A DNA stretch of 64,000 nucleotides. Source: Bacteroides sp. AN502(2024). GTDB taxonomy: Bacteria > Bacteroidota > Bacteroidia > Bacteroidales > Bacteroidaceae. A program made the position numbers and the translations under genes. Where the stretch lies: positions 1,488,001 to 1,552,000 of the forward strand of contig NZ_JBGFSP010000003.1 of the NCBI RefSeq assembly GCF_041227145.1. Direction: 5' to 3'. Shown in pieces: positions 1-64,000 of this stretch. Position 1 is the stretch's first letter. Every line of letters begins with the position of its first letter. The notes beneath the pieces are model-generated. The model had not been told where the DNA came from. It ran no database searches and was given only the letters and a program-made list of their open reading frames with translations.

Positions 1-590
1 TCTCTGTCCACGGAAAGATACAGCAGCCTGTTGAGCCAGCACAGGCACTTGTTCATCTTGTCCGTGCTACATCCCAGCTCTTTCAAGAGGAATGTCTTGT
101 AATCCCTGCCGAACTGCTCCGTTATATCCTCCAGCGGCATATCCGCCATGCCGTATGAGGATTCAATATATTGCCTGAGGCAGTCCTGAAAGAGGACGGA
201 CTGCCGGTAGGTGGAGCGTGACCCTATCTTGACGGAACGCTTCTCCAACCGCTCCAGTTCATGCCTGCCCGTCTCCAACAAGGTGGTTGGCAGGGAACTC
301 TCCGCAATGATGGTATTCTTCAGCAGTTCCGCGCTGATGACACCCTGCTCCTTGAGTATGGTATTGTATGTGTTCTCGATATGCAAGCGATAGCGTGTCA
401 ATAGTCCGTTTGTCCTTGCATCCCTGATTTCGCCTTTCCTGCCGTTCCAGTCGTCGGGACGGCAATAGATGCCGGTGGACAGCACCGCCTGTTTGCCGTC
501 AATGGAAATTCTACACCAGACGGCTGTCGTTCCGTCTGTCTTCACCTTGTTTCGGTTGATGTAATAGAGTTGTTTGAATGTACTTCGCAT
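1..590 (-). CDS. Tyrosine recombinase (integrase), partial at left edge
   Basis: The frame opens at an ATG complementary to 588-590 and stays open for 196 codons to the window edge, so only the N-terminal half is present. The start (MRSTFKQLYYINRNK), the G-T-T-A-V-W strand and the STGIYCRPDDWNG segment match the arm-binding N-terminal domain of Bacteroidota integrases, and the SAM-like core-binding domain follows. The catalytic R-H-R-H-Y domain would lie outside the window. It starts 41 nt after the stop of the recombinase at 632-1864 on the same strand, so the two are probably co-transcribed. Tandem integrases at the end of an element are common in Bacteroides conjugative and mobilisable elements. 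The base composition looks more GC-rich than the PUL DNA to the right, consistent with a mobile element. The family call is secure; the element type cannot be told. Confidence 0.8.
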   Translation of the reverse strand, partial: MRSTFKQLYYINRNKVKTDGTTAVWCRISIDGKQAVLSTGIYCRPDDWNGRKGEIRDARTNGLLTRYRLHIENTYNTILKEQGVISAELLKNTIIAESSLPTTLLETGRHELERLEKRSVKIGSRSTYRQSVLFQDCLRQYIESSYGMADMPLEDITEQFGRDYKTFLLKELGCSTDKMNKCLCWLNRLLYLSVDR

Positions 591-631
591 AATGGGTTAT
601 TTTAATGATTCCAAAATATAGACTAATTCAT

Positions 632-1864
632 TCAGAGCACAAGTTCCAAATCCTCTGTCGCCTCTATGAACTTGTCCATGTCCTCAAAGAGCCTTTTAGG
701 GGTCACGCGGGCATAAATCTGGGTAGTCTGGATATTGGTATGTCCCAACATCCGGCTGATGGTCTCAATAGGCACACCCTCTTCGAGCGTAATGAGGCTT
801 GCGAAGCTATGCCGACCGACATGATAGACGATATCAGTCTTGATTCCAGCCAGTACACGGAGGCTTTTCATGTTGGCTCTCAGCACGCTGTATTCCTGCA
901 CGGGCAACAAAGTCTCCCGTGAATCATCCTTGTATTTCTCCAGCAGGGCTATCGCTTCGGGGAGCAGTTTTACACGGGCGAGGTACTCGTTCTTCTTCCG
1001 GTGGTATTTCAGCCACAGGTTGCCGTCGTCATCGGTACAGAGATTGTCCCGTGTGATGGAAACGGTATCCGCATATGCGGTTCCCGTATAGCAGGCAAAC
1101 AAGAACAGGTCATGGGTGAGGGCGAGCGACGGTCGGCGGCGCACGGAGATTTCCACGTCACGCACTTTCACGAACTCCTCCCGTGTGAGTGCCTTCGGTG
1201 CGCTCAGCTCCTGTTTGGGCAGCTTGAAATTGCAGAAGAAGTTGCGTTCGGAATGCCCTTCCTTGTAGGCGGTGCGGCATACTTTCTTCAGGAGGGCAAG
1301 GTAATGACGCACGGATTGCAGGGACTGTTTCTTCTCATCCAGCACATAATCCTGAAATTCCCAGATGAACCGTTCGTAAAGCTGTCCGAAGGCGATGTCC
1401 TCCGTCTTGAACTTCCAACGGACGAACTCGGCGAGAATCTGCCGGGTATAGTAATATTTGGAATAGGTTCCCTCGGCACGGTCGATGCCGACACGCGACT
1501 TCAGTTCCTCGTTGATGAGGTCAAACTGTTTCAGCAGGGTCATCTGCTTTTCCATGCTTCCCTGAAACATGTCCTTGACCGCAGCCGCGTCAAACTCGTG
1601 TTTGCGCTCCAGTAAGGAATCGAATGCGGAATTGACGGCGAGCAGCAGCTTTTCAATCTTCTCATTGGTCTCTACCGCCTCCTTGCTCTTGCCGTTCAGC
1701 CGGCTTTCACGGGGATTCCACAATCCGGGCGTGCAGGAGAGCTTGCATCCGAATTGCGCCACCGTGCGGTTCACGGTGATGCGTCCCATGATGGGAGCTT
1801 TGCCCGACTTGTCCAGTCCGCTCTTTTTAAGGTAGAGCAGCACCTTGAATTTTTCTACTTTCAT
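632..1864 (-). CDS. Tyrosine recombinase of an integrated mobile element
   Basis: This 410-residue protein has the usual length for Bacteroidota site-specific integrases: an N-terminal arm-binding domain (about 1-95), a core-binding domain (about 110-215) and a C-terminal catalytic domain (about 225-400). The visible catalytic residues are H348 and R351 (HVGR), H375 (LGHTN) and the nucleophile Y384 (QIYARV). The first conserved arginine is absent: where most families read TGLRY, this one reads TGTAY with A263. Loss of this arginine is known in IntDOT-like Bacteroides integrases, so the enzyme need not be dead. It is the outermost gene of the element, facing away from the DUF6377 fragment, with the second integrase immediately downstream. 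It probably mediates integration and excision of the element whose end lies between here and about 2160. Confidence 0.88.
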   Translation of the reverse strand: MKVEKFKVLLYLKKSGLDKSGKAPIMGRITVNRTVAQFGCKLSCTPGLWNPRESRLNGKSKEAVETNEKIEKLLLAVNSAFDSLLERKHEFDAAAVKDMFQGSMEKQMTLLKQFDLINEELKSRVGIDRAEGTYSKYYYTRQILAEFVRWKFKTEDIAFGQLYERFIWEFQDYVLDEKKQSLQSVRHYLALLKKVCRTAYKEGHSERNFFCNFKLPKQELSAPKALTREEFVKVRDVEISVRRRPSLALTHDLFLFACYTGTAYADTVSITRDNLCTDDDGNLWLKYHRKKNEYLARVKLLPEAIALLEKYKDDSRETLLPVQEYSVLRANMKSLRVLAGIKTDIVYHVGRHSFASLITLEEGVPIETISRMLGHTNIQTTQIYARVTPKRLFEDMDKFIEATEDLELVL

Positions 1865-2155
1865 ACGCTTATATTTTTATGTGCAAATTTACTTGCCATA
1901 TAAGCGTTCCTTGATATGCAAAACACTGTGTATGAGTGCAAACAAAACGGTAAGGACTTCTTTTCATTGCCGACCGTTACCTATTTCCGTTTCGGTAACT
2001 GGACGGCTAACGGTTTGGTAACTGAATAACCTCAATATTCCGTTATCTTTTGCATTTTCCCTACTTGGCAAAATACTGAAACCTCGCTCATTTCAAACGG
2101 TTTACGTTTTATCTTCACCTATCCGCTTTTCCTTGCTTTGCCGTGTATATTCCAT
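1865..2155. mobile_element. End of integrated element, probable attachment junction
   Basis: These 291 bases separate the integrase start from a truncated chromosomal gene and hold no gene. They should contain the integrase promoter and the terminal attachment sequence. The junction with the original chromosome is probably within about 2100-2170, because the DUF6377-like frame stops there after its last family-like residues. The exact core site cannot be fixed without the other end of the element or an empty site. Confidence 0.45.
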
Positions 2156-2509
2156 TCAGCCAGCACTATCTATGCTACTAGCTATCTTGCACAACTGCGT
2201 GGCATAATGAAAGGCAGAATCGAAAGAATAGAGTTTAAATTCATTATATAAGTTTGCATTGATCTGAAACTTTTCTTCGTCTGTCATCTCTTTTTCATTC
2301 ACATTCAACAAGTTTCGAATAGAATCGATACGATCCAGTTTCTTTTGGCAAGACATATCCTTCTGTTGTAGAGCAAGCGACATTTGCCCAGCTATTTCCT
2401 CTTTATTTCCGAAAGTTTTTTCACCTGAACAACCCATGTAAAATATAGAAGTAATAACAAAGGCTATTATCCCAAAGCCCCCAATATATTTTTGTTTATG
2501 TCCCTGCAT
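2156..2509 (-). pseudogene. DUF6377-like regulator, 3'-truncated by the mobile element
   Basis: The 117-residue frame has an N-terminal hydrophobic segment ending in YMGCSG. It continues into a helical region (KLDRIDSIRNLL, MTDEEKFQINANLYNEFK, SFDSAFHYATQL) that resembles the start of the TPR-bearing DUF6377 proteins of Bacteroides. Those proteins are typically several hundred residues long. Here the frame ends right after the first TPR-like helix, at the edge of the integrated element. The most economical reading is that the element inserted into the gene and left only the 5' end. The rest could lie beyond the other end of the element. An independent short lipoprotein is possible but less likely. 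The family assignment is from recall of the motif pattern, not a search. Confidence 0.55.
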
Positions 2510-2852
2510 AAATATCAGATAAAATATAAATAAGCTACCACAATCGTTATTGCAAAAATATATAAAATTTCACATAAAGAAAATTTTTGAAGTTATTATA
2601 TTTTCGTTACCCGATATTGGCATTACAAAGGTGTACATAATTTCCAATATCGCATGAAACTAGCGGTTCAATAAAGAATAAAAATTAGTCAATAGTCCGT
2701 TTTATTAGCAAAAAAACTCATTACTTGATCAAAAAGAAGAAAATTTATTGTTTTTTGAACGGCAAATTTCATTTATTATCTTTTAATTCCCCTTTCTTTG
2801 CAATATCCTTTTAATGGAATTTATATCTAATAACTAACTATATTTTTATACC
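2510..2852. other. Divergent intergenic region upstream of GH2 gene
   Basis: AT-rich region between the truncated DUF6377-like gene (-) and the GH2 gene (+), with no gene. Its right part holds the GH2 promoter described at 2747-2800. The left part must contain the promoter of the truncated gene, but no convincing box was identified. Confidence 0.6.
2747..2800 (+). promoter_or_regulatory. Predicted HTCS-type activator site and promoter of GH2 gene
   Basis: The core TTTGAAC starts at 2754, exactly 39 nt before a -7-like box TTTCTTTG at 2793-2800. This is the spacing found at five other promoters of the region (10703-10756, 10832-10885, 24302-24355, 24432-24485, 38000-38053). TTGAAC is shared at the same distance with the MG2 and glutaminase-like promoters. 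The -7 box has TT instead of TA, and this is one of the weaker members. The start codon at 2853 implies a leader of about 45 nt. Confidence 0.45.
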
Positions 2853-4673
2853 ATGAACATGAAAAAGAATTTTCTAATAATGTTGCTTGCATTGGCTCTA
2901 TGCTGTTCAGCTTTTGCTCAATGGAAACCTGCCGGTGACAAAATCAAGACATCGTGGGGAGAACAACTCGATCCTAAAAATGTATTGCCGGAATATCCGC
3001 GTCCTATCATGGAACGCAATGACTGGAAAAACCTGAACGGGCTTTGGAAATATGCTATTACAAAGAAGGGTACCACTGCGCCCGCTACTTACCAAGGTGA
3101 TATTCTTGTTCCTTTTGCCGTAGAATCGTCTCTATCGGGCGTAGGCAAAATGATAAATGAGAAAGAGGAACTGTGGTACCACCGCACTTTCGACGTACCT
3201 TCCAACTGGCGTGGCAAACAAGTCCTGTTGCACTTCGGAGCAGTGGACTGGAAAGCAGAAGTTTGGGTGAATGATGTAAAAGTAGGCGAACACACAGGCG
3301 GATTTACTCCTTTCTATTTCGATATCACTTCCGTACTTAATAAAGGAAATAATGACCTGGTAGTAAAAGTATGGGACCCTTCGGACCGTGGCGAACAACC
3401 CAGAGGAAAACAAATAGCAAACCCACATGGCATTTGGTACACTCCGGTCACAGGTATCTGGCAAACAGTGTGGTTGGAACCGGTAGCAGCACAATACATC
3501 GCTAATCTGAAAACAACTCCTGATATTGACAATAATTCCGTTAAGGTAGAAGTTGTCGCCAATACGGCTTCTGCTGATAAAGTGGAAGTAAAAGTATTCG
3601 ATGGTAAAAGCCTTGTAGCCAAAGGTGCAGCGTTGAATGGAGTACCCGTTGAACTGGCAATGCCTGCTAATGCTAAACTGTGGTCTCCGGACTCTCCTTT
3701 CCTCTACAATATGGAAGTGACTCTGTATAAAAACGGAAAAGCAATAGACCAAGTAAAGAGCTATACGGCTATGCGTAAATATTCTATCCGCAAAGGTCAG
3801 AATGGCATCACTCGTCTGCAATTGAACAACAAGGACTACTTCCAATTCGGTCCGCTCGACCAAGGATGGTGGCCTGACGGTTTATATACCGCACCGACAG
3901 ACGAAGCACTAGTTTACGACTTGAAGAAGACAAAAGACTTCGGCTACAACATGGTACGTAAACACGTTAAAGTAGAACCTGCGCGCTGGTACACTCATTG
4001 TGACCAGTTGGGATTGATCGTATGGCAAGATATGCCGAGCGGTGGTCCCAGTCCACAGTGGCAAGCCCGCAACTATTTCAACGGTACAGAAATGACTCGC
4101 TCTACTGCTTCCGAAGCAAACTACCGCAAAGAATGGAAAGAAATCATCGACTACCTGTATTCTTATCCGAGTATCGCTGTATGGGTACCTTTCAACGAAG
4201 CATGGGGACAATTCAAGACTCCGGAAATCGTAGCATGGACCAAAGAATACGATCCCAGCCGCTTGGTAAATCCTGCCAGTGGCGGTAACCATTACACTTG
4301 TGGCGATATTCTCGACCTTCACCACTATCCGGGTCCGAACATGTTCCTTTACGATCCGAGACGTGCTACCGTATTGGGCGAATATGGAGGTATCGGCCTC
4401 GTAATAGAAAGAAACACTTGGGTGAATGACAAGAAAAACTGGGGCTATGTGAAGTTCAATACATCGGACGCAGTAACCAACGAATACATTAAATATGGCA
4501 ACCATCTGTTGGAATTAATCCAAAAAGGATTCTCTGCTGCCGTATATACCCAGACAACAGACGTAGAAGGTGAAATCAACGGTCTGATGACTTATGATCG
4601 GAAAGTAATCAAAATGAATGAAGCCAAGATCAGAGAAATCAACCGGAAAATCTGCAACTCTCTGAATAAATAA
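2853..4673 (+). CDS. Glycoside hydrolase family 2 enzyme, secreted
   Basis: This 606-residue protein has a signal peptide (MKKNFLIMLLALALCCSAFAQ). A GH2 sugar-binding jelly roll (about 50-215), an immunoglobulin-like domain (about 220-315) and a TIM barrel (about 320-600) follow. The predicted acid/base is E449 in the FNEAWG motif and the nucleophile is E510 in LGEYGG, so the retaining machinery is complete. GH2 includes beta-galactosidases, beta-glucuronidases and beta-mannosidases; the sequence alone does not pick one. The protein is shorter than LacZ-type enzymes and lacks the C-terminal domains. It stands alone on its strand, convergent with the four-sulfatase operon. Its promoter carries a weak version of the element found at the sulfatase and PUL promoters, so it probably acts on the same sulfated glycan. 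Confidence 0.88.
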   Translation: MNMKKNFLIMLLALALCCSAFAQWKPAGDKIKTSWGEQLDPKNVLPEYPRPIMERNDWKNLNGLWKYAITKKGTTAPATYQGDILVPFAVESSLSGVGKMINEKEELWYHRTFDVPSNWRGKQVLLHFGAVDWKAEVWVNDVKVGEHTGGFTPFYFDITSVLNKGNNDLVVKVWDPSDRGEQPRGKQIANPHGIWYTPVTGIWQTVWLEPVAAQYIANLKTTPDIDNNSVKVEVVANTASADKVEVKVFDGKSLVAKGAALNGVPVELAMPANAKLWSPDSPFLYNMEVTLYKNGKAIDQVKSYTAMRKYSIRKGQNGITRLQLNNKDYFQFGPLDQGWWPDGLYTAPTDEALVYDLKKTKDFGYNMVRKHVKVEPARWYTHCDQLGLIVWQDMPSGGPSPQWQARNYFNGTEMTRSTASEANYRKEWKEIIDYLYSYPSIAVWVPFNEAWGQFKTPEIVAWTKEYDPSRLVNPASGGNHYTCGDILDLHHYPGPNMFLYDPRRATVLGEYGGIGLVIERNTWVNDKKNWGYVKFNTSDAVTNEYIKYGNHLLELIQKGFSAAVYTQTTDVEGEINGLMTYDRKVIKMNEAKIREINRKICNSLNK

Positions 4674-4703
4674 TTAAAATAATACTCTTTTCTTTATGAA
4701 CCT

Positions 4704-4745
4704 AAAAACAGCACCTCTGACAGTCTATTCAGGGTGCTGTTTTTC
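4704..4745. terminator. Terminator between GH2 gene and sulfatase operon
   Basis: A perfect stem AAAACAGCACC / GGTGCTGTTTT with a loop of about 17 nt ends in a T run on the plus strand and an A run on its left flank. It can therefore stop both the GH2 transcript and the convergent sulfatase operon. Confidence 0.85.
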
Positions 4746-4848
4746 CATTTTGACATCTCTTTCATTCCACTCTAGTGAACACTTTCATTCCCATGAACAG
4801 ATCATACCACTTCAGTGGAACGATCGGAATGACCTATCAAAATGCAAA

Positions 4849-6231
4849 TTACTGCAAATGAAACTTTTTCTTCTGCTTATTCTTAAGAGTACGTGGACGG
4901 TCTTTATCAGCTCCAGAATCATTTTGTTGCTTCATCCATTTTTGCAATTCCATCGTCAGTTCGGCTTTTTTCTTACTATATTTCTTCACATCTGCCAGAT
5001 TATTCATCTCAAACGGATCTTTCTTTATATCATATAACTCGAATTCGGGACGGTTCTTATAACGGTTCATGATCTTGTGTGCCTGATCCGTGTCCTGTGC
5101 TTTCCAGGAGAGATACCATTCTGCCCTTTCAATATGCTTTTCTACGTATGTTTCCTCAGGAGTCAAGTTCCAAATTAGACGATAATGTCCGTCTGAAATA
5201 GAACGGATCGGATACGCCGGACCTTCAGGAACATTGTTGTGGACATGGTAAGCATATTTATGGTGTGTCTTTGTTTTCCCCTGAAACACATCCAGCAAAC
5301 TCTTTCCGTCTATCACATCAGGAATCTCTCCGCCTGCAACATCGATAAACGTAGGAAGAAGGTCTTCATATTGCACGATGACAGAAGTTTCTGTACCAGG
5401 TCTAATAATACCGGGCCAAGAAGCAATCATTGCCGACTTAACACCTGCACTCCAATTGGTCCATTTAGCTCCAGCAAATTGCGTACCCTGTTCAGAAATG
5501 AAAATGACAAGGGTGTTCTGCAATAAATTCTTATCTTTCAGAATCTGCATAGCGTCGCCCACCTGTTGGTCAAGCAAACCGACTTCCGCCAAATATCTGG
5601 CATAGTATTCACGTGTTACTTCCGTGTCAATAAACTGTGCCGGCAACTGAAGTTTCTTCCGGTCGAAGACAGAAGCGTCACCGCCTGTCCAGGGAGCATG
5701 CGAATTGATAGAGGCTAAGACAAGACAGAAAGGTTGGGAAGCATCACGTTCCATAAACTTTTCGATACCTTTGGTATGATAGTCAGTGTTTGTACTTGTA
5801 CATCCTTCAGGAAATCCCGGTACTTTTTCGAAGGGGAAGTTAGCCAAAGGCCTGATATGCCATTTTCCGGCCAATCCAACCCGATAGCCAAGTTTTCCCA
5901 GATAAGTGGGAAGAGACTTTACATCAGCATTGACCGAACTATGGTTTGCATAACCTCCATGATGCATCGGATACATACCTGTATAAACACAATGCCGGGT
6001 AGGCGTACTCATCGAAACAGAATTATACGCACTGTTGAACTTTATCCCCTGTTGAGCCAATGCGTCTATATGAGGAGTCTTGTTGTTGACAGCTCCGAAA
6101 CAGCCTATATCGTAATAGGAACAGTCATCGGCTATGATTAATAATATATTAGGCTTCAAAGGAGTTTGGGCAACCCCGTTCCCTATCGCCAATCCGCCTA
6201 AGAGACACATGCTAATCATTGATTTTTCCAT
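4849..6231 (-). CDS. Sulfatase, family S1, serine type
   Basis: This 460-residue protein has a signal peptide (about 1-21). The alkaline-phosphatase-like sulfatase fold begins with the metal-binding IADD at 33-36. The formylglycine motif is S75-T-P-T-R79 followed by HCVYTG, so the modified residue is a serine. In anaerobes this is converted by a radical-SAM maturase (anSME), which is not encoded in the window. The TRHxxYTG variant resembles sulfamidase-like (N-sulfoglucosamine) members, but this is only a hint. It is the last of four sulfatases read from one promoter at 10703-10756; the gap to the preceding gene is 34 nt. Its closest relative in the operon is the gene at 7699-9069, which shares IADDCS, the TRH motif and the C-terminal LYDxKxDP pattern. 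It probably removes sulfate in the periplasm or at the surface. Confidence 0.9.
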   Translation of the reverse strand: MEKSMISMCLLGGLAIGNGVAQTPLKPNILLIIADDCSYYDIGCFGAVNNKTPHIDALAQQGIKFNSAYNSVSMSTPTRHCVYTGMYPMHHGGYANHSSVNADVKSLPTYLGKLGYRVGLAGKWHIRPLANFPFEKVPGFPEGCTSTNTDYHTKGIEKFMERDASQPFCLVLASINSHAPWTGGDASVFDRKKLQLPAQFIDTEVTREYYARYLAEVGLLDQQVGDAMQILKDKNLLQNTLVIFISEQGTQFAGAKWTNWSAGVKSAMIASWPGIIRPGTETSVIVQYEDLLPTFIDVAGGEIPDVIDGKSLLDVFQGKTKTHHKYAYHVHNNVPEGPAYPIRSISDGHYRLIWNLTPEETYVEKHIERAEWYLSWKAQDTDQAHKIMNRYKNRPEFELYDIKKDPFEMNNLADVKKYSKKKAELTMELQKWMKQQNDSGADKDRPRTLKNKQKKKFHLQ

Positions 6232-6265
6232 CTTGTATTATATTCAAATTATAGGGTTAACAGAT

Positions 6266-7642
6266 TCAACGTACTACTTTCCATTCTTTAGGAGCCCTGA
6301 ATCCGTCACGACCTTTACCGTATGGAACCTCCGGTATACAAGGAGTAATGGTATCATATTTTACGGCAACCTGATGCAGGGCCTTTACAATCTTCTCATT
6401 TCCTGCACTGGCGTTTTTCTTTTCGTAAGGATCAGTTTTATAATCAACCAGGAAATCCTGTTTCAAATCCAGCCCCGGTTTCATACCTTTTCTTATCAGT
6501 TTATAATCTTTATTGACTACTGCTCCGTGTCCCAGATAAAAATCGCGGTCGATACAGGTCTTTTTACCGTTTAATACAGGAAGGATGCTGATACCGTCAT
6601 ATTCGCGTTTCGGACGACTGTTATCCCCGACCAAGTCTTTCAATGTAGGAACAAGGTCAACAAAACCCGTCACTTGTGAACTCAAGTTCTTATATTGCTT
6701 CTCCGCCTTCTTCCAGTAGAGAACAGCCGGTGCATGCACCCCTCCGTCCCACTCGTCAAATTTATGTCCGCGTAAAGATCCCGATGAGGATCCCGGAACA
6801 CCGGCAGTACCGTTATCACTAAAGAAGATAAAGAATGTGTTATCCATAATTCCTTTCTTCTTCAAGGCATCTACAATAGCACCGATCCCCCTGTCCATAC
6901 AGGAAACCATTGCACTGTAAGTCACTTTTTTCTGTTCTCTCGGTGTCAGGTTGTCGAAGTTATCACAATAAAGTTTGATATCTTTTTCCTGTGCTTGTAG
7001 GGGAGTATGAGGCGCGTTGTAGGCTACATATAACATAAATGGCCCTTCTTTCTCGTAAGCATCGATGCAGCGGATGGCTTCTTTGGTAATCAGTTCGGTG
7101 GAATATCCTTTATCATAGCAGGTTTCCCAGTCGTTGTGCCAATCTAACTCGCCTTCACGCGTCAAGTCGAAATAATCTATCGCACCATTCAGATGACCAT
7201 AAAAATGTGAAAAGCCTCTATTCATCGGATAATGTACTTTCTTGGAATGTCCCAAATGCCATTTACCAATAATGGCTCTGTTCTTATATCCATTACGTGC
7301 CAGCATATCAGCCATCGTTTCTTCATTCTCATCCAGACCGTCTTCACGCCAGGGCGGAATAACAGCCGAACGGACACCAAACCGGTTCGGGTAACGCCCC
7401 GTCATCAGCCCCGCACGAGTAGGCGTACTGATGGGGGAAGTGTAAAATCGTTTGAGTTCAACGCCTTCGCCCACCAAAGCATCCAAATAGGGAGTCTTGA
7501 TTTCACTACCATGAAAGCCTACATCTCCCCAACCTAAATCATCGGCCAATACAATCACAATATTAGGACGCTCTGTCTGCGCATGAAGAAATGCCGGAAG
7601 CAGAGTACATCCACAAAGCAAACCCAAAAACTCTTTTTTCAT
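6266..7642 (-). CDS. Sulfatase, family S1, serine type (arylsulfatase-like)
   Basis: This 458-residue protein has a signal peptide ending near HAQ22 and the metal-ligand motif LADDLGWGD (32-40). The formylglycine motif is S72-T-P-T-R76 with AGLMTGRYP following. KWHLG and FFSDNG are further conserved sulfatase segments. The ADDLGWGDVG start and TRAGLMTG core are those of arylsulfatase A/B-like enzymes, which act on galactose, N-acetylgalactosamine or their derivatives; the exact ester cannot be told. It is third in the four-sulfatase operon, 56 nt after the gene at 7699-9069. The operon thus combines at least three sequence types, suggesting a substrate with sulfate at several positions. Confidence 0.9.
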   Translation of the reverse strand: MKKEFLGLLCGCTLLPAFLHAQTERPNIVIVLADDLGWGDVGFHGSEIKTPYLDALVGEGVELKRFYTSPISTPTRAGLMTGRYPNRFGVRSAVIPPWREDGLDENEETMADMLARNGYKNRAIIGKWHLGHSKKVHYPMNRGFSHFYGHLNGAIDYFDLTREGELDWHNDWETCYDKGYSTELITKEAIRCIDAYEKEGPFMLYVAYNAPHTPLQAQEKDIKLYCDNFDNLTPREQKKVTYSAMVSCMDRGIGAIVDALKKKGIMDNTFFIFFSDNGTAGVPGSSSGSLRGHKFDEWDGGVHAPAVLYWKKAEKQYKNLSSQVTGFVDLVPTLKDLVGDNSRPKREYDGISILPVLNGKKTCIDRDFYLGHGAVVNKDYKLIRKGMKPGLDLKQDFLVDYKTDPYEKKNASAGNEKIVKALHQVAVKYDTITPCIPEVPYGKGRDGFRAPKEWKVVR

Positions 7643-7698
7643 AATATACGATTTGTAAACAACATTCTATGTTTTTATTCATATTGATGTGTGACGAC

Positions 7699-9069
7699 TT
7701 ATTTTCTCTTTCCCGGCATGTGTTCGAAGGCACGCATTTCGGTAGGTTGTCCTTCGTCTCCACAATCCTTCATCCAGCGTTTCAGCTCTTTAGCCAGGCG
7801 GCTGATAGTAGAAGCTTGTTTCGCGTCTTCCGCCAAACTATTCATGCAGTACGGGTCGTTCTTCACATCATACAATTCGATTGCAGGACGATGCTGGTAT
7901 TTAGTTGTCACCGCTTTTGCATGATTATCTGTTTCTGCCAAACTTTTCCACTCTTTAAACAGAGGTGATTTCGTTTCAACGTTCCGGAAAGTAGCTTCCG
8001 GGGTGAGATTGACAATATATCTGTATCGACCATCGTATACCGAACGGATTCCATAATAAGGCGATCCGGCATTGATGCCTCTCGTGGTCTGAAGGGAGAA
8101 AGAATATTTTTTGTGTGCTTTCTTCTTGCCTGTCAGCACAGGTTTGAAGCTTTCGCCATCTACTTTCGCCTGCGGTTTTCCTCCTGCTATGTCAACAAAA
8201 GTTGGGACAATATCTATATATTCCACCAATGCGTCACTTACGCTTCCAGGCTTAACGACTCCCGGCCAGCGAACGATACAGGCAGAGTGTACCCCCGCAT
8301 CATAACAAGTCCATTTGGCAAAAGGCAGGCTGTTGCCTTGCTCGCTCAAATAAACAACAATCGATTTATCTGTCATTTTTTCCTGATCCAGGATAGAAAG
8401 GACGTTGCCGAATTCCTGATCCATAAAATTGATCTCTGCCAGATAATGAGTAAACAACTCGCGTGTCTGGGGAATATCTACATACATAGGAGGCAGCGTC
8501 AGTTTGTCCGCATTAAATTGGGAGGCATCTCCTTTATTCCAGGGAGTATGCGGTTGATTGGAGGCTACAAACAGACAGAAAGGTTCGCCTTTCACCTTGC
8601 AATCGGAAATAAATTTCTGAATTGCTTCAAAATTCAACTCCCCACCTTTCAAAGAAGGTACATAAAGGTCGAAAGGAAATACTGATTTCGGGGCAATATG
8701 CGATTTTCCGATCAATGCGACTTTATAACCCAACGGTTGCAGGTGATGTATAACGCTCAATGTTCCTTCATTGGCACAAGTATGATTGGGGTAAGCTCCG
8801 CTGCGTACAGGCCATACGCCTGTATATAAATTATGCCGGGTAGGCGATGACATCGGAACAGCCTGATAGGCTTGCGTGAAACGTACTCCCTGTGTGGCAA
8901 AGTGGTCGATATTCGGAGTTTTCGAATCGACACTTCCATAACAGCCCAAATCATAATGAGAACAGTCGTCAGCTATAAACAAAACAAAGTTAGTTTTTTT
9001 CGTTTGCTGCGCAAAAGACAGGCTGGTAACTCCCCAAACTAAGGAAGCACTTAATAACAATTTATTCAT
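7699..9069 (-). CDS. Sulfatase, family S1, serine type
   Basis: This 456-residue protein has a signal peptide (about 1-20) and IADDCSHYD (32-40) as the metal-binding start. The formylglycine motif is S74-S-P-T-R78, followed by HNLYTG, so the precursor residue is a serine. It is paralogous to the 4849-6231 gene: same TRH motif, similar length, shared C-terminal IELYDVKNDP segment. The two may split closely related linkages. It lies 18 nt downstream of the first sulfatase in the operon, which suggests co-transcription. The resemblance to sulfamidase-like enzymes is suggestive only. It is probably exported, since the substrate must be desulfated before or after outer-membrane import. Confidence 0.9.
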   Translation of the reverse strand: MNKLLLSASLVWGVTSLSFAQQTKKTNFVLFIADDCSHYDLGCYGSVDSKTPNIDHFATQGVRFTQAYQAVPMSSPTRHNLYTGVWPVRSGAYPNHTCANEGTLSVIHHLQPLGYKVALIGKSHIAPKSVFPFDLYVPSLKGGELNFEAIQKFISDCKVKGEPFCLFVASNQPHTPWNKGDASQFNADKLTLPPMYVDIPQTRELFTHYLAEINFMDQEFGNVLSILDQEKMTDKSIVVYLSEQGNSLPFAKWTCYDAGVHSACIVRWPGVVKPGSVSDALVEYIDIVPTFVDIAGGKPQAKVDGESFKPVLTGKKKAHKKYSFSLQTTRGINAGSPYYGIRSVYDGRYRYIVNLTPEATFRNVETKSPLFKEWKSLAETDNHAKAVTTKYQHRPAIELYDVKNDPYCMNSLAEDAKQASTISRLAKELKRWMKDCGDEGQPTEMRAFEHMPGKRK

Positions 9070-9087
9070 GTTGTATTCCTCCCTTAT

Positions 9088-10680
9088 TTATTTCTTCGGA
9101 CGCTTAGGTAATACAAAGTTGGCATTCGCCCATCTCTCCCATTCAGTAACCAGTTTCGTAAGTACTTCAGGGTGCTGTTCCGCCAGATTCGTACGTTCAG
9201 TCCGGTCTTTAACCACATCATACAGTTCCCATTCTTTTCCTTTCTCGTCGCGAATCGCTTTCCAGTTACCCCAGCGGATCGCTCTATTGTTTTGATGTTC
9301 CCAATACATATATTCATGCAAAGAGTCTGTTGTTTTCCGAATAGCAGGAAAAAGGCTGCTGCCTACCAATGGATATATTTTGTTCCCACCATGATAAGTT
9401 TCCGGATAGGCGGCTCCTGTAGCTTCCAGAATTGTCGGCATGATGTCCGGCAGATAACCGGGAACACGACACCATTCTCCTTTTTTGTTCTTCAGATTGC
9501 TTTTCCACGACACGATGAGAGGAGTGGAAATACCCCCTTCATAAGAACGGCATTTATATTTCCGGAACGGAGTATTGGATACCTGTGCCCATGCTCTTCC
9601 GTAAGAAGGGAATACGCTACAAGCCGGATCGTTGATTTCAGAAACTTTTCCGCCTCCCAATTCAGCATAAGGTTCGGCACAAGCACCGTTGTCGGATAGA
9701 AACATGACAAGTGTGTTATCCAGTTTACGATTCTTTTTCAAGTAATCCAGCAATTTTCCTACATTATAATCTACACAATGCACCTGTGCCGCATAAACTG
9801 CCATCCGATAGGCTACTTTATCTTTCTCCTGTTCCGTCAATTCATCCCATTTCCGATTTTCCCATTCGGCAAACTCTGTATTCAGTTCGATAATACCCAG
9901 CTTGATCATTCGTTTCCGTCTCGCTTCACGAATTTCATCCCACCCTTTCTCACGATAGATCTTCGTGAACTTTTGAATGTCTTCTTCTTTTGCCTGCAAC
10001 GGCCAGTGGGGAGCGTTAAAGGCTAAATAAAGGAAGAATGGTTTGTCGTCTTTCTGTTCATCAACGAAGCGGATTGCATAATCAGTAAATGCGTCCGTTG
10101 TATAATAAGGAGCTTCCGGTACCGGAAGTTTCGTGTTATCAAGAGTCAAGCCCCGTCCTCCCGATGGGCGGAGATAACTGCAAGCACCAGCCAAAATCCC
10201 ATAAAACCGTTCAAATCCCCGTTGCAAGGGCCACTTTTCTTTTCCATGCATTCCCAAATGCCATTTACCAGCCATATAAGTATGATAACCGCTTTCTTTC
10301 AGCACTTCAGCTATCGTGACGCAGTTCCGGTTCAAAAACCCTTTATATCCCGGCACTCCCCAGTCGTTCGGGCTCTTTTGATTGGGTTGATTAAACGGAT
10401 CTTCGGACATCTGCCCGATACCCGCCTGGTGCTGATATAATCCTGTCATTAAACTAGCTCGAGCGGGACAAGAACGCGAAGTGTTATAGAATTGTGTAAA
10501 ACGCACTCCTTTGGATGCCAACGCATCAATATTAGGAGTTAATATTTCTCCACCATAGCAGCCGATATCGGAATAACCCATATCATCTACCATAATCAAT
10601 ACGACATTCGGTTTCTCTTGTGCCGAACAAAACGATGCCATCAATAAGGGGGCAGTCATTAAGACGTTCTGCTTTATCAT
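9088..10680 (-). CDS. Arylsulfatase, family S1, serine type, first gene of operon
   Basis: This 530-residue protein has a signal peptide (about 1-20) and VDDMGYSDIGCYGGE as the metal-binding start. The formylglycine motif reads S70-C-P-A-R74. The residue two before proline is serine, so this is also a serine-type enzyme despite the adjacent cysteine. GKWHLG and FLSDNG are conserved sulfatase segments. The long form with YNTSRSCP and LYQHQAGIG is typical of the S1_4-like arylsulfatases common in Bacteroides; the one at 39467-41152 is of the same type. It starts 22 nt after the predicted -7 box at 10703-10710 and leads the operon 9088/7699/6266/4849. Confidence in the family is high; substrate unknown. 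Confidence 0.91.
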   Translation of the reverse strand: MIKQNVLMTAPLLMASFCSAQEKPNVVLIMVDDMGYSDIGCYGGEILTPNIDALASKGVRFTQFYNTSRSCPARASLMTGLYQHQAGIGQMSEDPFNQPNQKSPNDWGVPGYKGFLNRNCVTIAEVLKESGYHTYMAGKWHLGMHGKEKWPLQRGFERFYGILAGACSYLRPSGGRGLTLDNTKLPVPEAPYYTTDAFTDYAIRFVDEQKDDKPFFLYLAFNAPHWPLQAKEEDIQKFTKIYREKGWDEIREARRKRMIKLGIIELNTEFAEWENRKWDELTEQEKDKVAYRMAVYAAQVHCVDYNVGKLLDYLKKNRKLDNTLVMFLSDNGACAEPYAELGGGKVSEINDPACSVFPSYGRAWAQVSNTPFRKYKCRSYEGGISTPLIVSWKSNLKNKKGEWCRVPGYLPDIMPTILEATGAAYPETYHGGNKIYPLVGSSLFPAIRKTTDSLHEYMYWEHQNNRAIRWGNWKAIRDEKGKEWELYDVVKDRTERTNLAEQHPEVLTKLVTEWERWANANFVLPKRPKK

Positions 10681-10702
10681 AGTATTATCAATTATCTGAA
10701 AA

Positions 10703-10756
10703 CAAAAGTAGAAAAGTTTATGGAAAAGGAAGGAAAAATGCTAATCAATAAAGGAC
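10703..10756 (-). promoter_or_regulatory. Predicted HTCS-type activator site and promoter of four-sulfatase operon
   Basis: On the minus strand GTCCTTT (10750-10756) is followed by ATTGATTAG. The -7 box TACTTTTG lies at 10703-10710, with 39 nt between the GTCCTTT and the box. A 30-bp block (10726-10755) matches the promoter of the other sulfatase operon (38001-38030) at 29 of 30 positions, with the same distance to an identical -7 box. The ORF starts at 10680, giving a leader of about 16 nt. Confidence 0.75.
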
Positions 10757-10831
10757 AAAATCAGGTATATATGATACAAAATGAACGTACAACGCTTCCA
10801 CAAACATTTATTTCTGTCCTGAATAAATTCT

Positions 10832-10885
10832 TTCCTTTATTGAACAATAAGTTCTCTATTTTTAAGTCAACATATTCTAACTTTG
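10832..10885 (+). promoter_or_regulatory. Predicted HTCS-type activator site and promoter of the 853-residue protein gene
   Basis: TTCCTTTATTGAAC starts at 10832. Its ATTG begins 39 nt before a perfect Bacteroides -7 box TAACTTTG (10878-10885). It sits back to back with the sulfatase-operon site at 10703-10756, so the intergenic region drives both directions. Leader about 17 nt. Confidence 0.7.
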
Positions 10886-10909
10886 TATTCTAGTTAAAAA
10901 CCTACTGAA

Positions 10910-13471
10910 ATGAAAAACAAACGAGTTCCCATTTTTCTTTCTTTTTGCTTATCATTGGCAATAGCATGGGGAGAAGTTCCTCCTGCCAAAGTTGTATTCC
11001 GGCAATACATGAATCAGGCACAAACATTTGCCAACAACTTTCCGCGGGAGAAAGCATATTTGCATTTTGACAACACGAGTTATTATGTCGGTGACACTAT
11101 CTGGTTTAAAGCTTATGTCACTCTTGCCGAACAGCAGACTTTCAGTCTGATCAGTCGTCCTCTGTACGTGGAATTAGTAGATCAAACAGGAAATATAACA
11201 GATAAACAAATCATCAAACTGACGCAAGGAAAAGGAAACGGACAATTCGTTCTTCCCCGTTCTATGCTATCCGGCTATTATGAGGTACGTGCCTATACCC
11301 GCTGGATGCTTGCTTTCAATGAGCCGCAGTATTTCTCACGTACTTTCCCTATTTATCAACTGACGAATAGTGATAAGCCGGAACGTAGTATCACGACTTA
11401 CGAACTTAGTTCGTCGATGGAGAACCGTCCGTCGGAAACAAAGGAGAAGTTGAGTGTGCGTTTTTTCCCCGAAGGAGGACAATTAGTGGAAGGAGTGACT
11501 TCACAAGTGGCTTTCAAGGCGGAGAGTAAAAATGAAGGGAATATAGAATTAACAGGAACGATCTATACCAAAGAAGGAACAGAAATCACTTCTTTCGAAA
11601 CTTTACACGATGGAATGGGGCATTTTAAATATACGCCTTCTGCACAACCGGCTATTGCCAAAGTCAACTTCCAAGGAAAAAAATATGAATTTACTCTTCC
11701 ACAGGCGTTGCCTAACGGGTATGTATTGAGCACTGTCAACAATGCCGGCGCCCTTTTAGTAAAAGTATCCTGTAATGCCGCTACTCCTCAAGATACATTG
11801 GCTGTATTTATCAGCCATCAAGGGCGGCCGTATGTTCATCAATTGATTAATTGCCAGGCAGACACTCCACAGGAGTTTATTCTGCCTACCCGTAAACTAC
11901 CGGCAGGCGTACTGCAAGTCAGCCTCATCAATCGGGCCGGCAATACATTATGCGAACGTTTTGTCTTTTCTTATCCACGTGCTCCTCTGCAACTATCTGC
12001 GGAAGGATTGAAAGAAGTGTATGCTCCTTACGCTCCTATTCGTTGTGAATTACAGGTAAAGAATGCCAAAGGAGAACCGATATCGGGAGACGTATCGGTC
12101 AGTATCCGGGATGCCGTCCGGTCAGATTATCTGGAGTATGACAATAATATCTTCACTGATTTGCTGTTAACATCTGATTTAAAAGGATATATCCATCAGC
12201 CCGGTTATTATTTTGCATCACCGTCTCCCCGGAAGCAAACGGAATTGGATATTTTATTGATGGTGCACGGATGGCGTAAATATGATATGAGCCAAGTCAT
12301 TTCTACTGCCCCTTTCACTCCGTTGCAGTTACCGGAGGCTCAATTAGTGTTGAACGGGCAGGTGAAATCAACGATCCTCAAAAATAAGCTGAAAGATATA
12401 GCGCTTAGTGTGCTAGTGAAGAAAGATGACCAATTTATTACCGGAGGAACCGTGACCGATGAAAATGGCCGTTTCAGCATTCCGGTAGAAGACTTTGAAG
12501 GAATCACGGAAGCAGTGATCCAAACCCGGAAAGTCGGTAAAGAGCGCAACAAGGATGCATCCATTCTGATCGACCGTAATTTTTCACCTGCCCCCCGAGC
12601 CTATAGTTACAAAGAACTTCACCCTGAATGGAGAGACCTGACTTACTGGCAACAGAAAGCTGAAAATTTTGATTCTCTCTATATGGATTCCATTCGGAAG
12701 GTAGAAGGACTTTATGTCTTGGATGAAGTGGAAATAAAAAGTAAACGTCGGCAAAGCAGTAACATGGCTACTAAAATCAATGAAAAGAGCATTGACGCTT
12801 ATTACGATGTACGCCGTTCTGTAGATTTATTACGTGACAACGGAAAGATTGTCACAACGATTCCGGAATTAATGGAAAAGTTAAGCCCACAATTTGATTG
12901 GGACCGTAGCAACGACAAGCTTACATATCGGCAGAAACCGATCTGCTATATCATGGATAATCACATTTTGTCCGAAACAGAAACTCAAATGATGCTGACC
13001 GAAGTGGATGGATTAGCTTCTATCATCATCAGCAAAGGAACCGGAGGTGTTGATGACGATATTATCCAAAACACCAAAATGTCCGAAGTTACGGATAGTG
13101 CAGGAGTTGACATCAGCAAACTGGATAAATACAGTGTCTTCTACCTGATTCCTCTACCCAGACGTGATGTTTTAAACAAAAGCCAAAGTGCCGTACTCGG
13201 TACCCGGCAAACAGTTATTCAGGGATATACGCATGCACTGGAACATTATTCGCCCGCCTACCCGACCCAAGAATTGTATATGGACAAAGTAGACAAAAGG
13301 CGGACACTATACTGGAATCCGGCTGTACGGACAGATGAAAATGGGAAAGCTGTGATTGAATGTTATAATAACCAATATTCCACTCCTGTGATTATTCAGG
13401 CGGAAACAATGAGTAAGGATGGGCAAATAGGAAGTGTGAAATATTCTACAATCGGACAAACGGAACAATAG
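10910..13471 (+). CDS. Secreted MG2-domain protein with plug-like segment
   Basis: This 853-residue exported protein starts with a signal peptide (about 1-21). The segment FPREKAYLHFDNTSYYVGDTIW is typical of the MG2 (macroglobulin-like) domain proteins of Bacteroidota. Further Ig-like domains follow to about 450, then a carboxypeptidase-regulatory-like segment (about 470-560). A TonB-plug-like segment follows (YVLDEVEIKSK near 605, then IPELMEKLSP and ICYIMDNH). There is no beta-barrel, so it is not a transporter. Such proteins occur beside PULs and elsewhere; their function is not established, and a role in surface assembly or partner binding is a guess. It stands alone between divergent sulfatases and the convergent first PUL. 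Its promoter has the element shared by the sulfatase and PUL promoters, which ties it to the same stimulus. Confidence 0.75.
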   Translation: MKNKRVPIFLSFCLSLAIAWGEVPPAKVVFRQYMNQAQTFANNFPREKAYLHFDNTSYYVGDTIWFKAYVTLAEQQTFSLISRPLYVELVDQTGNITDKQIIKLTQGKGNGQFVLPRSMLSGYYEVRAYTRWMLAFNEPQYFSRTFPIYQLTNSDKPERSITTYELSSSMENRPSETKEKLSVRFFPEGGQLVEGVTSQVAFKAESKNEGNIELTGTIYTKEGTEITSFETLHDGMGHFKYTPSAQPAIAKVNFQGKKYEFTLPQALPNGYVLSTVNNAGALLVKVSCNAATPQDTLAVFISHQGRPYVHQLINCQADTPQEFILPTRKLPAGVLQVSLINRAGNTLCERFVFSYPRAPLQLSAEGLKEVYAPYAPIRCELQVKNAKGEPISGDVSVSIRDAVRSDYLEYDNNIFTDLLLTSDLKGYIHQPGYYFASPSPRKQTELDILLMVHGWRKYDMSQVISTAPFTPLQLPEAQLVLNGQVKSTILKNKLKDIALSVLVKKDDQFITGGTVTDENGRFSIPVEDFEGITEAVIQTRKVGKERNKDASILIDRNFSPAPRAYSYKELHPEWRDLTYWQQKAENFDSLYMDSIRKVEGLYVLDEVEIKSKRRQSSNMATKINEKSIDAYYDVRRSVDLLRDNGKIVTTIPELMEKLSPQFDWDRSNDKLTYRQKPICYIMDNHILSETETQMMLTEVDGLASIIISKGTGGVDDDIIQNTKMSEVTDSAGVDISKLDKYSVFYLIPLPRRDVLNKSQSAVLGTRQTVIQGYTHALEHYSPAYPTQELYMDKVDKRRTLYWNPAVRTDENGKAVIECYNNQYSTPVIIQAETMSKDGQIGSVKYSTIGQTEQ

Positions 13472-13652
13472 CTCTTATTGTAGCGTAGCCCTATACATCC
13501 GGTAATATATAGCTTACACACTAAAAAGCACGTGAGATTGACAGAGCTTGATCGTTTTGCTCACACTTCTTATTAGCTGCTTTTTCCATTAAAAAAGGAA
13601 ACAGGTAAATAAAGATCGGAGCAGTTAATCACAATCTATTATAAGCAAATGA

Positions 13653-13746
13653 GGCTGTCTAACAAGTCCTATTTTCACGACTTCATCCCTGCCAGAATAT
13701 GGTTTGGCAGGGATGACTTCTAAATACTGAGATCTGTTAGACAGCC
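13653..13746. terminator. Nested double hairpin between convergent genes
   Basis: The outer arms GGCTGTCTAACA (13653-13664) and TGTTAGACAGCC (13735-13746) are perfect complements. Inside them an 11-bp stem, CATCCCTGCCA (13684-13694) and TGGCAGGGATG (13705-13715), forms a second hairpin. It lies between the MG2 gene (+) and the first PUL (-), so a bidirectional terminator is the simplest role. A small palindromic repeat element is an alternative. Confidence 0.6.
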
Positions 13747-13767
13747 CCATTTCTATTTATTATAGAA

Positions 13768-14787
13768 TTACCATTCAATTTGCTGATCCTCATCCGGAAT
13801 CTGGGTATTAATATTCCGTTGCAACGTCATGCTTCCTTCTACCCTATATTTGATAGGAATGACTTCCGCAGCACTTCCACCATAGGTAAAATCTTGGAAA
13901 TCATATTCAAACATAATTTGAACGTAGCGACGTTCCAAATATGGACGTGTAGCATCCATAATCGATGTCTTGCTATAGATAGGCACCCCTATCAGTTTGA
14001 ACTGCATTTCGTTATTGGGATCGTCCGGCTTCATATCCAATGTCCCATCTTCTTTGAAGCGTACATTGATTTTGTATTTCTTACGTATATCCTTATCCAT
14101 GTCTTCATTAATCAGACCAGCATAAAAGAATACGGAATTGTTATCTATCACATATGCTGTACGCTTATTCGTCGTTCTTGCATTAGTATCAGGCTTACCA
14201 TTTATATAAGTGTACACTTTCATAGAAGAAGCCGTGTACGAACCGGAATAATCATTAAAAGGTACTACCTTCAACAAAGCTTTTGCATAGTTCTTGCGTG
14301 GATGTCTTTGATAATCAGATGGTTCATCATCAATAACAGTTAATGGTAAAACCCACTTTTCCAACATATCAATACCTTGTAAATTGAAATCTATATTTAA
14401 TTGTTCTACACACGAACCGGCAGGAATATGTACTGTTTCAGGGAATTCATATTTGTCTTCCTCCATTTCCGTATACCACAATTCCGGACGATAAAGACTA
14501 AAACGTTCGATATTCAGCGTTTTCAATGTGTCTTTATCCACTGCTATATGTATATCTCTATCTTGTCCATTCACTGTAGAGCCACTGACAATGATAGGTA
14601 ACTGATAAGTCACCTTTCCATTGTCCTTATATCTGACATAAATGGTAGTAACCCCATCGCCTCCTGAAGTGATAGGGGCTTTGAAAGATACATATTGTTC
14701 ATACTGCTCATCTTCCCACTCATTATTACAAGCGGTTCCCAAAACGACGACAGCCAATAAACTGAAATAAATATATATACTCTTCAT
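13768..14787 (-). CDS. DUF1735/DUF4973-type surface lipoprotein of first PUL
   Basis: This 339-residue protein has a lipoprotein signal ending in VLGTAC (Cys about 20), followed by N-E-W-E-D, an acidic stretch typical of surface-exposed Bacteroides lipoproteins. The N-terminal half resembles DUF1735 (beta-sandwich with repeated Q-L-P-I-I-V and V-H-I-P-A-G strands). The C-terminal half has an EYDFQDFTYG segment near the end, as in DUF4973 or lipocalin-like domains of PUL lipoproteins. Position after SusC and SusD suggests a surface glycan-binding protein in the SusE/F slot. It is the last gene of the operon 24012-13768, 20 nt after susD. Binding specificity cannot be inferred. Confidence 0.72.
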   Translation of the reverse strand: MKSIYIYFSLLAVVVLGTACNNEWEDEQYEQYVSFKAPITSGGDGVTTIYVRYKDNGKVTYQLPIIVSGSTVNGQDRDIHIAVDKDTLKTLNIERFSLYRPELWYTEMEEDKYEFPETVHIPAGSCVEQLNIDFNLQGIDMLEKWVLPLTVIDDEPSDYQRHPRKNYAKALLKVVPFNDYSGSYTASSMKVYTYINGKPDTNARTTNKRTAYVIDNNSVFFYAGLINEDMDKDIRKKYKINVRFKEDGTLDMKPDDPNNEMQFKLIGVPIYSKTSIMDATRPYLERRYVQIMFEYDFQDFTYGGSAAEVIPIKYRVEGSMTLQRNINTQIPDEDQQIEW

Positions 14788-14807
14788 ATCATATTCTTAT
14801 TAGGAGA

Positions 14808-16862
14808 TTAATCATTGTACGTCCATCCCGGGTTCTGCGTTAACCGTTTATTACGTTTCAACTCATCGTGGCTGATAGGCCAAAAATAGAGTTTACGCGA
14901 GAAAGCAGTTGGCAAGTCTGCAATTTCAATTGGCGTATAGAATTGTTCTCTCTGTTCCTCTGTATCCGACATATAGAAATTGCATCCATAATTTTTCTTG
15001 GATTCTTCCACTTCTGCATCTTTCCATCTACGTAAATCGAAATAACGCTGCCCTTCACCCATAAATTCAATCTGACGTTCACGTTTCAATTTCTTACGAA
15101 ATACATCCCGGTCTTGATATTCTGCCATTGTATAATCGGGAACACCTGCACGACGACGTACATCCCTGATACCTTTTTTCATTTCATTAATGTCACGCCT
15201 AATAGTATAACTAGTAGAGCCATCCCATGATGGAATGTCGTATGAAGCTCCATCTTCCAGTTCATTCAAAGCTTCAGCGTAGATCAACAGAATTTCGGCA
15301 AAACGAATGGCAGGTTCTGCTTTCGCTTTGATTTCCTTACGATTCGTATCGTCCGGATGCACATACTTCATGATACCGATCCCAGATCGCAAATAAACAC
15401 CAGTACCAGAGAAACCGTCAGTATTGATACCATAATAATAGTTGACTTGTTTCTCAACGTCATTCTTATAATCAACCGTCTCTGCATTTTTCAGTAAAGG
15501 CCATACGCAACCATTAAACGAAACAGAAGCGTAGAAACGAGGCTCACGCCATGCATACTCTTTCCACACCCCCTTCTTTAAATGAGGATACGTTCCTGCT
15601 TCTCCTTCCTTCTTGGTCACAAAACGTTTTCCAACCTGACAGGTATCCAAAAAGGTTTGGCGGTTAAACTCCGAGCCATCATACATATAGTAAGCGTCAC
15701 ACATCTTTAATGTCATACCATAAGCGTTGCTTCCATTACCCAATGTTCTCGGCATTTGAAGTCTCACCATTTCAACCAGACTGTTCCCCCCTTGGTTACG
15801 TCCACGGCTGAAAATCAATTCCGGATTCTGATACATCGCTAATGCACCGTTGAAAACCGATCGATAAGATTCGTAAGGATCGATATCGCTATAACCACCT
15901 TCGTTCCATGTCTTTTTTGAAAAGTCGCCATCCTGATAAGGAGGAATGGTAGCAGGATAGCCGGGTTCGGCAATGTTAGTAGCCTTTTTGTAATAAAGTT
16001 CATAACGATGTCCGTTATTTTCTCCCGGTAGTTCCATTACATCTCTGGCCGCTGCCGCTGCTTTTGCCCACTTATATTCATTGTACTCTTGAGACATTAA
16101 ACAATTTCCATCGTAGTCTACCATATCCGAAAACTTATCAGCATCATCCGGACGTGGATTATTGATAGGACTTGCCGAATACAACAACGCCCTGGCACGA
16201 GCCGCCAATGCCGCTCCGCGTGTAGGACGCGCCCCCTGATTAATAGCCCGAATCAAAGGCAAGTCCTTGGCAGCTAAAAGCATTTCCGACTCAATGTATT
16301 CCACACATTTATCATATGAACTACGCTGAATGGCCAAATCATCATAACTAGAAGTATAATCCACTCCCTCATCGGGCAGCAAAGGTACAGGACCGTATTT
16401 GCGCAACAATAACCAATAATAATAAGCACGAACAAAACGTGCTTGTGCCTTCAAATCCGCCCTCTCCTCTTCGGTAAACTCCGTGTTCATATCAATATTT
16501 TGAATGAAGATAGAGGCCTGGCGGATACCTTTATAACTTTCATTCCACGAATGTCGGTAGCCTTCATCATAAGTACCGGTTTTGAATGTCTTATACTCAT
16601 CCAGACTATTACCTCCGAAGTAGATATCATCAGCAAAATTAGTAATGGTATTCAACATCATAGATACTTCTAAATTGTATCCATTCAAAAAGGAGTAGGC
16701 ATGTGCCAACCATTCTTCTGTGTTTTCCTTATCAGTGAACACATCCTCCAAAGACCGACGATCTTTGAAATATTTGTCTGAGTCGAGTTTATCCGTACAA
16801 GCGACAGTAATCACACTCAACACAACGCCAATATACAGTTTATATATATTTCTCATCTTCAT
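14808..16862 (-). CDS. SusD-like outer-membrane glycan-binding lipoprotein (first PUL)
   Basis: This 684-residue RagB/SusD-family protein has a lipoprotein signal (SVITVAC, Cys about 22). Helical TPR-like segments include W-N-E-S-Y-K-G-I-R-Q-A (about 107-117) and A-R-F-V-R-A-Y-Y-Y-W-L-L, both hallmarks of SusD. The C-terminal signature R-E-R-Q-I-E-F-M-G-E-G-Q-R-Y-F-D-L-R-R-W is complete. It is longer than classical SusD (about 550), mainly through loops around 270-420. It lies 8 nt after susC and partners with it as the lid over the transporter. Confidence 0.93.
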   Translation of the reverse strand: MKMRNIYKLYIGVVLSVITVACTDKLDSDKYFKDRRSLEDVFTDKENTEEWLAHAYSFLNGYNLEVSMMLNTITNFADDIYFGGNSLDEYKTFKTGTYDEGYRHSWNESYKGIRQASIFIQNIDMNTEFTEEERADLKAQARFVRAYYYWLLLRKYGPVPLLPDEGVDYTSSYDDLAIQRSSYDKCVEYIESEMLLAAKDLPLIRAINQGARPTRGAALAARARALLYSASPINNPRPDDADKFSDMVDYDGNCLMSQEYNEYKWAKAAAAARDVMELPGENNGHRYELYYKKATNIAEPGYPATIPPYQDGDFSKKTWNEGGYSDIDPYESYRSVFNGALAMYQNPELIFSRGRNQGGNSLVEMVRLQMPRTLGNGSNAYGMTLKMCDAYYMYDGSEFNRQTFLDTCQVGKRFVTKKEGEAGTYPHLKKGVWKEYAWREPRFYASVSFNGCVWPLLKNAETVDYKNDVEKQVNYYYGINTDGFSGTGVYLRSGIGIMKYVHPDDTNRKEIKAKAEPAIRFAEILLIYAEALNELEDGASYDIPSWDGSTSYTIRRDINEMKKGIRDVRRRAGVPDYTMAEYQDRDVFRKKLKRERQIEFMGEGQRYFDLRRWKDAEVEESKKNYGCNFYMSDTEEQREQFYTPIEIADLPTAFSRKLYFWPISHDELKRNKRLTQNPGWTYND

Positions 16863-16870
16863 GTATTTAA

Positions 16871-19800
16871 TTAGATATTTACAGTCAATCCTAAAGTAAA
16901 TGTCTTGGCAAGCGGATACTTCTCTCCGTTAGTACTTCCCATTTCCGGATCCCATTCTTTAAATTTGGCAAACGTCAAGAGGTTTGTACCGATAAAAAAT
17001 ACGCGTATTTTGCTAAACCGCATCTTGCTCACGATTGATTTCGGTAAGGTATAACCAACTTCCAATGTTTTCAAGCGCAAATAAGAACCGTCTCTGAGCC
17101 AGAAAGTGGAAGCTCTATAGTTATTATCATTTCCTCCATAGCTAAGTCTCGGATACGAAGCGTTCGGATTCTCATTGGCCGGAATGCCCAATGTGACTGC
17201 AGTTTCCGCATCAACATAGCGATCTCGCACCAAATTCGTCAGAACATTTCCCCACTGACTACCACTAAAGGCATATACAGTAGGACCATCAATAAAAAAC
17301 GAAGACTTGCCTGCCCCTTGGAAATGTGCATTGAAATCGACACCTTTCCATTGTGCAGAGATACCAAAACCATAAATTAAATTCGGCTTAGTTGTCGCAC
17401 CAACAGCCACTCTGTCTCCGTCATTAACAACACCATCTCCATTGACATCTTTATATTTGATATCACCCGGTTGTACTTTTCCCCATACAGTCTGCTGAGG
17501 ACTATTGCGTATATCATCGTAATCCTTGAACAGTCCCACAGCAATTAGCCCCTTTGCCTGATTCACCCGGTACCCAGCCTCCTTTTGATAAGGGTAAACC
17601 GCATTCATTTCATCTTTCTCCAAAATCTCGTTTTTGCTGTAAGTAAAATTACCGCGAACTGTCAGATTGACCTTTCCTATCTTTTGCTTGTAAGCAAAGT
17701 TACCGTCAAAACCTTTCGACAGAACACTGCCGACATTGGCTTTCGGATTACTATTCACTCCCACAATACCCGGTAGATATTTACGTTCCATATAGATGCC
17801 ATCACGCTGCTCATGGAAATAGTCTACAGTAGCCGTAACTTTATCATTGAATAAGGATAGGTCCACACCCGCATCGTGCTTGGTTGCAATTTCCCAAGTG
17901 ACATTGTTGGAGGCCAACTGCGTATACATCATTCCCGTATATACATTGTCCGGAGAGCCATAATCACTCCAAGTCCAGCCACTCCCATCATCCTTGATAG
18001 TATACAAGTAAGGGAAACGTACGTCCATCTTATCATTACCAACCTTACCATAGGAGTAACGTAATTTGAACATATTCATCCATTTCAGATGTTTCTTAAC
18101 AAACTTCTCTTCCGCTATGTTCCAAGCCAAAGAAAAAGCGGGGAAAAAGCCGAAACGATGTCCGTCAGCAAAATTTTCTGAACCATTATAGCCAAAATTG
18201 AAGTCGGCAAAATAACGATAATTCCAGTTATAACTAGCACGCCCCGCCAATCCCATGTGACGCTTGGCAATACCATTTTTTACGTCTGTTCCAATATCGA
18301 CTGTAGTTCGGTAAGCATCCTGACTATATTTCAATGTCCCACCTATATGATGTGCATGAAATGCACGATTATATTGCAGATAGGCTTCTAAAAATTCACG
18401 GCGCTCACCGGTAGAGGAACTAGTCTGTTCCATCGGTTTCTCGGCACTTTGTTGCTTGAAGATCAGGTTTCCGGCATCATCGCGTTCTCTTTGGGCGCGC
18501 CAGGTTTCCGGCATTCTTATCCGGTTTATTTCACTCTGATTGTTCGTATCAAATCCAAAGCGACCTTCAAAACGCAAACCTTTGGTAATAAAGTCCAGCT
18601 TTTGCTCCAAAGATATATTTGTCTGAATTTTATTATTCCAGATTTCTTTATATCCAGTCTGTGTGGCAAGTACCCAAGGATTCTTACGATTATCTTCTAC
18701 CCCGTGTGCAGGAATATAACCATTAGAATACATGACAGGAATACTGACCGGATTCTGCCCCATTAATGAAGTCCATACATTAGAACCTTGTCCCGGTGCA
18801 TTACGCTTCTTTAATGAACCGGATACACCCACTTTTACAAGAGTAGTCTTTGTTACATCAATATCTGTATTCAAACGATAATTCCAACGCTGACTGCTAG
18901 GATTAGTATTATAATCCTCACGCATAGCATCATCCGTTTTGTACATTCCTTCTTCATTCACATAACTCAACGATACGAAATAACGTGCTGTACTACCACC
19001 GCCACTCATATTCAAATTGGCACGATAAGTCATGGCTCCGTCTTTCAACAACACATCCATCCAGTCTACATTCGGATATAAATCCGGATCAAGTCCCAAT
19101 CGCAGGAGTTCCATTTCATCATCTTGATAAATTCTCTCTTGATTACGAGTAATCTGTGCTTCATTCATCAACATGGCGTAACTATAGCCGTCCGCAAATT
19201 CCGGTGTAATAGTACGTGCATTATAAGAGGTCTCCACTTTAGCATTGATCTTGATCTTACCTTCTTTACCATGTTTAGTAGTAATCAACACTACACCATT
19301 AGCACCACGAGGACCATAAATAGCTGTTGTAGAAGCATCTTTCAACACAGTAAAAGATTCAATATCTTCAATATTGATTTCATCCAAATCGCGTTCGAAA
19401 CCATCAACGAGAACCAATGCAGAGCTGTTAGCACCAAAAGTAGATATACCACGGATCCAGAATTCTGAAGTATTCACACCTGGTTGTCCGGAAGTCTGCA
19501 TAGCAAGAACACCTGATACATTTCCAGCTAATGCATTAGAAAGATTTGCTGAAGGATTTGACTTTAGTACTTCTACATCTACATTCGTCACTGCACCTGT
19601 CACTGTCAATTTTCTCTGTGCTCCAGTTCCTGTAATTACAACCTCATCAATTTCCCTAGCCTCCGTTTCTTTCATCGATATATTTACCAAACTCTGGCGT
19701 TTCACCAACATCTCTTGCGTATCAAAACCAATATACGAAAATACCAAACGAGAAAATTCCTCAATTTTAATTTTGTAACGCCCGTTGATATCTGTTATCG

Positions 19801-19960
19801 CTCCCAAACCTGGTTTATCTTTCACTGTTACATTGACACCAACCAATGGTTCTTTATTCGTGTCCGTCACGACTCCTGTTACCTCAATCGTCTTCTCTTG
19901 AGCAAAAAGGGAAACAGAGACTAATAACAGGCAAATCGTAATAAATTCTTTTATTCTCAT
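16871..19960 (-). CDS. SusC-like TonB-dependent transporter (first PUL)
   Basis: This 1029-residue outer-membrane protein has a signal peptide (about 1-20) and a carboxypeptidase-regulatory-like N-terminal domain (about 24-100: GVVTDTNKEPLVGVNV). A plug domain follows (about 108-225) with IDEVVITGTG, IRGIST, LVDGFERDL and VLKDASTTAIYGPRGANGV. The remainder is a 22-strand barrel ending in LGLTVNI. It imports oligosaccharides bound by SusD, powered by TonB-ExbBD. It is third in the operon (glutaminase-like, TIG/NHL, SusC, SusD, lipoprotein), with gaps of 8-20 nt throughout. In the orientation seen here this operon is joined to the glutaminase-like promoter, so it is the one predicted to be switched on. 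Confidence 0.95.
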   Translation of the reverse strand: MRIKEFITICLLLVSVSLFAQEKTIEVTGVVTDTNKEPLVGVNVTVKDKPGLGAITDINGRYKIKIEEFSRLVFSYIGFDTQEMLVKRQSLVNISMKETEAREIDEVVITGTGAQRKLTVTGAVTNVDVEVLKSNPSANLSNALAGNVSGVLAMQTSGQPGVNTSEFWIRGISTFGANSSALVLVDGFERDLDEINIEDIESFTVLKDASTTAIYGPRGANGVVLITTKHGKEGKIKINAKVETSYNARTITPEFADGYSYAMLMNEAQITRNQERIYQDDEMELLRLGLDPDLYPNVDWMDVLLKDGAMTYRANLNMSGGGSTARYFVSLSYVNEEGMYKTDDAMREDYNTNPSSQRWNYRLNTDIDVTKTTLVKVGVSGSLKKRNAPGQGSNVWTSLMGQNPVSIPVMYSNGYIPAHGVEDNRKNPWVLATQTGYKEIWNNKIQTNISLEQKLDFITKGLRFEGRFGFDTNNQSEINRIRMPETWRAQRERDDAGNLIFKQQSAEKPMEQTSSSTGERREFLEAYLQYNRAFHAHHIGGTLKYSQDAYRTTVDIGTDVKNGIAKRHMGLAGRASYNWNYRYFADFNFGYNGSENFADGHRFGFFPAFSLAWNIAEEKFVKKHLKWMNMFKLRYSYGKVGNDKMDVRFPYLYTIKDDGSGWTWSDYGSPDNVYTGMMYTQLASNNVTWEIATKHDAGVDLSLFNDKVTATVDYFHEQRDGIYMERKYLPGIVGVNSNPKANVGSVLSKGFDGNFAYKQKIGKVNLTVRGNFTYSKNEILEKDEMNAVYPYQKEAGYRVNQAKGLIAVGLFKDYDDIRNSPQQTVWGKVQPGDIKYKDVNGDGVVNDGDRVAVGATTKPNLIYGFGISAQWKGVDFNAHFQGAGKSSFFIDGPTVYAFSGSQWGNVLTNLVRDRYVDAETAVTLGIPANENPNASYPRLSYGGNDNNYRASTFWLRDGSYLRLKTLEVGYTLPKSIVSKMRFSKIRVFFIGTNLLTFAKFKEWDPEMGSTNGEKYPLAKTFTLGLTVNI

Positions 19961-19972
19961 GTGTTCTTCTTT

Positions 19973-21472
19973 TTATTGATTTTCTTGGTGCTGATTATCA
20001 TTGGATTCTTCTCCGCCTAAATCATCAGGAGCCTGTTCTTTAGCAATCTTCCGAATCTTATAATTCCCCGAATCACCTACATAGAAAGTCTTTGTTTCCT
20101 CATCGTAAGCCAAAGCCACCGGTTGATTAAAACGTGCCCTCTCACGTACTTCTCCATTTTGCTTACCCCATTTATAGCTACTTGCGGAAGCAGAACCGCG
20201 CCCGGCAAACGTAGAAACTACCCCATCCGGAGTCAATATTCGAATACAATGATTTTCTTTATCTGCAAAATAAAAGTCATACCAATCATCTTTATTAGCT
20301 GCCTTATACTCTTCATTGAGCACAAAGACACCTTGACCAGGCTTATTGATACGTGCATTGATACCTACAAGATCCTTATAATCAGCCTGACCGGATTGTC
20401 CACATACAATATACGGAGTTACCAACTTTTTAGTTTCTTCATCATAATTGGAACGAAGTATATAATGCGATTCATGCATGATGATATAAACATATTTACC
20501 TGTTGGATGAGGAACCATGCTAAAGTCAACCGTTTGATTAGGTACACTAAATGCCAAGAATTCATTCAACCCTGATCCACCAGGAACCTCCGGATTGTTA
20601 TTATAGCCGTTTTTTTCAAAATTATATCTGTACACATTGCCTGTTGCACGATGATTGAAATAAAGTTCTCCCGTTTGTGGAAGCACCATAGACCCATTGC
20701 AAGCATTACCACGTGCCAAAGCTACCCAACTGGATTCTCTGAAATCTTGTCCGTCTGTACTATTCTCGCGCTTTAAAATAATATTGTTTCTATTCTTAGC
20801 GCCACCATTTTGGGGGGCAGCCAATATCATATCACCATCATTAGTCCATGTAATAGTAGTTGCACGATTAATATTATCCAGTTTCTTGGTATAGATCATT
20901 TTTTGTTCTAGATCCAACACTCTCAAAAGCCCATTATTCTGAGACAAATAAAGGATATTAGGATGTTGAGGATCGAAAGAGAACCAAAAAGGATAATCAA
21001 TCTTTCCGCAATTGTCAAACGGTCCAGTCTCTACAATATCGGCCTTACCCAATTCGTCCACGTCACCACACAAGTCCGTTACCACCATCTGCGGTTCATA
21101 CTGATATTTTTCAGGCAATACTACAGTTTGTTCACCGACCTTCACCTCTATAGTCCCTTCGAAACAACTTTCCGGCGTAGAACAATAAATGCTGGTACCT
21201 TTGGCGCTGATAACAATCGCATCCTTTCCACCGACCTTAACAGAAACAATGGAACAATCTGTCCCGAAGTTTCTTCCATAAATAATCATCTTCTTTTTTC
21301 CACCTCCCGATTTAGGTGTGAAATCCGTCACCTCTATCGGTTGGCTCGGATCATAAGGCACTGATGTCTCGTCTTTACTATCTTTGCAGCAGCTAAAACA
21401 AACTGCAAAGATAAATGCCAACATCATGTACTGTAGCCCTATGCTCCCACGTTTCATAGTTTTACATTTCAT
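19973..21472 (-). CDS. IPT/TIG and NHL-repeat lipoprotein (first PUL)
   Basis: This 499-residue protein has a lipoprotein-type signal (FAVCFSCCKD). One IPT/TIG domain (about 45-125) carries VTDFTPKSGGGKKKMIIYGRNFG, its usual start. An NHL/six-bladed propeller region follows (about 150-480), with repeats such as PVALAYDEETKTFYVGDSGNYKIRK and HCIRILTPDG-VVSTFAGRG. TIG-NHL lipoproteins are frequent in PULs next to SusC/D and are thought to be surface glycan-binding or scaffold proteins; no enzymatic residue is evident. It lies 17 nt after the glutaminase-like gene and is immediately outside the candidate inverted repeat. M1 or M6 (MKRGSIG) could be the start. Confidence 0.82.
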   Translation of the reverse strand: MKCKTMKRGSIGLQYMMLAFIFAVCFSCCKDSKDETSVPYDPSQPIEVTDFTPKSGGGKKKMIIYGRNFGTDCSIVSVKVGGKDAIVISAKGTSIYCSTPESCFEGTIEVKVGEQTVVLPEKYQYEPQMVVTDLCGDVDELGKADIVETGPFDNCGKIDYPFWFSFDPQHPNILYLSQNNGLLRVLDLEQKMIYTKKLDNINRATTITWTNDGDMILAAPQNGGAKNRNNIILKRENSTDGQDFRESSWVALARGNACNGSMVLPQTGELYFNHRATGNVYRYNFEKNGYNNNPEVPGGSGLNEFLAFSVPNQTVDFSMVPHPTGKYVYIIMHESHYILRSNYDEETKKLVTPYIVCGQSGQADYKDLVGINARINKPGQGVFVLNEEYKAANKDDWYDFYFADKENHCIRILTPDGVVSTFAGRGSASASSYKWGKQNGEVRERARFNQPVALAYDEETKTFYVGDSGNYKIRKIAKEQAPDDLGGEESNDNQHQENQ

Positions 21473-21489
21473 AATACTTTAGATTTAAA

Positions 21490-22103
21490 TTATTGATTAT
21501 TCTGAGCTTTATCCATCAGCACCTTCATCCAGTATCCTCCAATCACTGAACGTGCTCTGAAACCAACCCACTTACCACTGTCTGTATGATGCCAGTCACT
21601 GATAGGTACACGAGATACTGTTTCATTGATATATTTATAAACAGGATCTGAGAATTTCCGGAACGTCGCCTTATCCGGTGACATAGCCGCCGTCCACATG
21701 ATCCAGTCGGATTTGGTGTATTCTTTGCGAGAGTCCAAAGGAAGTCCGTAAGGGTTCTGTTTTGTCAAATAGTAGTTAATCTCTTTCCCGATTACATTGT
21801 TAGGGAATAAATTCAAATTCCATAACTTGTCCCAAACCATATTATACTTTTGACTCCAGGTGTCCTTTCGGTCAAAAGCCAAACGGTAATGGTTACCTTC
21901 ATTGGCCATTTCTTCCCATTTCACCGCCATTTTCTTAGCTATCGCTGCATATTTGTCAGCTACATCATTCAGGCCGAGCATACGAGCCATCTCACTGTAT
22001 CCGGCTACGCCCATGATGGCTTTTACTGAAAGATTGGCATTATGAGCCCAATGTCCGGCGAAGTCATCCGTGCAGAGTTGGTTCTCCGGGTCCTGTCCAT
22101 ACT
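21490..22103 (-). repeat. Inverted repeat, left copy (3' end of glutaminase-like gene)
   Basis: On the minus strand this 614-bp segment equals 26792-27405 on the plus strand. Identity is perfect for the inner 499 bp (21605-22103 against 26792-27290). The outer 115 bp holds five differences, all at third codon positions (left position 21604 is one). Identity ends abruptly at 22103/22104 inside the gene and at the stop codon. Confidence 0.95.
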
Positions 22104-24012
22104 CTACTAAATAATTGGTCCATGTTGTCAAAATGTCCCAATATTTCTTAGCATAATCTGCATTACCTTCAATTTTGGAAATGGCTGCTGTTAGAATCAC
22201 CATGTTACCACTCTCTTCAATCGGCATATCACCACCATAAACTTGTCCGTTCGCTATTGGATAAGTTCCAAGATCATGTGCTGCGAAAGGTTTATTCCAA
22301 CGACCACTAGCGCTATATTCGAAGATGCTAGTCATCATTGCCTTCTCTAAATCAGGATTATAGATCAAAAATAGAGGAGCGGACGGATAAGTCAGATCGA
22401 CGGTATTGATACAGCCATTACTATTGTTTTCTTTAGAGAACCACATCAGGTTGCCCTCTTTATCCGTGAACAGCTTATGTGCAGAAATGACCTGACGATA
22501 GGCAGCAGAACATATCTCTGCATATTTCTTACCACCAGCTTTTTCTGCATCGCTATAAATAAGTTCATCAAGTGCACGGCAACGCTCCATAATGGAGTGA
22601 TAGTTATCTCTCAACTTTTCGAAAGCATCAAAAATAGTTACTTTACCATCATGTTTCCAATAGCCCATGCGTTTTTCATACATGTATTCGATAGAATAAA
22701 TGTCATCATAACCAATCATCATGAAACCATCCTTACCATCTTTTGCAACAGTTCCCAAATTATGAACATAAGCCATTGCGGGAGTATTTTCCTCTTTACG
22801 AGTAATCCATTTGGTTTTACTTGAAGCTAATGTTCCATTTTTAACAAAAGATTCTTTCATTCCGCTATAGTCACCCAAGCTTACAGATTTTCCGGTTCCA
22901 TTTACACTACCAAGATAAACATATCCCCAATCTGCGCAGATCAAATCACCTTTGCGATCACAAATTGGTTGATTTATGGTACCCGCTTCTACGTAACTAA
23001 TACCGTTTTTCGATAATGTACGTGCAACAGTAGGCTGAGTAGTTTCATTTACCGCCAGCACCGGGGTGGTTTCCATATAGAATTGAACATCATGCTCTTT
23101 TTTATCGAGAGGACGCACACGATAGGATATATAATTAATAGGAGTTGACAGCAAATCCAAATCATCAATCAGTTGAGGTGCTGTAAATACAAGATCTAAT
23201 TCGACTGGTCCACAAGCGAATGTATAATAAGTAGAAGTTGCTAACACATCTACGGACTTTTGTATGGCTTCATTATCGAATGTAACCGCATCTTTCTTTT
23301 CCCGGTACAGTCCGAAATCCACATAAGAACCTCCGGTCGTGTTATGACAATGCACTGCTATCACATTTTTTCCCTTACGAAGTTTTTTCTTGGCTTCATC
23401 TGAAAGCTTCAGGTTTACATTATCCCTCCATACGAGACCTGTACTAACCAATTTTTCTCCATTCAAATACAGTTCGAATACATCATCATGAGAATAAATA
23501 AGGTGAATATTCTCCGATATATCCAAATCATTAAGTTCAAATGTACGTCGGATATAAATATCCGTATTATCTCCTTTCCATTCTGTGCGAATACGTGGCA
23601 TATCGCGACTACCGAAAGCTGCTTTACCTTTTTTCCAATTGCTATCATCAAACTGGAATTCTTGCCATCCATTTGCAGGTTGACTGTTAGTATATGCAGC
23701 CTCCCAACGTTCTATATTTGTCATGGGAGCAATAGGCAGTAAAGTCACTTGATCTTTACCTAGGAAGCGATACACTTTACCGTCTACACGCAAGGCCCCA
23801 ACTAAGGGCTTCTTAGCTGCAGTCCAATGTTCGGTACTTCCCTCCATCAATTTATCATAAGGAGACCAAATAGAGAAGTAAGGATCTGAAACGATGATAG
23901 GTACTGACGGAGTACGCAACGCTACTTCCTTTACCGGTTTAAAAAAGTGGTCGGTTTGAGCATTAGCGAATAAACCGACTGAAAAGGCCATTACTGTTAG
24001 TAGTTTCTTCAT
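21490..24012 (-). CDS. Glutaminase A-like (DUF4964/5127/4965/1793) secreted enzyme, spans candidate inversion boundary
   Basis: This 840-residue protein has a signal peptide (about 1-19, ending in FANAQ). The domain order is DUF4964-like start (about 25-90), an inserted galactose-binding-like sandwich (about 95-235), DUF5127-like region (to about 470), DUF4965 (about 480-650) and DUF1793 (about 655-835), an alpha/alpha-barrel type C-terminal half. The family is named after Aspergillus glutaminase A, but its members in PULs may be glycan-active; no activity is claimed here. It is the first gene of the first PUL. Its last 204 codons (from about residue 637) recur inverted at 26792-27405, so the 5' three quarters and promoter sit on a segment that could flip to the second PUL. 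The predicted leader is unusually long (about 285 nt). Confidence 0.85.
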   Translation of the reverse strand: MKKLLTVMAFSVGLFANAQTDHFFKPVKEVALRTPSVPIIVSDPYFSIWSPYDKLMEGSTEHWTAAKKPLVGALRVDGKVYRFLGKDQVTLLPIAPMTNIERWEAAYTNSQPANGWQEFQFDDSNWKKGKAAFGSRDMPRIRTEWKGDNTDIYIRRTFELNDLDISENIHLIYSHDDVFELYLNGEKLVSTGLVWRDNVNLKLSDEAKKKLRKGKNVIAVHCHNTTGGSYVDFGLYREKKDAVTFDNEAIQKSVDVLATSTYYTFACGPVELDLVFTAPQLIDDLDLLSTPINYISYRVRPLDKKEHDVQFYMETTPVLAVNETTQPTVARTLSKNGISYVEAGTINQPICDRKGDLICADWGYVYLGSVNGTGKSVSLGDYSGMKESFVKNGTLASSKTKWITRKEENTPAMAYVHNLGTVAKDGKDGFMMIGYDDIYSIEYMYEKRMGYWKHDGKVTIFDAFEKLRDNYHSIMERCRALDELIYSDAEKAGGKKYAEICSAAYRQVISAHKLFTDKEGNLMWFSKENNSNGCINTVDLTYPSAPLFLIYNPDLEKAMMTSIFEYSASGRWNKPFAAHDLGTYPIANGQVYGGDMPIEESGNMVILTAAISKIEGNADYAKKYWDILTTWTNYLVEYGQDPENQLCTDDFAGHWAHNANLSVKAIMGVAGYSEMARMLGLNDVADKYAAIAKKMAVKWEEMANEGNHYRLAFDRKDTWSQKYNMVWDKLWNLNLFPNNVIGKEINYYLTKQNPYGLPLDSRKEYTKSDWIMWTAAMSPDKATFRKFSDPVYKYINETVSRVPISDWHHTDSGKWVGFRARSVIGGYWMKVLMDKAQNNQ

Positions 24013-24301
24013 AACTATTTTCTAATTAATCTACAATTTAAAGGTTACCCATCTACAATCTTGTTTACCAATAAAGAAAAACTACCCCTATGTTCTTTTT
24101 CTCTTTTTACTTGGTTACTATTACGTTTTTAGAATACAATCTTACCTTTTATTATCGCTATACCTATTAGTATATTAAAATCAGTACTGTCGAATATTAT
24201 ATAAATGTCGGGGAAAGTTCATATAGAATTGTGCGCTTCAAACAGCCCTGTGTGGCATACAAATCTTATCTGTTTCCCATGGTATTTCATATGTGACGTT
24301 A

Positions 24302-24355
24302 CAAAATAATTGAATTAATACTAAATATCAGGAAAATAAGTGTTCAAGAAAGGAC
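24302..24355 (-). promoter_or_regulatory. Predicted HTCS-type activator site and promoter of glutaminase-like gene / PUL
   Basis: On the minus strand GTCCTTT (24349-24355) is followed by CTTGAACAC, and a -7-like box TTATTTTG lies at 24302-24309 after the same 39-nt interval as in the sulfatase promoters. It lies on the candidate invertible segment, so it would serve whichever PUL is joined. The start codon is about 285 nt downstream of the predicted transcription start, far more than at the other five promoters. Confidence 0.6.
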
Positions 24356-24431
24356 AAAATCTATCCTTTTTTCATATTCCGGATGCTTTTTCTTATAAAA
24401 AAAGTCTGTTATAGCACGCTCTGAATAGCTT

Positions 24432-24485
24432 TTGTCCTATTGGTCAATATTTATCCGTCTTCTTTAGTATAGCATAATACGCTTG
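24432..24485 (+). promoter_or_regulatory. Possible HTCS-type site and promoter of the recombinase gene
   Basis: GTCCT precedes ATTGGTCAATATTTATCC (24439-24456), which agrees at 13 of 18 positions with ATTGATTAGCATTTTTCC of the four-sulfatase promoter. The interval from ATTG to the box TACGCTTG (24478-24485, one mismatch to TAnnTTTG) is again 39 nt. It diverges from the glutaminase-like promoter within the same 529-bp region (24013-24541), in which no gene was found. Confidence 0.4.
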
Positions 24486-24541
24486 ACGAATTTTAGCTTT
24501 TAATAATTTGATATTGCTCATTTCAGATTGCTTTTATAACT

Positions 24542-25825
24542 TTGCAATACGAATGCAATACAGATTTTACTATCGCAAAATATACTCCATATATTAAACC
24601 CAGGTACGTCACTCGGGAAGGGACTACCGTCCTTTATGTTCGATATAACTACAATCGAACTAAGCGTACGCTTATCTCTACCGGCTATAGCATTAAACCG
24701 AAACATTGGGATGCTAAAAAGAGATGGATTAAGCGTGCATGTCCAAACTATGATGAGATCGATGCTTGTCTGATCAAAATTACATCTAAGCTTGGAGAAA
24801 TTCTTACATACGCTAAAATAAACGGAATAAATCCAACTGTTGAATTTGTTTTACTTGAACTAAAAAAGAACAGGGAATATGAGTTACGGCCTAATCGAGT
24901 AGATATATTTGACACATTAGAAAGATATATTATAGAAAAAGCTCCAGTTGTTTCCGCAGACCAAATAAAAGACTACCGAACGCTACGTAAACATCTGATT
25001 GCTTTCAGAGAATATTCATCACAACCAATTACTTTTCATCATTTGAATCTCATATTCTACAATGAATTTATGGACTATTTGTTCTATAAAGTAATCAAGC
25101 CTGATGGAAGCATTGGTTTACTTACTAATTCTGCAGGAAAAATAGTACGCTTATTAAAAGGTTTTGTTAATTACCAAATAGATAAAGGGGTTATTCCTCC
25201 AATTGATCTGAAATATTTTAAGGTTGTGGAAGAAGAAACTGATGCTATTTATCTGAGTGAGAAAGAACTGTCAACAATATATGAGTTAGACTTGTCCGAC
25301 GACAAGCAACTGGAAGAGATCAGAGATGTTTTTATTACCGGATGCTATACTGGGTTACGTTATAGCGACCTTTCTACATTAGGGCCAGAACATATTGACT
25401 TAGATAATGGAAATATAAATCTTAAACAGAGGAAAGTACATAAAGCAGTCGTAATCCCTATGATTGATTACGTGCCGGAAATACTCAAAAAATATAACTA
25501 TGATTTGCCTAAAATACCTAGATACATATTTAATGAGAGAGTCAAAGAGCTGGGACAAAGAGCAAAATTAAAACAAAAGATTGAAGTTGTCCGCAAGAAA
25601 GGTAAGGAACGAGAAAAAAAAGTATATGAAAAGTGGGAGATGATCTCTTCTCATACTTGTCGACGATCGTTTTGCACAAATATGTATTTATCCGGTTTTC
25701 CTGCAGGAGAACTTATGCGTATATCCGGGCATAAAAGTCCATCTGCATTCATGCGATATATAAAGGTCGATAATCTACAGGCTGCAAAAAGACTAAAAGA
25801 GCTTCGAGCTAAACTAGCCAAGTAA
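24542..25825 (+). CDS. Tyrosine recombinase, candidate invertase of the PUL switch
   Basis: This 427-residue Bacteroidota tyrosine recombinase has an arm-like N-terminus (YVTREGTTVLYVRY, STGYSIKPKHWD), a core-binding domain (about 110-215) and a catalytic domain (about 225-425). All five catalytic residues are present: R273 (TGLRYSD), H371 and R374 (HTCRR), H397 (SGHKS) and Y406 (MRYIKV). No in-frame ATG exists between the upstream stop at 24509-24511 and the family-like N-terminus. The TTG at 24542 is the best start, so translation may be weak. It lies between the inverted repeats and is divergent from the glutaminase-like gene, as expected for a recombinase that inverts its own segment. Unlike the integrases at 1-1864 it is not associated with a visible element end. 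The target site is not proven. Confidence 0.85.
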   Translation: MQYECNTDFTIAKYTPYIKPRYVTREGTTVLYVRYNYNRTKRTLISTGYSIKPKHWDAKKRWIKRACPNYDEIDACLIKITSKLGEILTYAKINGINPTVEFVLLELKKNREYELRPNRVDIFDTLERYIIEKAPVVSADQIKDYRTLRKHLIAFREYSSQPITFHHLNLIFYNEFMDYLFYKVIKPDGSIGLLTNSAGKIVRLLKGFVNYQIDKGVIPPIDLKYFKVVEEETDAIYLSEKELSTIYELDLSDDKQLEEIRDVFITGCYTGLRYSDLSTLGPEHIDLDNGNINLKQRKVHKAVVIPMIDYVPEILKKYNYDLPKIPRYIFNERVKELGQRAKLKQKIEVVRKKGKEREKKVYEKWEMISSHTCRRSFCTNMYLSGFPAGELMRISGHKSPSAFMRYIKVDNLQAAKRLKELRAKLAK

Positions 25826-25978
25826 AGATTGAAATATTTTATCTTGATTATTTTAAATAATGTTCCATTGTTCATGAACAAATTACATGTATATGAAGTG
25901 GTTCAACCTATTTACTGAAGCAAGTCGAATCATGTGCTTGAGTTGCTCAAGCCGCCTACATCATTTCATTGAGTGTAG

Positions 25979-26022
25979 TACTTGTTACAGTCAAATCTCC
26001 TACTTGTTACAGTCAAATTTCC
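25979..26022 (+). repeat. Two tandem 22-bp repeats
   Basis: TACTTGTTACAGTCAAAT followed by CTCC in the first copy (25979-26000) and TTCC in the second (26001-26022): 21 of 22 positions agree. Function unknown; too short for CRISPR and without spacers. Confidence 0.8.
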
Positions 26023-26168
26023 TGCTAACTATTAGAATAGAAAAAATGATCTTCAGCCTTCAGTTCTTCAAAAAAGTCCCTTTTCATCGGCATTTCTTCC
26101 TGAAAGCACTCCTGAAAGCGAACATGTATAACCATAACTTCTTTCTCTATATTTACTTTCAATAGAGC

Positions 26169-26250
26169 CTCTGTTTCATCCAAATAGAGGCTCTGTTTTG
26201 TCCGAATACAAGCTCTGTTTCATCCGAATACAGGCTCTGTTTTGTTCAGC
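26169..26250 (+). repeat. Tandem 22-bp repeat, three copies plus a partial
   Basis: Units start with CTCTGTTT at 26169, 26191, 26213 and 26235. The following TCATCC or TGTCC and AATACA blocks vary slightly between copies. The period is exactly 22 bp, the same as the neighbouring repeat at 25979-26022. Role unknown; possible protein-binding array or replication-slippage product. Confidence 0.8.
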
Positions 26251-26791
26251 CTACGTGGTGAATCTATCTATCCGATGTGATACACATTATAGAACGAGTA
26301 TAGTAAGTATATATACCCACTGCGTTGAATAGATCGTTTTACCGGCAAAACAAAAAAGCTGAAAGCGCTGAAAGCACTACCCCTTGCCTACAGTACCTTC
26401 CTGCAAGGGTCAATATTTTCCGGTTTCAGCCGCTATCTCCTTCCTGCAAGGCGTTTGCGGATAAAACTGAAACCGCTGAAGGCAGATTATAGTATGAAAA
26501 TTCAATGAGAGGGTTTGGGCAGGTTTAAATCAGATAGTTGGATTTTTAATTCATTTCCGTACAGAAATTACATAGATAAATGAAAAAGAGAGAAAGAGAA
26601 AATATCCATTTTTTCAGATTAGCCCATTTCTCATCTTAGACTACCCTACATTTATTCCTTAATTTTTTATTTATTAAAAGCTTGCTTATGAGTTAGAATT
26701 TTGTATTCCATTTTAATAGTCAGAACAATACAAAGACAACACAATACAGAAATAACAACCTGGATTTCAGTTTATTATCTAACACTATTTT

Positions 26792-27405
26792 AGTATGGAC
26801 AGGACCCGGAGAACCAACTCTGCACGGATGACTTCGCCGGACATTGGGCTCATAATGCCAATCTTTCAGTAAAAGCCATCATGGGCGTAGCCGGATACAG
26901 TGAGATGGCTCGTATGCTCGGCCTGAATGATGTAGCTGACAAATATGCAGCGATAGCTAAGAAAATGGCGGTGAAATGGGAAGAAATGGCCAATGAAGGT
27001 AACCATTACCGTTTGGCTTTTGACCGAAAGGACACCTGGAGTCAAAAGTATAATATGGTTTGGGACAAGTTATGGAATTTGAATTTATTCCCTAACAATG
27101 TAATCGGGAAAGAGATTAACTACTATTTGACAAAACAGAACCCTTACGGACTTCCTTTGGACTCTCGCAAAGAATACACCAAATCCGACTGGATCATGTG
27201 GACGGCGGCTATGTCACCGGATAAGGCGACGTTCCGGAAATTCTCAGATCCTGTCTATAAATATATCAATGAAACAGTATCTCGTGTACCCATCAGTGAC
27301 TGGCATCATACAGACAGTGGTAAATGGGTTGGTTTCAGAGCACGTTCGGTGATCGGAGGATACTGGATGAAGGTGCTGATGGATAAAGCTCAAAATAATC
27401 AATAA
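26792..27405 (+). pseudogene. Inverted repeat, right copy: 5'-truncated glutaminase-like gene
   Basis: This encodes exactly the last 204 codons of the 840-residue enzyme at 21490-24012, including the DUF1793 region and the stop codon, in frame but without promoter, signal peptide or start of its own. A frame from the internal ATG at 26881 gives 174 residues identical to the left copy. It lies 33 nt upstream of susC of the second PUL, just as the left copy lies 17 nt upstream of the TIG/NHL gene. It is therefore better read as a waiting 3' exon-like cassette than as a dead gene: it becomes complete if 22104-26791 inverts. All five differences to the left copy (27291, 27324, 27348, 27354, 27393) are synonymous, which argues that it is periodically expressed and selected. 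Confidence 0.85.
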
Positions 27406-27438
27406 AGCTACTATAATGTTAACTCAAAATTTATACGT

Positions 27439-30246
27439 ATGAAGTTCTTAAGAGAAATTTTGTTAATTGGGCTATTACCTGGTTTTCTTATAAGCCAAGC
27501 ACAAAACGTCCAAAACAAAGAAGATGTACCTTTAGATTTAGGTTATCGTGTACTCCCTATGGGAGATTATAACGGTTCAGCCTACACCATCTCGGGTAAA
27601 CAGTTACGCAATCTACCTGTCACAAATCTTTCGGCAGTATTAGCCGGACTGGTACCTGGTTATTTTGCCCGACAAGTGCAAGGTGGCGGATTAGTGAATG
27701 AACAGAATTCATTTTGGATAAGAGGGCAAAGAAGTAATTCATCCAATGCGCTAGTACTAGTTGATGGACAAGAACGGGATTTTACTGTTTTGTCATCACA
27801 CGAAGTAGAATCAATTACCGTATTGAAAGATGCTGCAGCAACAGCTTTATATGGAATGCGTGCAGGCAGTGGAGCTATTCTGGTTACAACTCGTAAAGGA
27901 ATAAAAGGGAAACCACAGGTTGAATTAACAGCTCAAATAATAGCTCAACAGCCACTTAAAAAGTTAGAGTCATTAAATGCAGCCGATTACGCAAGACAAT
28001 ATAATATAGCCCGCCACAATGACAGTATGGATCCACTGTATTCCAACTATGACATTATGAATTATGCAAAGAATGCCCCTAATTCCATATTGTATCCCAA
28101 TGTAGATTGGGTTGATAAATACTTGAAGGATACCCGATGGAGCCAACGCTATAATCTTAACATCCAAGGAGGGACAGAAAAAAGTACATATTTCGTGAAT
28201 GCAATGTATACTCGTAACAATGGCTACTTCAATACGGATGATTCACATGATTATAGTACCAATCACTCTGCCGAACGGTTTAATATTCGTTCCAATATAG
28301 ATTTTGCCGTAACCCGTACCACTCAGCTGGATGTAAACTTGTATGGCTGGTATCAAAGCCAGAATGGACCGGGTAGCGGAGCTGAAAATATTTACAGAAA
28401 CTTAGTTACATTACCACAAGGGATCTTTCCAGAGTGGTACAATGATCAAGGGTATACAGATCAATACGGCAATATTATCAATGCAGAAGATGGAAAAATT
28501 GTAGCAGGAAATGCATTCCGTGAAAATGCATGGGCAATGCTAAATCGATCCGGTTACTTTCAGGACAAACAATTGTATGGTTCTTTCCGTACGAAACTCT
28601 CACAGGATCTTTCCTTCATAACAGAGGGATTAAAAGCTTCTATTGCTTTATCTATGGATTCACGTACAGTTTCTTCTATCAGACGTACAATAACTTTCGC
28701 ATATTACGAAAAGGACGCCACGAATGAGAACGTTCTCCGCCGGACCCGCGAGGATGACTCAATGATAAACAAAGTAGATAATACCAATTCTTTCCGCCGA
28801 ACCGGTATCGTGGCTCAGTTAGATTATAACCGTACCTTTGGAAAACATAGAATTTCGGCTTTAGCTTTCTATGAACAATATGAAAGCAATGATGAAATGG
28901 TATTGCCAACCCGATTCCAAAGCGCAAATGGTTGGTTCGGCTATAATTATGATAAAAGATATGGCATCGATGTTATCGGAGCTTATCAGGGATCTCACAA
29001 ATTTGGGCCGGGACACAAATTCGGTTTCTTCCCTACAATATCTGCCGGATGGACTGTTTCTAACGAATCTTTCTGGAAAGATGCAAAAAAAATAGTGCCC
29101 TACCTAAAACTAAAAGCATCTTATGGACAAGTCGGCAACTCATCCGGCGTAGATGCCTTTTATTACAGGGGACGCATGTGGCCGCAAAACGAAGTCTATA
29201 TCACAGGGGTAAATATGGGAACAAAGCTTGGAGGATACATTCAGGATATACTTCCAAATCCCGGATTGACTTGGGAGAAAGCTAGAATTCTGAATATCGG
29301 AATAGATACCCAACTATTTTCAGACCGATTATCTGTTACAGCAGAATTTTTTAAAGACAACCGTCATGATATGTACGTCGTAAATAACAAAATCAGTTCT
29401 CTTGTCGGCAATGTAAAGGAATTTAAGCAGAATATAGGCAAGATTAATAGCCATGGAGTAGACTTATCTGCCACGTGGAATTCAAATATTGCAGACTGGG
29501 GCTATTTCATAGGTAGTACATTCTCTTATTCTACGAATAAAGTGATTGCAAATGGTGAAGTAGACCAGCCATATGATTGGTTGAAGAATCAGGGACGTCC
29601 TCTAGGAGAAAATCGAGGATACATTGCAAAAGGCTTTTTCAAATCTTGGGAAGAAATAGCAGCCTCTCCTGTACAAACATTCTCCGATGTCCAACCAGGT
29701 GATGTACGTTATGAAGATATAAACAAAGACGGACAGATTGATGTAAACGATATGATACCTATCGGTTACGGAGACATTCCTAGAATCATGTATGGTATTA
29801 ACTTAGGGGTCGGTTACAAAGGATTTTCGATCACAGCATTGTTTCAGGGAGCAGCAAAAGTCTCTCATCAATATTCGGACATCGTAATGAATCCTTTTAC
29901 AGACAACGGAACCATATTTGAGCATCAACTTGATTACTGGACACCCGAACACCAGAATGCAGCATTCCCACGTTTGACAACACTGGACAATGCTAATCTT
30001 AATAATAGGCAGGTAAGTACATTAAATGTAAAAGATGCTGATTTCTTAAGATTGAAAACATTGGAAGTTTCTTATGACTTTCCTGTAAAAATGATACAGA
30101 AAATCCATCTTAAGGGATTGAGACTTTTCCTTAGCGGAACGAATCTGATTACCTGGACAAAATATAAATGGGTTGATCCTGAAGCGCCTTCACTGGCGGC
30201 TCCTTTGACGAGAAACATGAGTATAGGTTGTTCCTTAAAATTCTGA
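27439..30246 (+). CDS. SusC-like TonB-dependent transporter, short N-terminus (second PUL, first pair)
   Basis: This 935-residue protein has a signal peptide (about 1-21). The plug domain follows almost directly (about 45-160): TISGKQLRNLPVTNL, WIRGQRS, LVDGQERDF, VLKDAAATALYG. The barrel ends in SIGCSLKF. The carboxypeptidase-like domain that precedes the plug in the other two SusC proteins of the window is missing, which accounts for the length difference of about 95 residues. It is the first complete gene after the inverted repeat (33 nt gap) and overlaps no other gene; susD follows after 4 nt. In the orientation seen it has no recognisable promoter nearby, so it is predicted to be off or weakly expressed until the segment flips. 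Confidence 0.92.
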   Translation: MKFLREILLIGLLPGFLISQAQNVQNKEDVPLDLGYRVLPMGDYNGSAYTISGKQLRNLPVTNLSAVLAGLVPGYFARQVQGGGLVNEQNSFWIRGQRSNSSNALVLVDGQERDFTVLSSHEVESITVLKDAAATALYGMRAGSGAILVTTRKGIKGKPQVELTAQIIAQQPLKKLESLNAADYARQYNIARHNDSMDPLYSNYDIMNYAKNAPNSILYPNVDWVDKYLKDTRWSQRYNLNIQGGTEKSTYFVNAMYTRNNGYFNTDDSHDYSTNHSAERFNIRSNIDFAVTRTTQLDVNLYGWYQSQNGPGSGAENIYRNLVTLPQGIFPEWYNDQGYTDQYGNIINAEDGKIVAGNAFRENAWAMLNRSGYFQDKQLYGSFRTKLSQDLSFITEGLKASIALSMDSRTVSSIRRTITFAYYEKDATNENVLRRTREDDSMINKVDNTNSFRRTGIVAQLDYNRTFGKHRISALAFYEQYESNDEMVLPTRFQSANGWFGYNYDKRYGIDVIGAYQGSHKFGPGHKFGFFPTISAGWTVSNESFWKDAKKIVPYLKLKASYGQVGNSSGVDAFYYRGRMWPQNEVYITGVNMGTKLGGYIQDILPNPGLTWEKARILNIGIDTQLFSDRLSVTAEFFKDNRHDMYVVNNKISSLVGNVKEFKQNIGKINSHGVDLSATWNSNIADWGYFIGSTFSYSTNKVIANGEVDQPYDWLKNQGRPLGENRGYIAKGFFKSWEEIAASPVQTFSDVQPGDVRYEDINKDGQIDVNDMIPIGYGDIPRIMYGINLGVGYKGFSITALFQGAAKVSHQYSDIVMNPFTDNGTIFEHQLDYWTPEHQNAAFPRLTTLDNANLNNRQVSTLNVKDADFLRLKTLEVSYDFPVKMIQKIHLKGLRLFLSGTNLITWTKYKWVDPEAPSLAAPLTRNMSIGCSLKF

Positions 30247-30250
30247 TAGA

Positions 30251-32005
30251 ATGAAAAAATCGATAATTTATTTAGCAATAAGCACAACACTTACATTTTC
30301 CAGTTGTGACTATTTGGATGACATGCCCTATGACTGGGCACAACCTGATGATATTTTTACGAATGAGCAGAATTATCTGAAACCTATCAATCAGGTTTAT
30401 GCATATATTCCCGAAGGCTTCAACCATGTAGGAAATGCCTTTTTAGATGCAGCTACCAATGATGGAATAAGCACAATCATAGATTCGGATATCCATAAAT
30501 TGTCTCGTGGATATATCACTTCTTCAAATCCGATTGAAGAATGCTGGAATAATTCATATAAGGGAATTCGACAAGCAATTTTTGCCCGCAAATATTTGCG
30601 TGAAGCCGACTTGGTGTTACAAAACAAGACAGAAGAAGATATTCAAGCATTCAAGGATACTTATTGTGCGGAAACCGAATGTTTACAGGCCTTATTTGAG
30701 TTTAACCTGTTAAGACACTACGGAGGTTTTCCTATTGTCGATCGTATTTATGAAGTCGATGATCCTGAACTGCAGACAAAAGCAAGAGACTCTTTCAAAG
30801 ACTGTGTCAATCACATCGTACAGTTGTGTGAGAGTGCTGCCGCTGTATTGAAAGTTAATCCGGAAGGCGGGAATGGTTCTTATGGCCGCATGACTAAAGG
30901 GATGGCACTCGCTATTAAAGCCAAGACGTTACTCTACGCCGCAAGCCCACTCTATAACAGAACAGATAACAATGACCCTGTACTAGGGTATACTGATGGA
31001 TCGGATGTAGCAGAACGCTGGCAACTTGCCGCCAAAGCTTGTGCAGACGTAATCAACCTGAATGTGGATGGCACTATAGCCCCGAATGGAAATAAGAAAT
31101 ATAGTCTGATAACTCTTACTGCTGCTAAAACGTATGATAAGATCTTTATCCATGCTAACCCTAATTCGGAATATATCTTGTTCTACACAGCTACCAAGAA
31201 CAATACTTTAGAAAACAGGCATTATCCCCCTACAATTTCAAAAGACCAAGGAGGAGGTACAGTACCTTCACAGCAATTGATCGATGCATTTACCATGAAA
31301 GACGGAAGTGATTATACCCATTCTTCTGATGGTAGGAACATGTATAAAAACAGAGACCCGCGTTTGGCAGCAATTATTGGATATGACGGTTCTGTTTATG
31401 GAAAGAATACCATTTATACGCGAATTAGTGATAATACAACCATAGACGGACTCAACCAAGTGAAAAACCGTTCGACCAATACAGGATATTATTTAGCTAA
31501 GTTTCTGGACAAAACCCTGAAGTTCGGACAGGCTAATGTAGGCACTGTTTTCCACTTATTCCCGATGATTCGTTTATCTGACATCCTACTTTCTTACGCA
31601 GAAGCCATGCATCATGCTTATGACATGAATGCGGATCCTGAAGGCTACGGTTTGACAGCAGTAGAAGCCGTACAGAAAATACGTTCCAGAGCCGGATTCG
31701 GAACAGATGATAAATTTCTTAATGGGGTGACAGATGACAACTTCTTGGAAAAGGTGAAACAAGAACGTCGTATCGAACTCTGTTTTGAAGAACATCGTTA
31801 CTTTGATTTGCGACGTTGGATGGATGGCAATCAACTAAGAGAGCCTATTGTCGGAATGAAAATAGAAGAAAATGCTTCCGGATTTCATTATACTCGCTTT
31901 ACGGTAGATGAAGCACGCAATTTTAAGGATTACATGTATTATCATCCCATTCCTCTGAAAGTAATAAAGGAAAACCCTTCCATTCAACAAAATCCGGGTT
32001 GGTAA
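30251..32005 (+). CDS. SusD-like lipoprotein (second PUL, first pair)
   Basis: This 584-residue RagB/SusD-family protein has a lipoprotein signal ending in FSSCDY (Cys about 19). The early helix CWNNSYKGIRQA (about 97-108) and the C-terminal signature QERRIELCFEEHRYFDLRRW are diagnostic. Length is usual. It follows susC at 27439-30246 by 4 nt and precedes the second susC by 32 nt. It should cap the 935-residue transporter and bind its glycan at the surface. It is only moderately similar to the SusD of the first PUL, so the two operons probably handle different glycans or different fragments of one. Confidence 0.93.
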   Translation: MKKSIIYLAISTTLTFSSCDYLDDMPYDWAQPDDIFTNEQNYLKPINQVYAYIPEGFNHVGNAFLDAATNDGISTIIDSDIHKLSRGYITSSNPIEECWNNSYKGIRQAIFARKYLREADLVLQNKTEEDIQAFKDTYCAETECLQALFEFNLLRHYGGFPIVDRIYEVDDPELQTKARDSFKDCVNHIVQLCESAAAVLKVNPEGGNGSYGRMTKGMALAIKAKTLLYAASPLYNRTDNNDPVLGYTDGSDVAERWQLAAKACADVINLNVDGTIAPNGNKKYSLITLTAAKTYDKIFIHANPNSEYILFYTATKNNTLENRHYPPTISKDQGGGTVPSQQLIDAFTMKDGSDYTHSSDGRNMYKNRDPRLAAIIGYDGSVYGKNTIYTRISDNTTIDGLNQVKNRSTNTGYYLAKFLDKTLKFGQANVGTVFHLFPMIRLSDILLSYAEAMHHAYDMNADPEGYGLTAVEAVQKIRSRAGFGTDDKFLNGVTDDNFLEKVKQERRIELCFEEHRYFDLRRWMDGNQLREPIVGMKIEENASGFHYTRFTVDEARNFKDYMYYHPIPLKVIKENPSIQQNPGW

Positions 32006-32037
32006 TGGGGAGCAAAACTATTTAATAGATAGAAAAC

Positions 32038-35000
32038 ATGAAAAAGATAATAATATTATTCATATGCTTAACCAGCTCCATCTGGCATATCTATCCACAA
32101 ACCAAAGTTAGCGGAATTGTCAAAGATGCCCAAGGAATGGAGATAATTGGTGCTACCGTCCTTCAGAAAGGGACTAATAATGGAATAGTGACTGGAGTGG
32201 ATGGCAAATTTACTCTTACATTGTCCAACGAAGCAGAACAGACAGTTCTTATCTCAATGATTGGCTTTATAGAACAATCTATTGCCATAAAAAAGAATCA
32301 TCCTTTTATCAATGTCACTTTGGAAGAAGACATTGCACAATTGGATGAAGTGGTTGTGGTAGGATATGGGACACAGAAAAAAGTATCTCTGACAGGTTCC
32401 ATTTCTAATGTCGGGACACAAGATTTGAAAAGTATGCCTGTATCAAGTGTTACAAATGCTTTAGGAGGCCGCATCCCGGGACTGGTAACCCGACAAGAGA
32501 GCGGACGTCCCGGCGGTGATCAGGCTACAATGTTTATTCGTGGTCGCGCTTCATTGAACGATTCTAGTCCTTTGGTACTGATTGACGGAGTAGAACGCCC
32601 CATGGCACAAATTGATCCTGATGATATTGAAACGGTTTCCGTATTAAAAGATGCTTCCGCAACAGCAGTATACGGGGTACGGGGAGCTAACGGCGTGATT
32701 CTGGTAACTACCCGCCGGGGACGTGAAGGAGAAACTCGAATTTCTTTCTCGTCTGAATTCGGTGTTACTTCCTTTAATCGTATATCTCAAACTCTAAATT
32801 CCGAGTACGTTTCAAGATTTATGCGTGAGGGTGCTATCAATGATGGCTTTGACCCATCTGATACCGGCAATACCCGTGGTATTTTCCTGTCAGAGTATGA
32901 TAACTATCTCTATCGTACCCAGAAAAGTCCATTTACACATCCGGACAATAACTTTGTAGATATGTTTACGAAAAATGGTCTCCAACAAAAATACAATGTA
33001 AACTTGTCCGGCGGAAACAAGACAGTGCGCTACTTTGTCTCTGTGGGATACTTCACTCAAACTGGTATGTTTGAGACAGATGTGGACAAAATTAAAGAAC
33101 ACGAAACGATACAAACTCTTTTAGCAGCCTCACCTGATGTAGCAAAGGGTCTGTACAAAGCAGGTTATAATTCGGAATATAAGTATAGCAGGCTCACCAC
33201 CCGTTCGAATATCGATATTAACCTGACTGAAGATTTCAAGGTATCCGTAAATCTTGCTTATCGTTTCGGAAGTCAGAACCGCCCCTATGGTTATGATTCT
33301 GACGGGCAGGAAGCACTACGCTTGTTCGGTATGTTCTACCGCAATTCTCCTCAAGCATTCCCGATCTTAAATGCCAATGGTACCTATGCTGCTGCCGATG
33401 GCATATGGAGACAAAATCCGCTCGTAACATTATGTTATACAGGTTTTTTCCTCAACTTCAACAATAAACTTGAAACAGACTTTACCTTCAAATATAATTT
33501 GAAGAAACTATTGAAGGGATTGAGTATAGACGGGAAGTTCTCTTACGATGCCGGCTGGAGTAATAACCGAAGCATACAGCAGCGTCCCAATATCTATCAA
33601 TATAACCCTGTAAACGGAACTTATAAACAAGGTCTTGAAATGGTATTACCAACAAAGGCCACCAACAAAACGGCAGCTACACACCGTAAGTATATCGAAG
33701 CAGCAGTCCGCTATAAACAGTCCTTCTCCGGACATAATGTATCCGGATTGGTACTTTATAATATGAGTTACACCTCCACTCCCGGCGGACGTTATTCTTA
33801 CGTACCTCATATCTATCAAGCTTTAGTAGGACGTGTAAACTATGATTATGAGAATCGCTATCTGTTTGAAGTTAATGCAGGTTATAACGGTTCAAACCGT
33901 TTTGCGGAAGGACACCGTTATCAGCTCTTCCCTGCAGCATCAATGGGTTGGGTACTGACTAATGAACCTTTCTTTAAAGAAAACCCTATCTTAAGCTTTA
34001 CTAAACTACGCTTCTCTTATGGTGAAGTTGGTAATGACAAACTGGGAGGCTTCTCCTACTATTATCGTTCAGGATATGACGATGGATTGGGGTACACTTT
34101 TGGAGAGACACATAATCCTGCGATTAAAGGTCTGATTCAAGGAAAAAGTGCCAATGAAAACATCACATGGGAAGTTGCACGGAAATACAACTTAGGACTT
34201 GAGACAAAATGGATGAAAGACAAAATATCTGCCAGTATCGACTTTTTTAAAGAACGTCGTAGTAACATCTTATGTGAACCGGAAAGATATTCTCAGGCAG
34301 CCGGTTCAAACGGACTGGCTCCCATAAACTATGGTGTCGTAACAAATCAGGGATATGATCTGGAAATAGGATATCAAGATCAAAAAGGAGACTTTGGATA
34401 TTCCGTAAAAGGGATTTACGGATATGCCCACAATGAAATTGTAGAGAAAAGTGAATCTGTGAAACCCTATTCCTATATGTCACAAACCGGCAATCCTATC
34501 GGACAATTTATCGGCTATATTTCTGACGACTTCTTCAGCTCTTATGAAGACATAGCAAGTTCTCCCATTCAATTCGGACAAGTAAGCCGGCCAGGAGATA
34601 TAAAATACAAAGATCTGAATCATGACGGAGTGATCGATTCCAACGATCAGGCTCCCATCGGCTATAATCCGGTACCCGAGATGACTTTCTCTCTTGCCGC
34701 CGGTTTGAACTGGAAAGGATTTGATTTTAGCCTATTACTTCAGGGAGCTGCCCGTTCCTCCATTTACCTGCAACAGGATATCGCATGGGATAATTTCTGG
34801 GGGAATTATTACGAAGAGCATATCGGAAGATGGACACCGGAGACAGCGGCAACAGCTACATATCCACGTTTCACAAAAGCAGCCACTGCCGCACATCCTA
34901 ATTATTATAAATCCGACTATTGGTTGAAAGACTCCAAATACTTGCGTCTGAAAAACATTCAGTTAGGTTACACTATACCTCGTAAACTATTGAAAAGGTT

Positions 35001-35154
35001 CGGAGTACGTTCACTTAGAGTATATGCAAATGCCTACAATCTCTTTACATGGGATAACGTAAAAAAGGTAGACCCTGAATCATCGAACAATAGCAATGGA
35101 CAATTCTATCCACAACAAAAAGTAATAAATTTTGGTATCAACCTGAATTTCTAA
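32038..35154 (+). CDS. SusC-like TonB-dependent transporter (second PUL, second pair)
   Basis: This 1038-residue protein has a signal peptide (about 1-21), a carboxypeptidase-regulatory-like domain (about 23-100: VSGIVKDAQGMEIIGATV) and a plug domain (about 105-220) with LDEVVVVGYGTQKKVSLTGS, IRGRAS, LIDGVERPM and VLKDASATAVYGVRGANGVI. The barrel ends in FGINLNF. It is a full-length, canonical SusC. Having two complete susCD pairs in tandem suggests the second PUL imports two kinds of oligosaccharide, or that the pairs arose by duplication and diverged. It belongs to the operon that starts at the right inverted repeat. Confidence 0.95.
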   Translation: MKKIIILFICLTSSIWHIYPQTKVSGIVKDAQGMEIIGATVLQKGTNNGIVTGVDGKFTLTLSNEAEQTVLISMIGFIEQSIAIKKNHPFINVTLEEDIAQLDEVVVVGYGTQKKVSLTGSISNVGTQDLKSMPVSSVTNALGGRIPGLVTRQESGRPGGDQATMFIRGRASLNDSSPLVLIDGVERPMAQIDPDDIETVSVLKDASATAVYGVRGANGVILVTTRRGREGETRISFSSEFGVTSFNRISQTLNSEYVSRFMREGAINDGFDPSDTGNTRGIFLSEYDNYLYRTQKSPFTHPDNNFVDMFTKNGLQQKYNVNLSGGNKTVRYFVSVGYFTQTGMFETDVDKIKEHETIQTLLAASPDVAKGLYKAGYNSEYKYSRLTTRSNIDINLTEDFKVSVNLAYRFGSQNRPYGYDSDGQEALRLFGMFYRNSPQAFPILNANGTYAAADGIWRQNPLVTLCYTGFFLNFNNKLETDFTFKYNLKKLLKGLSIDGKFSYDAGWSNNRSIQQRPNIYQYNPVNGTYKQGLEMVLPTKATNKTAATHRKYIEAAVRYKQSFSGHNVSGLVLYNMSYTSTPGGRYSYVPHIYQALVGRVNYDYENRYLFEVNAGYNGSNRFAEGHRYQLFPAASMGWVLTNEPFFKENPILSFTKLRFSYGEVGNDKLGGFSYYYRSGYDDGLGYTFGETHNPAIKGLIQGKSANENITWEVARKYNLGLETKWMKDKISASIDFFKERRSNILCEPERYSQAAGSNGLAPINYGVVTNQGYDLEIGYQDQKGDFGYSVKGIYGYAHNEIVEKSESVKPYSYMSQTGNPIGQFIGYISDDFFSSYEDIASSPIQFGQVSRPGDIKYKDLNHDGVIDSNDQAPIGYNPVPEMTFSLAAGLNWKGFDFSLLLQGAARSSIYLQQDIAWDNFWGNYYEEHIGRWTPETAATATYPRFTKAATAAHPNYYKSDYWLKDSKYLRLKNIQLGYTIPRKLLKRFGVRSLRVYANAYNLFTWDNVKKVDPESSNNSNGQFYPQQKVINFGINLNF

Positions 35155-35173
35155 TGTTTGAAATGAATAATTT

Positions 35174-36883
35174 ATGAGAAAACTATTTATATCCTTTGTA
35201 ACGGTTGTCCTGCTTACCAGTTGTAGTGCAGATAGCCTGATGAAAGAAACCGAACTGGATCTTACAGATACAGAGAAAGTTTATTCGGACATTACCTTGA
35301 CCCGCAAAGTCGTATACGACTTGTATGCACGTATGCGCATGGGGAGAGACCGACTTGGTAGCTTTGGCTTTTTGGCAAACATTGGTGGTTCACCTTGTAT
35401 GCTTGACAACGCAACAGACGATGGAGCTGGAAATACAACCCGTGCCGGAGGTGCAGTCATTCCCGAACTCGAAAAATTTATCAAGGGGGGAATCGATGCT
35501 TCCAAAGGCTTGATTGGCAGTGACCACCCATGGACATTCTACTATAAAGCCATTCGTTCTGCGAATACATTCCTGAACAACGTAGACCGTTCACCATTGG
35601 AAGATGCAGAGAAGATTTCCTTGAAAAACCAGGTACGCTTTCTGCGTGCATTGTATCACCACGAACTGTTTCGTTTCTACGGAGCATTAGTAATCGGAGA
35701 CAAAGAACTCGATCCGTTGCTTTATGATGAAATCAAACGTGAATCGTTAGAGACCACCGTCCGTTGGATTGCTAATGAATTCAAAGAACTTGCAGAACCG
35801 GGAGTATTACCAGACAAATACGATGCGGCAGACTACGGAAGAGCTACCCGGGGAGCAGCGCTAGGCTATCTGGCACGCACATTACTTTATGCAGCAAGTC
35901 CCTTACACAATGCGTCCGGAGTGACCTGGAGAGAAGCGGCTGATGCGGCCTACGATATGATCAAATATTCTGACAACGGAGATTTCTATCGTTTATATGA
36001 AGATCCGACCAATCCGGGAAAGAGCTACACACGATTATTTAATACTCGTGCCAATGGTGAGGTAGTCATGGGATTTCTCCGCGCACCGGCAAATGATCTT
36101 TACGGGATGATGCCTGCTTTTGATCCTTGGAACGTAAATAAGGAGCTACTGACTTGCCCGGACCAATGGCTGGTAGATTGTTATGATATGCTAGACGGTT
36201 CACAACCCATTCTCGGTTACGAATCAAATACGAAAGCGATCATCAACCCGAACTCCGGTTACAATGAAAATTCGCCTTATGCTAACAGGGATCCCCGTTT
36301 GGCGCAAAGCATTTTATGTGATGGCGCTACCTGGCCTTTAGTCAATGGTAAGCCAGCTACAATAGACCTGTCAAAATCATATAGATGGGGAAGCGGTTAC
36401 TTCCTGACAAAGTTTCTGGATGACCGTATCGATCATCGAAAAGGTGGTACCACTTACATGGACTTTCCAATGATGAGATATGCTGAAATCCTACTTGATT
36501 ATGCAGAAGCCGAGAATGAGGCTGAAGATACGCACACAGCCAGAGAGAAAGCAATAGCCCAGCTTAACAGGATACGTCGCCGTGCCGGTATCACGACAGA
36601 CTTACTGGCCGCAGATTATAATCAGACAACCCTTCGGGAACGCATACGCAAAGAACGCCGTGTAGAACTTTGTTTTGAAGATCATCGATTCTTTGATATA
36701 AGAAGATGGCTGATAGCAAAAGATGTTATGAGATTACCGGCCGTCGGAATAAAAAAAATCAACGGTAAATATCAACGGGTAACTTTAGATACACGTAATT
36801 ATAACGAGCGCATGAACTTGGCTCCAATACCACAGGATGAAGTTAATAACTGCCCGAATATCTATCAGAATCCGGGATACTAA
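35174..36883 (+). CDS. SusD-like lipoprotein (second PUL, second pair)
   Basis: This 569-residue RagB/SusD-family protein has a lipoprotein signal (VVLLTSCSAD, Cys about 17). SusD helices include FYYKAIRSANTFLNNVD and VRFLRALYHHELFRFYG, and the C-terminal signature RKERRVELCFEDHRFFDIRRW is complete. It starts 19 nt after susC at 32038-35154 and is its natural partner. The next gene, a small lipoprotein, follows after 34 nt. Confidence 0.93.
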   Translation: MRKLFISFVTVVLLTSCSADSLMKETELDLTDTEKVYSDITLTRKVVYDLYARMRMGRDRLGSFGFLANIGGSPCMLDNATDDGAGNTTRAGGAVIPELEKFIKGGIDASKGLIGSDHPWTFYYKAIRSANTFLNNVDRSPLEDAEKISLKNQVRFLRALYHHELFRFYGALVIGDKELDPLLYDEIKRESLETTVRWIANEFKELAEPGVLPDKYDAADYGRATRGAALGYLARTLLYAASPLHNASGVTWREAADAAYDMIKYSDNGDFYRLYEDPTNPGKSYTRLFNTRANGEVVMGFLRAPANDLYGMMPAFDPWNVNKELLTCPDQWLVDCYDMLDGSQPILGYESNTKAIINPNSGYNENSPYANRDPRLAQSILCDGATWPLVNGKPATIDLSKSYRWGSGYFLTKFLDDRIDHRKGGTTYMDFPMMRYAEILLDYAEAENEAEDTHTAREKAIAQLNRIRRRAGITTDLLAADYNQTTLRERIRKERRVELCFEDHRFFDIRRWLIAKDVMRLPAVGIKKINGKYQRVTLDTRNYNERMNLAPIPQDEVNNCPNIYQNPGY

Positions 36884-36917
36884 TCTAAATAGAATGTTTA
36901 CTTAAAAAAATAAAGTC

Positions 36918-37859
36918 ATGAAAACAAATAGTATAATAGCATTAATTCTGTCAATCAGTTTATTTGGATTATTCGGTTGTGCAGATAAATATGAAGTTGA
37001 TTATGAAGCACCTGTTAAAATAGAATTTACAGGTGTCGATCAGAATAATAGAGTATTATTAGAGAAAGGAGTTGCAGAATACACGGCAACTGTCAAAGTA
37101 CAGGGAGAAATCATGAGTTTTGAAATCTACCAAGCAGATTCCAAAACCGGAATGCAAGGAAATCTGATAGAAGAAACTGCCCAGTCATTTACAGACGGAA
37201 CCACTAATTACGAAACAACTTACAAGTTTACTTCTTTAAAAGAAAATGCCTGTATTACAGTAGTTGTTCTAGGTGCCAACGGTCATACGTACCAACGCAA
37301 CTTATTGGTAGAGATTACTCCTTCCGTTTTATTCGCCGATCCGGATTACGGAAAAGATGGAGAAATAGTAGAGACAGCCTCGGCCTACTATGGTTGTTAT
37401 TATGCAACATGGCTTCTTGGACGCACCTATATGGCTGCTGATGCCATGAAATATGCAAACGAAGTAGATTTCTCACTCGGAGATGTTATCTTGTCTTCGG
37501 GAAGTGAAGCAGTACCTGCTTTTGTTTCACCAGCTAAAAGAAGTGAATATGGTTTGATGACAATTAACGGTTTGCAACATACATTATTTGCTGAAACCTC
37601 TTTATCACAGGCGGAATTTAATGCAATCTCCCTGGTAGACTCAACTCCAATAGAAAATCTGGCAGATCCGACCTCCGAAGTTTTAGCTATTCAAGCAAAT
37701 AAAGTTTACCTGTTCAAAACAGCCAATAGAAAGAAAGGATTGATTTGCATACAAAAAATAACAGCAAAAACTGGCACAATCGAAGTGTCACCAGATAATT
37801 GGGCAGAAAACACTAAATACTCATGGGTACAATTACTGACAAAAACCGTGGCGAAGTAA
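36918..37859 (+). CDS. Surface lipoprotein, probable glycan-binding protein (second PUL)
   Basis: This 313-residue protein has a lipoprotein signal (SLFGLFGCADKYEVDYE, Cys about 21) and an acidic stretch after the cysteine typical of surface export. The N-terminal part (about 30-135) looks like an Ig-like sandwich. The C-terminal part (about 150-310), with GCYYATWLLGRTYMAAD and ITAKTGTIEVSPDNWAENTK, is not recognised with confidence but resembles domains of lipoproteins at the end of susCD operons. By position it is the SusE/F-like binding protein of the second PUL. It is the last gene before a terminator at 37913-37949. The exact family is uncertain. Confidence 0.65.
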   Translation: MKTNSIIALILSISLFGLFGCADKYEVDYEAPVKIEFTGVDQNNRVLLEKGVAEYTATVKVQGEIMSFEIYQADSKTGMQGNLIEETAQSFTDGTTNYETTYKFTSLKENACITVVVLGANGHTYQRNLLVEITPSVLFADPDYGKDGEIVETASAYYGCYYATWLLGRTYMAADAMKYANEVDFSLGDVILSSGSEAVPAFVSPAKRSEYGLMTINGLQHTLFAETSLSQAEFNAISLVDSTPIENLADPTSEVLAIQANKVYLFKTANRKKGLICIQKITAKTGTIEVSPDNWAENTKYSWVQLLTKTVAK

Positions 37860-37912
37860 GGCTTCCATTCAAGATACTTTCTCCAATGATAGTATCATAG
37901 AATAATTAGAAG

Positions 37913-37949
37913 AATAGAGAAGTTTTCAGTTTCTACAAGCTTCTCTATT
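37913..37949 (+). terminator. Terminator of second PUL
   Basis: Perfect 10-bp stem AATAGAGAAG / CTTCTCTATT with a loop of about 17 nt, 54 nt after the last PUL gene, followed by CCAGTTTTCTC. The T run is short, so efficiency is uncertain. Confidence 0.65.
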
Positions 37950-37999
37950 CCAGTTTTCTCAATAGAAGAAAGAAGAAACCGATCATTCTACCATTTTTT

Positions 38000-38053
38000 T
38001 TCCTTTATTGATTAGTATTTTTCCTTCCTTCTCTAATATCTTCCCTACTTTTG
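38000..38053 (+). promoter_or_regulatory. Predicted HTCS-type activator site and promoter of two-sulfatase operon
   Basis: TTCCTTTATTGATTAG starts at 38000. The ATTG (38007) is 39 nt upstream of the -7 box TACTTTTG (38046-38053). The block 38001-38030 is nearly identical to the minus-strand block 10726-10755 at the other sulfatase operon. The leader to the ATG at 38096 is about 35 nt. Confidence 0.75.
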
Positions 38054-38095
38054 TGCAGCATCATGAAAAACATAGTTAATTAAATCACAATAATT

Positions 38096-39454
38096 ATGAA
38101 CCTAAAAAAACATTTACCCTGGCTGGGAGCTCTACTACCCATTACCAACACACAAGCGGAAATAAAACCCAATGTAGTAATTATTTATATCGATGATATG
38201 GGCATCGGTGATATCGGTTGTTATGGAGGTAAGTTCGTTCCTACTCCCAATATCGATAAATTAGCACAGGACGGACTATTATTCAATCAATATTATTCTT
38301 CTGCACCGGTTAGCTCCCCATCCCGCTGCGGACTGACGACAGGTCTCTTTCCACTTGAAGTGGGCATCAACACTTTCCTGAACGACAAAGCAGCCAATAA
38401 AAGATGCGAACAACGTAATTTTCTGGATGATAAGTTGCCTTCAATGGCACGTGCCTTCCAAAACGCAGGTTACTCAACAGGACACATCGGGAAATGGCAC
38501 ATGGGAGGCGGACGTGACGTGCACAATGCTCCATCTATCAAGAATTACGGTTTTGACGAATACATATCAACCTACGAAAGTCCGGATCCGAACCCGGCAA
38601 TCACTGCAACCAAGTGGATATGGTCGGATAAAGACAGTGTAAAACGTTGGAGACGTACCGAATACTTTGTAGATAAAAGTATTGAGTTTGTCAAACGTCA
38701 CAAAGATAAGCCCTTCTTTCTGAACCTTTGGCCGGATGATATGCATACCCCTTGGGTACCGGAATTTAAACAAAAGGAAAGAAAAAGCTGGGAAACACAA
38801 GAAGCATTTGCTCCTGTGCTTGCAGAAATGGACAAACAACTTGGACGTTTTATCAAAGCCTTGGATGAGCTGGGAGTGGGAGAAAATACAATCATTATTT
38901 TCACTAGCGACAATGGTCCTGCACCTAGCTTTAAATCTGTACGTTCCGCTTATTTGAGAGGTACTAAAAATAGTCTTTATGAAGGGGGGATCCGTATGCC
39001 ATTCATCGTTAGATATCCAAAGAAAATTAAAGCCGGACAAGTAAATAACGAGTCTGTATTATGCGCTGTAGATTTATATCCGACTCTGTGTTCTGTAGCC
39101 GGAATCAAAACAGAAAAAGGTTACAAAGGCGATGGACAAAATTACAAAAAAGTTCTTCTCGGGAAATCGAAAGCCAAACGCAAAACCGATTTAATGTGGG
39201 ACTTCGGACGAAACAAACATTTTGGCTTTCCAAGAAACCCTTATGACAGAAGCCCCCATTTAGCTATACGCAGTGGAAAATGGAAATTATTAGTGAATGG
39301 TGACGGAAGTGATGCGCAACTATACGACATGGAAAAGGATAAATTCGAAAAGAATAATATCGCAAATGAGTATCCTGATTTGGTTACCAAGTTGAGCAAG
39401 AAAGTACGTAAATGGTATGCAGAAAACCGAGACCAAGGATTACAAACTAATTAA
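38096..39454 (+). CDS. Sulfatase, family S1, serine type
   Basis: This 452-residue protein has a signal peptide (about 1-21) and the metal-binding start YIDDMGIGDIGCYGG (31-45). The formylglycine motif is S73-S-P-S-R77 followed by CGLTTG, so the modified residue is serine. GKWHMGGG and FTSDNG are conserved sulfatase segments. The protein resembles arylsulfatase A-like enzymes; position specificity is unknown. It has its own promoter with the shared activator element and lies outside the candidate invertible segment, so it should be induced whichever PUL is active. The next sulfatase follows after 12 nt. Confidence 0.9.
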   Translation: MNLKKHLPWLGALLPITNTQAEIKPNVVIIYIDDMGIGDIGCYGGKFVPTPNIDKLAQDGLLFNQYYSSAPVSSPSRCGLTTGLFPLEVGINTFLNDKAANKRCEQRNFLDDKLPSMARAFQNAGYSTGHIGKWHMGGGRDVHNAPSIKNYGFDEYISTYESPDPNPAITATKWIWSDKDSVKRWRRTEYFVDKSIEFVKRHKDKPFFLNLWPDDMHTPWVPEFKQKERKSWETQEAFAPVLAEMDKQLGRFIKALDELGVGENTIIIFTSDNGPAPSFKSVRSAYLRGTKNSLYEGGIRMPFIVRYPKKIKAGQVNNESVLCAVDLYPTLCSVAGIKTEKGYKGDGQNYKKVLLGKSKAKRKTDLMWDFGRNKHFGFPRNPYDRSPHLAIRSGKWKLLVNGDGSDAQLYDMEKDKFEKNNIANEYPDLVTKLSKKVRKWYAENRDQGLQTN

Positions 39455-39466
39455 ACAATCATATTC

Positions 39467-41152
39467 ATGAATTCTAAAGCTTTTCTTCTGCCGGCAGCAC
39501 TGATAATAACCGGCAACACTGCTGCAAATGCCAAAGGGAAAAAATCCGATCAAAGACCTAATATCCTGATAATTCTTGCAGATGACCTTGGCTATTCCGA
39601 CCTGGGATGCTACGGTAGTGAAATTCACACACCCAATCTGGACAAACTGGCAAAACAAGGAGTCCGTTTCAATCATTTCTATAACACTAGCCGTAGTTGT
39701 CCGACGCGTGCTTCCCTGCTGACAGGACTTTATCAACACCAGGCGGGAATCGGACGTATGACTTTCGATGACCATCTGCCCGGATACCGAGGTACACTGT
39801 CACGAAATGCAGTTACCATTGCCGAAGTATTGAAAGAATCAGGATACGCAACCAGCATGGTAGGTAAATGGCACATCGCAGAAACTCCGCTACGCAAAGA
39901 CCAACGTGAATGGCTCGCACATCACGTATATCACGAAACATATTCCGACCTCTGTCATTATCCTGTAAACCGTGGATTTGACACTCACTACGGAACAATC
40001 TACGGAGTGGTGGACTATTTTGATCCATTTAGCTTGGTAGAAGGAGAAGTTCCCGTAAAAGAAGTACCCGATGGATACTATATCACACAGGCACTTTCAG
40101 ATCGTGCTGTGAAAGAAGTGAAAGAGTATGCGGAAAACGATAAACCATTCTTTATGTATTTGGCCTACACAGCACCACACTGGCCATTGCATGCACTGCC
40201 TGAAGATATTGAAAAATATAAGGATACCTATAAAGTAGGCTGGGAAGCTATCCGTAATGCCCGTTACGAACGTCAGAAACAACTAGGCATATTCTCTGGT
40301 ATGGATAATTTCTTGTCTGACAGACAGTTCAAAGATAAATGGGAGAACAACCCGCATGCGGAATGGGATGCACGCGCCATGGCTGTTCATGCAGCGATGA
40401 TCGACCGTATGGACCAAGGAATAGGACAAGTTATCGATGCCCTAGAAAAGACCGGACAACTTGAAAACACGCTGATTCTATTCCTTTCCGACAACGGATG
40501 CAGCAATGAAAATTGTCAGAATTACTCTCCAGGAGAAAATGACCGACCTGATATGACACGTAAAGGAGAGAAAATGGTTTATCCTCATAACAAAGAAGTA
40601 CTGCCCGGACCGGAAACAACTTATGCATCACTGGGAGCACGCTGGGCGAATGTAGCCAATACACCGTTCCGCTTCTGGAAAGCAAAATCCTATGAAGGAG
40701 GAATCTGTACTCCGATGATTGCTCACTGGCCGAAAGGAATCAAGAAAAACATAGGAAAGATGACGCCCGAAATCGGACATGTAATGGACATCATGGCTAC
40801 TTGTATCGATATAGCAGGAGCTACTTATCCTACCCAATATAAAGGACATGATATCCTCCCATTGGAAGGGAAGAGCCTGGTTCCTATTTTCAAGAACGGA
40901 CATCGCGAAGGACACGACTACCTAGGATTCGAACACTACAACGAACGTGCATTCCTTTCTAAGGACGGTTGGAAACTGGTTCGTCCGGGGGAAAATGCAC
41001 AATGGGAGCTATACAATCTGAATGAAGACCGGAGCGAAATGTATAATCAGGCAACACAATACCCTGAAAAAGTAGCCGAAATGACAAAGGCTTACGAAGC
41101 ATGGGCTAAACGCTGTATGGTAGAGCCTTATCCGGGGCAGAAAAAGAAATAA
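39467..41152 (+). CDS. Arylsulfatase, family S1, serine type
   Basis: This 561-residue protein has a signal peptide (about 1-22) and LADDLGYSDLGCYGSE (37-52). The formylglycine motif is S77-C-P-T-R81 (the residue two before proline is serine; the cysteine is the variable position). GKWHIAE, FLSDNGCS and LYQHQAGIG place it with the long S1_4-like arylsulfatases, like the first gene of the other operon (9088-10680). It carries an additional segment around 135-175 after GKWHIAE. It is the sixth sulfatase in 37 kb, which points to a heavily sulfated substrate such as a host mucin-type or glycosaminoglycan glycan or an algal one; the sequence cannot decide. Confidence 0.91.
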   Translation: MNSKAFLLPAALIITGNTAANAKGKKSDQRPNILIILADDLGYSDLGCYGSEIHTPNLDKLAKQGVRFNHFYNTSRSCPTRASLLTGLYQHQAGIGRMTFDDHLPGYRGTLSRNAVTIAEVLKESGYATSMVGKWHIAETPLRKDQREWLAHHVYHETYSDLCHYPVNRGFDTHYGTIYGVVDYFDPFSLVEGEVPVKEVPDGYYITQALSDRAVKEVKEYAENDKPFFMYLAYTAPHWPLHALPEDIEKYKDTYKVGWEAIRNARYERQKQLGIFSGMDNFLSDRQFKDKWENNPHAEWDARAMAVHAAMIDRMDQGIGQVIDALEKTGQLENTLILFLSDNGCSNENCQNYSPGENDRPDMTRKGEKMVYPHNKEVLPGPETTYASLGARWANVANTPFRFWKAKSYEGGICTPMIAHWPKGIKKNIGKMTPEIGHVMDIMATCIDIAGATYPTQYKGHDILPLEGKSLVPIFKNGHREGHDYLGFEHYNERAFLSKDGWKLVRPGENAQWELYNLNEDRSEMYNQATQYPEKVAEMTKAYEAWAKRCMVEPYPGQKKK

Positions 41153-41180
41153 AAAGAGTTCGATCAATTATTTATATTTT

Positions 41181-41222
41181 ACTCCTGCCGGGAAATATCT
41201 TACGATATTACATGGCAGGAGT
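41181..41222. terminator. Bidirectional terminator between sulfatase and HTCS genes
   Basis: ACTCCTGCC (41181-41189) pairs with GGCAGGAGT (41214-41222), flanked by TTTT on the right and an A/T-rich left side. It separates convergent genes and can serve both. Confidence 0.8.
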
Positions 41223-41245
41223 TTTTATATGTCTTTGTCTGTTTA

Positions 41246-44200
41246 TCATGCCTCATCCGAAACCGGAGGCTGACCTGCATATTCTTTAGGAAGTACCCCA
41301 TATTGGGCTTTAAAGCACTTCGCAAAATAAGAAGAAGAAGTAAACCCAACCTGTGCAGCAACCTCTGCAATGCGAATACCACTCATTATCAATTCGGCCG
41401 CCTTATTCATACGAAGTGTCTTCAAATAATCATTGGGCGACATTCCGGACAAAGCTTTTATCTTCCGATAGAAATTGGAACGGCTCATGTTCATTTGTTC
41501 AGCAAGAGTATCTATAGAAAAATTCTCATCTGCCAATTGTCCTGCGATCACCCCTTGTATCTTTGTTACAAACTCACAATCTTTCTGAGACATTGCAAAG
41601 TCTGTTGTAGAAACAGTAACCGTATCCCCAGCCAAGCTCACCATTAATTTATGGAAAGACTGCCTCAACTTCAACAGGTTCTCAATCTGCATACGAAGCT
41701 GCTTGACAGAGAAAGGTTTCTCAATATATACATCCGCCCCACATGCAAGCCCTTCAACTTTAGCCTCTAAAGTGGTCTTCGCCGTTAATAAAATGACCGG
41801 AATATGTGAATAAGATATTTCAGATTTCACCTTGCAGCAAAGTTCCAGACCATCCATCTCCGGCATCATAACGTCACTCACTATTACATCCACATTTTCC
41901 TGCGCAAGCACTTCAAGTGCTTCACGACCATTAGAAGCCCTCAACACACGGAACCATTCTGTCAATGACTCACGAATCAAATTCAACAAATCAACATTAT
42001 CCTCAACCAACAGAACCGTAAACTTCTTTCCCGAATACTCCGAAGAAACGCTATCAGAAACATTCGTATGCTCCGAATGTATATTTACAATATCAGCAGT
42101 CTTTCCCGTTTCCCATTCTGTCATCGGAAGAGACAATATAAAAGAAGAACCACCCCCAACATTATCTTTCAGATACAACTCTCCCTGATGGGCCTCTGCC
42201 AAGGTTTTCGCATATGCCAATCCGATCCCTGTACCTACTGCTGTAGCTGTTTTATCGTCAGGCAATTGATAAAAAGGTTCAAATATCTTCAGTTTTTGCC
42301 CGTCCGGTATCCCGGGACCATCATCATTCACTCGTATCTCATACCCCCCATCAGTAAGCAACAATTTCAAGTCGATACGCGCATGGGCATATTTAATGGC
42401 ATTTCCCATCAAGTTGACCAAAATCTTACTTAATTTTTCCCGATCCACTGCTGATGTCAGTTCTTGTTCAGGTAGAATAAGCTGTAAATCAATACCTTTT
42501 AGTTCAGCAGGACTCGTAAACTGATTATAAACGTCGTTAACCAATTCTTTAATATCACTATTCTTCAGATTCAGGTGCAAGGTACCGCTCTCCATTTTCT
42601 GGAAATCAAGCAACTCATTAGTTATACTCAACAAATAGTTTACATTCTTATCTATCACAGATAGATACTTGACATCCTTTCCTTCGCGTTCCTTCTCCAG
42701 CAGTTTTTCCAAAGGAAGGCATATCAAACTAAGCGGAGTACGTATCTCATGTACAAGATTGATGAAAAAACTGATCTTTGATTTATAAACCTCTTGTTCT
42801 TTAGCAATCTGATATTTTTCCATTCGTCGTTTATATTTGCGTTTAACACGAAGGTTCCATCTCCAAGCCATCCAGACGATCCATCCCAATAGCAAAAGAA
42901 CATAAACCACATAAGCAAAAGTACTACGCCACCAGGGAGGAGTAATCACCACCTTTAAAGTGGTAGTATTCTCATTCCACTGGCAATCATTATTAGAGCC
43001 TCTGACTTCAAACAGATACTCACCGGGAGGTAAATTGGTGTAAGAGGCTATATTGTTATCGGTATTCATAATCCACTCCTTGTCTACTCCCCGAAGTATA
43101 TAAGAATACCGATTCTTCCCCGGATCTTCAAAGCTAAGAGCGACAAAACGGATGGAGAAACTATTGTTTTCATAAGATAAAGTCACCTTATCAGCCAGAT
43201 AAAGCGGTTTATCCAATTGAAGCAGTTTCTTCACCTCCTGAACTTCTGTTTGATAAGGCAACCGGATATCAGTCACATAAACCGGAGGAATGTATTCATT
43301 ATCAACAAACTGTTCCGGCTGAAATACATTAAAGCCATTTATGCCACCAAAATAAATTTTCCCTTCAGATGATTTCAATGAAGAACGGGCTATAAACTGA
43401 TTTCCTTGCAAGCCATCATTAATTGTAAATTGACGAGAATGTTCTTTAGTGACAGGATTAATCTTAAAAATTCCGGCATTACTGGATATCCAGAAATCAC
43501 CTCCCTGATCTTGCTCAATAGCATAAATAACCTTGTTGGGTAATAAAGTATTATGCGGATCAAACTCAATGAATCTTTTCTCTTTAGCATCAAAAGAACA
43601 TAACCCTCCCCCATTGGTACCAAACCACATGGTTCCTTTCGCATCTTCAAACAAAGTGATGACCGAATTACTGGTAATAGTAGTCGAATCTTCTCGCTCA
43701 TGCCGATAATGTCTCCAGTGAGCATTCATTGTATTACAAGAAAACACACCACTATTGGAAGTTGCGATCCAGAGATGATTGTACATATCCTCATATATAT
43801 CGACAACAGAAACCATTGAACCGATACTTGTGATGGTCATAAAGTTATCTTCCACAGGATTATAACGGCACAACCCCCAACCTGTACCTACATAGATATC
43901 TCCTTTCCGTCCTTTATAGATACACAACACATCGTTACTACAAATGGTATTGGGGATTCCACGCGAGTGAGTATAGGACTTTACTGCTCCTGTACGCAAA
44001 TTGACAACCCGTATTCCTCCAGCATAAGTACCGACCCATAAATAGTCACCATCCAACATTAAAGAACGAATATCATACTTTTGATTTTTATCTCCTCCAA
44101 TAGCATAAGGAGAAAGCTCCCGGGTAGTGGCATTGAAAAAATACAAACCACTTTGAGTTCCAATCCAAATATTCCCATCTTTATTCTCACAGAAAGGAGC

Positions 44201-45262
44201 AACCACTTCCCCAGCTCCCAATACCCCAGCCAGGTAAGCTGGCGAATAATAATCAAAACGTTTAGTTTGCTTCGACATATAGTTGATTCCCCCTAGGTTG
44301 GTCAACACCCAAAGAGCTCCTTCAACATCCCACATCATTCCATTGATCGTTTGATCACTCAAGCTTCTCGGATCCGCCGGATTATCCGCCCGTCGGAATG
44401 TGTTCGTATCCTGATTGAACAGATAAAGCCCATTATCAGTCCCGACCAACAACTCTTTATCCGTATACTTCAACAAACAATGGACTGCTCCGAAATTAAA
44501 CACCGAACCACTATAGTTGTCTATAGCTCCGGTCCGTTCATCCAAACGACTCAGTAAATTGTTTCCTGCACCAATCCAGATTTCTCCATCGACATTCAGG
44601 ATACAGTTCACTCTATAACTATCAGAGGCATCTGTTTCCAATGAAATTTCGTATGTCCGGAGAAACTTCCCATTCTCATCAAAGCACAACAATCCTTCTT
44701 GTAAAGAAGAAATATATACCCTCTTTTGATTGACACTCTGACAGAGATCCCAAACAAAAGAAGTTTGAATACTATTTTGAGTTAAGGCCTCAGTTTTCGG
44801 ATCATAAATAAAAAATCCCTGTCCCAAAGTGGCAATCCAAATAAGACCGTTTTCCGTCTTTATAATCTTTTTAATCTCACTACTGATACACACACCGTAC
44901 TGCGTAGTTTTATCGAAATAAGAAAAACAATCGGTGTCACGATCATAAATATAAAGCCCGGAATTTGTTCCAACCCAGATATTATGGTCCACCTCTATCA
45001 AGGCTTCCACAAAATTGTTTTCTAATGAGAACTTTTCGTTGAGAACATTCCGGTACACTTTATTTCCCCGCCCGTCATAACGGTTCAATCCATCACTGGT
45101 ACCCAACCAGACAAAGCCATAACTATCTTGAAGAGCACACCATACAGTATTATGAGATAATCCATCCTCTACCTGATATTTCTTGAATGAAAAATAAGGA
45201 GACGCGAATAATGTTCCTGTCCAAAATCCAAGCAAACATATTAGTACTTTAGTTAACTTCAT
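41246..45262 (-). CDS. Hybrid two-component system regulator (HTCS)
   Basis: This one-protein sensor-regulator has 1338 residues from the ATG at 45262. Signal/anchor segment (1-20); periplasmic sensor made of about 14 two-component propeller repeats (to about 680: WLGTSDGLNRYD and IWVGTNSGLYIYD are examples) and a Y_Y_Y domain (about 690-760). One membrane segment (about 775-795, YVVYVLLLLGWIVWMAW) follows, then a histidine kinase with H838 in VHEIRTPLSL and an ATPase domain with NLMGNAIKYA, a receiver domain with D1130 in VSDVMMPEMDG, and a C-terminal AraC helix-turn-helix (about 1235-1335). Such proteins bind a glycan fragment in the periplasm and activate PULs. It lies beside the sulfatase/PUL region and is the prime candidate to bind the element shared by six promoters. 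The TTG at 45283 is a possible alternative start, adjoining the stop of the upstream gene. Confidence 0.94.
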   Translation of the reverse strand: MKLTKVLICLLGFWTGTLFASPYFSFKKYQVEDGLSHNTVWCALQDSYGFVWLGTSDGLNRYDGRGNKVYRNVLNEKFSLENNFVEALIEVDHNIWVGTNSGLYIYDRDTDCFSYFDKTTQYGVCISSEIKKIIKTENGLIWIATLGQGFFIYDPKTEALTQNSIQTSFVWDLCQSVNQKRVYISSLQEGLLCFDENGKFLRTYEISLETDASDSYRVNCILNVDGEIWIGAGNNLLSRLDERTGAIDNYSGSVFNFGAVHCLLKYTDKELLVGTDNGLYLFNQDTNTFRRADNPADPRSLSDQTINGMMWDVEGALWVLTNLGGINYMSKQTKRFDYYSPAYLAGVLGAGEVVAPFCENKDGNIWIGTQSGLYFFNATTRELSPYAIGGDKNQKYDIRSLMLDGDYLWVGTYAGGIRVVNLRTGAVKSYTHSRGIPNTICSNDVLCIYKGRKGDIYVGTGWGLCRYNPVEDNFMTITSIGSMVSVVDIYEDMYNHLWIATSNSGVFSCNTMNAHWRHYRHEREDSTTITSNSVITLFEDAKGTMWFGTNGGGLCSFDAKEKRFIEFDPHNTLLPNKVIYAIEQDQGGDFWISSNAGIFKINPVTKEHSRQFTINDGLQGNQFIARSSLKSSEGKIYFGGINGFNVFQPEQFVDNEYIPPVYVTDIRLPYQTEVQEVKKLLQLDKPLYLADKVTLSYENNSFSIRFVALSFEDPGKNRYSYILRGVDKEWIMNTDNNIASYTNLPPGEYLFEVRGSNNDCQWNENTTTLKVVITPPWWRSTFAYVVYVLLLLGWIVWMAWRWNLRVKRKYKRRMEKYQIAKEQEVYKSKISFFINLVHEIRTPLSLICLPLEKLLEKEREGKDVKYLSVIDKNVNYLLSITNELLDFQKMESGTLHLNLKNSDIKELVNDVYNQFTSPAELKGIDLQLILPEQELTSAVDREKLSKILVNLMGNAIKYAHARIDLKLLLTDGGYEIRVNDDGPGIPDGQKLKIFEPFYQLPDDKTATAVGTGIGLAYAKTLAEAHQGELYLKDNVGGGSSFILSLPMTEWETGKTADIVNIHSEHTNVSDSVSSEYSGKKFTVLLVEDNVDLLNLIRESLTEWFRVLRASNGREALEVLAQENVDVIVSDVMMPEMDGLELCCKVKSEISYSHIPVILLTAKTTLEAKVEGLACGADVYIEKPFSVKQLRMQIENLLKLRQSFHKLMVSLAGDTVTVSTTDFAMSQKDCEFVTKIQGVIAGQLADENFSIDTLAEQMNMSRSNFYRKIKALSGMSPNDYLKTLRMNKAAELIMSGIRIAEVAAQVGFTSSSYFAKCFKAQYGVLPKEYAGQPPVSDEA

Positions 45263-45283
45263 TCTACGTTTTTTTTTATTCAA

Positions 45284-46585
45284 CTATCGGTTCAGCCAAG
45301 GTTCAGGATTCAACTTTTCTTTCTCCCTACGCAACTGGAAATGCAATACCGTCCGCCCATTATCCGTACCGTCGGAAAAGACCTGGCCAATGGATTGTTT
45401 CGTCTTCACCGCATCACCAGCCTTAACGGAGGCAGAAGAAAGATTGCAATAAACTGAAATATAATTACCATGACGAATGAGAACATTAAATAATCCGTTC
45501 AATTGGAATACAGCCGCCACTTTTCCATCAAAAATGGCACGCGCCTGTGCACCCGGTTTTCCCTGAATATCCATACCCTTGTTATCCAGTTTCACGTTAC
45601 GCAAACCCTCTACGGCATATTGTCCGTAATGGCTAGTGATAATATAAGCACCAGATATAGGCATTGGCAATTTTCCACGATTCGCAACAAAGTTACCCGA
45701 TAATTCCCGATCCGCCTTACTCATGGTATAAACTTCAAGAGGTTTCGATTTAGCAGCCGTTTCCGTTGCAGGAGTTTTTCCCTCCTTACTTTCCTCTTTC
45801 TTACGAGCAGTGGCTTCACGACGGGCTTCTTCCTGTGCACGCTTACGGGCACGTTCTATTTCTTCCGCAATTAATTTATCGATACGAGCATTCAGTTGAT
45901 TAGCTTCCTTGCGTTTTTTATCAATCTCATACTGCAACCCTTTCTGTTTCTTTTGCAAATTAGCCACTAACATACGTTTCTCTTTTTCCTGCTCTTCCAA
46001 CTTCACCTTTTCGTTTTCACGTTCTTTTAACAGGTTCTCTTTGGCAGCTTTCACCTGTTGAAGTTCAGCTTTCTTCTTGCGTATCTGTTCTTGTTTCTTC
46101 AGGATTTCTTCTCCTTGCAGACGTTGATAAGTGGCATATTCACGAACGTATCGCATACGCCGATAAGTCTGTTCGAGATTCTTTGCCGAAAAAATAAACA
46201 TTAGCTTCTCCTCTATCGACTTATTCTTATACAAATACTGGACAGAAGCTTCATATTTCTTCTTTTTATCTTTCAAATCCTTCTCCAGCCCTCTCAACTG
46301 CCGCTCCAATAAAGTTAATTCACGCAGGATAGCCTCCACATCATTGTTGATAGCTATAATATAGCGCTTCCGTTCTTCAATCTGTCCAGTCAACATAGCT
46401 AGATTATTCAACTGACTTCCCACATTTTTCTTTGTATTCTTCAATATAGATTCCGATTCGGCAATCTGTTTTTGTAGCACACCGCGTTTACTTTCCAACT
46501 CACGAATCAACTTATTCGATTGAGCGAAAAGAGGAACTGCCAACCAAAGGCAACTGATTAGAATAACAAAGAAACGTTTCATCAT
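45284..46585 (-). CDS. EnvC-like murein hydrolase activator with degenerate LytM domain
   Basis: This 433-residue protein has a signal peptide (about 1-21), long coiled coils (about 25-120 and 150-255, rich in K/E/Q) and a C-terminal LytM/M23 domain (about 300-430). Active M23 enzymes have HxxxD and HxH zinc ligands. Here the first motif reads NKGMD (Asn for His) and the second reads TVLHFQ (first His replaced by Val). It is therefore predicted to be an inactive regulator that activates amidases during septum splitting, as EnvC does. It is the last housekeeping gene of an operon dut - TPR - DUF4292 - this gene, and overlaps the preceding gene by 4 nt (ATGA). Confidence 0.85.
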   Translation of the reverse strand: MMKRFFVILISCLWLAVPLFAQSNKLIRELESKRGVLQKQIAESESILKNTKKNVGSQLNNLAMLTGQIEERKRYIIAINNDVEAILRELTLLERQLRGLEKDLKDKKKKYEASVQYLYKNKSIEEKLMFIFSAKNLEQTYRRMRYVREYATYQRLQGEEILKKQEQIRKKKAELQQVKAAKENLLKERENEKVKLEEQEKEKRMLVANLQKKQKGLQYEIDKKRKEANQLNARIDKLIAEEIERARKRAQEEARREATARKKEESKEGKTPATETAAKSKPLEVYTMSKADRELSGNFVANRGKLPMPISGAYIITSHYGQYAVEGLRNVKLDNKGMDIQGKPGAQARAIFDGKVAAVFQLNGLFNVLIRHGNYISVYCNLSSASVKAGDAVKTKQSIGQVFSDGTDNGRTVLHFQLRREKEKLNPEPWLNR

Positions 46586-47157
46586 AATAAAGCTACCAGC
46601 ATTTTTACTAATTCTTCCAAAGGAACTTGGTTATACTTAGACGTCAGTTCCGTTGGATTCATTGAAAACTCTTGTGTAGAAAACTCATAAAGTTGAACTT
46701 TAGCCTTTTCCAATGAAGGAATTCCTATATCTTTTCCTGTCAGCTCTGTCTTTCCACCGGGAAGAGAAGCATCTATCAAAATCTTTTCCAGACGGGAGAA
46801 TTCCACATTCTTTGAGAACACATTCTTTAAATCAGTTTTAGTGGCACGAACAAAACGTTTATTCATCCTGTCTACCAATAAAATTTCATCGGGAGTAACT
46901 TCTATACGTGCCACTTCCATACGCAGAATAGGCATCAATAAGGAGACTTGTACCCGTTCATGAGTTTTCATCTTCATGGTCCCCCCTACAGACATACTTC
47001 CCTTCTTGCCGGGAATGGTTAACTGAAGCTTGGAAGCCAGATAACTGGATGTCGGAGCCTTTGTCGAAGTCTTAGTTTCCGAGGTAGCTAAATGCTTCGA
47101 ACCCTTACAGCCTGCCAGCACTACTACCAACAGTAATAGATAAACTATTCTTTTCAT
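46582..47157 (-). CDS. DUF4292 lipoprotein
   Basis: This 191-residue protein has a lipoprotein signal (VVVLAGCKGS, Cys about 17). The body matches DUF4292 of Bacteroidota (LQLTIPGKKGSMSVGGTMKM, RVQVSLLMPILRMEVARIEV), a LolA/LolB-like beta fold by general resemblance. Possible roles in lipoprotein or envelope maintenance are inference only. It overlaps both neighbours by 4 nt (ATGA-type overlaps), so it is translationally coupled with the TPR gene upstream and the EnvC-like gene downstream. Confidence 0.8.
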   Translation of the reverse strand: MKRIVYLLLLVVVLAGCKGSKHLATSETKTSTKAPTSSYLASKLQLTIPGKKGSMSVGGTMKMKTHERVQVSLLMPILRMEVARIEVTPDEILLVDRMNKRFVRATKTDLKNVFSKNVEFSRLEKILIDASLPGGKTELTGKDIGIPSLEKAKVQLYEFSTQEFSMNPTELTSKYNQVPLEELVKMLVALL

Positions 47158-48926
47158 TCCGCAATATATTTCTTCTTTTCTATTTTTTGTTTCAACAGTT
47201 TCGACTCACTACCCATTTCCTGTGCTTTCTCCCAGTACTTCAACGCACCTTCCACATCTCCAGTCATAAAATAAATATCCCCGCAATGCTCCACAACCAC
47301 ATCACTTTTCTCACCATCGTTTTTCATCGCATTATCAATATAGATACGGGCTTCAGCATAGTTTCCCTTTTCAAAAAGAATCCATGCATAAGTATCAAGA
47401 TAGGTCGAATTATTAGGTTCGGCTTTCACCGTTTTATAACTCATCTCTTCCGCTTTGTCCAAGTCACGACGTTCCACAGACAAATAATAAGCATAGTTAT
47501 TCAATACTCCAACATTGGAAGGATTGTATACCAAAGCTGAATCATAAGCAGCATAGGCCTCTGCCATCTGCTTCTTGGTATGATAAATATCCCCCATAAT
47601 GGAATAGAAATCTGAAATGACTTCTTTTTTGGTATCAGCGGTTATATGTTCCAATGCTCTATTGCAGACACTCAATACACTATCTATTTGTTCTGCCTGA
47701 TGATAAGCAATGGCCAAATAATAATAAAGTTCCAATGCATCGGGCGTGGCTTCAATACCCGGTTCGCAAACTTTGATAATTTGCTTGTAGTCTTCCTGCT
47801 TCACCGCCGCACTAACCAGCATCAGACGAGCCGCCTTATTGGCAGGATCCAAATCTACCACCTGCTCCAAAACTGGGACAGCTTCCTTTTCCATATTCTT
47901 CGACAACAGGTATTGAGAATAAAGCATCGGTATCTGCGGGTCATCTACATCCTGCTTCATCATCCGGTCAAACAGAGCAATTACTTGAGTGCTATCTTTA
48001 GCGGCCGACTGTTCATTTTCCACAATCACCTGTCTCATGACATTGATTTTAATATCCGGAGTCACCTTTTTATTCAGCAATAAGGTATCCAGTTGCTGTT
48101 GATACAACTCTTTCTGCCCGGTCTGTTCATAATAAGAAGCCATAGAGAAGAGAGCCATCGGATTGTCAGGCTCTACAGCCAGCACCTTCTGGTATGCATC
48201 ATAAGCTTCCTGCTTTTTCCCGTTTTGAAGGTATACATCCCCTAGTATCACCTGATAACGCATATCCATCGGATATTCCTGTACCAGACTTTCTATTTCC
48301 TGAAATGCCTTCTTATCATCTTTCATCTGAAGATAGATACGGAATTTCTCCATAGACAACTGTTCATTCTTACCCAATCGTTTCTCTAAACGGTTCAATG
48401 TCGAAATAACATCATTATATTTCTCCTGACGACCGTAAATATCAAGAAGAGTGAGCAAAGGGTCCTGCTTTGACGGGAAACGGGCTACCATCTTCTCAAG
48501 CAAAGCCGCAGCCTTATCCAATTCATTTTGTTGCTGATACAGACTAACCAATCCCTGACTATACCAATAGTTATCAGGCTCAAAAGCTACAGCCTGTTCC
48601 AGAGCAACCTGACCTTGCGGTACTTGGCGAAGGAACATATAATATTGGGATATTTCATAAAGCGCAGAAGAGGCAGAAGGATTGATATCCAAACAATGCT
48701 GTAACAAGCAAAATGCCGCATCATACTCTTTCTTTTCTTTCATCCGCATGGCTTCCAAAAAGAAGTAGTCATACTTACGCTGTTTCTCAGCAGGAATCAA
48801 AAACTCCTTCACCACAGAAGCTCCACTTGCTTTCGCTACAGTTTTTTCTGTACGCACAGAACGGATGCCTCCACACGAAGTGAGCATCAATATCGTCACC
48901 AACAACCATCCTATTTTTATTCTCAT
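47154..48926 (-). CDS. TPR-repeat lipoprotein
   Basis: From the ATG at 48926 the protein starts MRIKIGWLLVTILMLTSCGG, a canonical lipoprotein signal; an ATG at 48947 would add seven residues and is the alternative. The remaining 570 residues are a continuous array of tetratricopeptide repeats (examples: AYDAYQKVLAVEPDNPMALF and NNYAYYLSVERRDLDKAEEM). It is predicted to be a periplasmic or outer-membrane-attached protein scaffold. It is coupled to DUF4292 and the EnvC-like activator, so an envelope or division role is likely, but no partner can be read from sequence. dut lies immediately upstream (gap 3-24 nt). Confidence 0.85.
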   Translation of the reverse strand: MRIKIGWLLVTILMLTSCGGIRSVRTEKTVAKASGASVVKEFLIPAEKQRKYDYFFLEAMRMKEKKEYDAAFCLLQHCLDINPSASSALYEISQYYMFLRQVPQGQVALEQAVAFEPDNYWYSQGLVSLYQQQNELDKAAALLEKMVARFPSKQDPLLTLLDIYGRQEKYNDVISTLNRLEKRLGKNEQLSMEKFRIYLQMKDDKKAFQEIESLVQEYPMDMRYQVILGDVYLQNGKKQEAYDAYQKVLAVEPDNPMALFSMASYYEQTGQKELYQQQLDTLLLNKKVTPDIKINVMRQVIVENEQSAAKDSTQVIALFDRMMKQDVDDPQIPMLYSQYLLSKNMEKEAVPVLEQVVDLDPANKAARLMLVSAAVKQEDYKQIIKVCEPGIEATPDALELYYYLAIAYHQAEQIDSVLSVCNRALEHITADTKKEVISDFYSIMGDIYHTKKQMAEAYAAYDSALVYNPSNVGVLNNYAYYLSVERRDLDKAEEMSYKTVKAEPNNSTYLDTYAWILFEKGNYAEARIYIDNAMKNDGEKSDVVVEHCGDIYFMTGDVEGALKYWEKAQEMGSESKLLKQKIEKKKYIAE

Positions 48927-48950
48927 TCTATTTTCCCAATTAAACATTCA

Positions 48951-49382
48951 TCATACTCCGGTATGTCCGAAACCACCAGCTCCCCGTTCTGTTTCATCCA
49001 GCACTTCCACTTCCTGCCATGCAGGCTGTTCGTGCTTCGCTATTACCATCTGCGCAATACGTTCACCATCTTCAATCACAAATGCTTCAGATGAGAGATT
49101 GACTAAAATGATACAAATCTCTCCACGATAGTCCGCATCAACCGTACCCGGAGAATTGAGCACTGTAATACCTTTCTTTATCGCCAATCCGCTACGTGGA
49201 CGAATTTGAGCTTCAAAACCCTTCGGCAAGGCGATATATAATCCTGTCGGTACCAGACAACGTTGCAACGGTTCCAGTGTGATAGGTTCAGAAAGATTAG
49301 CACGGATATCCATTCCTGCGGATAATTCAGTGGCATAGGCCGGAAGCGGATGCTTCGATTTATTGACAACTTGAATATTCAT
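48951..49382 (-). CDS. dut: Deoxyuridine 5'-triphosphate nucleotidohydrolase (dUTPase)
   Basis: This 143-residue homotrimeric-type dUTPase hydrolyses dUTP to dUMP and pyrophosphate, keeping uracil out of DNA and feeding dTMP synthesis. All five conserved motifs are visible: [35 protein letters not shown] and the C-terminal [11 protein letters not shown] arm. The start at 49382 (MNIQVVNKS) gives the family length. A 40-residue upstream extension to 49502 has no family counterpart and is rejected. It is divergent from dgt, another nucleotide-pool enzyme, and heads the TPR/DUF4292/EnvC-like operon. Confidence 0.96.
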
Positions 49383-49507
49383 AAATGCATATTTACTATT
49401 TAAAGGGCGAAAATACACATTTTGAACTGAAAAATAGTTAAGTTTGCAGTTAAATAATGTACCTGCAGCCAATTTGCGAATGGTAAATACTAAAAAATAC
49501 AATTAAA

Positions 49508-50854
49508 ATGATGAATTGGAACCAATTAATATCAGCTAAACGTTTCGGAATGGAAGAATTCCATGAGGAACGACAAGAAAACCGCTCCGAATTCCAACGG
49601 GACTATGACCGTCTTATATTCTCGGCTCCTTTCCGCAGATTACAGAACAAAACGCAAGTATTCCCCCTACCAGGCAGCGTTTTTGTACACAATCGCCTTA
49701 CGCACAGTCTAGAAGTCGCTAGCGTTGGCCGCTCACTCGGGGACGATGTTGCCAAAGCGATTCTGAAACGCCAACCGGAGCTTCAGGATTCTTTCCTCCC
49801 GGAGATCGGTTCCATCGTTTCGGCTGCTTGCTTGGCACACGATTTAGGCAATCCGCCTTTCGGTCACTCAGGCGAAAAAGCTATTTCCACATTCTTCTCT
49901 GAAGGGAAAGGAGTTCGTCTGAAAGAGAAACAACCTGACGGAGAACAACTTTCTCCGATGGAATGGGAAGATTTGACGCATTTTGAAGGAAATGCAAATG
50001 CCTTCCGGATACTAACGCATCAGTTCGAGGGACGTCGCAAAGGCGGATTCGTACTAACATACACCACCTTGGCTTCTATCGTAAAATACCCCTTTTCATC
50101 GAGCCTTGCAGGAACTAAATCCAAGTTTGGTTTTTTCGTTAGTGAAGAAGAAGGTTTCCACAAAATTGCAACAGAATTAGGACTGACATTACTCAACGAA
50201 TATCCCCTGAAGTATGCACGCCATCCACTAGTTTATTTGGTTGAAGCAGCAGACGACATTTGTTATCAGATGATGGATATCGAGGATGCCTATAAGCTGA
50301 AGATTCTCACCACAGAAGAAACGAAAGAGCTATTAATGGCCTATTTCAGTGAAGAACGGCAGGAACATCTTCGGAAAACATTCCTGATCGTCAACGATGT
50401 CAACGAGCAAATCGCTTACCTGCGTTCTTCTGCTATCGGTTTACTGATCCGGGAGTGCACCCGTGTCTTTTTAAACCATGAGCAAGAGATACTGTCCGGC
50501 ACATTCGAGGGATCACTTATCAAGCGCATAGCCGAACGTCCGGCAGCTGCCTATAAACACAGCGTTGAAGTATCTATCAATAAAATCTACCGTTCACGGG
50601 ACGTACTGGATATTGAGCTGGCGGGGTTCCGCATCATCAGCACCTTACTAGAATTAATGATAGACGCCATAACTTCCCCCGAAAAGGCTTATTCCAAAAT
50701 CCTGATCGACCGGGTTTCCAGCCAATATCATATAAAATCGCCCGTACTCTATGAAAGAATACAGGCGGTACTTGATTATATATCGGGAATGACCGATGTT
50801 TTTGCTCTTGATCTTTATCGCAAAATTAACGGGAACAGTCTGCCTGCGGTGTAA
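49508..50854 (+). CDS. dgt: Deoxyguanosinetriphosphate triphosphohydrolase-like protein
   Basis: This 448-residue HD-superfamily enzyme hydrolyses dGTP (or other dNTPs) to the nucleoside and triphosphate. Conserved segments are RRLQNKTQVFPL, RLTHSLEVASVGRS (first His), ACLAHDLGNPPFGHSGE (HD pair) and the later YLVEAADDICYQMMDIED (final Asp). Length fits the dgt family. It starts 126 nt from the dut start in the opposite direction. Its 3' end overlaps the convergent glsB-like gene by 29 nt. Confidence 0.94.
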   Translation: MMNWNQLISAKRFGMEEFHEERQENRSEFQRDYDRLIFSAPFRRLQNKTQVFPLPGSVFVHNRLTHSLEVASVGRSLGDDVAKAILKRQPELQDSFLPEIGSIVSAACLAHDLGNPPFGHSGEKAISTFFSEGKGVRLKEKQPDGEQLSPMEWEDLTHFEGNANAFRILTHQFEGRRKGGFVLTYTTLASIVKYPFSSSLAGTKSKFGFFVSEEEGFHKIATELGLTLLNEYPLKYARHPLVYLVEAADDICYQMMDIEDAYKLKILTTEETKELLMAYFSEERQEHLRKTFLIVNDVNEQIAYLRSSAIGLLIRECTRVFLNHEQEILSGTFEGSLIKRIAERPAAAYKHSVEVSINKIYRSRDVLDIELAGFRIISTLLELMIDAITSPEKAYSKILIDRVSSQYHIKSPVLYERIQAVLDYISGMTDVFALDLYRKINGNSLPAV

Positions 50855-51842
50855 CCACTTTAGGAGTAAACACTTCTCCACCTCCGCAAGAAGACAACCT
50901 CAGCGCATCCGGATGACCTTCAATAAACGTTTGGATGTGTCGAATCCGTTTATCTTCGAGAATCTCGTCTACAGCAATCAGAATACCAGTCTCTTCCACA
51001 TCGCCGAACTCGTAATTGATTGCTGTTCCGAACATACGCATAGTAGGACTTAGACTCATATATGCGTTTACCAGTGGAGGAATATTATATCCCAGTTTAC
51101 GGATTTCACCGTTCAATATTTTATAGTCCTCCTTAAAGGAATGCTTGCAAAACAGCGCATTCAACTCTTCTTCGGAAGTTTCAATTTTCAAAGGCTCGAT
51201 CGGAGTAACAAGCTTCTCTTTGTCATAAAAATGCTTCTTGAGGAAATGAAGAATCATATCACGGCCACGACGATGATAGCTTGGATACATGGTCACTTTA
51301 CCAAAAAAATATTTTACATTTGGCATAACCACAGTCAACGCCCCCAATCCATCCCACAAGTTATCCAACGCAAACAAGCCTTTACTTCCGGCACGGGTAG
51401 ACTGATATTCAAGCGTAACAAACGAACGTCCTAGCTCAATAGTCTGCGGCAGGTATTCTTTAATAAAAGTATCAGAGAAATGAAACATATGGGAAGTAGC
51501 CAGAATCGGGGCACCCTTTTCATCAAAACGCACGTCCGTACCCAACAAATACCGGTAACCACCCAGAATTTCTTCCGCTTCCGGATTCCATACAATCAAC
51601 TGCTTGTAGGGGTGTTCCATCGTATCATATTCATCGATATCCATTGACAGACCCGTACCTCCACCAGCAGCACGGAAAGCTATCTCACGCAAACGACCAA
51701 TCTCTCTCATCACATTAGGGGCATTCCGATGAGTAATAATATAAATCTGATTATTACTCTTATTCGTCATTCGTAAGCGCCTGTCTTCCGTCAATTCTGC
51801 TTTTAGCAGTTCTTTGCTTACCGGTTTAATAATCTCTTCCAT
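50826..51842 (-). CDS. glsB: GNAT-family N-acyltransferase, probable glycine N-acyltransferase
   Basis: This 338-residue protein is of the OlsB/hemolysin-like acyltransferase family (Acetyltransf_5). REIAFRAAGGGTG, ILGGYRYLLG, ELGRSFVTLEYQ and LDNLWDGLGAL form the acyl-ACP binding core. In Bacteroides the pair GlsB and GlsA makes glycine lipids: GlsB N-acylates glycine with a 3-hydroxy fatty acid and GlsA adds the second acyl chain. The neighbour at 51869-52687 is a PlsC-type acyltransferase, which fits this pair. The gene order glsA-glsB with a 26-nt gap implies an operon. The symbol rests on family and context. Confidence 0.82.
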   Translation of the reverse strand: MEEIIKPVSKELLKAELTEDRRLRMTNKSNNQIYIITHRNAPNVMREIGRLREIAFRAAGGGTGLSMDIDEYDTMEHPYKQLIVWNPEAEEILGGYRYLLGTDVRFDEKGAPILATSHMFHFSDTFIKEYLPQTIELGRSFVTLEYQSTRAGSKGLFALDNLWDGLGALTVVMPNVKYFFGKVTMYPSYHRRGRDMILHFLKKHFYDKEKLVTPIEPLKIETSEEELNALFCKHSFKEDYKILNGEIRKLGYNIPPLVNAYMSLSPTMRMFGTAINYEFGDVEETGILIAVDEILEDKRIRHIQTFIEGHPDALRLSSCGGGEVFTPKVVTPQADCSR

Positions 51843-51868
51843 ATTCCTTGTTATAGTTGTTCTATCAG

Positions 51869-52687
51869 TTACAATTTATAAACAATATCCTTTACGTATT
51901 CAGCCCACTGCACAGGAGTTTTCGATTTATCAAAAGTCTGCCAGGGTATGGGCTTTCCAAAAGTGACAGTAAAAGTTTTGTGGCGATTCCTAAACATTTC
52001 ATCTGCAAGATATAACATAGCAACATTAAACTTAATACCCAGCGCCTTGCAAACGTTCGCCAGATTGTAAAAGAAATCAGAATTCCTGCCTCCAAAATGC
52101 ACAGGTATTACATCACGTTTTGCTTGTATGCTCTTTACTACAAATGCCTTTTTCCATTCCAAGTCACGAATAACCCCGTTTCGACGGCGCGAGCACAATC
52201 CGGCAGGAAACATAATCAGCTGATCATCGGACTGGAATCCGGCTTCCACGATCTTCGGGAAGTCCTTTGTTTGCTTGCCGGTTTTATTAATAGGTATGCA
52301 AAGGGGAGCTAACCCGTGTAAATTCATCAACAAATCATTCACCAAATATTTTACTTTCCCATCATAGTGTTTTCCTAACACATAACCAAGCGCAACACCA
52401 TCCTGTCCGCCCAGCGGATGATTGGAAACAAAAGTATACAGACCATCCTTAGGCAAATTCTCAATGCCTTTCACATCCACTTTCACATCCAGAAAATCCA
52501 TACATGCTTCCAGAAAGTCCACTCCCAGTTTACCTTTCGACTCATCCAAAAATACATTAATCTCATCTTGATGAATAATTTTCTTCAAGTAAGAAATCAC
52601 AAACTTAGGGACATACTTATAATGCTTCGGAGCCTTTGTCCGGAGTATTTTATCGACATCGATCAAAAATAAAGAGTCATCAGTCAT
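51869..52687 (-). CDS. glsA: PlsC-family O-acyltransferase, probable glycine-lipid synthase GlsA
   Basis: This 272-residue protein starts at the ATG at 52687 (MTDDSLFLIDVDK); a longer frame to 52795 adds 36 residues of no family character. Acyltransferase motifs are SNHPLGGQDG (catalytic His-Asp) and FPAGLCSRR, with VIPVHFGGRN as the fourth block. It should O-acylate the 3-hydroxyl of the N-acyl glycine made by the next gene, giving mature glycine lipids of the membrane. Upstream lies a palindromic region shared with the divergent sigma-factor gene. Confidence 0.8.
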   Translation of the reverse strand: MTDDSLFLIDVDKILRTKAPKHYKYVPKFVISYLKKIIHQDEINVFLDESKGKLGVDFLEACMDFLDVKVDVKGIENLPKDGLYTFVSNHPLGGQDGVALGYVLGKHYDGKVKYLVNDLLMNLHGLAPLCIPINKTGKQTKDFPKIVEAGFQSDDQLIMFPAGLCSRRRNGVIRDLEWKKAFVVKSIQAKRDVIPVHFGGRNSDFFYNLANVCKALGIKFNVAMLYLADEMFRNRHKTFTVTFGKPIPWQTFDKSKTPVQWAEYVKDIVYKL

Positions 52688-52815
52688 TCTTTTCAAATAA
52701 AAATGATGGCACAAAATTAACGGTTCTTTTTTATTAATCGCAATAAATTGGTAGAAAATGCAGGATTTAAGTTCAGAACATAAAAAAAATACCACCCAAA
52801 AACTATCAGAAATGA

Positions 52816-52845
52816 CCTAAAAACTATCTGAGGATAGTTTTTAGG
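52816..52845. promoter_or_regulatory. Palindrome in divergent glsA/sigma-factor promoter region
   Basis: CCTAAAAACTATC (52816-52828) and GATAGTTTTTAGG (52833-52845) are perfect 13-bp arms around a 4-nt loop. A further direct copy of AAAAACTATC lies just upstream (about 52798-52807). The region lies between divergent genes, where no terminator is needed, and about 45 nt upstream of a -7-like box TAAACTTG (52890-52897). It is best read as a candidate operator. Confidence 0.5.
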
Positions 52846-52944
52846 TAAAAAAAGTCAGATTTCCCCCTATCGGGCATCAGAAAATCATGTAAACTTGCAA
52901 CATCAAAAGAACAAACGAATATTCACTTTAAAAAGCAACACATT

Positions 52945-53448
52945 ATGAATAGTTTAAGCTTCAGAAAAGACTTAATAGGAGTACAAGATGAATTACTACG
53001 CTTCGCTTATAAACTAACAACTGACCCTGAAGAAGCAAATGATTTGCTACAGGAAACATCACTAAAAGCTTTAGATAATGAAGATAAATATACCCCTGAT
53101 ACAAATTTCAAAGGATGGATGTATACCATCATGCGTAATATATTCATAAATAACTATCGCAAGGTAGTCCGTGACCAGACATTCATCGACCAAACTGATA
53201 ATCTTTATCATCTGAATTTGCCACAGGATAGAAGTTCTGAAAACACAGAAAGGGCATACGACCTGCAAGAGATGCACCGTGTAGTCAACAAACTCCCCAA
53301 AGAATACAGAGTTCCGTTCGCAATGCACGTTTCAGGATTCAAATACCGTGAAATTGCGGAAAAACTAAACCTCCCGTTAGGCACAGTGAAAAGTCGTATC
53401 TTCTTCACGCGCCAAAAATTACAGGAAGAATTGAAAGAATTCCGCTAA
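52945..53448 (+). CDS. RNA polymerase sigma factor, ECF type
   Basis: This 167-residue sigma-70 family factor contains only regions 2 and 4. Region 2 (about 10-80) includes LTTDPEEANDLLQETSLKAL and FKGWMYTIMRNIFINNYRK. Region 4 (about 110-165) includes LPKEYRVPFAMHVSGFKYREIAEKL and LPLGTVKSRIFFTRQKL. No anti-sigma gene follows, which is common for constitutive or transcriptionally controlled ECF factors of Bacteroides. A putative operator (52816-52845) and -7-like box precede it. Targets cannot be inferred. Confidence 0.9.
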   Translation: MNSLSFRKDLIGVQDELLRFAYKLTTDPEEANDLLQETSLKALDNEDKYTPDTNFKGWMYTIMRNIFINNYRKVVRDQTFIDQTDNLYHLNLPQDRSSENTERAYDLQEMHRVVNKLPKEYRVPFAMHVSGFKYREIAEKLNLPLGTVKSRIFFTRQKLQEELKEFR

Positions 53449-53523
53449 ACCTTAACAATATAAGACTTAACGATTTTGAGTCATATATTTCCTTAATGTA
53501 GATTTTTAGTTTTGATAATGATT

Positions 53524-53558
53524 AAAAGGCAGAAATACTCCGGTATATTCTGTCTTTT
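53524..53558 (+). terminator. Terminator after sigma-factor gene
   Basis: AAAAGGCAGAA pairs with TTCTGTCTTTT (one G-T pair) around a 13-nt loop, followed by an AT-rich stretch, 75 nt after the stop codon. Confidence 0.7.
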
Positions 53559-53778
53559 ACTTTATAACTAAGATTAGTTGCACGACATCGGGGAGTCGTA
53601 CAAGTTCCCATTGCATCAAAAGAAATCTCCGCCACCACATTATTTAAGGTTTCCTATACAGACATTATTTTCGTTTTACCGTCACGATCTCCCCTCCAGT
53701 AAAGCATTTCCAAAGCCACTTCATTTTCAAGCAAATAAGCATTTAACATCCTGTTGAAAACTTTCCCAAAAGTTTTTA
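53559..53778. other. Intergenic region upstream of dcw cluster
   Basis: No gene of convincing size is seen. A 31-codon minus-strand frame (53654-53749) is mentioned under findings. The right edge leads into the mraZ operator. Confidence 0.5.
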
Positions 53779-53808
53779 GTGGAAAGTTGTGGGGAATTGT
53801 GGGGAATT
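53779..53808 (+). promoter_or_regulatory. MraZ operator: three direct repeats upstream of mraZ
   Basis: GTGGAAAGTT, GTGGGGAATT and GTGGGGAATT follow one another with a 10-bp period. MraZ is known to bind tandem TGGGN repeats in its own promoter with one-turn spacing. A -7-like box TACTTTTA (53813-53820) lies just downstream, so the repeats cover the -33 region and fit autorepression of the whole cluster. Confidence 0.8.
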
Positions 53809-53842
53809 TCATACTTTTACAGTCGCTTATTATAATAAGGAA

Positions 53843-54313
53843 ATGATACGTTTTTTAGGAAATATAGAAGCCAGGGCAGACGCCAAAGGAAGGGTGTTCA
53901 TACCCGCCACCTTCAGGAAGCAATTGCAAGCTGCCTCCGAAGAGAGGCTTATTATGCGTAAAGACGTATTCCAAGACTGTTTGACCCTATACCCAGAAAG
54001 CGTGTGGAATGAGGAGTTGAACGAGCTTCGCAGCAGACTGAACAAATGGAACAGTAAACACCAACTCATTTTCAGGCAGTTTGTGAGCGATGTTGAAGTG
54101 GTAACACCTGACAACAACGGACGTATATTAATCCCGAAACGATATTTACAGATTTGTAGTATTCTAGGGGATATACGCTTTATCGGTATCGACAACAAGA
54201 TAGAGATCTGGGCGAAAGAGCGGGCAGAACAGCCTTTCATGTCACCCGAAAAGTTCGGTGCGGCATTAGAAGAAATTATGAACGACGATAATAGACAAGA
54301 TGGGGAAAGATGA
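53843..54313 (+). CDS. mraZ: Transcriptional regulator MraZ
   Basis: This 156-residue protein from the ATG at 53843 (MIRFLGNIEARADAKGRVFIP) has two SpoVT/AbrB-like halves, with DAKGRVFIPA and DNNGRILIPK at the start of each. It represses the dcw operon by binding repeats in its own promoter (53779-53808). A GTG at 53789 would lie inside the operator and adds no family sequence. It overlaps rsmH by 14 nt. Confidence 0.93.
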   Translation: MIRFLGNIEARADAKGRVFIPATFRKQLQAASEERLIMRKDVFQDCLTLYPESVWNEELNELRSRLNKWNSKHQLIFRQFVSDVEVVTPDNNGRILIPKRYLQICSILGDIRFIGIDNKIEIWAKERAEQPFMSPEKFGAALEEIMNDDNRQDGER

Positions 54314-55214
54314 ATTGACATATCACACACCGGTATTGTTGAAAGAAAGCATTGACGGGATGAACATTCGTCCGGATGGAACGTATGTAGACGTTACATT
54401 CGGAGGAGCAGGACATTCGCGCGAAATCCTTTCACGGCTCGGAGAAGGCGGACATCTGCTGGGATTCGACCAGGACGAGGACGCAGAACGGAACATTGTC
54501 AACGACACTCACTTCACCTTTGTACGCAGCAACTTCCGTTACCTGCACAATTTCCTGCGCTATCACGGTATCGAACAAGTAGATGCGATTCTGGCCGATC
54601 TCGGCGTATCTTCCCATCATTTCGATGATAGTGAACGCGGCTTTTCCTTCCGTTTTGAAGGAGCACTGGATATGCGTATGAACAAGCGTGCCGGAATGAC
54701 AGCAGCAGATATCGTAAACACTTATGAGGAGGAACGTCTTGCAAACATTCTCTATCTGTACGGGGAACTAAAGAACAGCCGCAAACTGGCTTCCGCTATC
54801 GCTAAAGCCAGAAGCGGACAGTACATCCGAACCATTGGCGAGTTTCTGGAAATCATCAAACCGCTTTTCGGTCGTGAACGTGAAAAAAAAGAGCTGGCAA
54901 AAGTATTTCAGGCACTGCGGATCGAAGTAAACCAAGAAATGGAAGCACTGAAGGAGATGTTGCAGACTGCCACGGAAGCATTAAAGCCGGGCGGTAGATT
55001 GGTGGTAATCACTTATCATTCATTGGAAGACCGCATGGTGAAAAACATCATGAAAACAGGTAATGTAGAAGGGAAAACAGAAACCGACTTCTTCGGGAAT
55101 TTACAAACGCCTTTCCGCCTTATCAATAATAAGGTGATCGTTCCCGATGAAGCGGAAATAGAACGAAACCCACGGTCGAGAAGTGCCAAATTACGAATTG
55201 CAGAAAAGAAATAG
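54300..55214 (+). CDS. rsmH: 16S rRNA (cytosine(1402)-N4)-methyltransferase
   Basis: This 304-residue SAM-dependent methyltransferase modifies C1402 of 16S rRNA. Conserved segments are YHTPVLLKESIDGM, DVTFGGAGHSREIL (SAM-binding), ILADLGVSSHHFDD and VVITYHSLEDRMVKN, followed by NPRSRSAKLRIAEK at the C-terminus. Length is typical. It is second in the dcw operon; the start overlaps the end of mraZ and ftsL-like follows after 6 nt. Confidence 0.96.
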   Translation: MGKDELTYHTPVLLKESIDGMNIRPDGTYVDVTFGGAGHSREILSRLGEGGHLLGFDQDEDAERNIVNDTHFTFVRSNFRYLHNFLRYHGIEQVDAILADLGVSSHHFDDSERGFSFRFEGALDMRMNKRAGMTAADIVNTYEEERLANILYLYGELKNSRKLASAIAKARSGQYIRTIGEFLEIIKPLFGREREKKELAKVFQALRIEVNQEMEALKEMLQTATEALKPGGRLVVITYHSLEDRMVKNIMKTGNVEGKTETDFFGNLQTPFRLINNKVIVPDEAEIERNPRSRSAKLRIAEKK

Positions 55215-55220
55215 GGAAAT

Positions 55221-55574
55221 ATGGAAGAAGTAGTAGTAAATAAGAAAACAGAAGAGGGTAAGAAGAAACGCACCTCACTGAAAAGCATTTTGGGTGGAGA
55301 CATTCTGGCTACCGATTTTTTCCGCCGCCAAACGAAGTTGCTGGTACTTATTATGGTACTCATCATCTTCTACATTCACAATCGTTATGCCAGTCAACAG
55401 CAACAGATCGAGATAGACCGGTTGAAAAAAGAATTGATAGACATTAAATACAACGCACTCACGCGCAGCTCGGAACTGATGGAGAAGAGCCGCCAGTCAC
55501 GCATTGAAGATTATATATCGAGTAAGGAAAGCGATTTGCAAACCTCTACCCAACCTCCTTACCTTATTAAATAG
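55221..55574 (+). CDS. FtsL-like cell division protein
   Basis: This 117-residue protein has a basic cytoplasmic N-terminus (about 1-45) and one membrane segment (about 46-62, LLVLIMVLIIFYIH). A short coiled coil in the periplasm (about 65-100, QQQQIEIDRLKKEL) follows. The size, topology and position between rsmH and ftsI are those of FtsL, although primary similarity across bacteria is low. It would act in the divisome with the FtsW-FtsI synthase. Confidence 0.82.
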   Translation: MEEVVVNKKTEEGKKKRTSLKSILGGDILATDFFRRQTKLLVLIMVLIIFYIHNRYASQQQQIEIDRLKKELIDIKYNALTRSSELMEKSRQSRIEDYISSKESDLQTSTQPPYLIK

Positions 55575-55626
55575 GTGAGAGCAGATAATTGATAAATGAT
55601 AGTTAAGTGTTTAAAAGACAAGTACT

Positions 55627-57777
55627 GTGGCAGTTAACAAAAAAAGCATAATGACCCGTTACTTCTTCGTTATTCTGTTGATGGCGTTGATAGGAATAGC
55701 TATTGTTGTGAAAGCAGGCATCACCATGTTTGCCGAACGACAATACTGGCAGGATGTAGCTGATCGTTTCGTAAAAGAGAATGTGACGGTGAAGCCTAAC
55801 CGTGGAAACATTATTTCTTCTGACGGTAAATTAATGGCCAGTTCTCTGCCCGAATACAGAATATATATGGACTTCATGTCCGGTGAAAAGGACGAAAAAC
55901 GCAGACGAAAAGATCAGGCACGTCGGGACTCTATCCTCAACGCCAATATGGACTCTATCTGTGTCGGACTTCATAAGATATTCCCGGATAAAACTGCGGC
56001 ACAATTCAAGGCACATCTCAAGAAAGGACGCCAGGCAAAAAGTCGCAATTATCTGATTTATCCCAAACGTATCTCCTACATACAATATAAAGAGGTTAAG
56101 AAACTACCTGTATTCTGCCTGAACCGGTATAAAGGCGGATTCAAAGAATTAGCATACAATCAACGTAAGAAACCATTCGGTTCACTGGCTGCCCGTACGC
56201 TGGGAGATGTGTATGCAGATACTGCCAAAGGAGCCAAAAATGGTATTGAGCTTGCTTTTGATACCCTCCTGAAAGGGCGGGACGGATTGACACACCGCCA
56301 GAAGGTGATGAACAAATTCCTGAACATTATCGATATACCGCCGGTTGACGGTTGCGATCTGATTACTACCATCGACGTAGGTATGCAGGATATCTGTGAG
56401 AAAGCATTAGTGGATAAGCTGAAAGAGCTGAATGCCAGTGTGGGCGTAGTAGTATTGATGGAAGTAGCTACCGGAGAAGTGAAAGCTATCGTCAACATGA
56501 TGCAGGGCAAAGACGGCGAATATTACGAAATGCGCAACAACGCCATCAGTGACATGCTTGAACCGGGGTCTACTTTCAAGACGGCATCCATTATGGTAGC
56601 TCTTGAAGACGGTAAGATCACCCCAGACTATGTGGTAGACACCGGCAACGGACAGATGCCGATGTACGGACGTGTCATGAAAGACCACAACTGGCACCGT
56701 GGAGGATATGGGAAGCTGACTGTTACAGAAATTCTAGGAGTTTCGTCCAACATTGGTACTTCTTATATTATAGATCATTTCTATGGCAGTAATCCACAGA
56801 AGTTCGTAGACGGGTTGAAACGGATGAGTATCGACCAGCCGTTACATCTGCAGATTGCGGGAGAAGGAAAGCCGAATATCCGCGGTCCGAAAGAACGCTA
56901 TTTTGCAAAGACAACTTTGCCGTGGATGAGTATCGGCTATGAGACACAGGTTCCGCCAATCAATATTCTTACGTTCTACAACGGAATAGCCAATAATGGA
57001 GTCACTGTGCGTCCGAAATTTGTTAAAGCCGCGATGAAAGATGGTGAAATCGTGAAAGAATATCCTACGGAAATTATCAATCCTAAGATTTGTTCGGATA
57101 AGACTCTGACACAGATTCGTGAAATACTCCGGAAAGTGGTCAGTGAAGGACTTGCCAAGCCTGCGGGAAGTAAACAGTTCCACGTTTCAGGTAAAACGGG
57201 AACGGCACAAATTTCACAAGGAGCAGCTGGATACAAAACGGGAAGAACAAATTATCTGGTTAGTTTCTGCGGGTATTTCCCATCAGAGGTACCTAAATAT
57301 AGTATGATTGTCTCTATCCAAAAACCGGGATTGCCGGCTTCGGGAGGTTTGATGGCAGGTAGTGTGTTCAGTAAGATTGCAGAAAGAGTGTATGCCAAAG
57401 ATCTGCGGCTACCGCTTACCAACGCAATTGACACCAATTCTGTAGTTATTCCGCATGTAAAAGCCGGAGAAATGCGCGAAGCGCAACGGGTGTTGGAAGA
57501 ACTGGGAATTAATATACAGGGTAAAATAGCCGATTCGGGAAAAGAAGTGTGGGGGAATACACACGCTGCCCCGCAGGCTGTAGTTCTTGAAAGCCGGAGC
57601 AATATGCGGAATTTTGTGCCGAGTGTAATAGGAATGGGAGCGAAAGATGCAGTATACTTGTTGGAAAGCAAAGGATTAAAAGTCAATCTGGTCGGAGTGG
57701 GCAAAGTAAAAAGCCAATCCATAGCCAACGGGAGCATCGTAAAAAAGGGGCAGACGGTGACGCTGACGCTAAATTAA
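55627..57777 (+). CDS. ftsI: Penicillin-binding protein / peptidoglycan transpeptidase FtsI
   Basis: This 716-residue class B PBP starts with a GTG at 55627 (ATG at 55651 possible). A membrane anchor (about 10-32) is followed by a PBP dimerisation domain (about 50-230) and a transpeptidase domain (about 260-600) with S315 in PGSTFKTAS, SSN in GVSSNIGTSY and KTG in VSGKTGTAQ. A C-terminal PASTA domain (about 650-716, PSVIGMGAKDAVYLLESKG) completes it. It crosslinks septal peptidoglycan with FtsW. A PASTA-bearing FtsI is usual in Bacteroidota. Confidence 0.95.
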   Translation: MAVNKKSIMTRYFFVILLMALIGIAIVVKAGITMFAERQYWQDVADRFVKENVTVKPNRGNIISSDGKLMASSLPEYRIYMDFMSGEKDEKRRRKDQARRDSILNANMDSICVGLHKIFPDKTAAQFKAHLKKGRQAKSRNYLIYPKRISYIQYKEVKKLPVFCLNRYKGGFKELAYNQRKKPFGSLAARTLGDVYADTAKGAKNGIELAFDTLLKGRDGLTHRQKVMNKFLNIIDIPPVDGCDLITTIDVGMQDICEKALVDKLKELNASVGVVVLMEVATGEVKAIVNMMQGKDGEYYEMRNNAISDMLEPGSTFKTASIMVALEDGKITPDYVVDTGNGQMPMYGRVMKDHNWHRGGYGKLTVTEILGVSSNIGTSYIIDHFYGSNPQKFVDGLKRMSIDQPLHLQIAGEGKPNIRGPKERYFAKTTLPWMSIGYETQVPPINILTFYNGIANNGVTVRPKFVKAAMKDGEIVKEYPTEIINPKICSDKTLTQIREILRKVVSEGLAKPAGSKQFHVSGKTGTAQISQGAAGYKTGRTNYLVSFCGYFPSEVPKYSMIVSIQKPGLPASGGLMAGSVFSKIAERVYAKDLRLPLTNAIDTNSVVIPHVKAGEMREAQRVLEELGINIQGKIADSGKEVWGNTHAAPQAVVLESRSNMRNFVPSVIGMGAKDAVYLLESKGLKVNLVGVGKVKSQSIANGSIVKKGQTVTLTLN

Positions 57778-57803
57778 AAATTAAAGATTAAAAATTAAAT
57801 AGA

Positions 57804-59255
57804 GTGATGTTATTAAAGGAGTTATTAAAAGCGATCCAACCGGTAGAGGTAGTCGGAGATTCAAACATAAAAATCACCGGAGTCAATATCGACTCCCGCC
57901 TAGTAGAAGCCGGGCAACTGTTCATGGCAATGCGCGGCACACAAGCCGACGGGCATGCCTACATACCTGCTGCCATAACTAAAGGAGCTATCGCTATTCT
58001 TTGCGAGGATATGCCGGAAGAGACTGTTGCGGGAATCACTTATATACAAGTAAAAGATAGTGAAGATGCGGTAGGAAAGATTGCTACTACCTTTTATGGT
58101 GACCCGACTTCCAAGATAAAATTGGTTGGCGTTACCGGAACGAACGGAAAAACAACAATCGCGACCTTATTATATAATACATTTCGCTATTTCGGATATA
58201 AGGTAGGATTGATTTCTACCGTTTGCAACTATATCGATAATGAGCCGATTCCGACAGAGCATACCACACCTGATCCCATCACATTGAACCGTTTATTGGG
58301 ACGAATGGCGGATGAAGGATGCAAATATGCTTTCATGGAAGTCAGTTCACACTCCATTGCGCAGAAACGTATCAGTGGACTAAAGTTTGCAGGAGGTATC
58401 TTTACCAATCTGACCCGCGACCATCTTGACTATCATAAAACAGTAGAGAATTATCTGAAAGCCAAGAAGAAATTCTTTGACGAACTGCCCCCAAATGCAT
58501 TCAGTCTGACCAACCTTGACGATAAGAACGGACTGGTAATGACACAGAACACACGTTCTAAAGTCTATACTTATTCATTGAGAAGTCTTTGCGACTTTAA
58601 AGGGCGGGTATTGGAGTCTCATTTTGAAGGAATGTTACTCGACTTCAATAACCATGAGTTAGCAGTTCAGTTTATCGGTAAGTTCAATGCTTCCAATTTG
58701 CTGGCAGTATTCGGTGCAGCCGTTCTGTTAGGCAAGAAAGAAGAAGAGGTACTTGTGGCCCTTAGCACGCTTCATCCGGTAGCCGGACGCTTCGATGCAG
58801 TGCGTTCACCACAGGGAATTACAGCAATTGTAGATTATGCACATACTCCGGATGCTCTCATTAATGTATTGAATGCCATACATGGAGTACTTGAAGGAAA
58901 AGGGAAAGTAATTACAGTAGTAGGTGCCGGCGGTAACCGTGACAAAGGTAAACGCCCCATCATGGCAAAGGAAGCAGCCAAAGCCAGCGACCGCGTCATC
59001 ATTACTTCAGACAACCCTCGCTTCGAAGAGCCACAAGACATCATCAACGATATGCTTACCGGACTGGATACGGAAGATATGAAGAAAACGCTCAGCATTG
59101 TCGACCGTAAAGAAGCGATTCGCACAGCTTGCATGCTAGCAGAAAAAGGCGATGTGATCCTCGTTGCCGGAAAAGGGCACGAGAATTACCAAGAGATAAA
59201 AGGAGTAAAACATCATTTTGACGATAAAGAAATACTCAAAGAAATTTTTAAATAA
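57804..59255 (+). CDS. murE: UDP-N-acetylmuramoyl-L-alanyl-D-glutamate--2,6-diaminopimelate ligase
   Basis: This 483-residue cytoplasmic Mur ligase has the P-loop [13 protein letters not shown] (about 110-122). The central domain includes [16 protein letters not shown], and the C-terminal domain includes the DNPR motif ([10 protein letters not shown]), which marks enzymes adding meso-diaminopimelate rather than lysine. It catalyses the ATP-dependent third amino-acid addition to UDP-MurNAc-peptide. murF is not in this cluster segment, as is usual in Bacteroides, where mraY follows murE. Confidence 0.96.
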
Positions 59256-59346
59256 TGAATAGATGATGCTAATATGCCGACTGGTTCTCCGATATTCATC
59301 CGCCAGAAACGGCATGGTAACACATCAATAAATTGCCAAGTTATTT

Positions 59347-60615
59347 ATGTTATATTATCTATTTGAATGGCTGCATAAGCTCAATTTTCCAGGAGCGGGA
59401 ATGTTCGGATATACTTCCTTCCGTGCTTTGATGGCGGTTATCCTCGCGTTACTTATTTCAAGTATCTGGGGAGATAAATTCATCAACCTACTCAAAAGGA
59501 AACAAATCACAGAAACGCAGCGTGATGCTAAAACAGACCCATTCGGTGTGAACAAAGTAGGCGTACCGAGCATGGGAGGTGTTATCATCATTGTAGCTAT
59601 CCTGATTCCTTGCCTGTTATTGGGTAAACTGCATAACATATACATGATACTGATGTTGATAACTACTGTATGGTTGGGATCGCTCGGATTCGCAGATGAC
59701 TATATCAAAATCTTCAAAAAAGACAAAGAGGGTTTACATGGCAAGTTCAAGATTATCGGTCAGGTAGGTTTAGGTTTAATTGTCGGAATGACCCTGTATC
59801 TAAGTCCGGACGTAGTAATCCGTGAGAATATCGAAGTTCATAATCCGGGACAGGAAATGGAAGTGATACACGGAACCAATGATTTGAAATCGACCCAAAC
59901 AACGATTCCTTTTTTCAAGAACAACAACCTTGACTATGCCGATTTGGTTTCTTTCATGGGTGAACATGCGCAAACAGTCGGATGGATATTGTTCGTCATT
60001 GTCACAATTATTGTCGTTACCGCCGTATCAAACGGTGCCAACCTAAATGATGGCATGGACGGAATGGCGGCCGGGAACTCGGCCATTATCGGTGCAACAC
60101 TGGGGATATTGGCATATGTATCATCACATATCGAGTTCGCAAGCTATCTGAACATCATGTATATTCCGGGATCGGAAGAACTGGTAATCTTTATCTGTGC
60201 CTTCATTGGTGCGCTGATCGGTTTCTTATGGTATAACGCTTATCCGGCACAAGTATTTATGGGAGACACTGGCAGTCTTACTATTGGCGGTATTATCGCA
60301 GTGTTTGCCATCATCATCCACAAAGAATTGCTGATACCGATTCTTTGCGGTGTATTTCTGGTAGAAAATCTGTCGGTAATCCTGCAACGGGCTTATTACA
60401 AAGCGGGAAAGCAGAAAGGTGTAAAACAACGTTTGTTCAAGCGCACACCTATTCATGACCATTTCCGTACTTCGATGAGCCTGATTGAGCCGGGTTGTAC
60501 GGTGAAATTTACCAAACCCGACCAATTGTTCCACGAATCAAAGATTACCGTCCGTTTCTGGATTGTAACAATTGTATTGGCAGCAATAACAATTATAACG
60601 CTAAAGATAAGATAG
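59347..60615 (+). CDS. mraY: Phospho-N-acetylmuramoyl-pentapeptide-transferase
   Basis: This 422-residue integral membrane enzyme with about ten membrane segments makes lipid I from UDP-MurNAc-pentapeptide and undecaprenyl phosphate. Conserved segments are PSMGGVIII, GFADDYIKI (catalytic Asp pair), NLNDGMDGMAAGNSAI and YNAYPAQVFMGDTGSL, with the HDHF box (TPIHDHFRTS) near the end. It carries the Bacteroidota-typical extra loop around 165-200. The 91-nt gap to murE holds nothing notable. Confidence 0.96.
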   Translation: MLYYLFEWLHKLNFPGAGMFGYTSFRALMAVILALLISSIWGDKFINLLKRKQITETQRDAKTDPFGVNKVGVPSMGGVIIIVAILIPCLLLGKLHNIYMILMLITTVWLGSLGFADDYIKIFKKDKEGLHGKFKIIGQVGLGLIVGMTLYLSPDVVIRENIEVHNPGQEMEVIHGTNDLKSTQTTIPFFKNNNLDYADLVSFMGEHAQTVGWILFVIVTIIVVTAVSNGANLNDGMDGMAAGNSAIIGATLGILAYVSSHIEFASYLNIMYIPGSEELVIFICAFIGALIGFLWYNAYPAQVFMGDTGSLTIGGIIAVFAIIIHKELLIPILCGVFLVENLSVILQRAYYKAGKQKGVKQRLFKRTPIHDHFRTSMSLIEPGCTVKFTKPDQLFHESKITVRFWIVTIVLAAITIITLKIR

Positions 60616-60729
60616 AACGAAGGCTTAATTAAAAATATAGAGAGTATTAACCCGATTATTAACTTTTAAAAGATGTGCGCATCTAATAGACAAATCAGTC
60701 GATTAGAAAAAAAGAGCACATTATCGTAG

Positions 60730-62064
60730 ATGAAAAGAATAGTAATTTTAGGAGCTGGCGAAAGCGGTGCAGGTGCAGCCGTACTCGCAAAAGTCAAAGG
60801 ATTTGAGACGTTTGTTTCGGACATGTCCGCCATCAAGGATAAATATAAGGAACTTCTTGACAACCATCATATTGCCTGGGAAGAAGGACACCATACAGAA
60901 GAACTCATACTGAATGCCGATGAGGTTATTAAAAGCCCCGGTATCCCGAATGACGCTCCGATCATCCTGAAACTGAAAGCTCAAGGCACGCCGATTATCT
61001 CCGAAATTGAGTTTGCCGGACGCTATACTGATGCCAAAATGATCTGTATTACAGGTTCTAACGGGAAGACAACAACGACTTCCCTGATCTATCATATTTT
61101 CAAAAGCGCAGGTCTGAACGTAGGATTGGCAGGCAACATCGGCAAAAGCCTTGCGTTGCAGGTAGCCGAGGATTACCATGACTATTATATTATCGAACTT
61201 AGCTCTTTCCAACTGGATAATATGTATAACTTCCGTGCGAACATCGCTGTATTGATGAACATCACTCCGGACCATCTTGATCGCTACGGTCATTGTATGC
61301 AGAATTACATCGATGCCAAATTCCGCATCACCCAAAACCAAACTCCGGACGATGCCTTCATCTTCTGGAATGACGACCCGATCATCAAACAGGAACTGGC
61401 GAAACATGGTCTGAAAGCCCATCTGTATCCTTTCGCCGCAGTAAAAGAAGACGGAGCCATCGCATACGTAGAAGATAACGAAGTGAAAATCACCGAACCG
61501 ATTGCCTTCAACATGGAACAGGAGGAACTGGCCCTGACAGGTCAGCATAACCTGTACAACTCTTTAGCCGCCGGTATATCGGCAAACCTTGCCGGCATCA
61601 CCAAAGAAAATATCCGAAAAGCCCTCTCTGACTTCAAGGGAGTGGAACATCGGTTGGAAAAGGTGGCACGTGTACGCGGAATTGATTTTATCAACGACTC
61701 TAAAGCCACGAATGTCAACTCCTGCTGGTATGCCCTGCAAAGCATGACTACCCAAACGGTATTGATTCTCGGTGGTAAAGATAAAGGAAACGACTATACC
61801 GAAATTGAAGACCTGATACGCAAAAAGTGTTCAGCATTGGTATATCTAGGACTCCATAACGAAAAGCTTCACGAGTTCTTCGACCGTTTCGGCCTGCCGG
61901 TAGCCGATGTGCAAACCGGCATGAAAGATGCCGTAGAAGCAGCCTACAAATTGGCAAAGAAAGGTGAAACGGTATTATTGAGTCCTTGCTGCGCTTCTTT
62001 CGACCTCTTCAAGAGCTACGAAGACCGCGGTAACCAATTTAAAGAATGTGTCCGTGCCCTTTAA
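60730..62064 (+). CDS. murD: UDP-N-acetylmuramoyl-L-alanine--D-glutamate ligase
   Basis: This 444-residue Mur ligase has an N-terminal UMP-binding Rossmann-like domain (IVILGAGESGAGAA), the P-loop ITGSNGKTTTTSL (about 112-124), the central YIIELSSFQLDNM and MNITPDHLDRY, and the C-terminal ligand-binding domain (NDSKATNVNSCWYAL, LSPCCASFDLFKSYEDRG). It adds D-glutamate to UDP-MurNAc-L-alanine. Confidence 0.96.
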   Translation: MKRIVILGAGESGAGAAVLAKVKGFETFVSDMSAIKDKYKELLDNHHIAWEEGHHTEELILNADEVIKSPGIPNDAPIILKLKAQGTPIISEIEFAGRYTDAKMICITGSNGKTTTTSLIYHIFKSAGLNVGLAGNIGKSLALQVAEDYHDYYIIELSSFQLDNMYNFRANIAVLMNITPDHLDRYGHCMQNYIDAKFRITQNQTPDDAFIFWNDDPIIKQELAKHGLKAHLYPFAAVKEDGAIAYVEDNEVKITEPIAFNMEQEELALTGQHNLYNSLAAGISANLAGITKENIRKALSDFKGVEHRLEKVARVRGIDFINDSKATNVNSCWYALQSMTTQTVLILGGKDKGNDYTEIEDLIRKKCSALVYLGLHNEKLHEFFDRFGLPVADVQTGMKDAVEAAYKLAKKGETVLLSPCCASFDLFKSYEDRGNQFKECVRAL

Positions 62065-62096
62065 TTTCTAATTATTAATCTTTAAATTTTGCAAGA

Positions 62097-63425
62097 TTGG
62101 ATTTATTAAAGAACATATTCAAAGGTGACAAGGTAATCTGGATTATCTTCCTCTGCCTCTGTCTCATCTCGATCATCGAGGTGTTTTCGGCAGCATCGAC
62201 ACTAACTTACAAAAGTGGCGATCATTGGGGACCGATTACGCAACACTCCATCATTCTGATGGTAGGAGCTGTGGTAGTCATATTTCTGCACAATGTTCCC
62301 TACAAATGGTTTCAGGTATTTCCGGTCTTTCTGTATCCGATCTCTCTGGTTCTACTGGCATTCGTTACGCTAATGGGAATAATCACGGGAGACCGTGTCA
62401 ACGGGGCAGCCCGCTGGATGACCTTTATGGGATTACAGTTCCAGCCTTCGGAATTGGCAAAGATGGCGGTGATCATTGCCGTCTCATTCATCCTGTCGAA
62501 AAAACAGGACGAATACGGAGCTAACCCGAATGCCTTCAAACATATCATGATTCTCACCGGACTGGTATTCCTGCTCATCGCACCGGAAAACCTTTCGACA
62601 GCGATGCTACTCTTCGGAGTGGTATGCATGATGATGTTTATCGGACGGGTATCTGCCAAAAAGCTATTCGGGATGTTGGGGATATTGGGCGTTGTGGGCG
62701 TTGTTGTCGTAGGTATACTGATGGCTATTCCCGCCAAAACACTGCATAACACTCCGGGACTTCACCGTTTCGAAACGTGGCAGAACCGTTTTTCCGGTTT
62801 CTTTGAGAAGGAGGAAGTACCGGCCGCTAAATTTGATATTGACAAAGACGCACAGGTGGCGCATGCACACATCGCCATTGCTACCAGCCACGTAATCGGC
62901 AAAGGTCCGGGAAACTCGGTACAGCGTGACTTTCTTAGTCAGGCATTCTCCGATTTTATCTTTGCGATTGTAATTGAAGAAATGGGATTGATAGGAGGAA
63001 TATTTGTGGTGTTCCTCTATCTATGGCTGTTGATGCGAGCCGGCCGAATCGCCCAGAAATGCGAGCGAACCTTCCCTGCCTTTCTCGTCATGGGTATCGC
63101 TCTGCTGTTGGTATCGCAGGCAATACTGAATATGATGGTCGCCGTCGGACTATTTCCCGTCACCGGACAACCCCTGCCCCTGATCAGCAAAGGAGGTACA
63201 AGTACGTTAATCAACTGCGCTTACATTGGTATGATACTAAGCGTAAGTCGATATACCGCTCATCTGGAGGAACAGAAAATGCACGATGCACAGATCCAAC
63301 TGCAAATAGAGGCGGATGCAGTCACAGACTCCGAGGCACAGACTGCAGCCGAACCGACAGCACAGATCCTGAACAGCGATGCCAAGTTTGAGGATGAGCA
63401 TGACAGCAGTAACAATGAACGGTAA
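62097..63425 (+). CDS. ftsW: Peptidoglycan polymerase FtsW
   Basis: This 442-residue SEDS-family membrane protein polymerises septal glycan with FtsI as partner. The start is a TTG at 62097 (MDLLKNIFKGDKV). About ten membrane segments follow, with SEDS motifs NGAARWMTFMGLQFQPSELAK and the late GQPLPLISKGGTS. The C-terminal about 60 residues are a hydrophilic, acidic tail. Positioned 32 nt after murD and before murG. Confidence 0.94.
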   Translation: MDLLKNIFKGDKVIWIIFLCLCLISIIEVFSAASTLTYKSGDHWGPITQHSIILMVGAVVVIFLHNVPYKWFQVFPVFLYPISLVLLAFVTLMGIITGDRVNGAARWMTFMGLQFQPSELAKMAVIIAVSFILSKKQDEYGANPNAFKHIMILTGLVFLLIAPENLSTAMLLFGVVCMMMFIGRVSAKKLFGMLGILGVVGVVVVGILMAIPAKTLHNTPGLHRFETWQNRFSGFFEKEEVPAAKFDIDKDAQVAHAHIAIATSHVIGKGPGNSVQRDFLSQAFSDFIFAIVIEEMGLIGGIFVVFLYLWLLMRAGRIAQKCERTFPAFLVMGIALLLVSQAILNMMVAVGLFPVTGQPLPLISKGGTSTLINCAYIGMILSVSRYTAHLEEQKMHDAQIQLQIEADAVTDSEAQTAAEPTAQILNSDAKFEDEHDSSNNER

Positions 63426-63453
63426 ATGCCGGGAAAGGACAGAAAAAAACAGC

Positions 63454-64000
63454 ATGATGGAACAAAAACTTAAAATTATCATCAGCGGTGGAGGAACAGG
63501 AGGACATATCTTCCCTGCCGTTTCTATCGCAAACGCTATAATAGAGCTACGCCCCGACACTGAAATCCTCTTTGTAGGCGCTGAAGGACGTATGGAGATG
63601 CAACGGGTTCCCGATGCAGGCTACCGGATTATCGGACTTCCGATAGCCGGATTCGATCGCAAATGCTTATGGAAAAATGTAGCTGTATTGATTAAACTGA
63701 TGCGCAGCCAGTGGAAAGCCCGCAAAGTAATCAAAGACTTCCGTCCACAAGTGGCGGTAGGTGTAGGCGGATATGCAAGCGGACCGACACTAAAGACTGC
63801 CGGAATGATGGGAGTACCGACATTAATCCAGGAACAAAACTCTTATGCCGGGGTTACCAATAAACTCCTGGCAAAGAAAGCTTGTAAGATTTGTGTAGCT
63901 TACGACGGAATGGAAAAGTTCTTCCCTGCCGACAAGATTATCGTGACGGGAAATCCTGTCCGCCAAAATCTGACAAAAGATAGACCGTCTAAAGAAGAAG
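63454..64000 (+). CDS. murG: UDP-GlcNAc:lipid I N-acetylglucosaminyltransferase, partial at right edge
   Basis: The frame from the ATG at 63454 (ATGATG, so 63457 is also possible) runs 182 codons to the window edge, about half of MurG. Visible motifs are ISGGGTGGHIFPA (nucleotide/lipid-binding G loop), VGVGGYASGPTLKTA and LIQEQNSYAGVTNKLL, all in the N-terminal GT28 domain. It converts lipid I to lipid II on the inner face of the membrane. The C-terminal UDP-GlcNAc-binding domain lies beyond 64000. Genes for murC and ftsQAZ would be expected next. Confidence 0.95.
   Translation, partial: MMEQKLKIIISGGGTGGHIFPAVSIANAIIELRPDTEILFVGAEGRMEMQRVPDAGYRIIGLPIAGFDRKCLWKNVAVLIKLMRSQWKARKVIKDFRPQVAVGVGGYASGPTLKTAGMMGVPTLIQEQNSYAGVTNKLLAKKACKICVAYDGMEKFFPADKIIVTGNPVRQNLTKDRPSKEE

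Follow-up and report, generated by a model that had tools for sequence, protein, structure and literature searches.

A putative operon shufflon in Bacteroides predicted to exchange SusC/SusD import operons behind a constant enzyme gene

The window, a stretch of 64,000 nucleotides from Bacteroides sp. AN502(2024), contains a locus that is very probably a site-specific DNA-inversion switch, an operon shufflon, run by a domesticated integrase. In the proposed mechanism, the recombinase pairs the core GTnTGGACAGGACCC in the coding sequence of a GtaA-like enzyme (an attB-like site lacking an arm motif) with the same core where a silent 3' copy of the gene begins (attR-like, with an arm motif 66-68 bp upstream). 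Strand exchange by the window recombinase would produce a 4.7-kb inversion that moves the promoter and the 5' part of the enzyme gene onto the other 3' copy, so that the enzyme would be restored with the same amino acids and the co-transcribed SusC/SusD import operon behind it would change. Presumably, only the operon joined to the enzyme is transcribed, and more silent copies in a genome would offer more operon choices. The integrase would be related to those of mobilizable elements, and the silent heads have the tRNA-side end layout of one such element, which sits in tRNA-Asp.

If this model is correct, import of glycans across the outer membrane is varied while the enzyme and its regulated promoter are held constant, which may matter for diet, competition and phage receptors. 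It would also offer a traceable example of how a mobile-element integrase became a domesticated switch; in some species the ancestral attachment site would still be recognisable. Such switches may be concealed where a genome is published in a single orientation or where broken contigs carry plasmid or phage labels; the core, the arm motif and the recombinase family are defined well enough for searches of read archives and for bench tests. A literature search of titles and abstract openings, the coverage of which excluded subscription papers and bioRxiv, returned no description of such a locus.

Organisation of the locus

The two inverted arms (Table 1) are 614 nt each, 99% identical and 4688 nt apart. 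All six mismatches between them lie within 21502-21640, and the longest identical run is 21641-22103 (463 bp). Each of the six is synonymous, and exchange of the arms in silico yields an unchanged 840-aa enzyme. Genome-wide, the 614-bp sequence matched both arms and one paralogue at 68%; as judged from sequence, the inverted repeat is far beyond chance. These results bear out a preliminary description of the locus, which reported the duplication on either side of the 5' part, promoter and recombinase and anticipated that inversion would leave the enzyme unchanged; its figure of 499 identical bp has to be corrected, as that stretch holds one mismatch. The gene content is also as claimed there, with TIG/NHL, SusC, SusD and lipoprotein genes on the left and a double SusC/SusD set on the right, except that the closing gene of the right operon, taken for a lipoprotein, encodes a protein with no Pfam match.

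Table 1. Coordinates of the features of the locus in the window
Feature	Position	Strand	Remarks
Left cassette	13768..21472	-	joined to the full-length enzyme in the assembly
Left cassette, DUF4973/BT_3987-like lipoprotein	13768-14787	-	
Left cassette, SusD	14808-16862	-	
Left cassette, SusC	16871-19960	-	
Left cassette, TIG/NHL	19973-21472	-	
Full-length GtaA-like enzyme	21490..24012	-	840 aa; DUF4964, DUF5127, GtaA_6_Hairpin
Left arm	21490..22103	-	constant 3' part of the enzyme gene
Crossover core in the full gene	22088..22102	-	GTATGGACAGGACCC; codons E-Y-G-Q-D-P; attB-like
Predicted invertible segment	22103..26792	.	enzyme 5' part, enzyme promoter region, recombinase, spacer
Predicted enzyme promoter region	24302..24379	-	within the invertible segment; positions read by eye
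Tyrosine recombinase	24542..25825	+	arm-binding, SAM-like and catalytic domains
Repeat motif at the recombinase leader	24544..24562	+	GCAATACGAATGCAATACA
Arm-type motif	26725..26743	+	ACAATACAAAGACAACACA; 68 bp ahead of the silent-copy core
Right arm	26792..27405	+	silent 3' copy of the enzyme gene, frame open up to the stop
Crossover core in the silent copy	26793..26807	+	GTATGGACAGGACCC; attR-like
Right cassette	27439..37859	+	predicted silent as oriented in the assembly
Right cassette, first SusC	27439-30246	+	
Right cassette, first SusD	30251-32005	+	
Right cassette, second SusC	32038-35154	+	
Right cassette, second SusD	35174-36883	+	
Right cassette, 313-aa protein	36918-37859	+	no Pfam match
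HTCS	41246..45283	-	hybrid two-component regulator

The predicted enzyme promoter region combines a block that is conserved (24330-24379) with a near-consensus -7 element, TTATTTTG. The region is also present in unshuffled, HTCS-adjacent relatives, and in two genomes (G012 and G026) relatives of the HTCS immediately precede an unshuffled GtaA locus; the HTCS of the window is likely to regulate the enzyme promoter. As a weak indication on whether the silent cassette of the window has a promoter of its own, exact TAnnTTTG, a pattern that also misses the near-consensus element of the enzyme, did not occur on either strand of the window at 25800-26800. A PDB sequence search with the enzyme found no relative.

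Distribution, crossover sites and alternative junctions

In a genus set of 158 genomes, ten carry the recombinase at E<=1e-120, and the module is present in eight of these (G000, G001, G021, G030, G044, G053, G103 and G149). Of the other two, G130 holds a mobilizable element and G156 a PUL inversion locus of another kind (L095), in which the recombinase lies between two TIG/SusCD operons with no GtaA match. The module is broken across contig ends in G053, G103 and G001, and the enzyme gene of G149 aligns as two pieces near its start. Not counted among the eight are G154 (3' copies only, no recombinase at E<=1e-120), G143, with one contig, and L077, a Prevotella MAG in which only the core segment is present. 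Genomes have one to three silent 3' copies, B. finegoldii has at least four cassettes, and wherever contigs continue the 3' copies lead SusC/SusD operons; in B. reticulotermitis, one contig-end copy is frameshifted. The preliminary description of one promoter toggled between two PULs is supported as to the switch and corrected as to its two states, the module being conserved as a family whose members hold one to three silent cassettes each.

With the HTCS and 10910 taken as anchors, the core segment points away from the HTCS in the window and toward it in G021 and G044, which is the inverted arrangement that had been proposed for comparison among related strains. G044 and B. faecis MAJ27 have two cassettes in common, with ON and OFF swapped. 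As in a site-specific DNA-inversion shufflon, a recombinase with intact motifs adjoins the sites, the site is short, conserved and in inverted orientation, and alternative arrangements occur both between species and within B. finegoldii, these arrangements coming from other strains and the window assembly having one orientation. The parts, their conserved boundaries and opposite orientations, the alternative junctions and the constraint described below can be read directly from the sequence.

All copies compared start at one common base, at the core inside the coding sequence. The arm motif was found 66-68 bp upstream of the core in 14 of 17 silent copies (four of the 17 being alleles of one arm) vs. 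none of nine full genes; two of the remaining silent copies lack it and one has a weak match. Cores with <110 bp upstream (three G154 contig starts) were left out of this count, as was G103, which has no complete core on its contigs. The motif stands outside the homology, at fixed spacing from the core. Arm-type motifs follow a GCAACACAAATGCAACACA-type pattern, and the core stretch GTATGGACAGGACC is a candidate strand-cleavage region. An exact 16-base match to the core pattern in G077 was attributed to chance, lying outside tRNA with no GtaA or recombinase match near.

Comparison of synonymous diversity in five shufflers and 12 non-shufflers (without G053, G149, G154, L077 and L078/G103, whose copies are incomplete or broken, and without G108) shows that codons 636-641 are the gene-wide minimum in shufflers (rank 1 of 424 windows), and that diversity is average in non-shufflers at codon windows 638-646, the scorable neighbours; windows starting at codons 632-637 are unscorable in non-shufflers because the amino acids vary. 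The crossover is likely to be confined to a short core that marks the 5' edge of the repeat rather than to span the entire 3' end of the gene, which agrees with its earlier placement inside the gene and narrows its extent. Between copies of one genome, dN/dS is 0-0.16 (without G053, G103 and G154), so that the silent 3' copies appear to evolve under purifying selection. Opposite orientations, alternative junctions, the synonymous constraint and this selection all support the inversion switch first suggested from the window.

Among B. finegoldii records with 97.5-99.7% identity to G021, three different cassettes follow the arm and core on the recombinase side (in G021, MT835951.1 and TSDC17.2-1.1), and the cassette alignments stop at most 3 bp from the core. 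The TSDC17.2-1.1 assembly contains two contigs with an overlap of exactly 127 nt that reaches 15 nt into the core, and the contig that carries the 5' part of the enzyme gene stops at the same base. Such ends point to a k=127 assembly graph with two 3' ends reachable from each of the 5' parts, and hence suggest coexisting states; the pattern could in principle also come from two identical arm copies. Contig C77 of G154, an isolate or metagenome bin, begins precisely at the core and has no more than its first 39 bases in common with the other two G154 contigs fetched, which suggests two predecessors. NZ_LT707012.1 of B. bouchesdurhonensis, a 4516-bp contig that coincides exactly with the core segment, was dropped as proof of two states because the main scaffold has the same sequence with N at its border and the repeats by themselves could have broken the assembly.

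RecA-dependent homologous recombination between the long 3' repeats, with the recombinase a bystander or relic, could also swap operons, and repeats of ~600 bp are sufficient in length. Homologous exchange inside the repeats does happen alongside the proposed site-specific route: MT835951.1 has a mosaic 3' copy with a clean join ~230 bp beyond the core, and the copies of the window, of G044 and of one pair in G030 are nearly identical for ~450 bp from the core and then diverge, apparently a further trace of the same process. Moreover, the B. faecalis recombinase is split by a transposase gene, yet the arms are 100% identical over 674 bp. As the general explanation, however, it is unlikely, given the single start base, the synonymous constraint that peaks at the core, an arm motif at fixed spacing beyond the homology, and a conserved recombinase with intact catalytic motifs whose group is tied to these loci; in addition, the copies of G021 (6-12% different) and B. 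faecis differ along their full length with no gradient.

That the inversions are evolutionary rearrangements between species or strains, the locus being static within any population, is in keeping with evidence drawn from assemblies, not reads, and with the one orientation of the window assembly. The three junctions found in a single species, including one in a record with 99.7% identity to G021, and the contig ends in TSDC17.2-1.1 and G154 make this rather improbable. The window strain itself is predicted to switch at present. The window alone, in which the right copy is only part of a gene, could not discriminate a switch from a pseudogene fragment left by a recent duplication. Such a fragment is scarcely credible, as eight genomes keep the module with an identical start point, dN/dS is low and orthologous cassettes are ON in one species and OFF in another; chance, simple duplication and a recent one-off event, which would have undone the original proposal, are thereby out for the module.

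The recombinase and its mobilizable-element relatives

The catalytic-region motifs of the recombinase, which we take to contain the R-K-HxxR-H-Y residues, are intact, in line with the first reading of the gene. Its annotated start at 24542 is questionable. Most relatives have their start codon aligned with ATC at 24572, and the true start is probably at ~24572, with a non-AUG codon. The leader motif GCAATACGAATGCAATACA immediately follows a promoter-like element, TAACTTTG, and is retained in most related recombinase genes. A PDB search with the recombinase found two distant Xer-type relatives only, and an exact-pattern scan of IMG/VR gave no match.

The relatives of the recombinase are mobilizable-element integrases, and one such element has inserted at the 3' end of tRNA-Asp. 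In this element (G130), the only one measured at both ends, the arm motif lies 67 bp from the core at the tRNA end. Elements in Dysgonomonas, Parabacteroides, Bacteroides sp. 214 and others encode 69-90% identical recombinases and have a similar core, and the leader carries the same arm motif in most. Seven of these loci have relaxase-type genes beside the recombinase (Pfam on one); in contrast, no relaxase or primase domain was found among the 17 window ORFs searched (10910-45283), nor a second element-type core (>=13/17 bases) near the window recombinase, which adjoins the enzyme gene rather than a tRNA-Asp gene. In a midpoint-rooted tree, the nine PUL-linked recombinases (eight from shufflons, plus L095) form one supported group (100/99), adjoined by L081, L082 and L106; L081 and L106 have an element-type leader and a core-like upstream site, and the L082 sequence begins at the gene. 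The tree was built without interrupted G149/L105, short L100, L107, L108, L109 and the duplicate L079, and L106 was entered as a 206-residue piece. On this sequence evidence, the window recombinase probably descends from an integrase family of mobilizable elements.

The element core matches the crossover core at 15/17 bases in some species and 12/17 in the window; the window and all full-gene cores compared match it at 11-12/17, which is not significant alone. We consider it fairly likely that a tRNA-Asp integrase was captured at a chance tRNA-like stretch in the enzyme gene and became a multi-state operon selector, in which the cassettes act as permanent attR (arm, core, gene tail) and the working gene as permanent attB, so that recombination always rebuilds the enzyme and swaps the operon. 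The idea that the tRNA-Asp genes of the genome lack the element core was rejected: all three read GCGGTGCGTACGGGACT and match it at 14/17 (the central bases not matching), better than the window crossover cores, which makes capture slightly less likely. Inverted repeats around the recombinase at ten other loci had no common site; direct repeats around one element did yield a shared site.

Comparison with known inversion systems

One of the closest known systems is the SusC/SusD shufflon of B. fragilis, driven by the tyrosine recombinase Tsr0667, which serves several regions far apart. Shufflon-type multiple inversions by a recombinase at SusC/SusD clusters are described in PMC4747536 and PMC11852207, the latter of which also names the R64 plasmid shufflon (Rci) and mentions the Campylobacter fetus surface-layer (sap) switch. 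The window locus is similar in this respect, and its operon layout would imply a like alternation in expression of SusC/SusD sets, but its crossover lies inside an upstream enzyme gene, the product is constant and whole operons would be exchanged; its recombinase belongs to an integrase family of mobilizable elements. At Bacteroides invertible promoters (Mpi, Tsr19), according to PMC4747536 and PMC12632263, inversion moves a promoter and turns the locus on. The mobile unit of the window, in contrast, is a promoter with three quarters of a structural gene and the recombinase.

The R64 shufflon combines multiple inversion sites with a single expressed copy and a set of silent cassettes, an organisation that the GtaA family resembles. 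It keeps the N-terminus of its protein and varies the C-terminus. The GtaA cassettes, however, each supply the same or nearly the same C-terminus, and it is the downstream operon that varies: the swap leaves the protein identical in the window, and enzyme copies differ by few amino acids in other genomes. On its sequence, the locus would be a DNA-inversion shufflon of a new form, with a constant enzyme and an exchanged operon. In C. fetus sap, the segment with the promoter inverts between genes that have a conserved stretch of ~600 bp in common, which is the 5' end of the variable genes, whereas the stretch shared in the window forms the 3' end of an upstream gene that stays constant.

Inverted repeat and orientation of the locus

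The 3' end of the enzyme gene (840 aa, with DUF4964, DUF5127 and GtaA six-hairpin domains) is duplicated in inverted orientation, as the preliminary description had proposed, in two arms of 614 nt each that are spaced 4688 nt apart (see table). The arms differ at 6 positions, all towards the stop-codon end. The identical run, earlier put at 499 bp, contains one mismatch, and the longest such run is 463 bp. The contents described for the interval between the arms were recovered, namely the first 1909 bp of the enzyme gene, its promoter region and a tyrosine recombinase, and swapping the arms in silico yielded the same protein, in agreement with the claim that inversion leaves the enzyme unchanged. 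Elsewhere in the window genome, the arm sequence matches one paralogue (68%) and nothing more. The promoter region includes a conserved block common to unshuffled loci next to a hybrid two-component regulator (HTCS) gene. Because this region lies inside the invertible segment, inversion is predicted to switch the regulated promoter, and with it the enzyme gene's 5' part, between the two operons. An exact-pattern search, which is a weak test, found no TAnnTTTG element between the window recombinase and the silent copy, i.e., the extra 3' copy at the head of a SusC/SusD-type operon (cassette).

Comparison with related strains had been suggested as a check for the inverted arrangement. With the HTCS gene and, on the opposite flank, the 10910-type gene as anchors, orientation differs: the full gene points away from the HTCS gene in the window and towards it in genomes G021 and G044. 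In G044, cassette A lies behind the full gene and cassette B behind a silent copy; Bacteroides faecis, where the two sides of the locus are on separate contigs, has the reverse, and protein identity between the two genomes is 91-96% for cassette A and 90-96% for cassette B. These two genomes are the clearest pair for exchanged cassettes. The SusD gene of cassette B in G044 is split by another ORF.

Recombinase-driven inversion of SusC/SusD sets in B. fragilis, to which the locus had been likened, is an established phenomenon, with Tsr0667 as the inverting enzyme (PMC4747536, PMC11852207). Our literature search found no account of a switch that holds an enzyme constant while swapping the downstream operon.

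Table: Coordinates of features at the locus and at related loci
Feature	Sequence	Position	Remark
Arm	window	21490-22103	
Arm	window	26792-27405	
Tandem repeat, 22 bp, AATAGAGGCTCTGTTTTGTCC-like	window	26161-26245	reported as three overlapping copies of 41 nt; in the spacer that separates the recombinase from the silent copy
Probable recombinase start codon	window	24572	
HTCS gene	window	41246-45283	minus strand
Sulfatase pair	G021	4576716-4579791; 4628736-4631811	two copies, one on each side of the locus
ATPase gene	G021	4603006-4604430	
ATPase genes	G044	4714866-4716023; 4736835-4738184	
ATPase gene	G001, contig C27	57709-58974	
TIG gene of a silent cassette	G021	4620811-4622309	two overlapping ORFs
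Interrupted shufflon recombinase	B. faecalis, locus L113	2032-3009	interrupted by a transposase gene

Alternative junctions in B. finegoldii

The locus also occurs in two mislabelled public records, NZ_OY725928.1, entered as a 'plasmid' from B. finegoldii TSDC17.2-1.1 and carrying fts and mur genes, and MT835951.1, deposited as a 'phage' scaffold from human faeces. Across the core segment, the predicted invertible DNA between the crossover sites (cores), their identity to G021 is 97.5% and 99.7%, respectively, and we therefore take G021 to be B. finegoldii. What follows the recombinase-side arm (about 90% identical among the three) and its core differs: cassette 3 in G021, cassette 2 in MT835951.1 and the HTCS-adjacent CDCD cassette in TSDC17.2-1.1. 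The cassette alignments stop no more than 3 bp from the core.

Another contig of TSDC17.2-1.1, NZ_OY725953.1, terminates in the same arm and shares exactly 127 identical nt with NZ_OY725928.1; this stretch reaches 15 nt into the core, up to the point from which the two cassettes differ, and the contig carrying the 5' part of the enzyme gene stops at the identical base. The other ends of the two contigs overlap by 126 nt. These overlaps fit an assembly with k = 127, under which the arm and the enzyme 5' part would each continue into two distinct 3' ends. A culture holding both orientations would give this pattern, a reading based on contig ends rather than read counts. Contig C77 of G154, an isolate or a metagenome bin, begins exactly at the core and has just 39 bases in common with the other two contigs fetched, which points the same way. 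All three public contigs are chromosomal Bacteroides sequences that were submitted as circular plasmids or as a phage, and they end at the core or close to it.

Two silent copies of G021 are in direct orientation relative to the full gene, so that reaching them by inversion would require an intermediate step, as in other shufflons. The MT835951.1 copy is a mosaic, of full-gene type to about position 230 and of cassette-2 type beyond, which indicates that homologous exchange within the repeat occurs as well; identity gradients along the copies in the window, G044 and one G030 pair are consistent with such exchange.

Predicted crossover site and silent copies

All alignable copies start at GTnTGG(A/G)CAGGACCC, upstream of which the DNA is unrelated among most copies. 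Across five full-length shuffling genes, no part of the gene has lower synonymous codon diversity than codons 636-641 (GTA GAG TAT GGA CAG GAC; 0.07, the lowest of 424 windows, vs. 0.43 on average); at the same place, 12 non-shuffling genes have average diversity (0.45-0.55 vs. 0.48, with windows scorable from codon 638 on). The direct-repeat motif ACAACACAAAGACAATACA lies 66-68 bp upstream of the core in 14 of 17 silent copies (at most 4 mismatches), four of the 14 being alleles of one B. finegoldii arm; among the remaining three, one has a weak match and two have none, and the motif is absent upstream of the core in all 9 full genes. Copies within a genome differ chiefly at synonymous sites, with dN/dS of 0-0.16 in 16 of 17 pairs and identity in the 17th, and silent copies are therefore selected as coding sequence. 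A frameshifted copy at a B. reticulotermitis contig end is outside this set.

Distribution of the module and probable origin of the recombinase

With the arm as query, and no more than three places scored per genome, 46 of 149 genus genomes had matches; in several of them, two or three copies lie clustered. The recombinase query (E ≤ 1e-120) matched in 10 of 158 genomes, 8 of which carry the same module of GtaA gene, recombinase and 1-3 additional 3' copies, including B. faecis MAJ27, B. bouchesdurhonensis, B. faecichinchillae, B. reticulotermitis and B. faecalis. Some copies sit at contig ends; wherever the contig continues, an outer-membrane operon follows, mostly TIG protein, SusC, SusD and lipoprotein. 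In G012 and G026, an HTCS regulator precedes an ordinary GtaA-TIG-SusC-SusD-lipoprotein locus, with no recombinase match within the stretch fetched around it, and this locus looks like the unshuffled form of the module. Sulfatases near the window locus suggest sulfated glycans as cassette substrates.

In three genomes, four ATPase genes adjoin cassettes or sit between them; three were typed by Pfam (AAA_14 + DUF4143, or ATPase_2 + DUF234), and the fourth was assigned because it resembles the G021 gene. The split TIG gene of G021 suggests a frameshift acquired while the cassette was silent. The B. faecalis recombinase is interrupted, while its locus has arms with 100% identity along 674 bp; a second transposase gene adjoins GtaA there.

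Recombinase relatives with 69-90% identity occur in Dysgonomonas, Parabacteroides, Tannerella, Paludibacter and Bacteroides sp. 214. One such locus (L085) encodes relaxase, DnaG-type primase and VapE-like domains, and homologous gene clusters are present at several others. The element of Bacteroides sp. 214 is bounded by a 19-bp repeat, TGGCGGTATGGACGGGACT, whose right copy forms the 3' end of tRNA-Asp(gtc), and at the element's tRNA-side end the motif-to-core distance is 67 bp, the layout of the silent copies. At 6 of 8 further loci scanned, the element core lies within tRNA-Asp genes; the remaining two are not tRNA-Asp. Agreement with the element core reaches 15/17 positions, non-coding bases included, in silent copies of B. 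bouchesdurhonensis and B. faecalis and 14/17 in those of B. reticulotermitis (a shuffled 64-kb window gives 0.1 matches at ≥14/17); the window, G021 and G044 cores match at just 11-12/17, which by itself is not significant. The three tRNA-Asp genes of the window genome match at 14/17 and differ in central bases that the crossover cores keep. In a midpoint-rooted tree, the PUL-linked recombinases form one supported group. An element of the tRNA-Asp type likely inserted at a tRNA-like stretch of GtaA and probably then lost its mobility genes, its integrase likely being kept as the inverting enzyme.

Most mobilizable-element relatives start at ATG (ATGGCAAAT), but all 9 shufflon recombinases read (window, L067, L068, L080, L083, L103, L105, L078 and L077) start at ATA or ATC; such a start may be weak and hold the amount of recombinase low. 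On contig C11 of a metagenome-assembled genome (locus L095, G156), a 73% identical recombinase is flanked by two divergent TIG/SusC/SusD operons. An inverted repeat of 166 bp (96%) covers the 5' ends of one TIG and one GH43 gene there, and GtaA has no match at the locus, which may be a second kind of PUL inversion locus within the same recombinase group.
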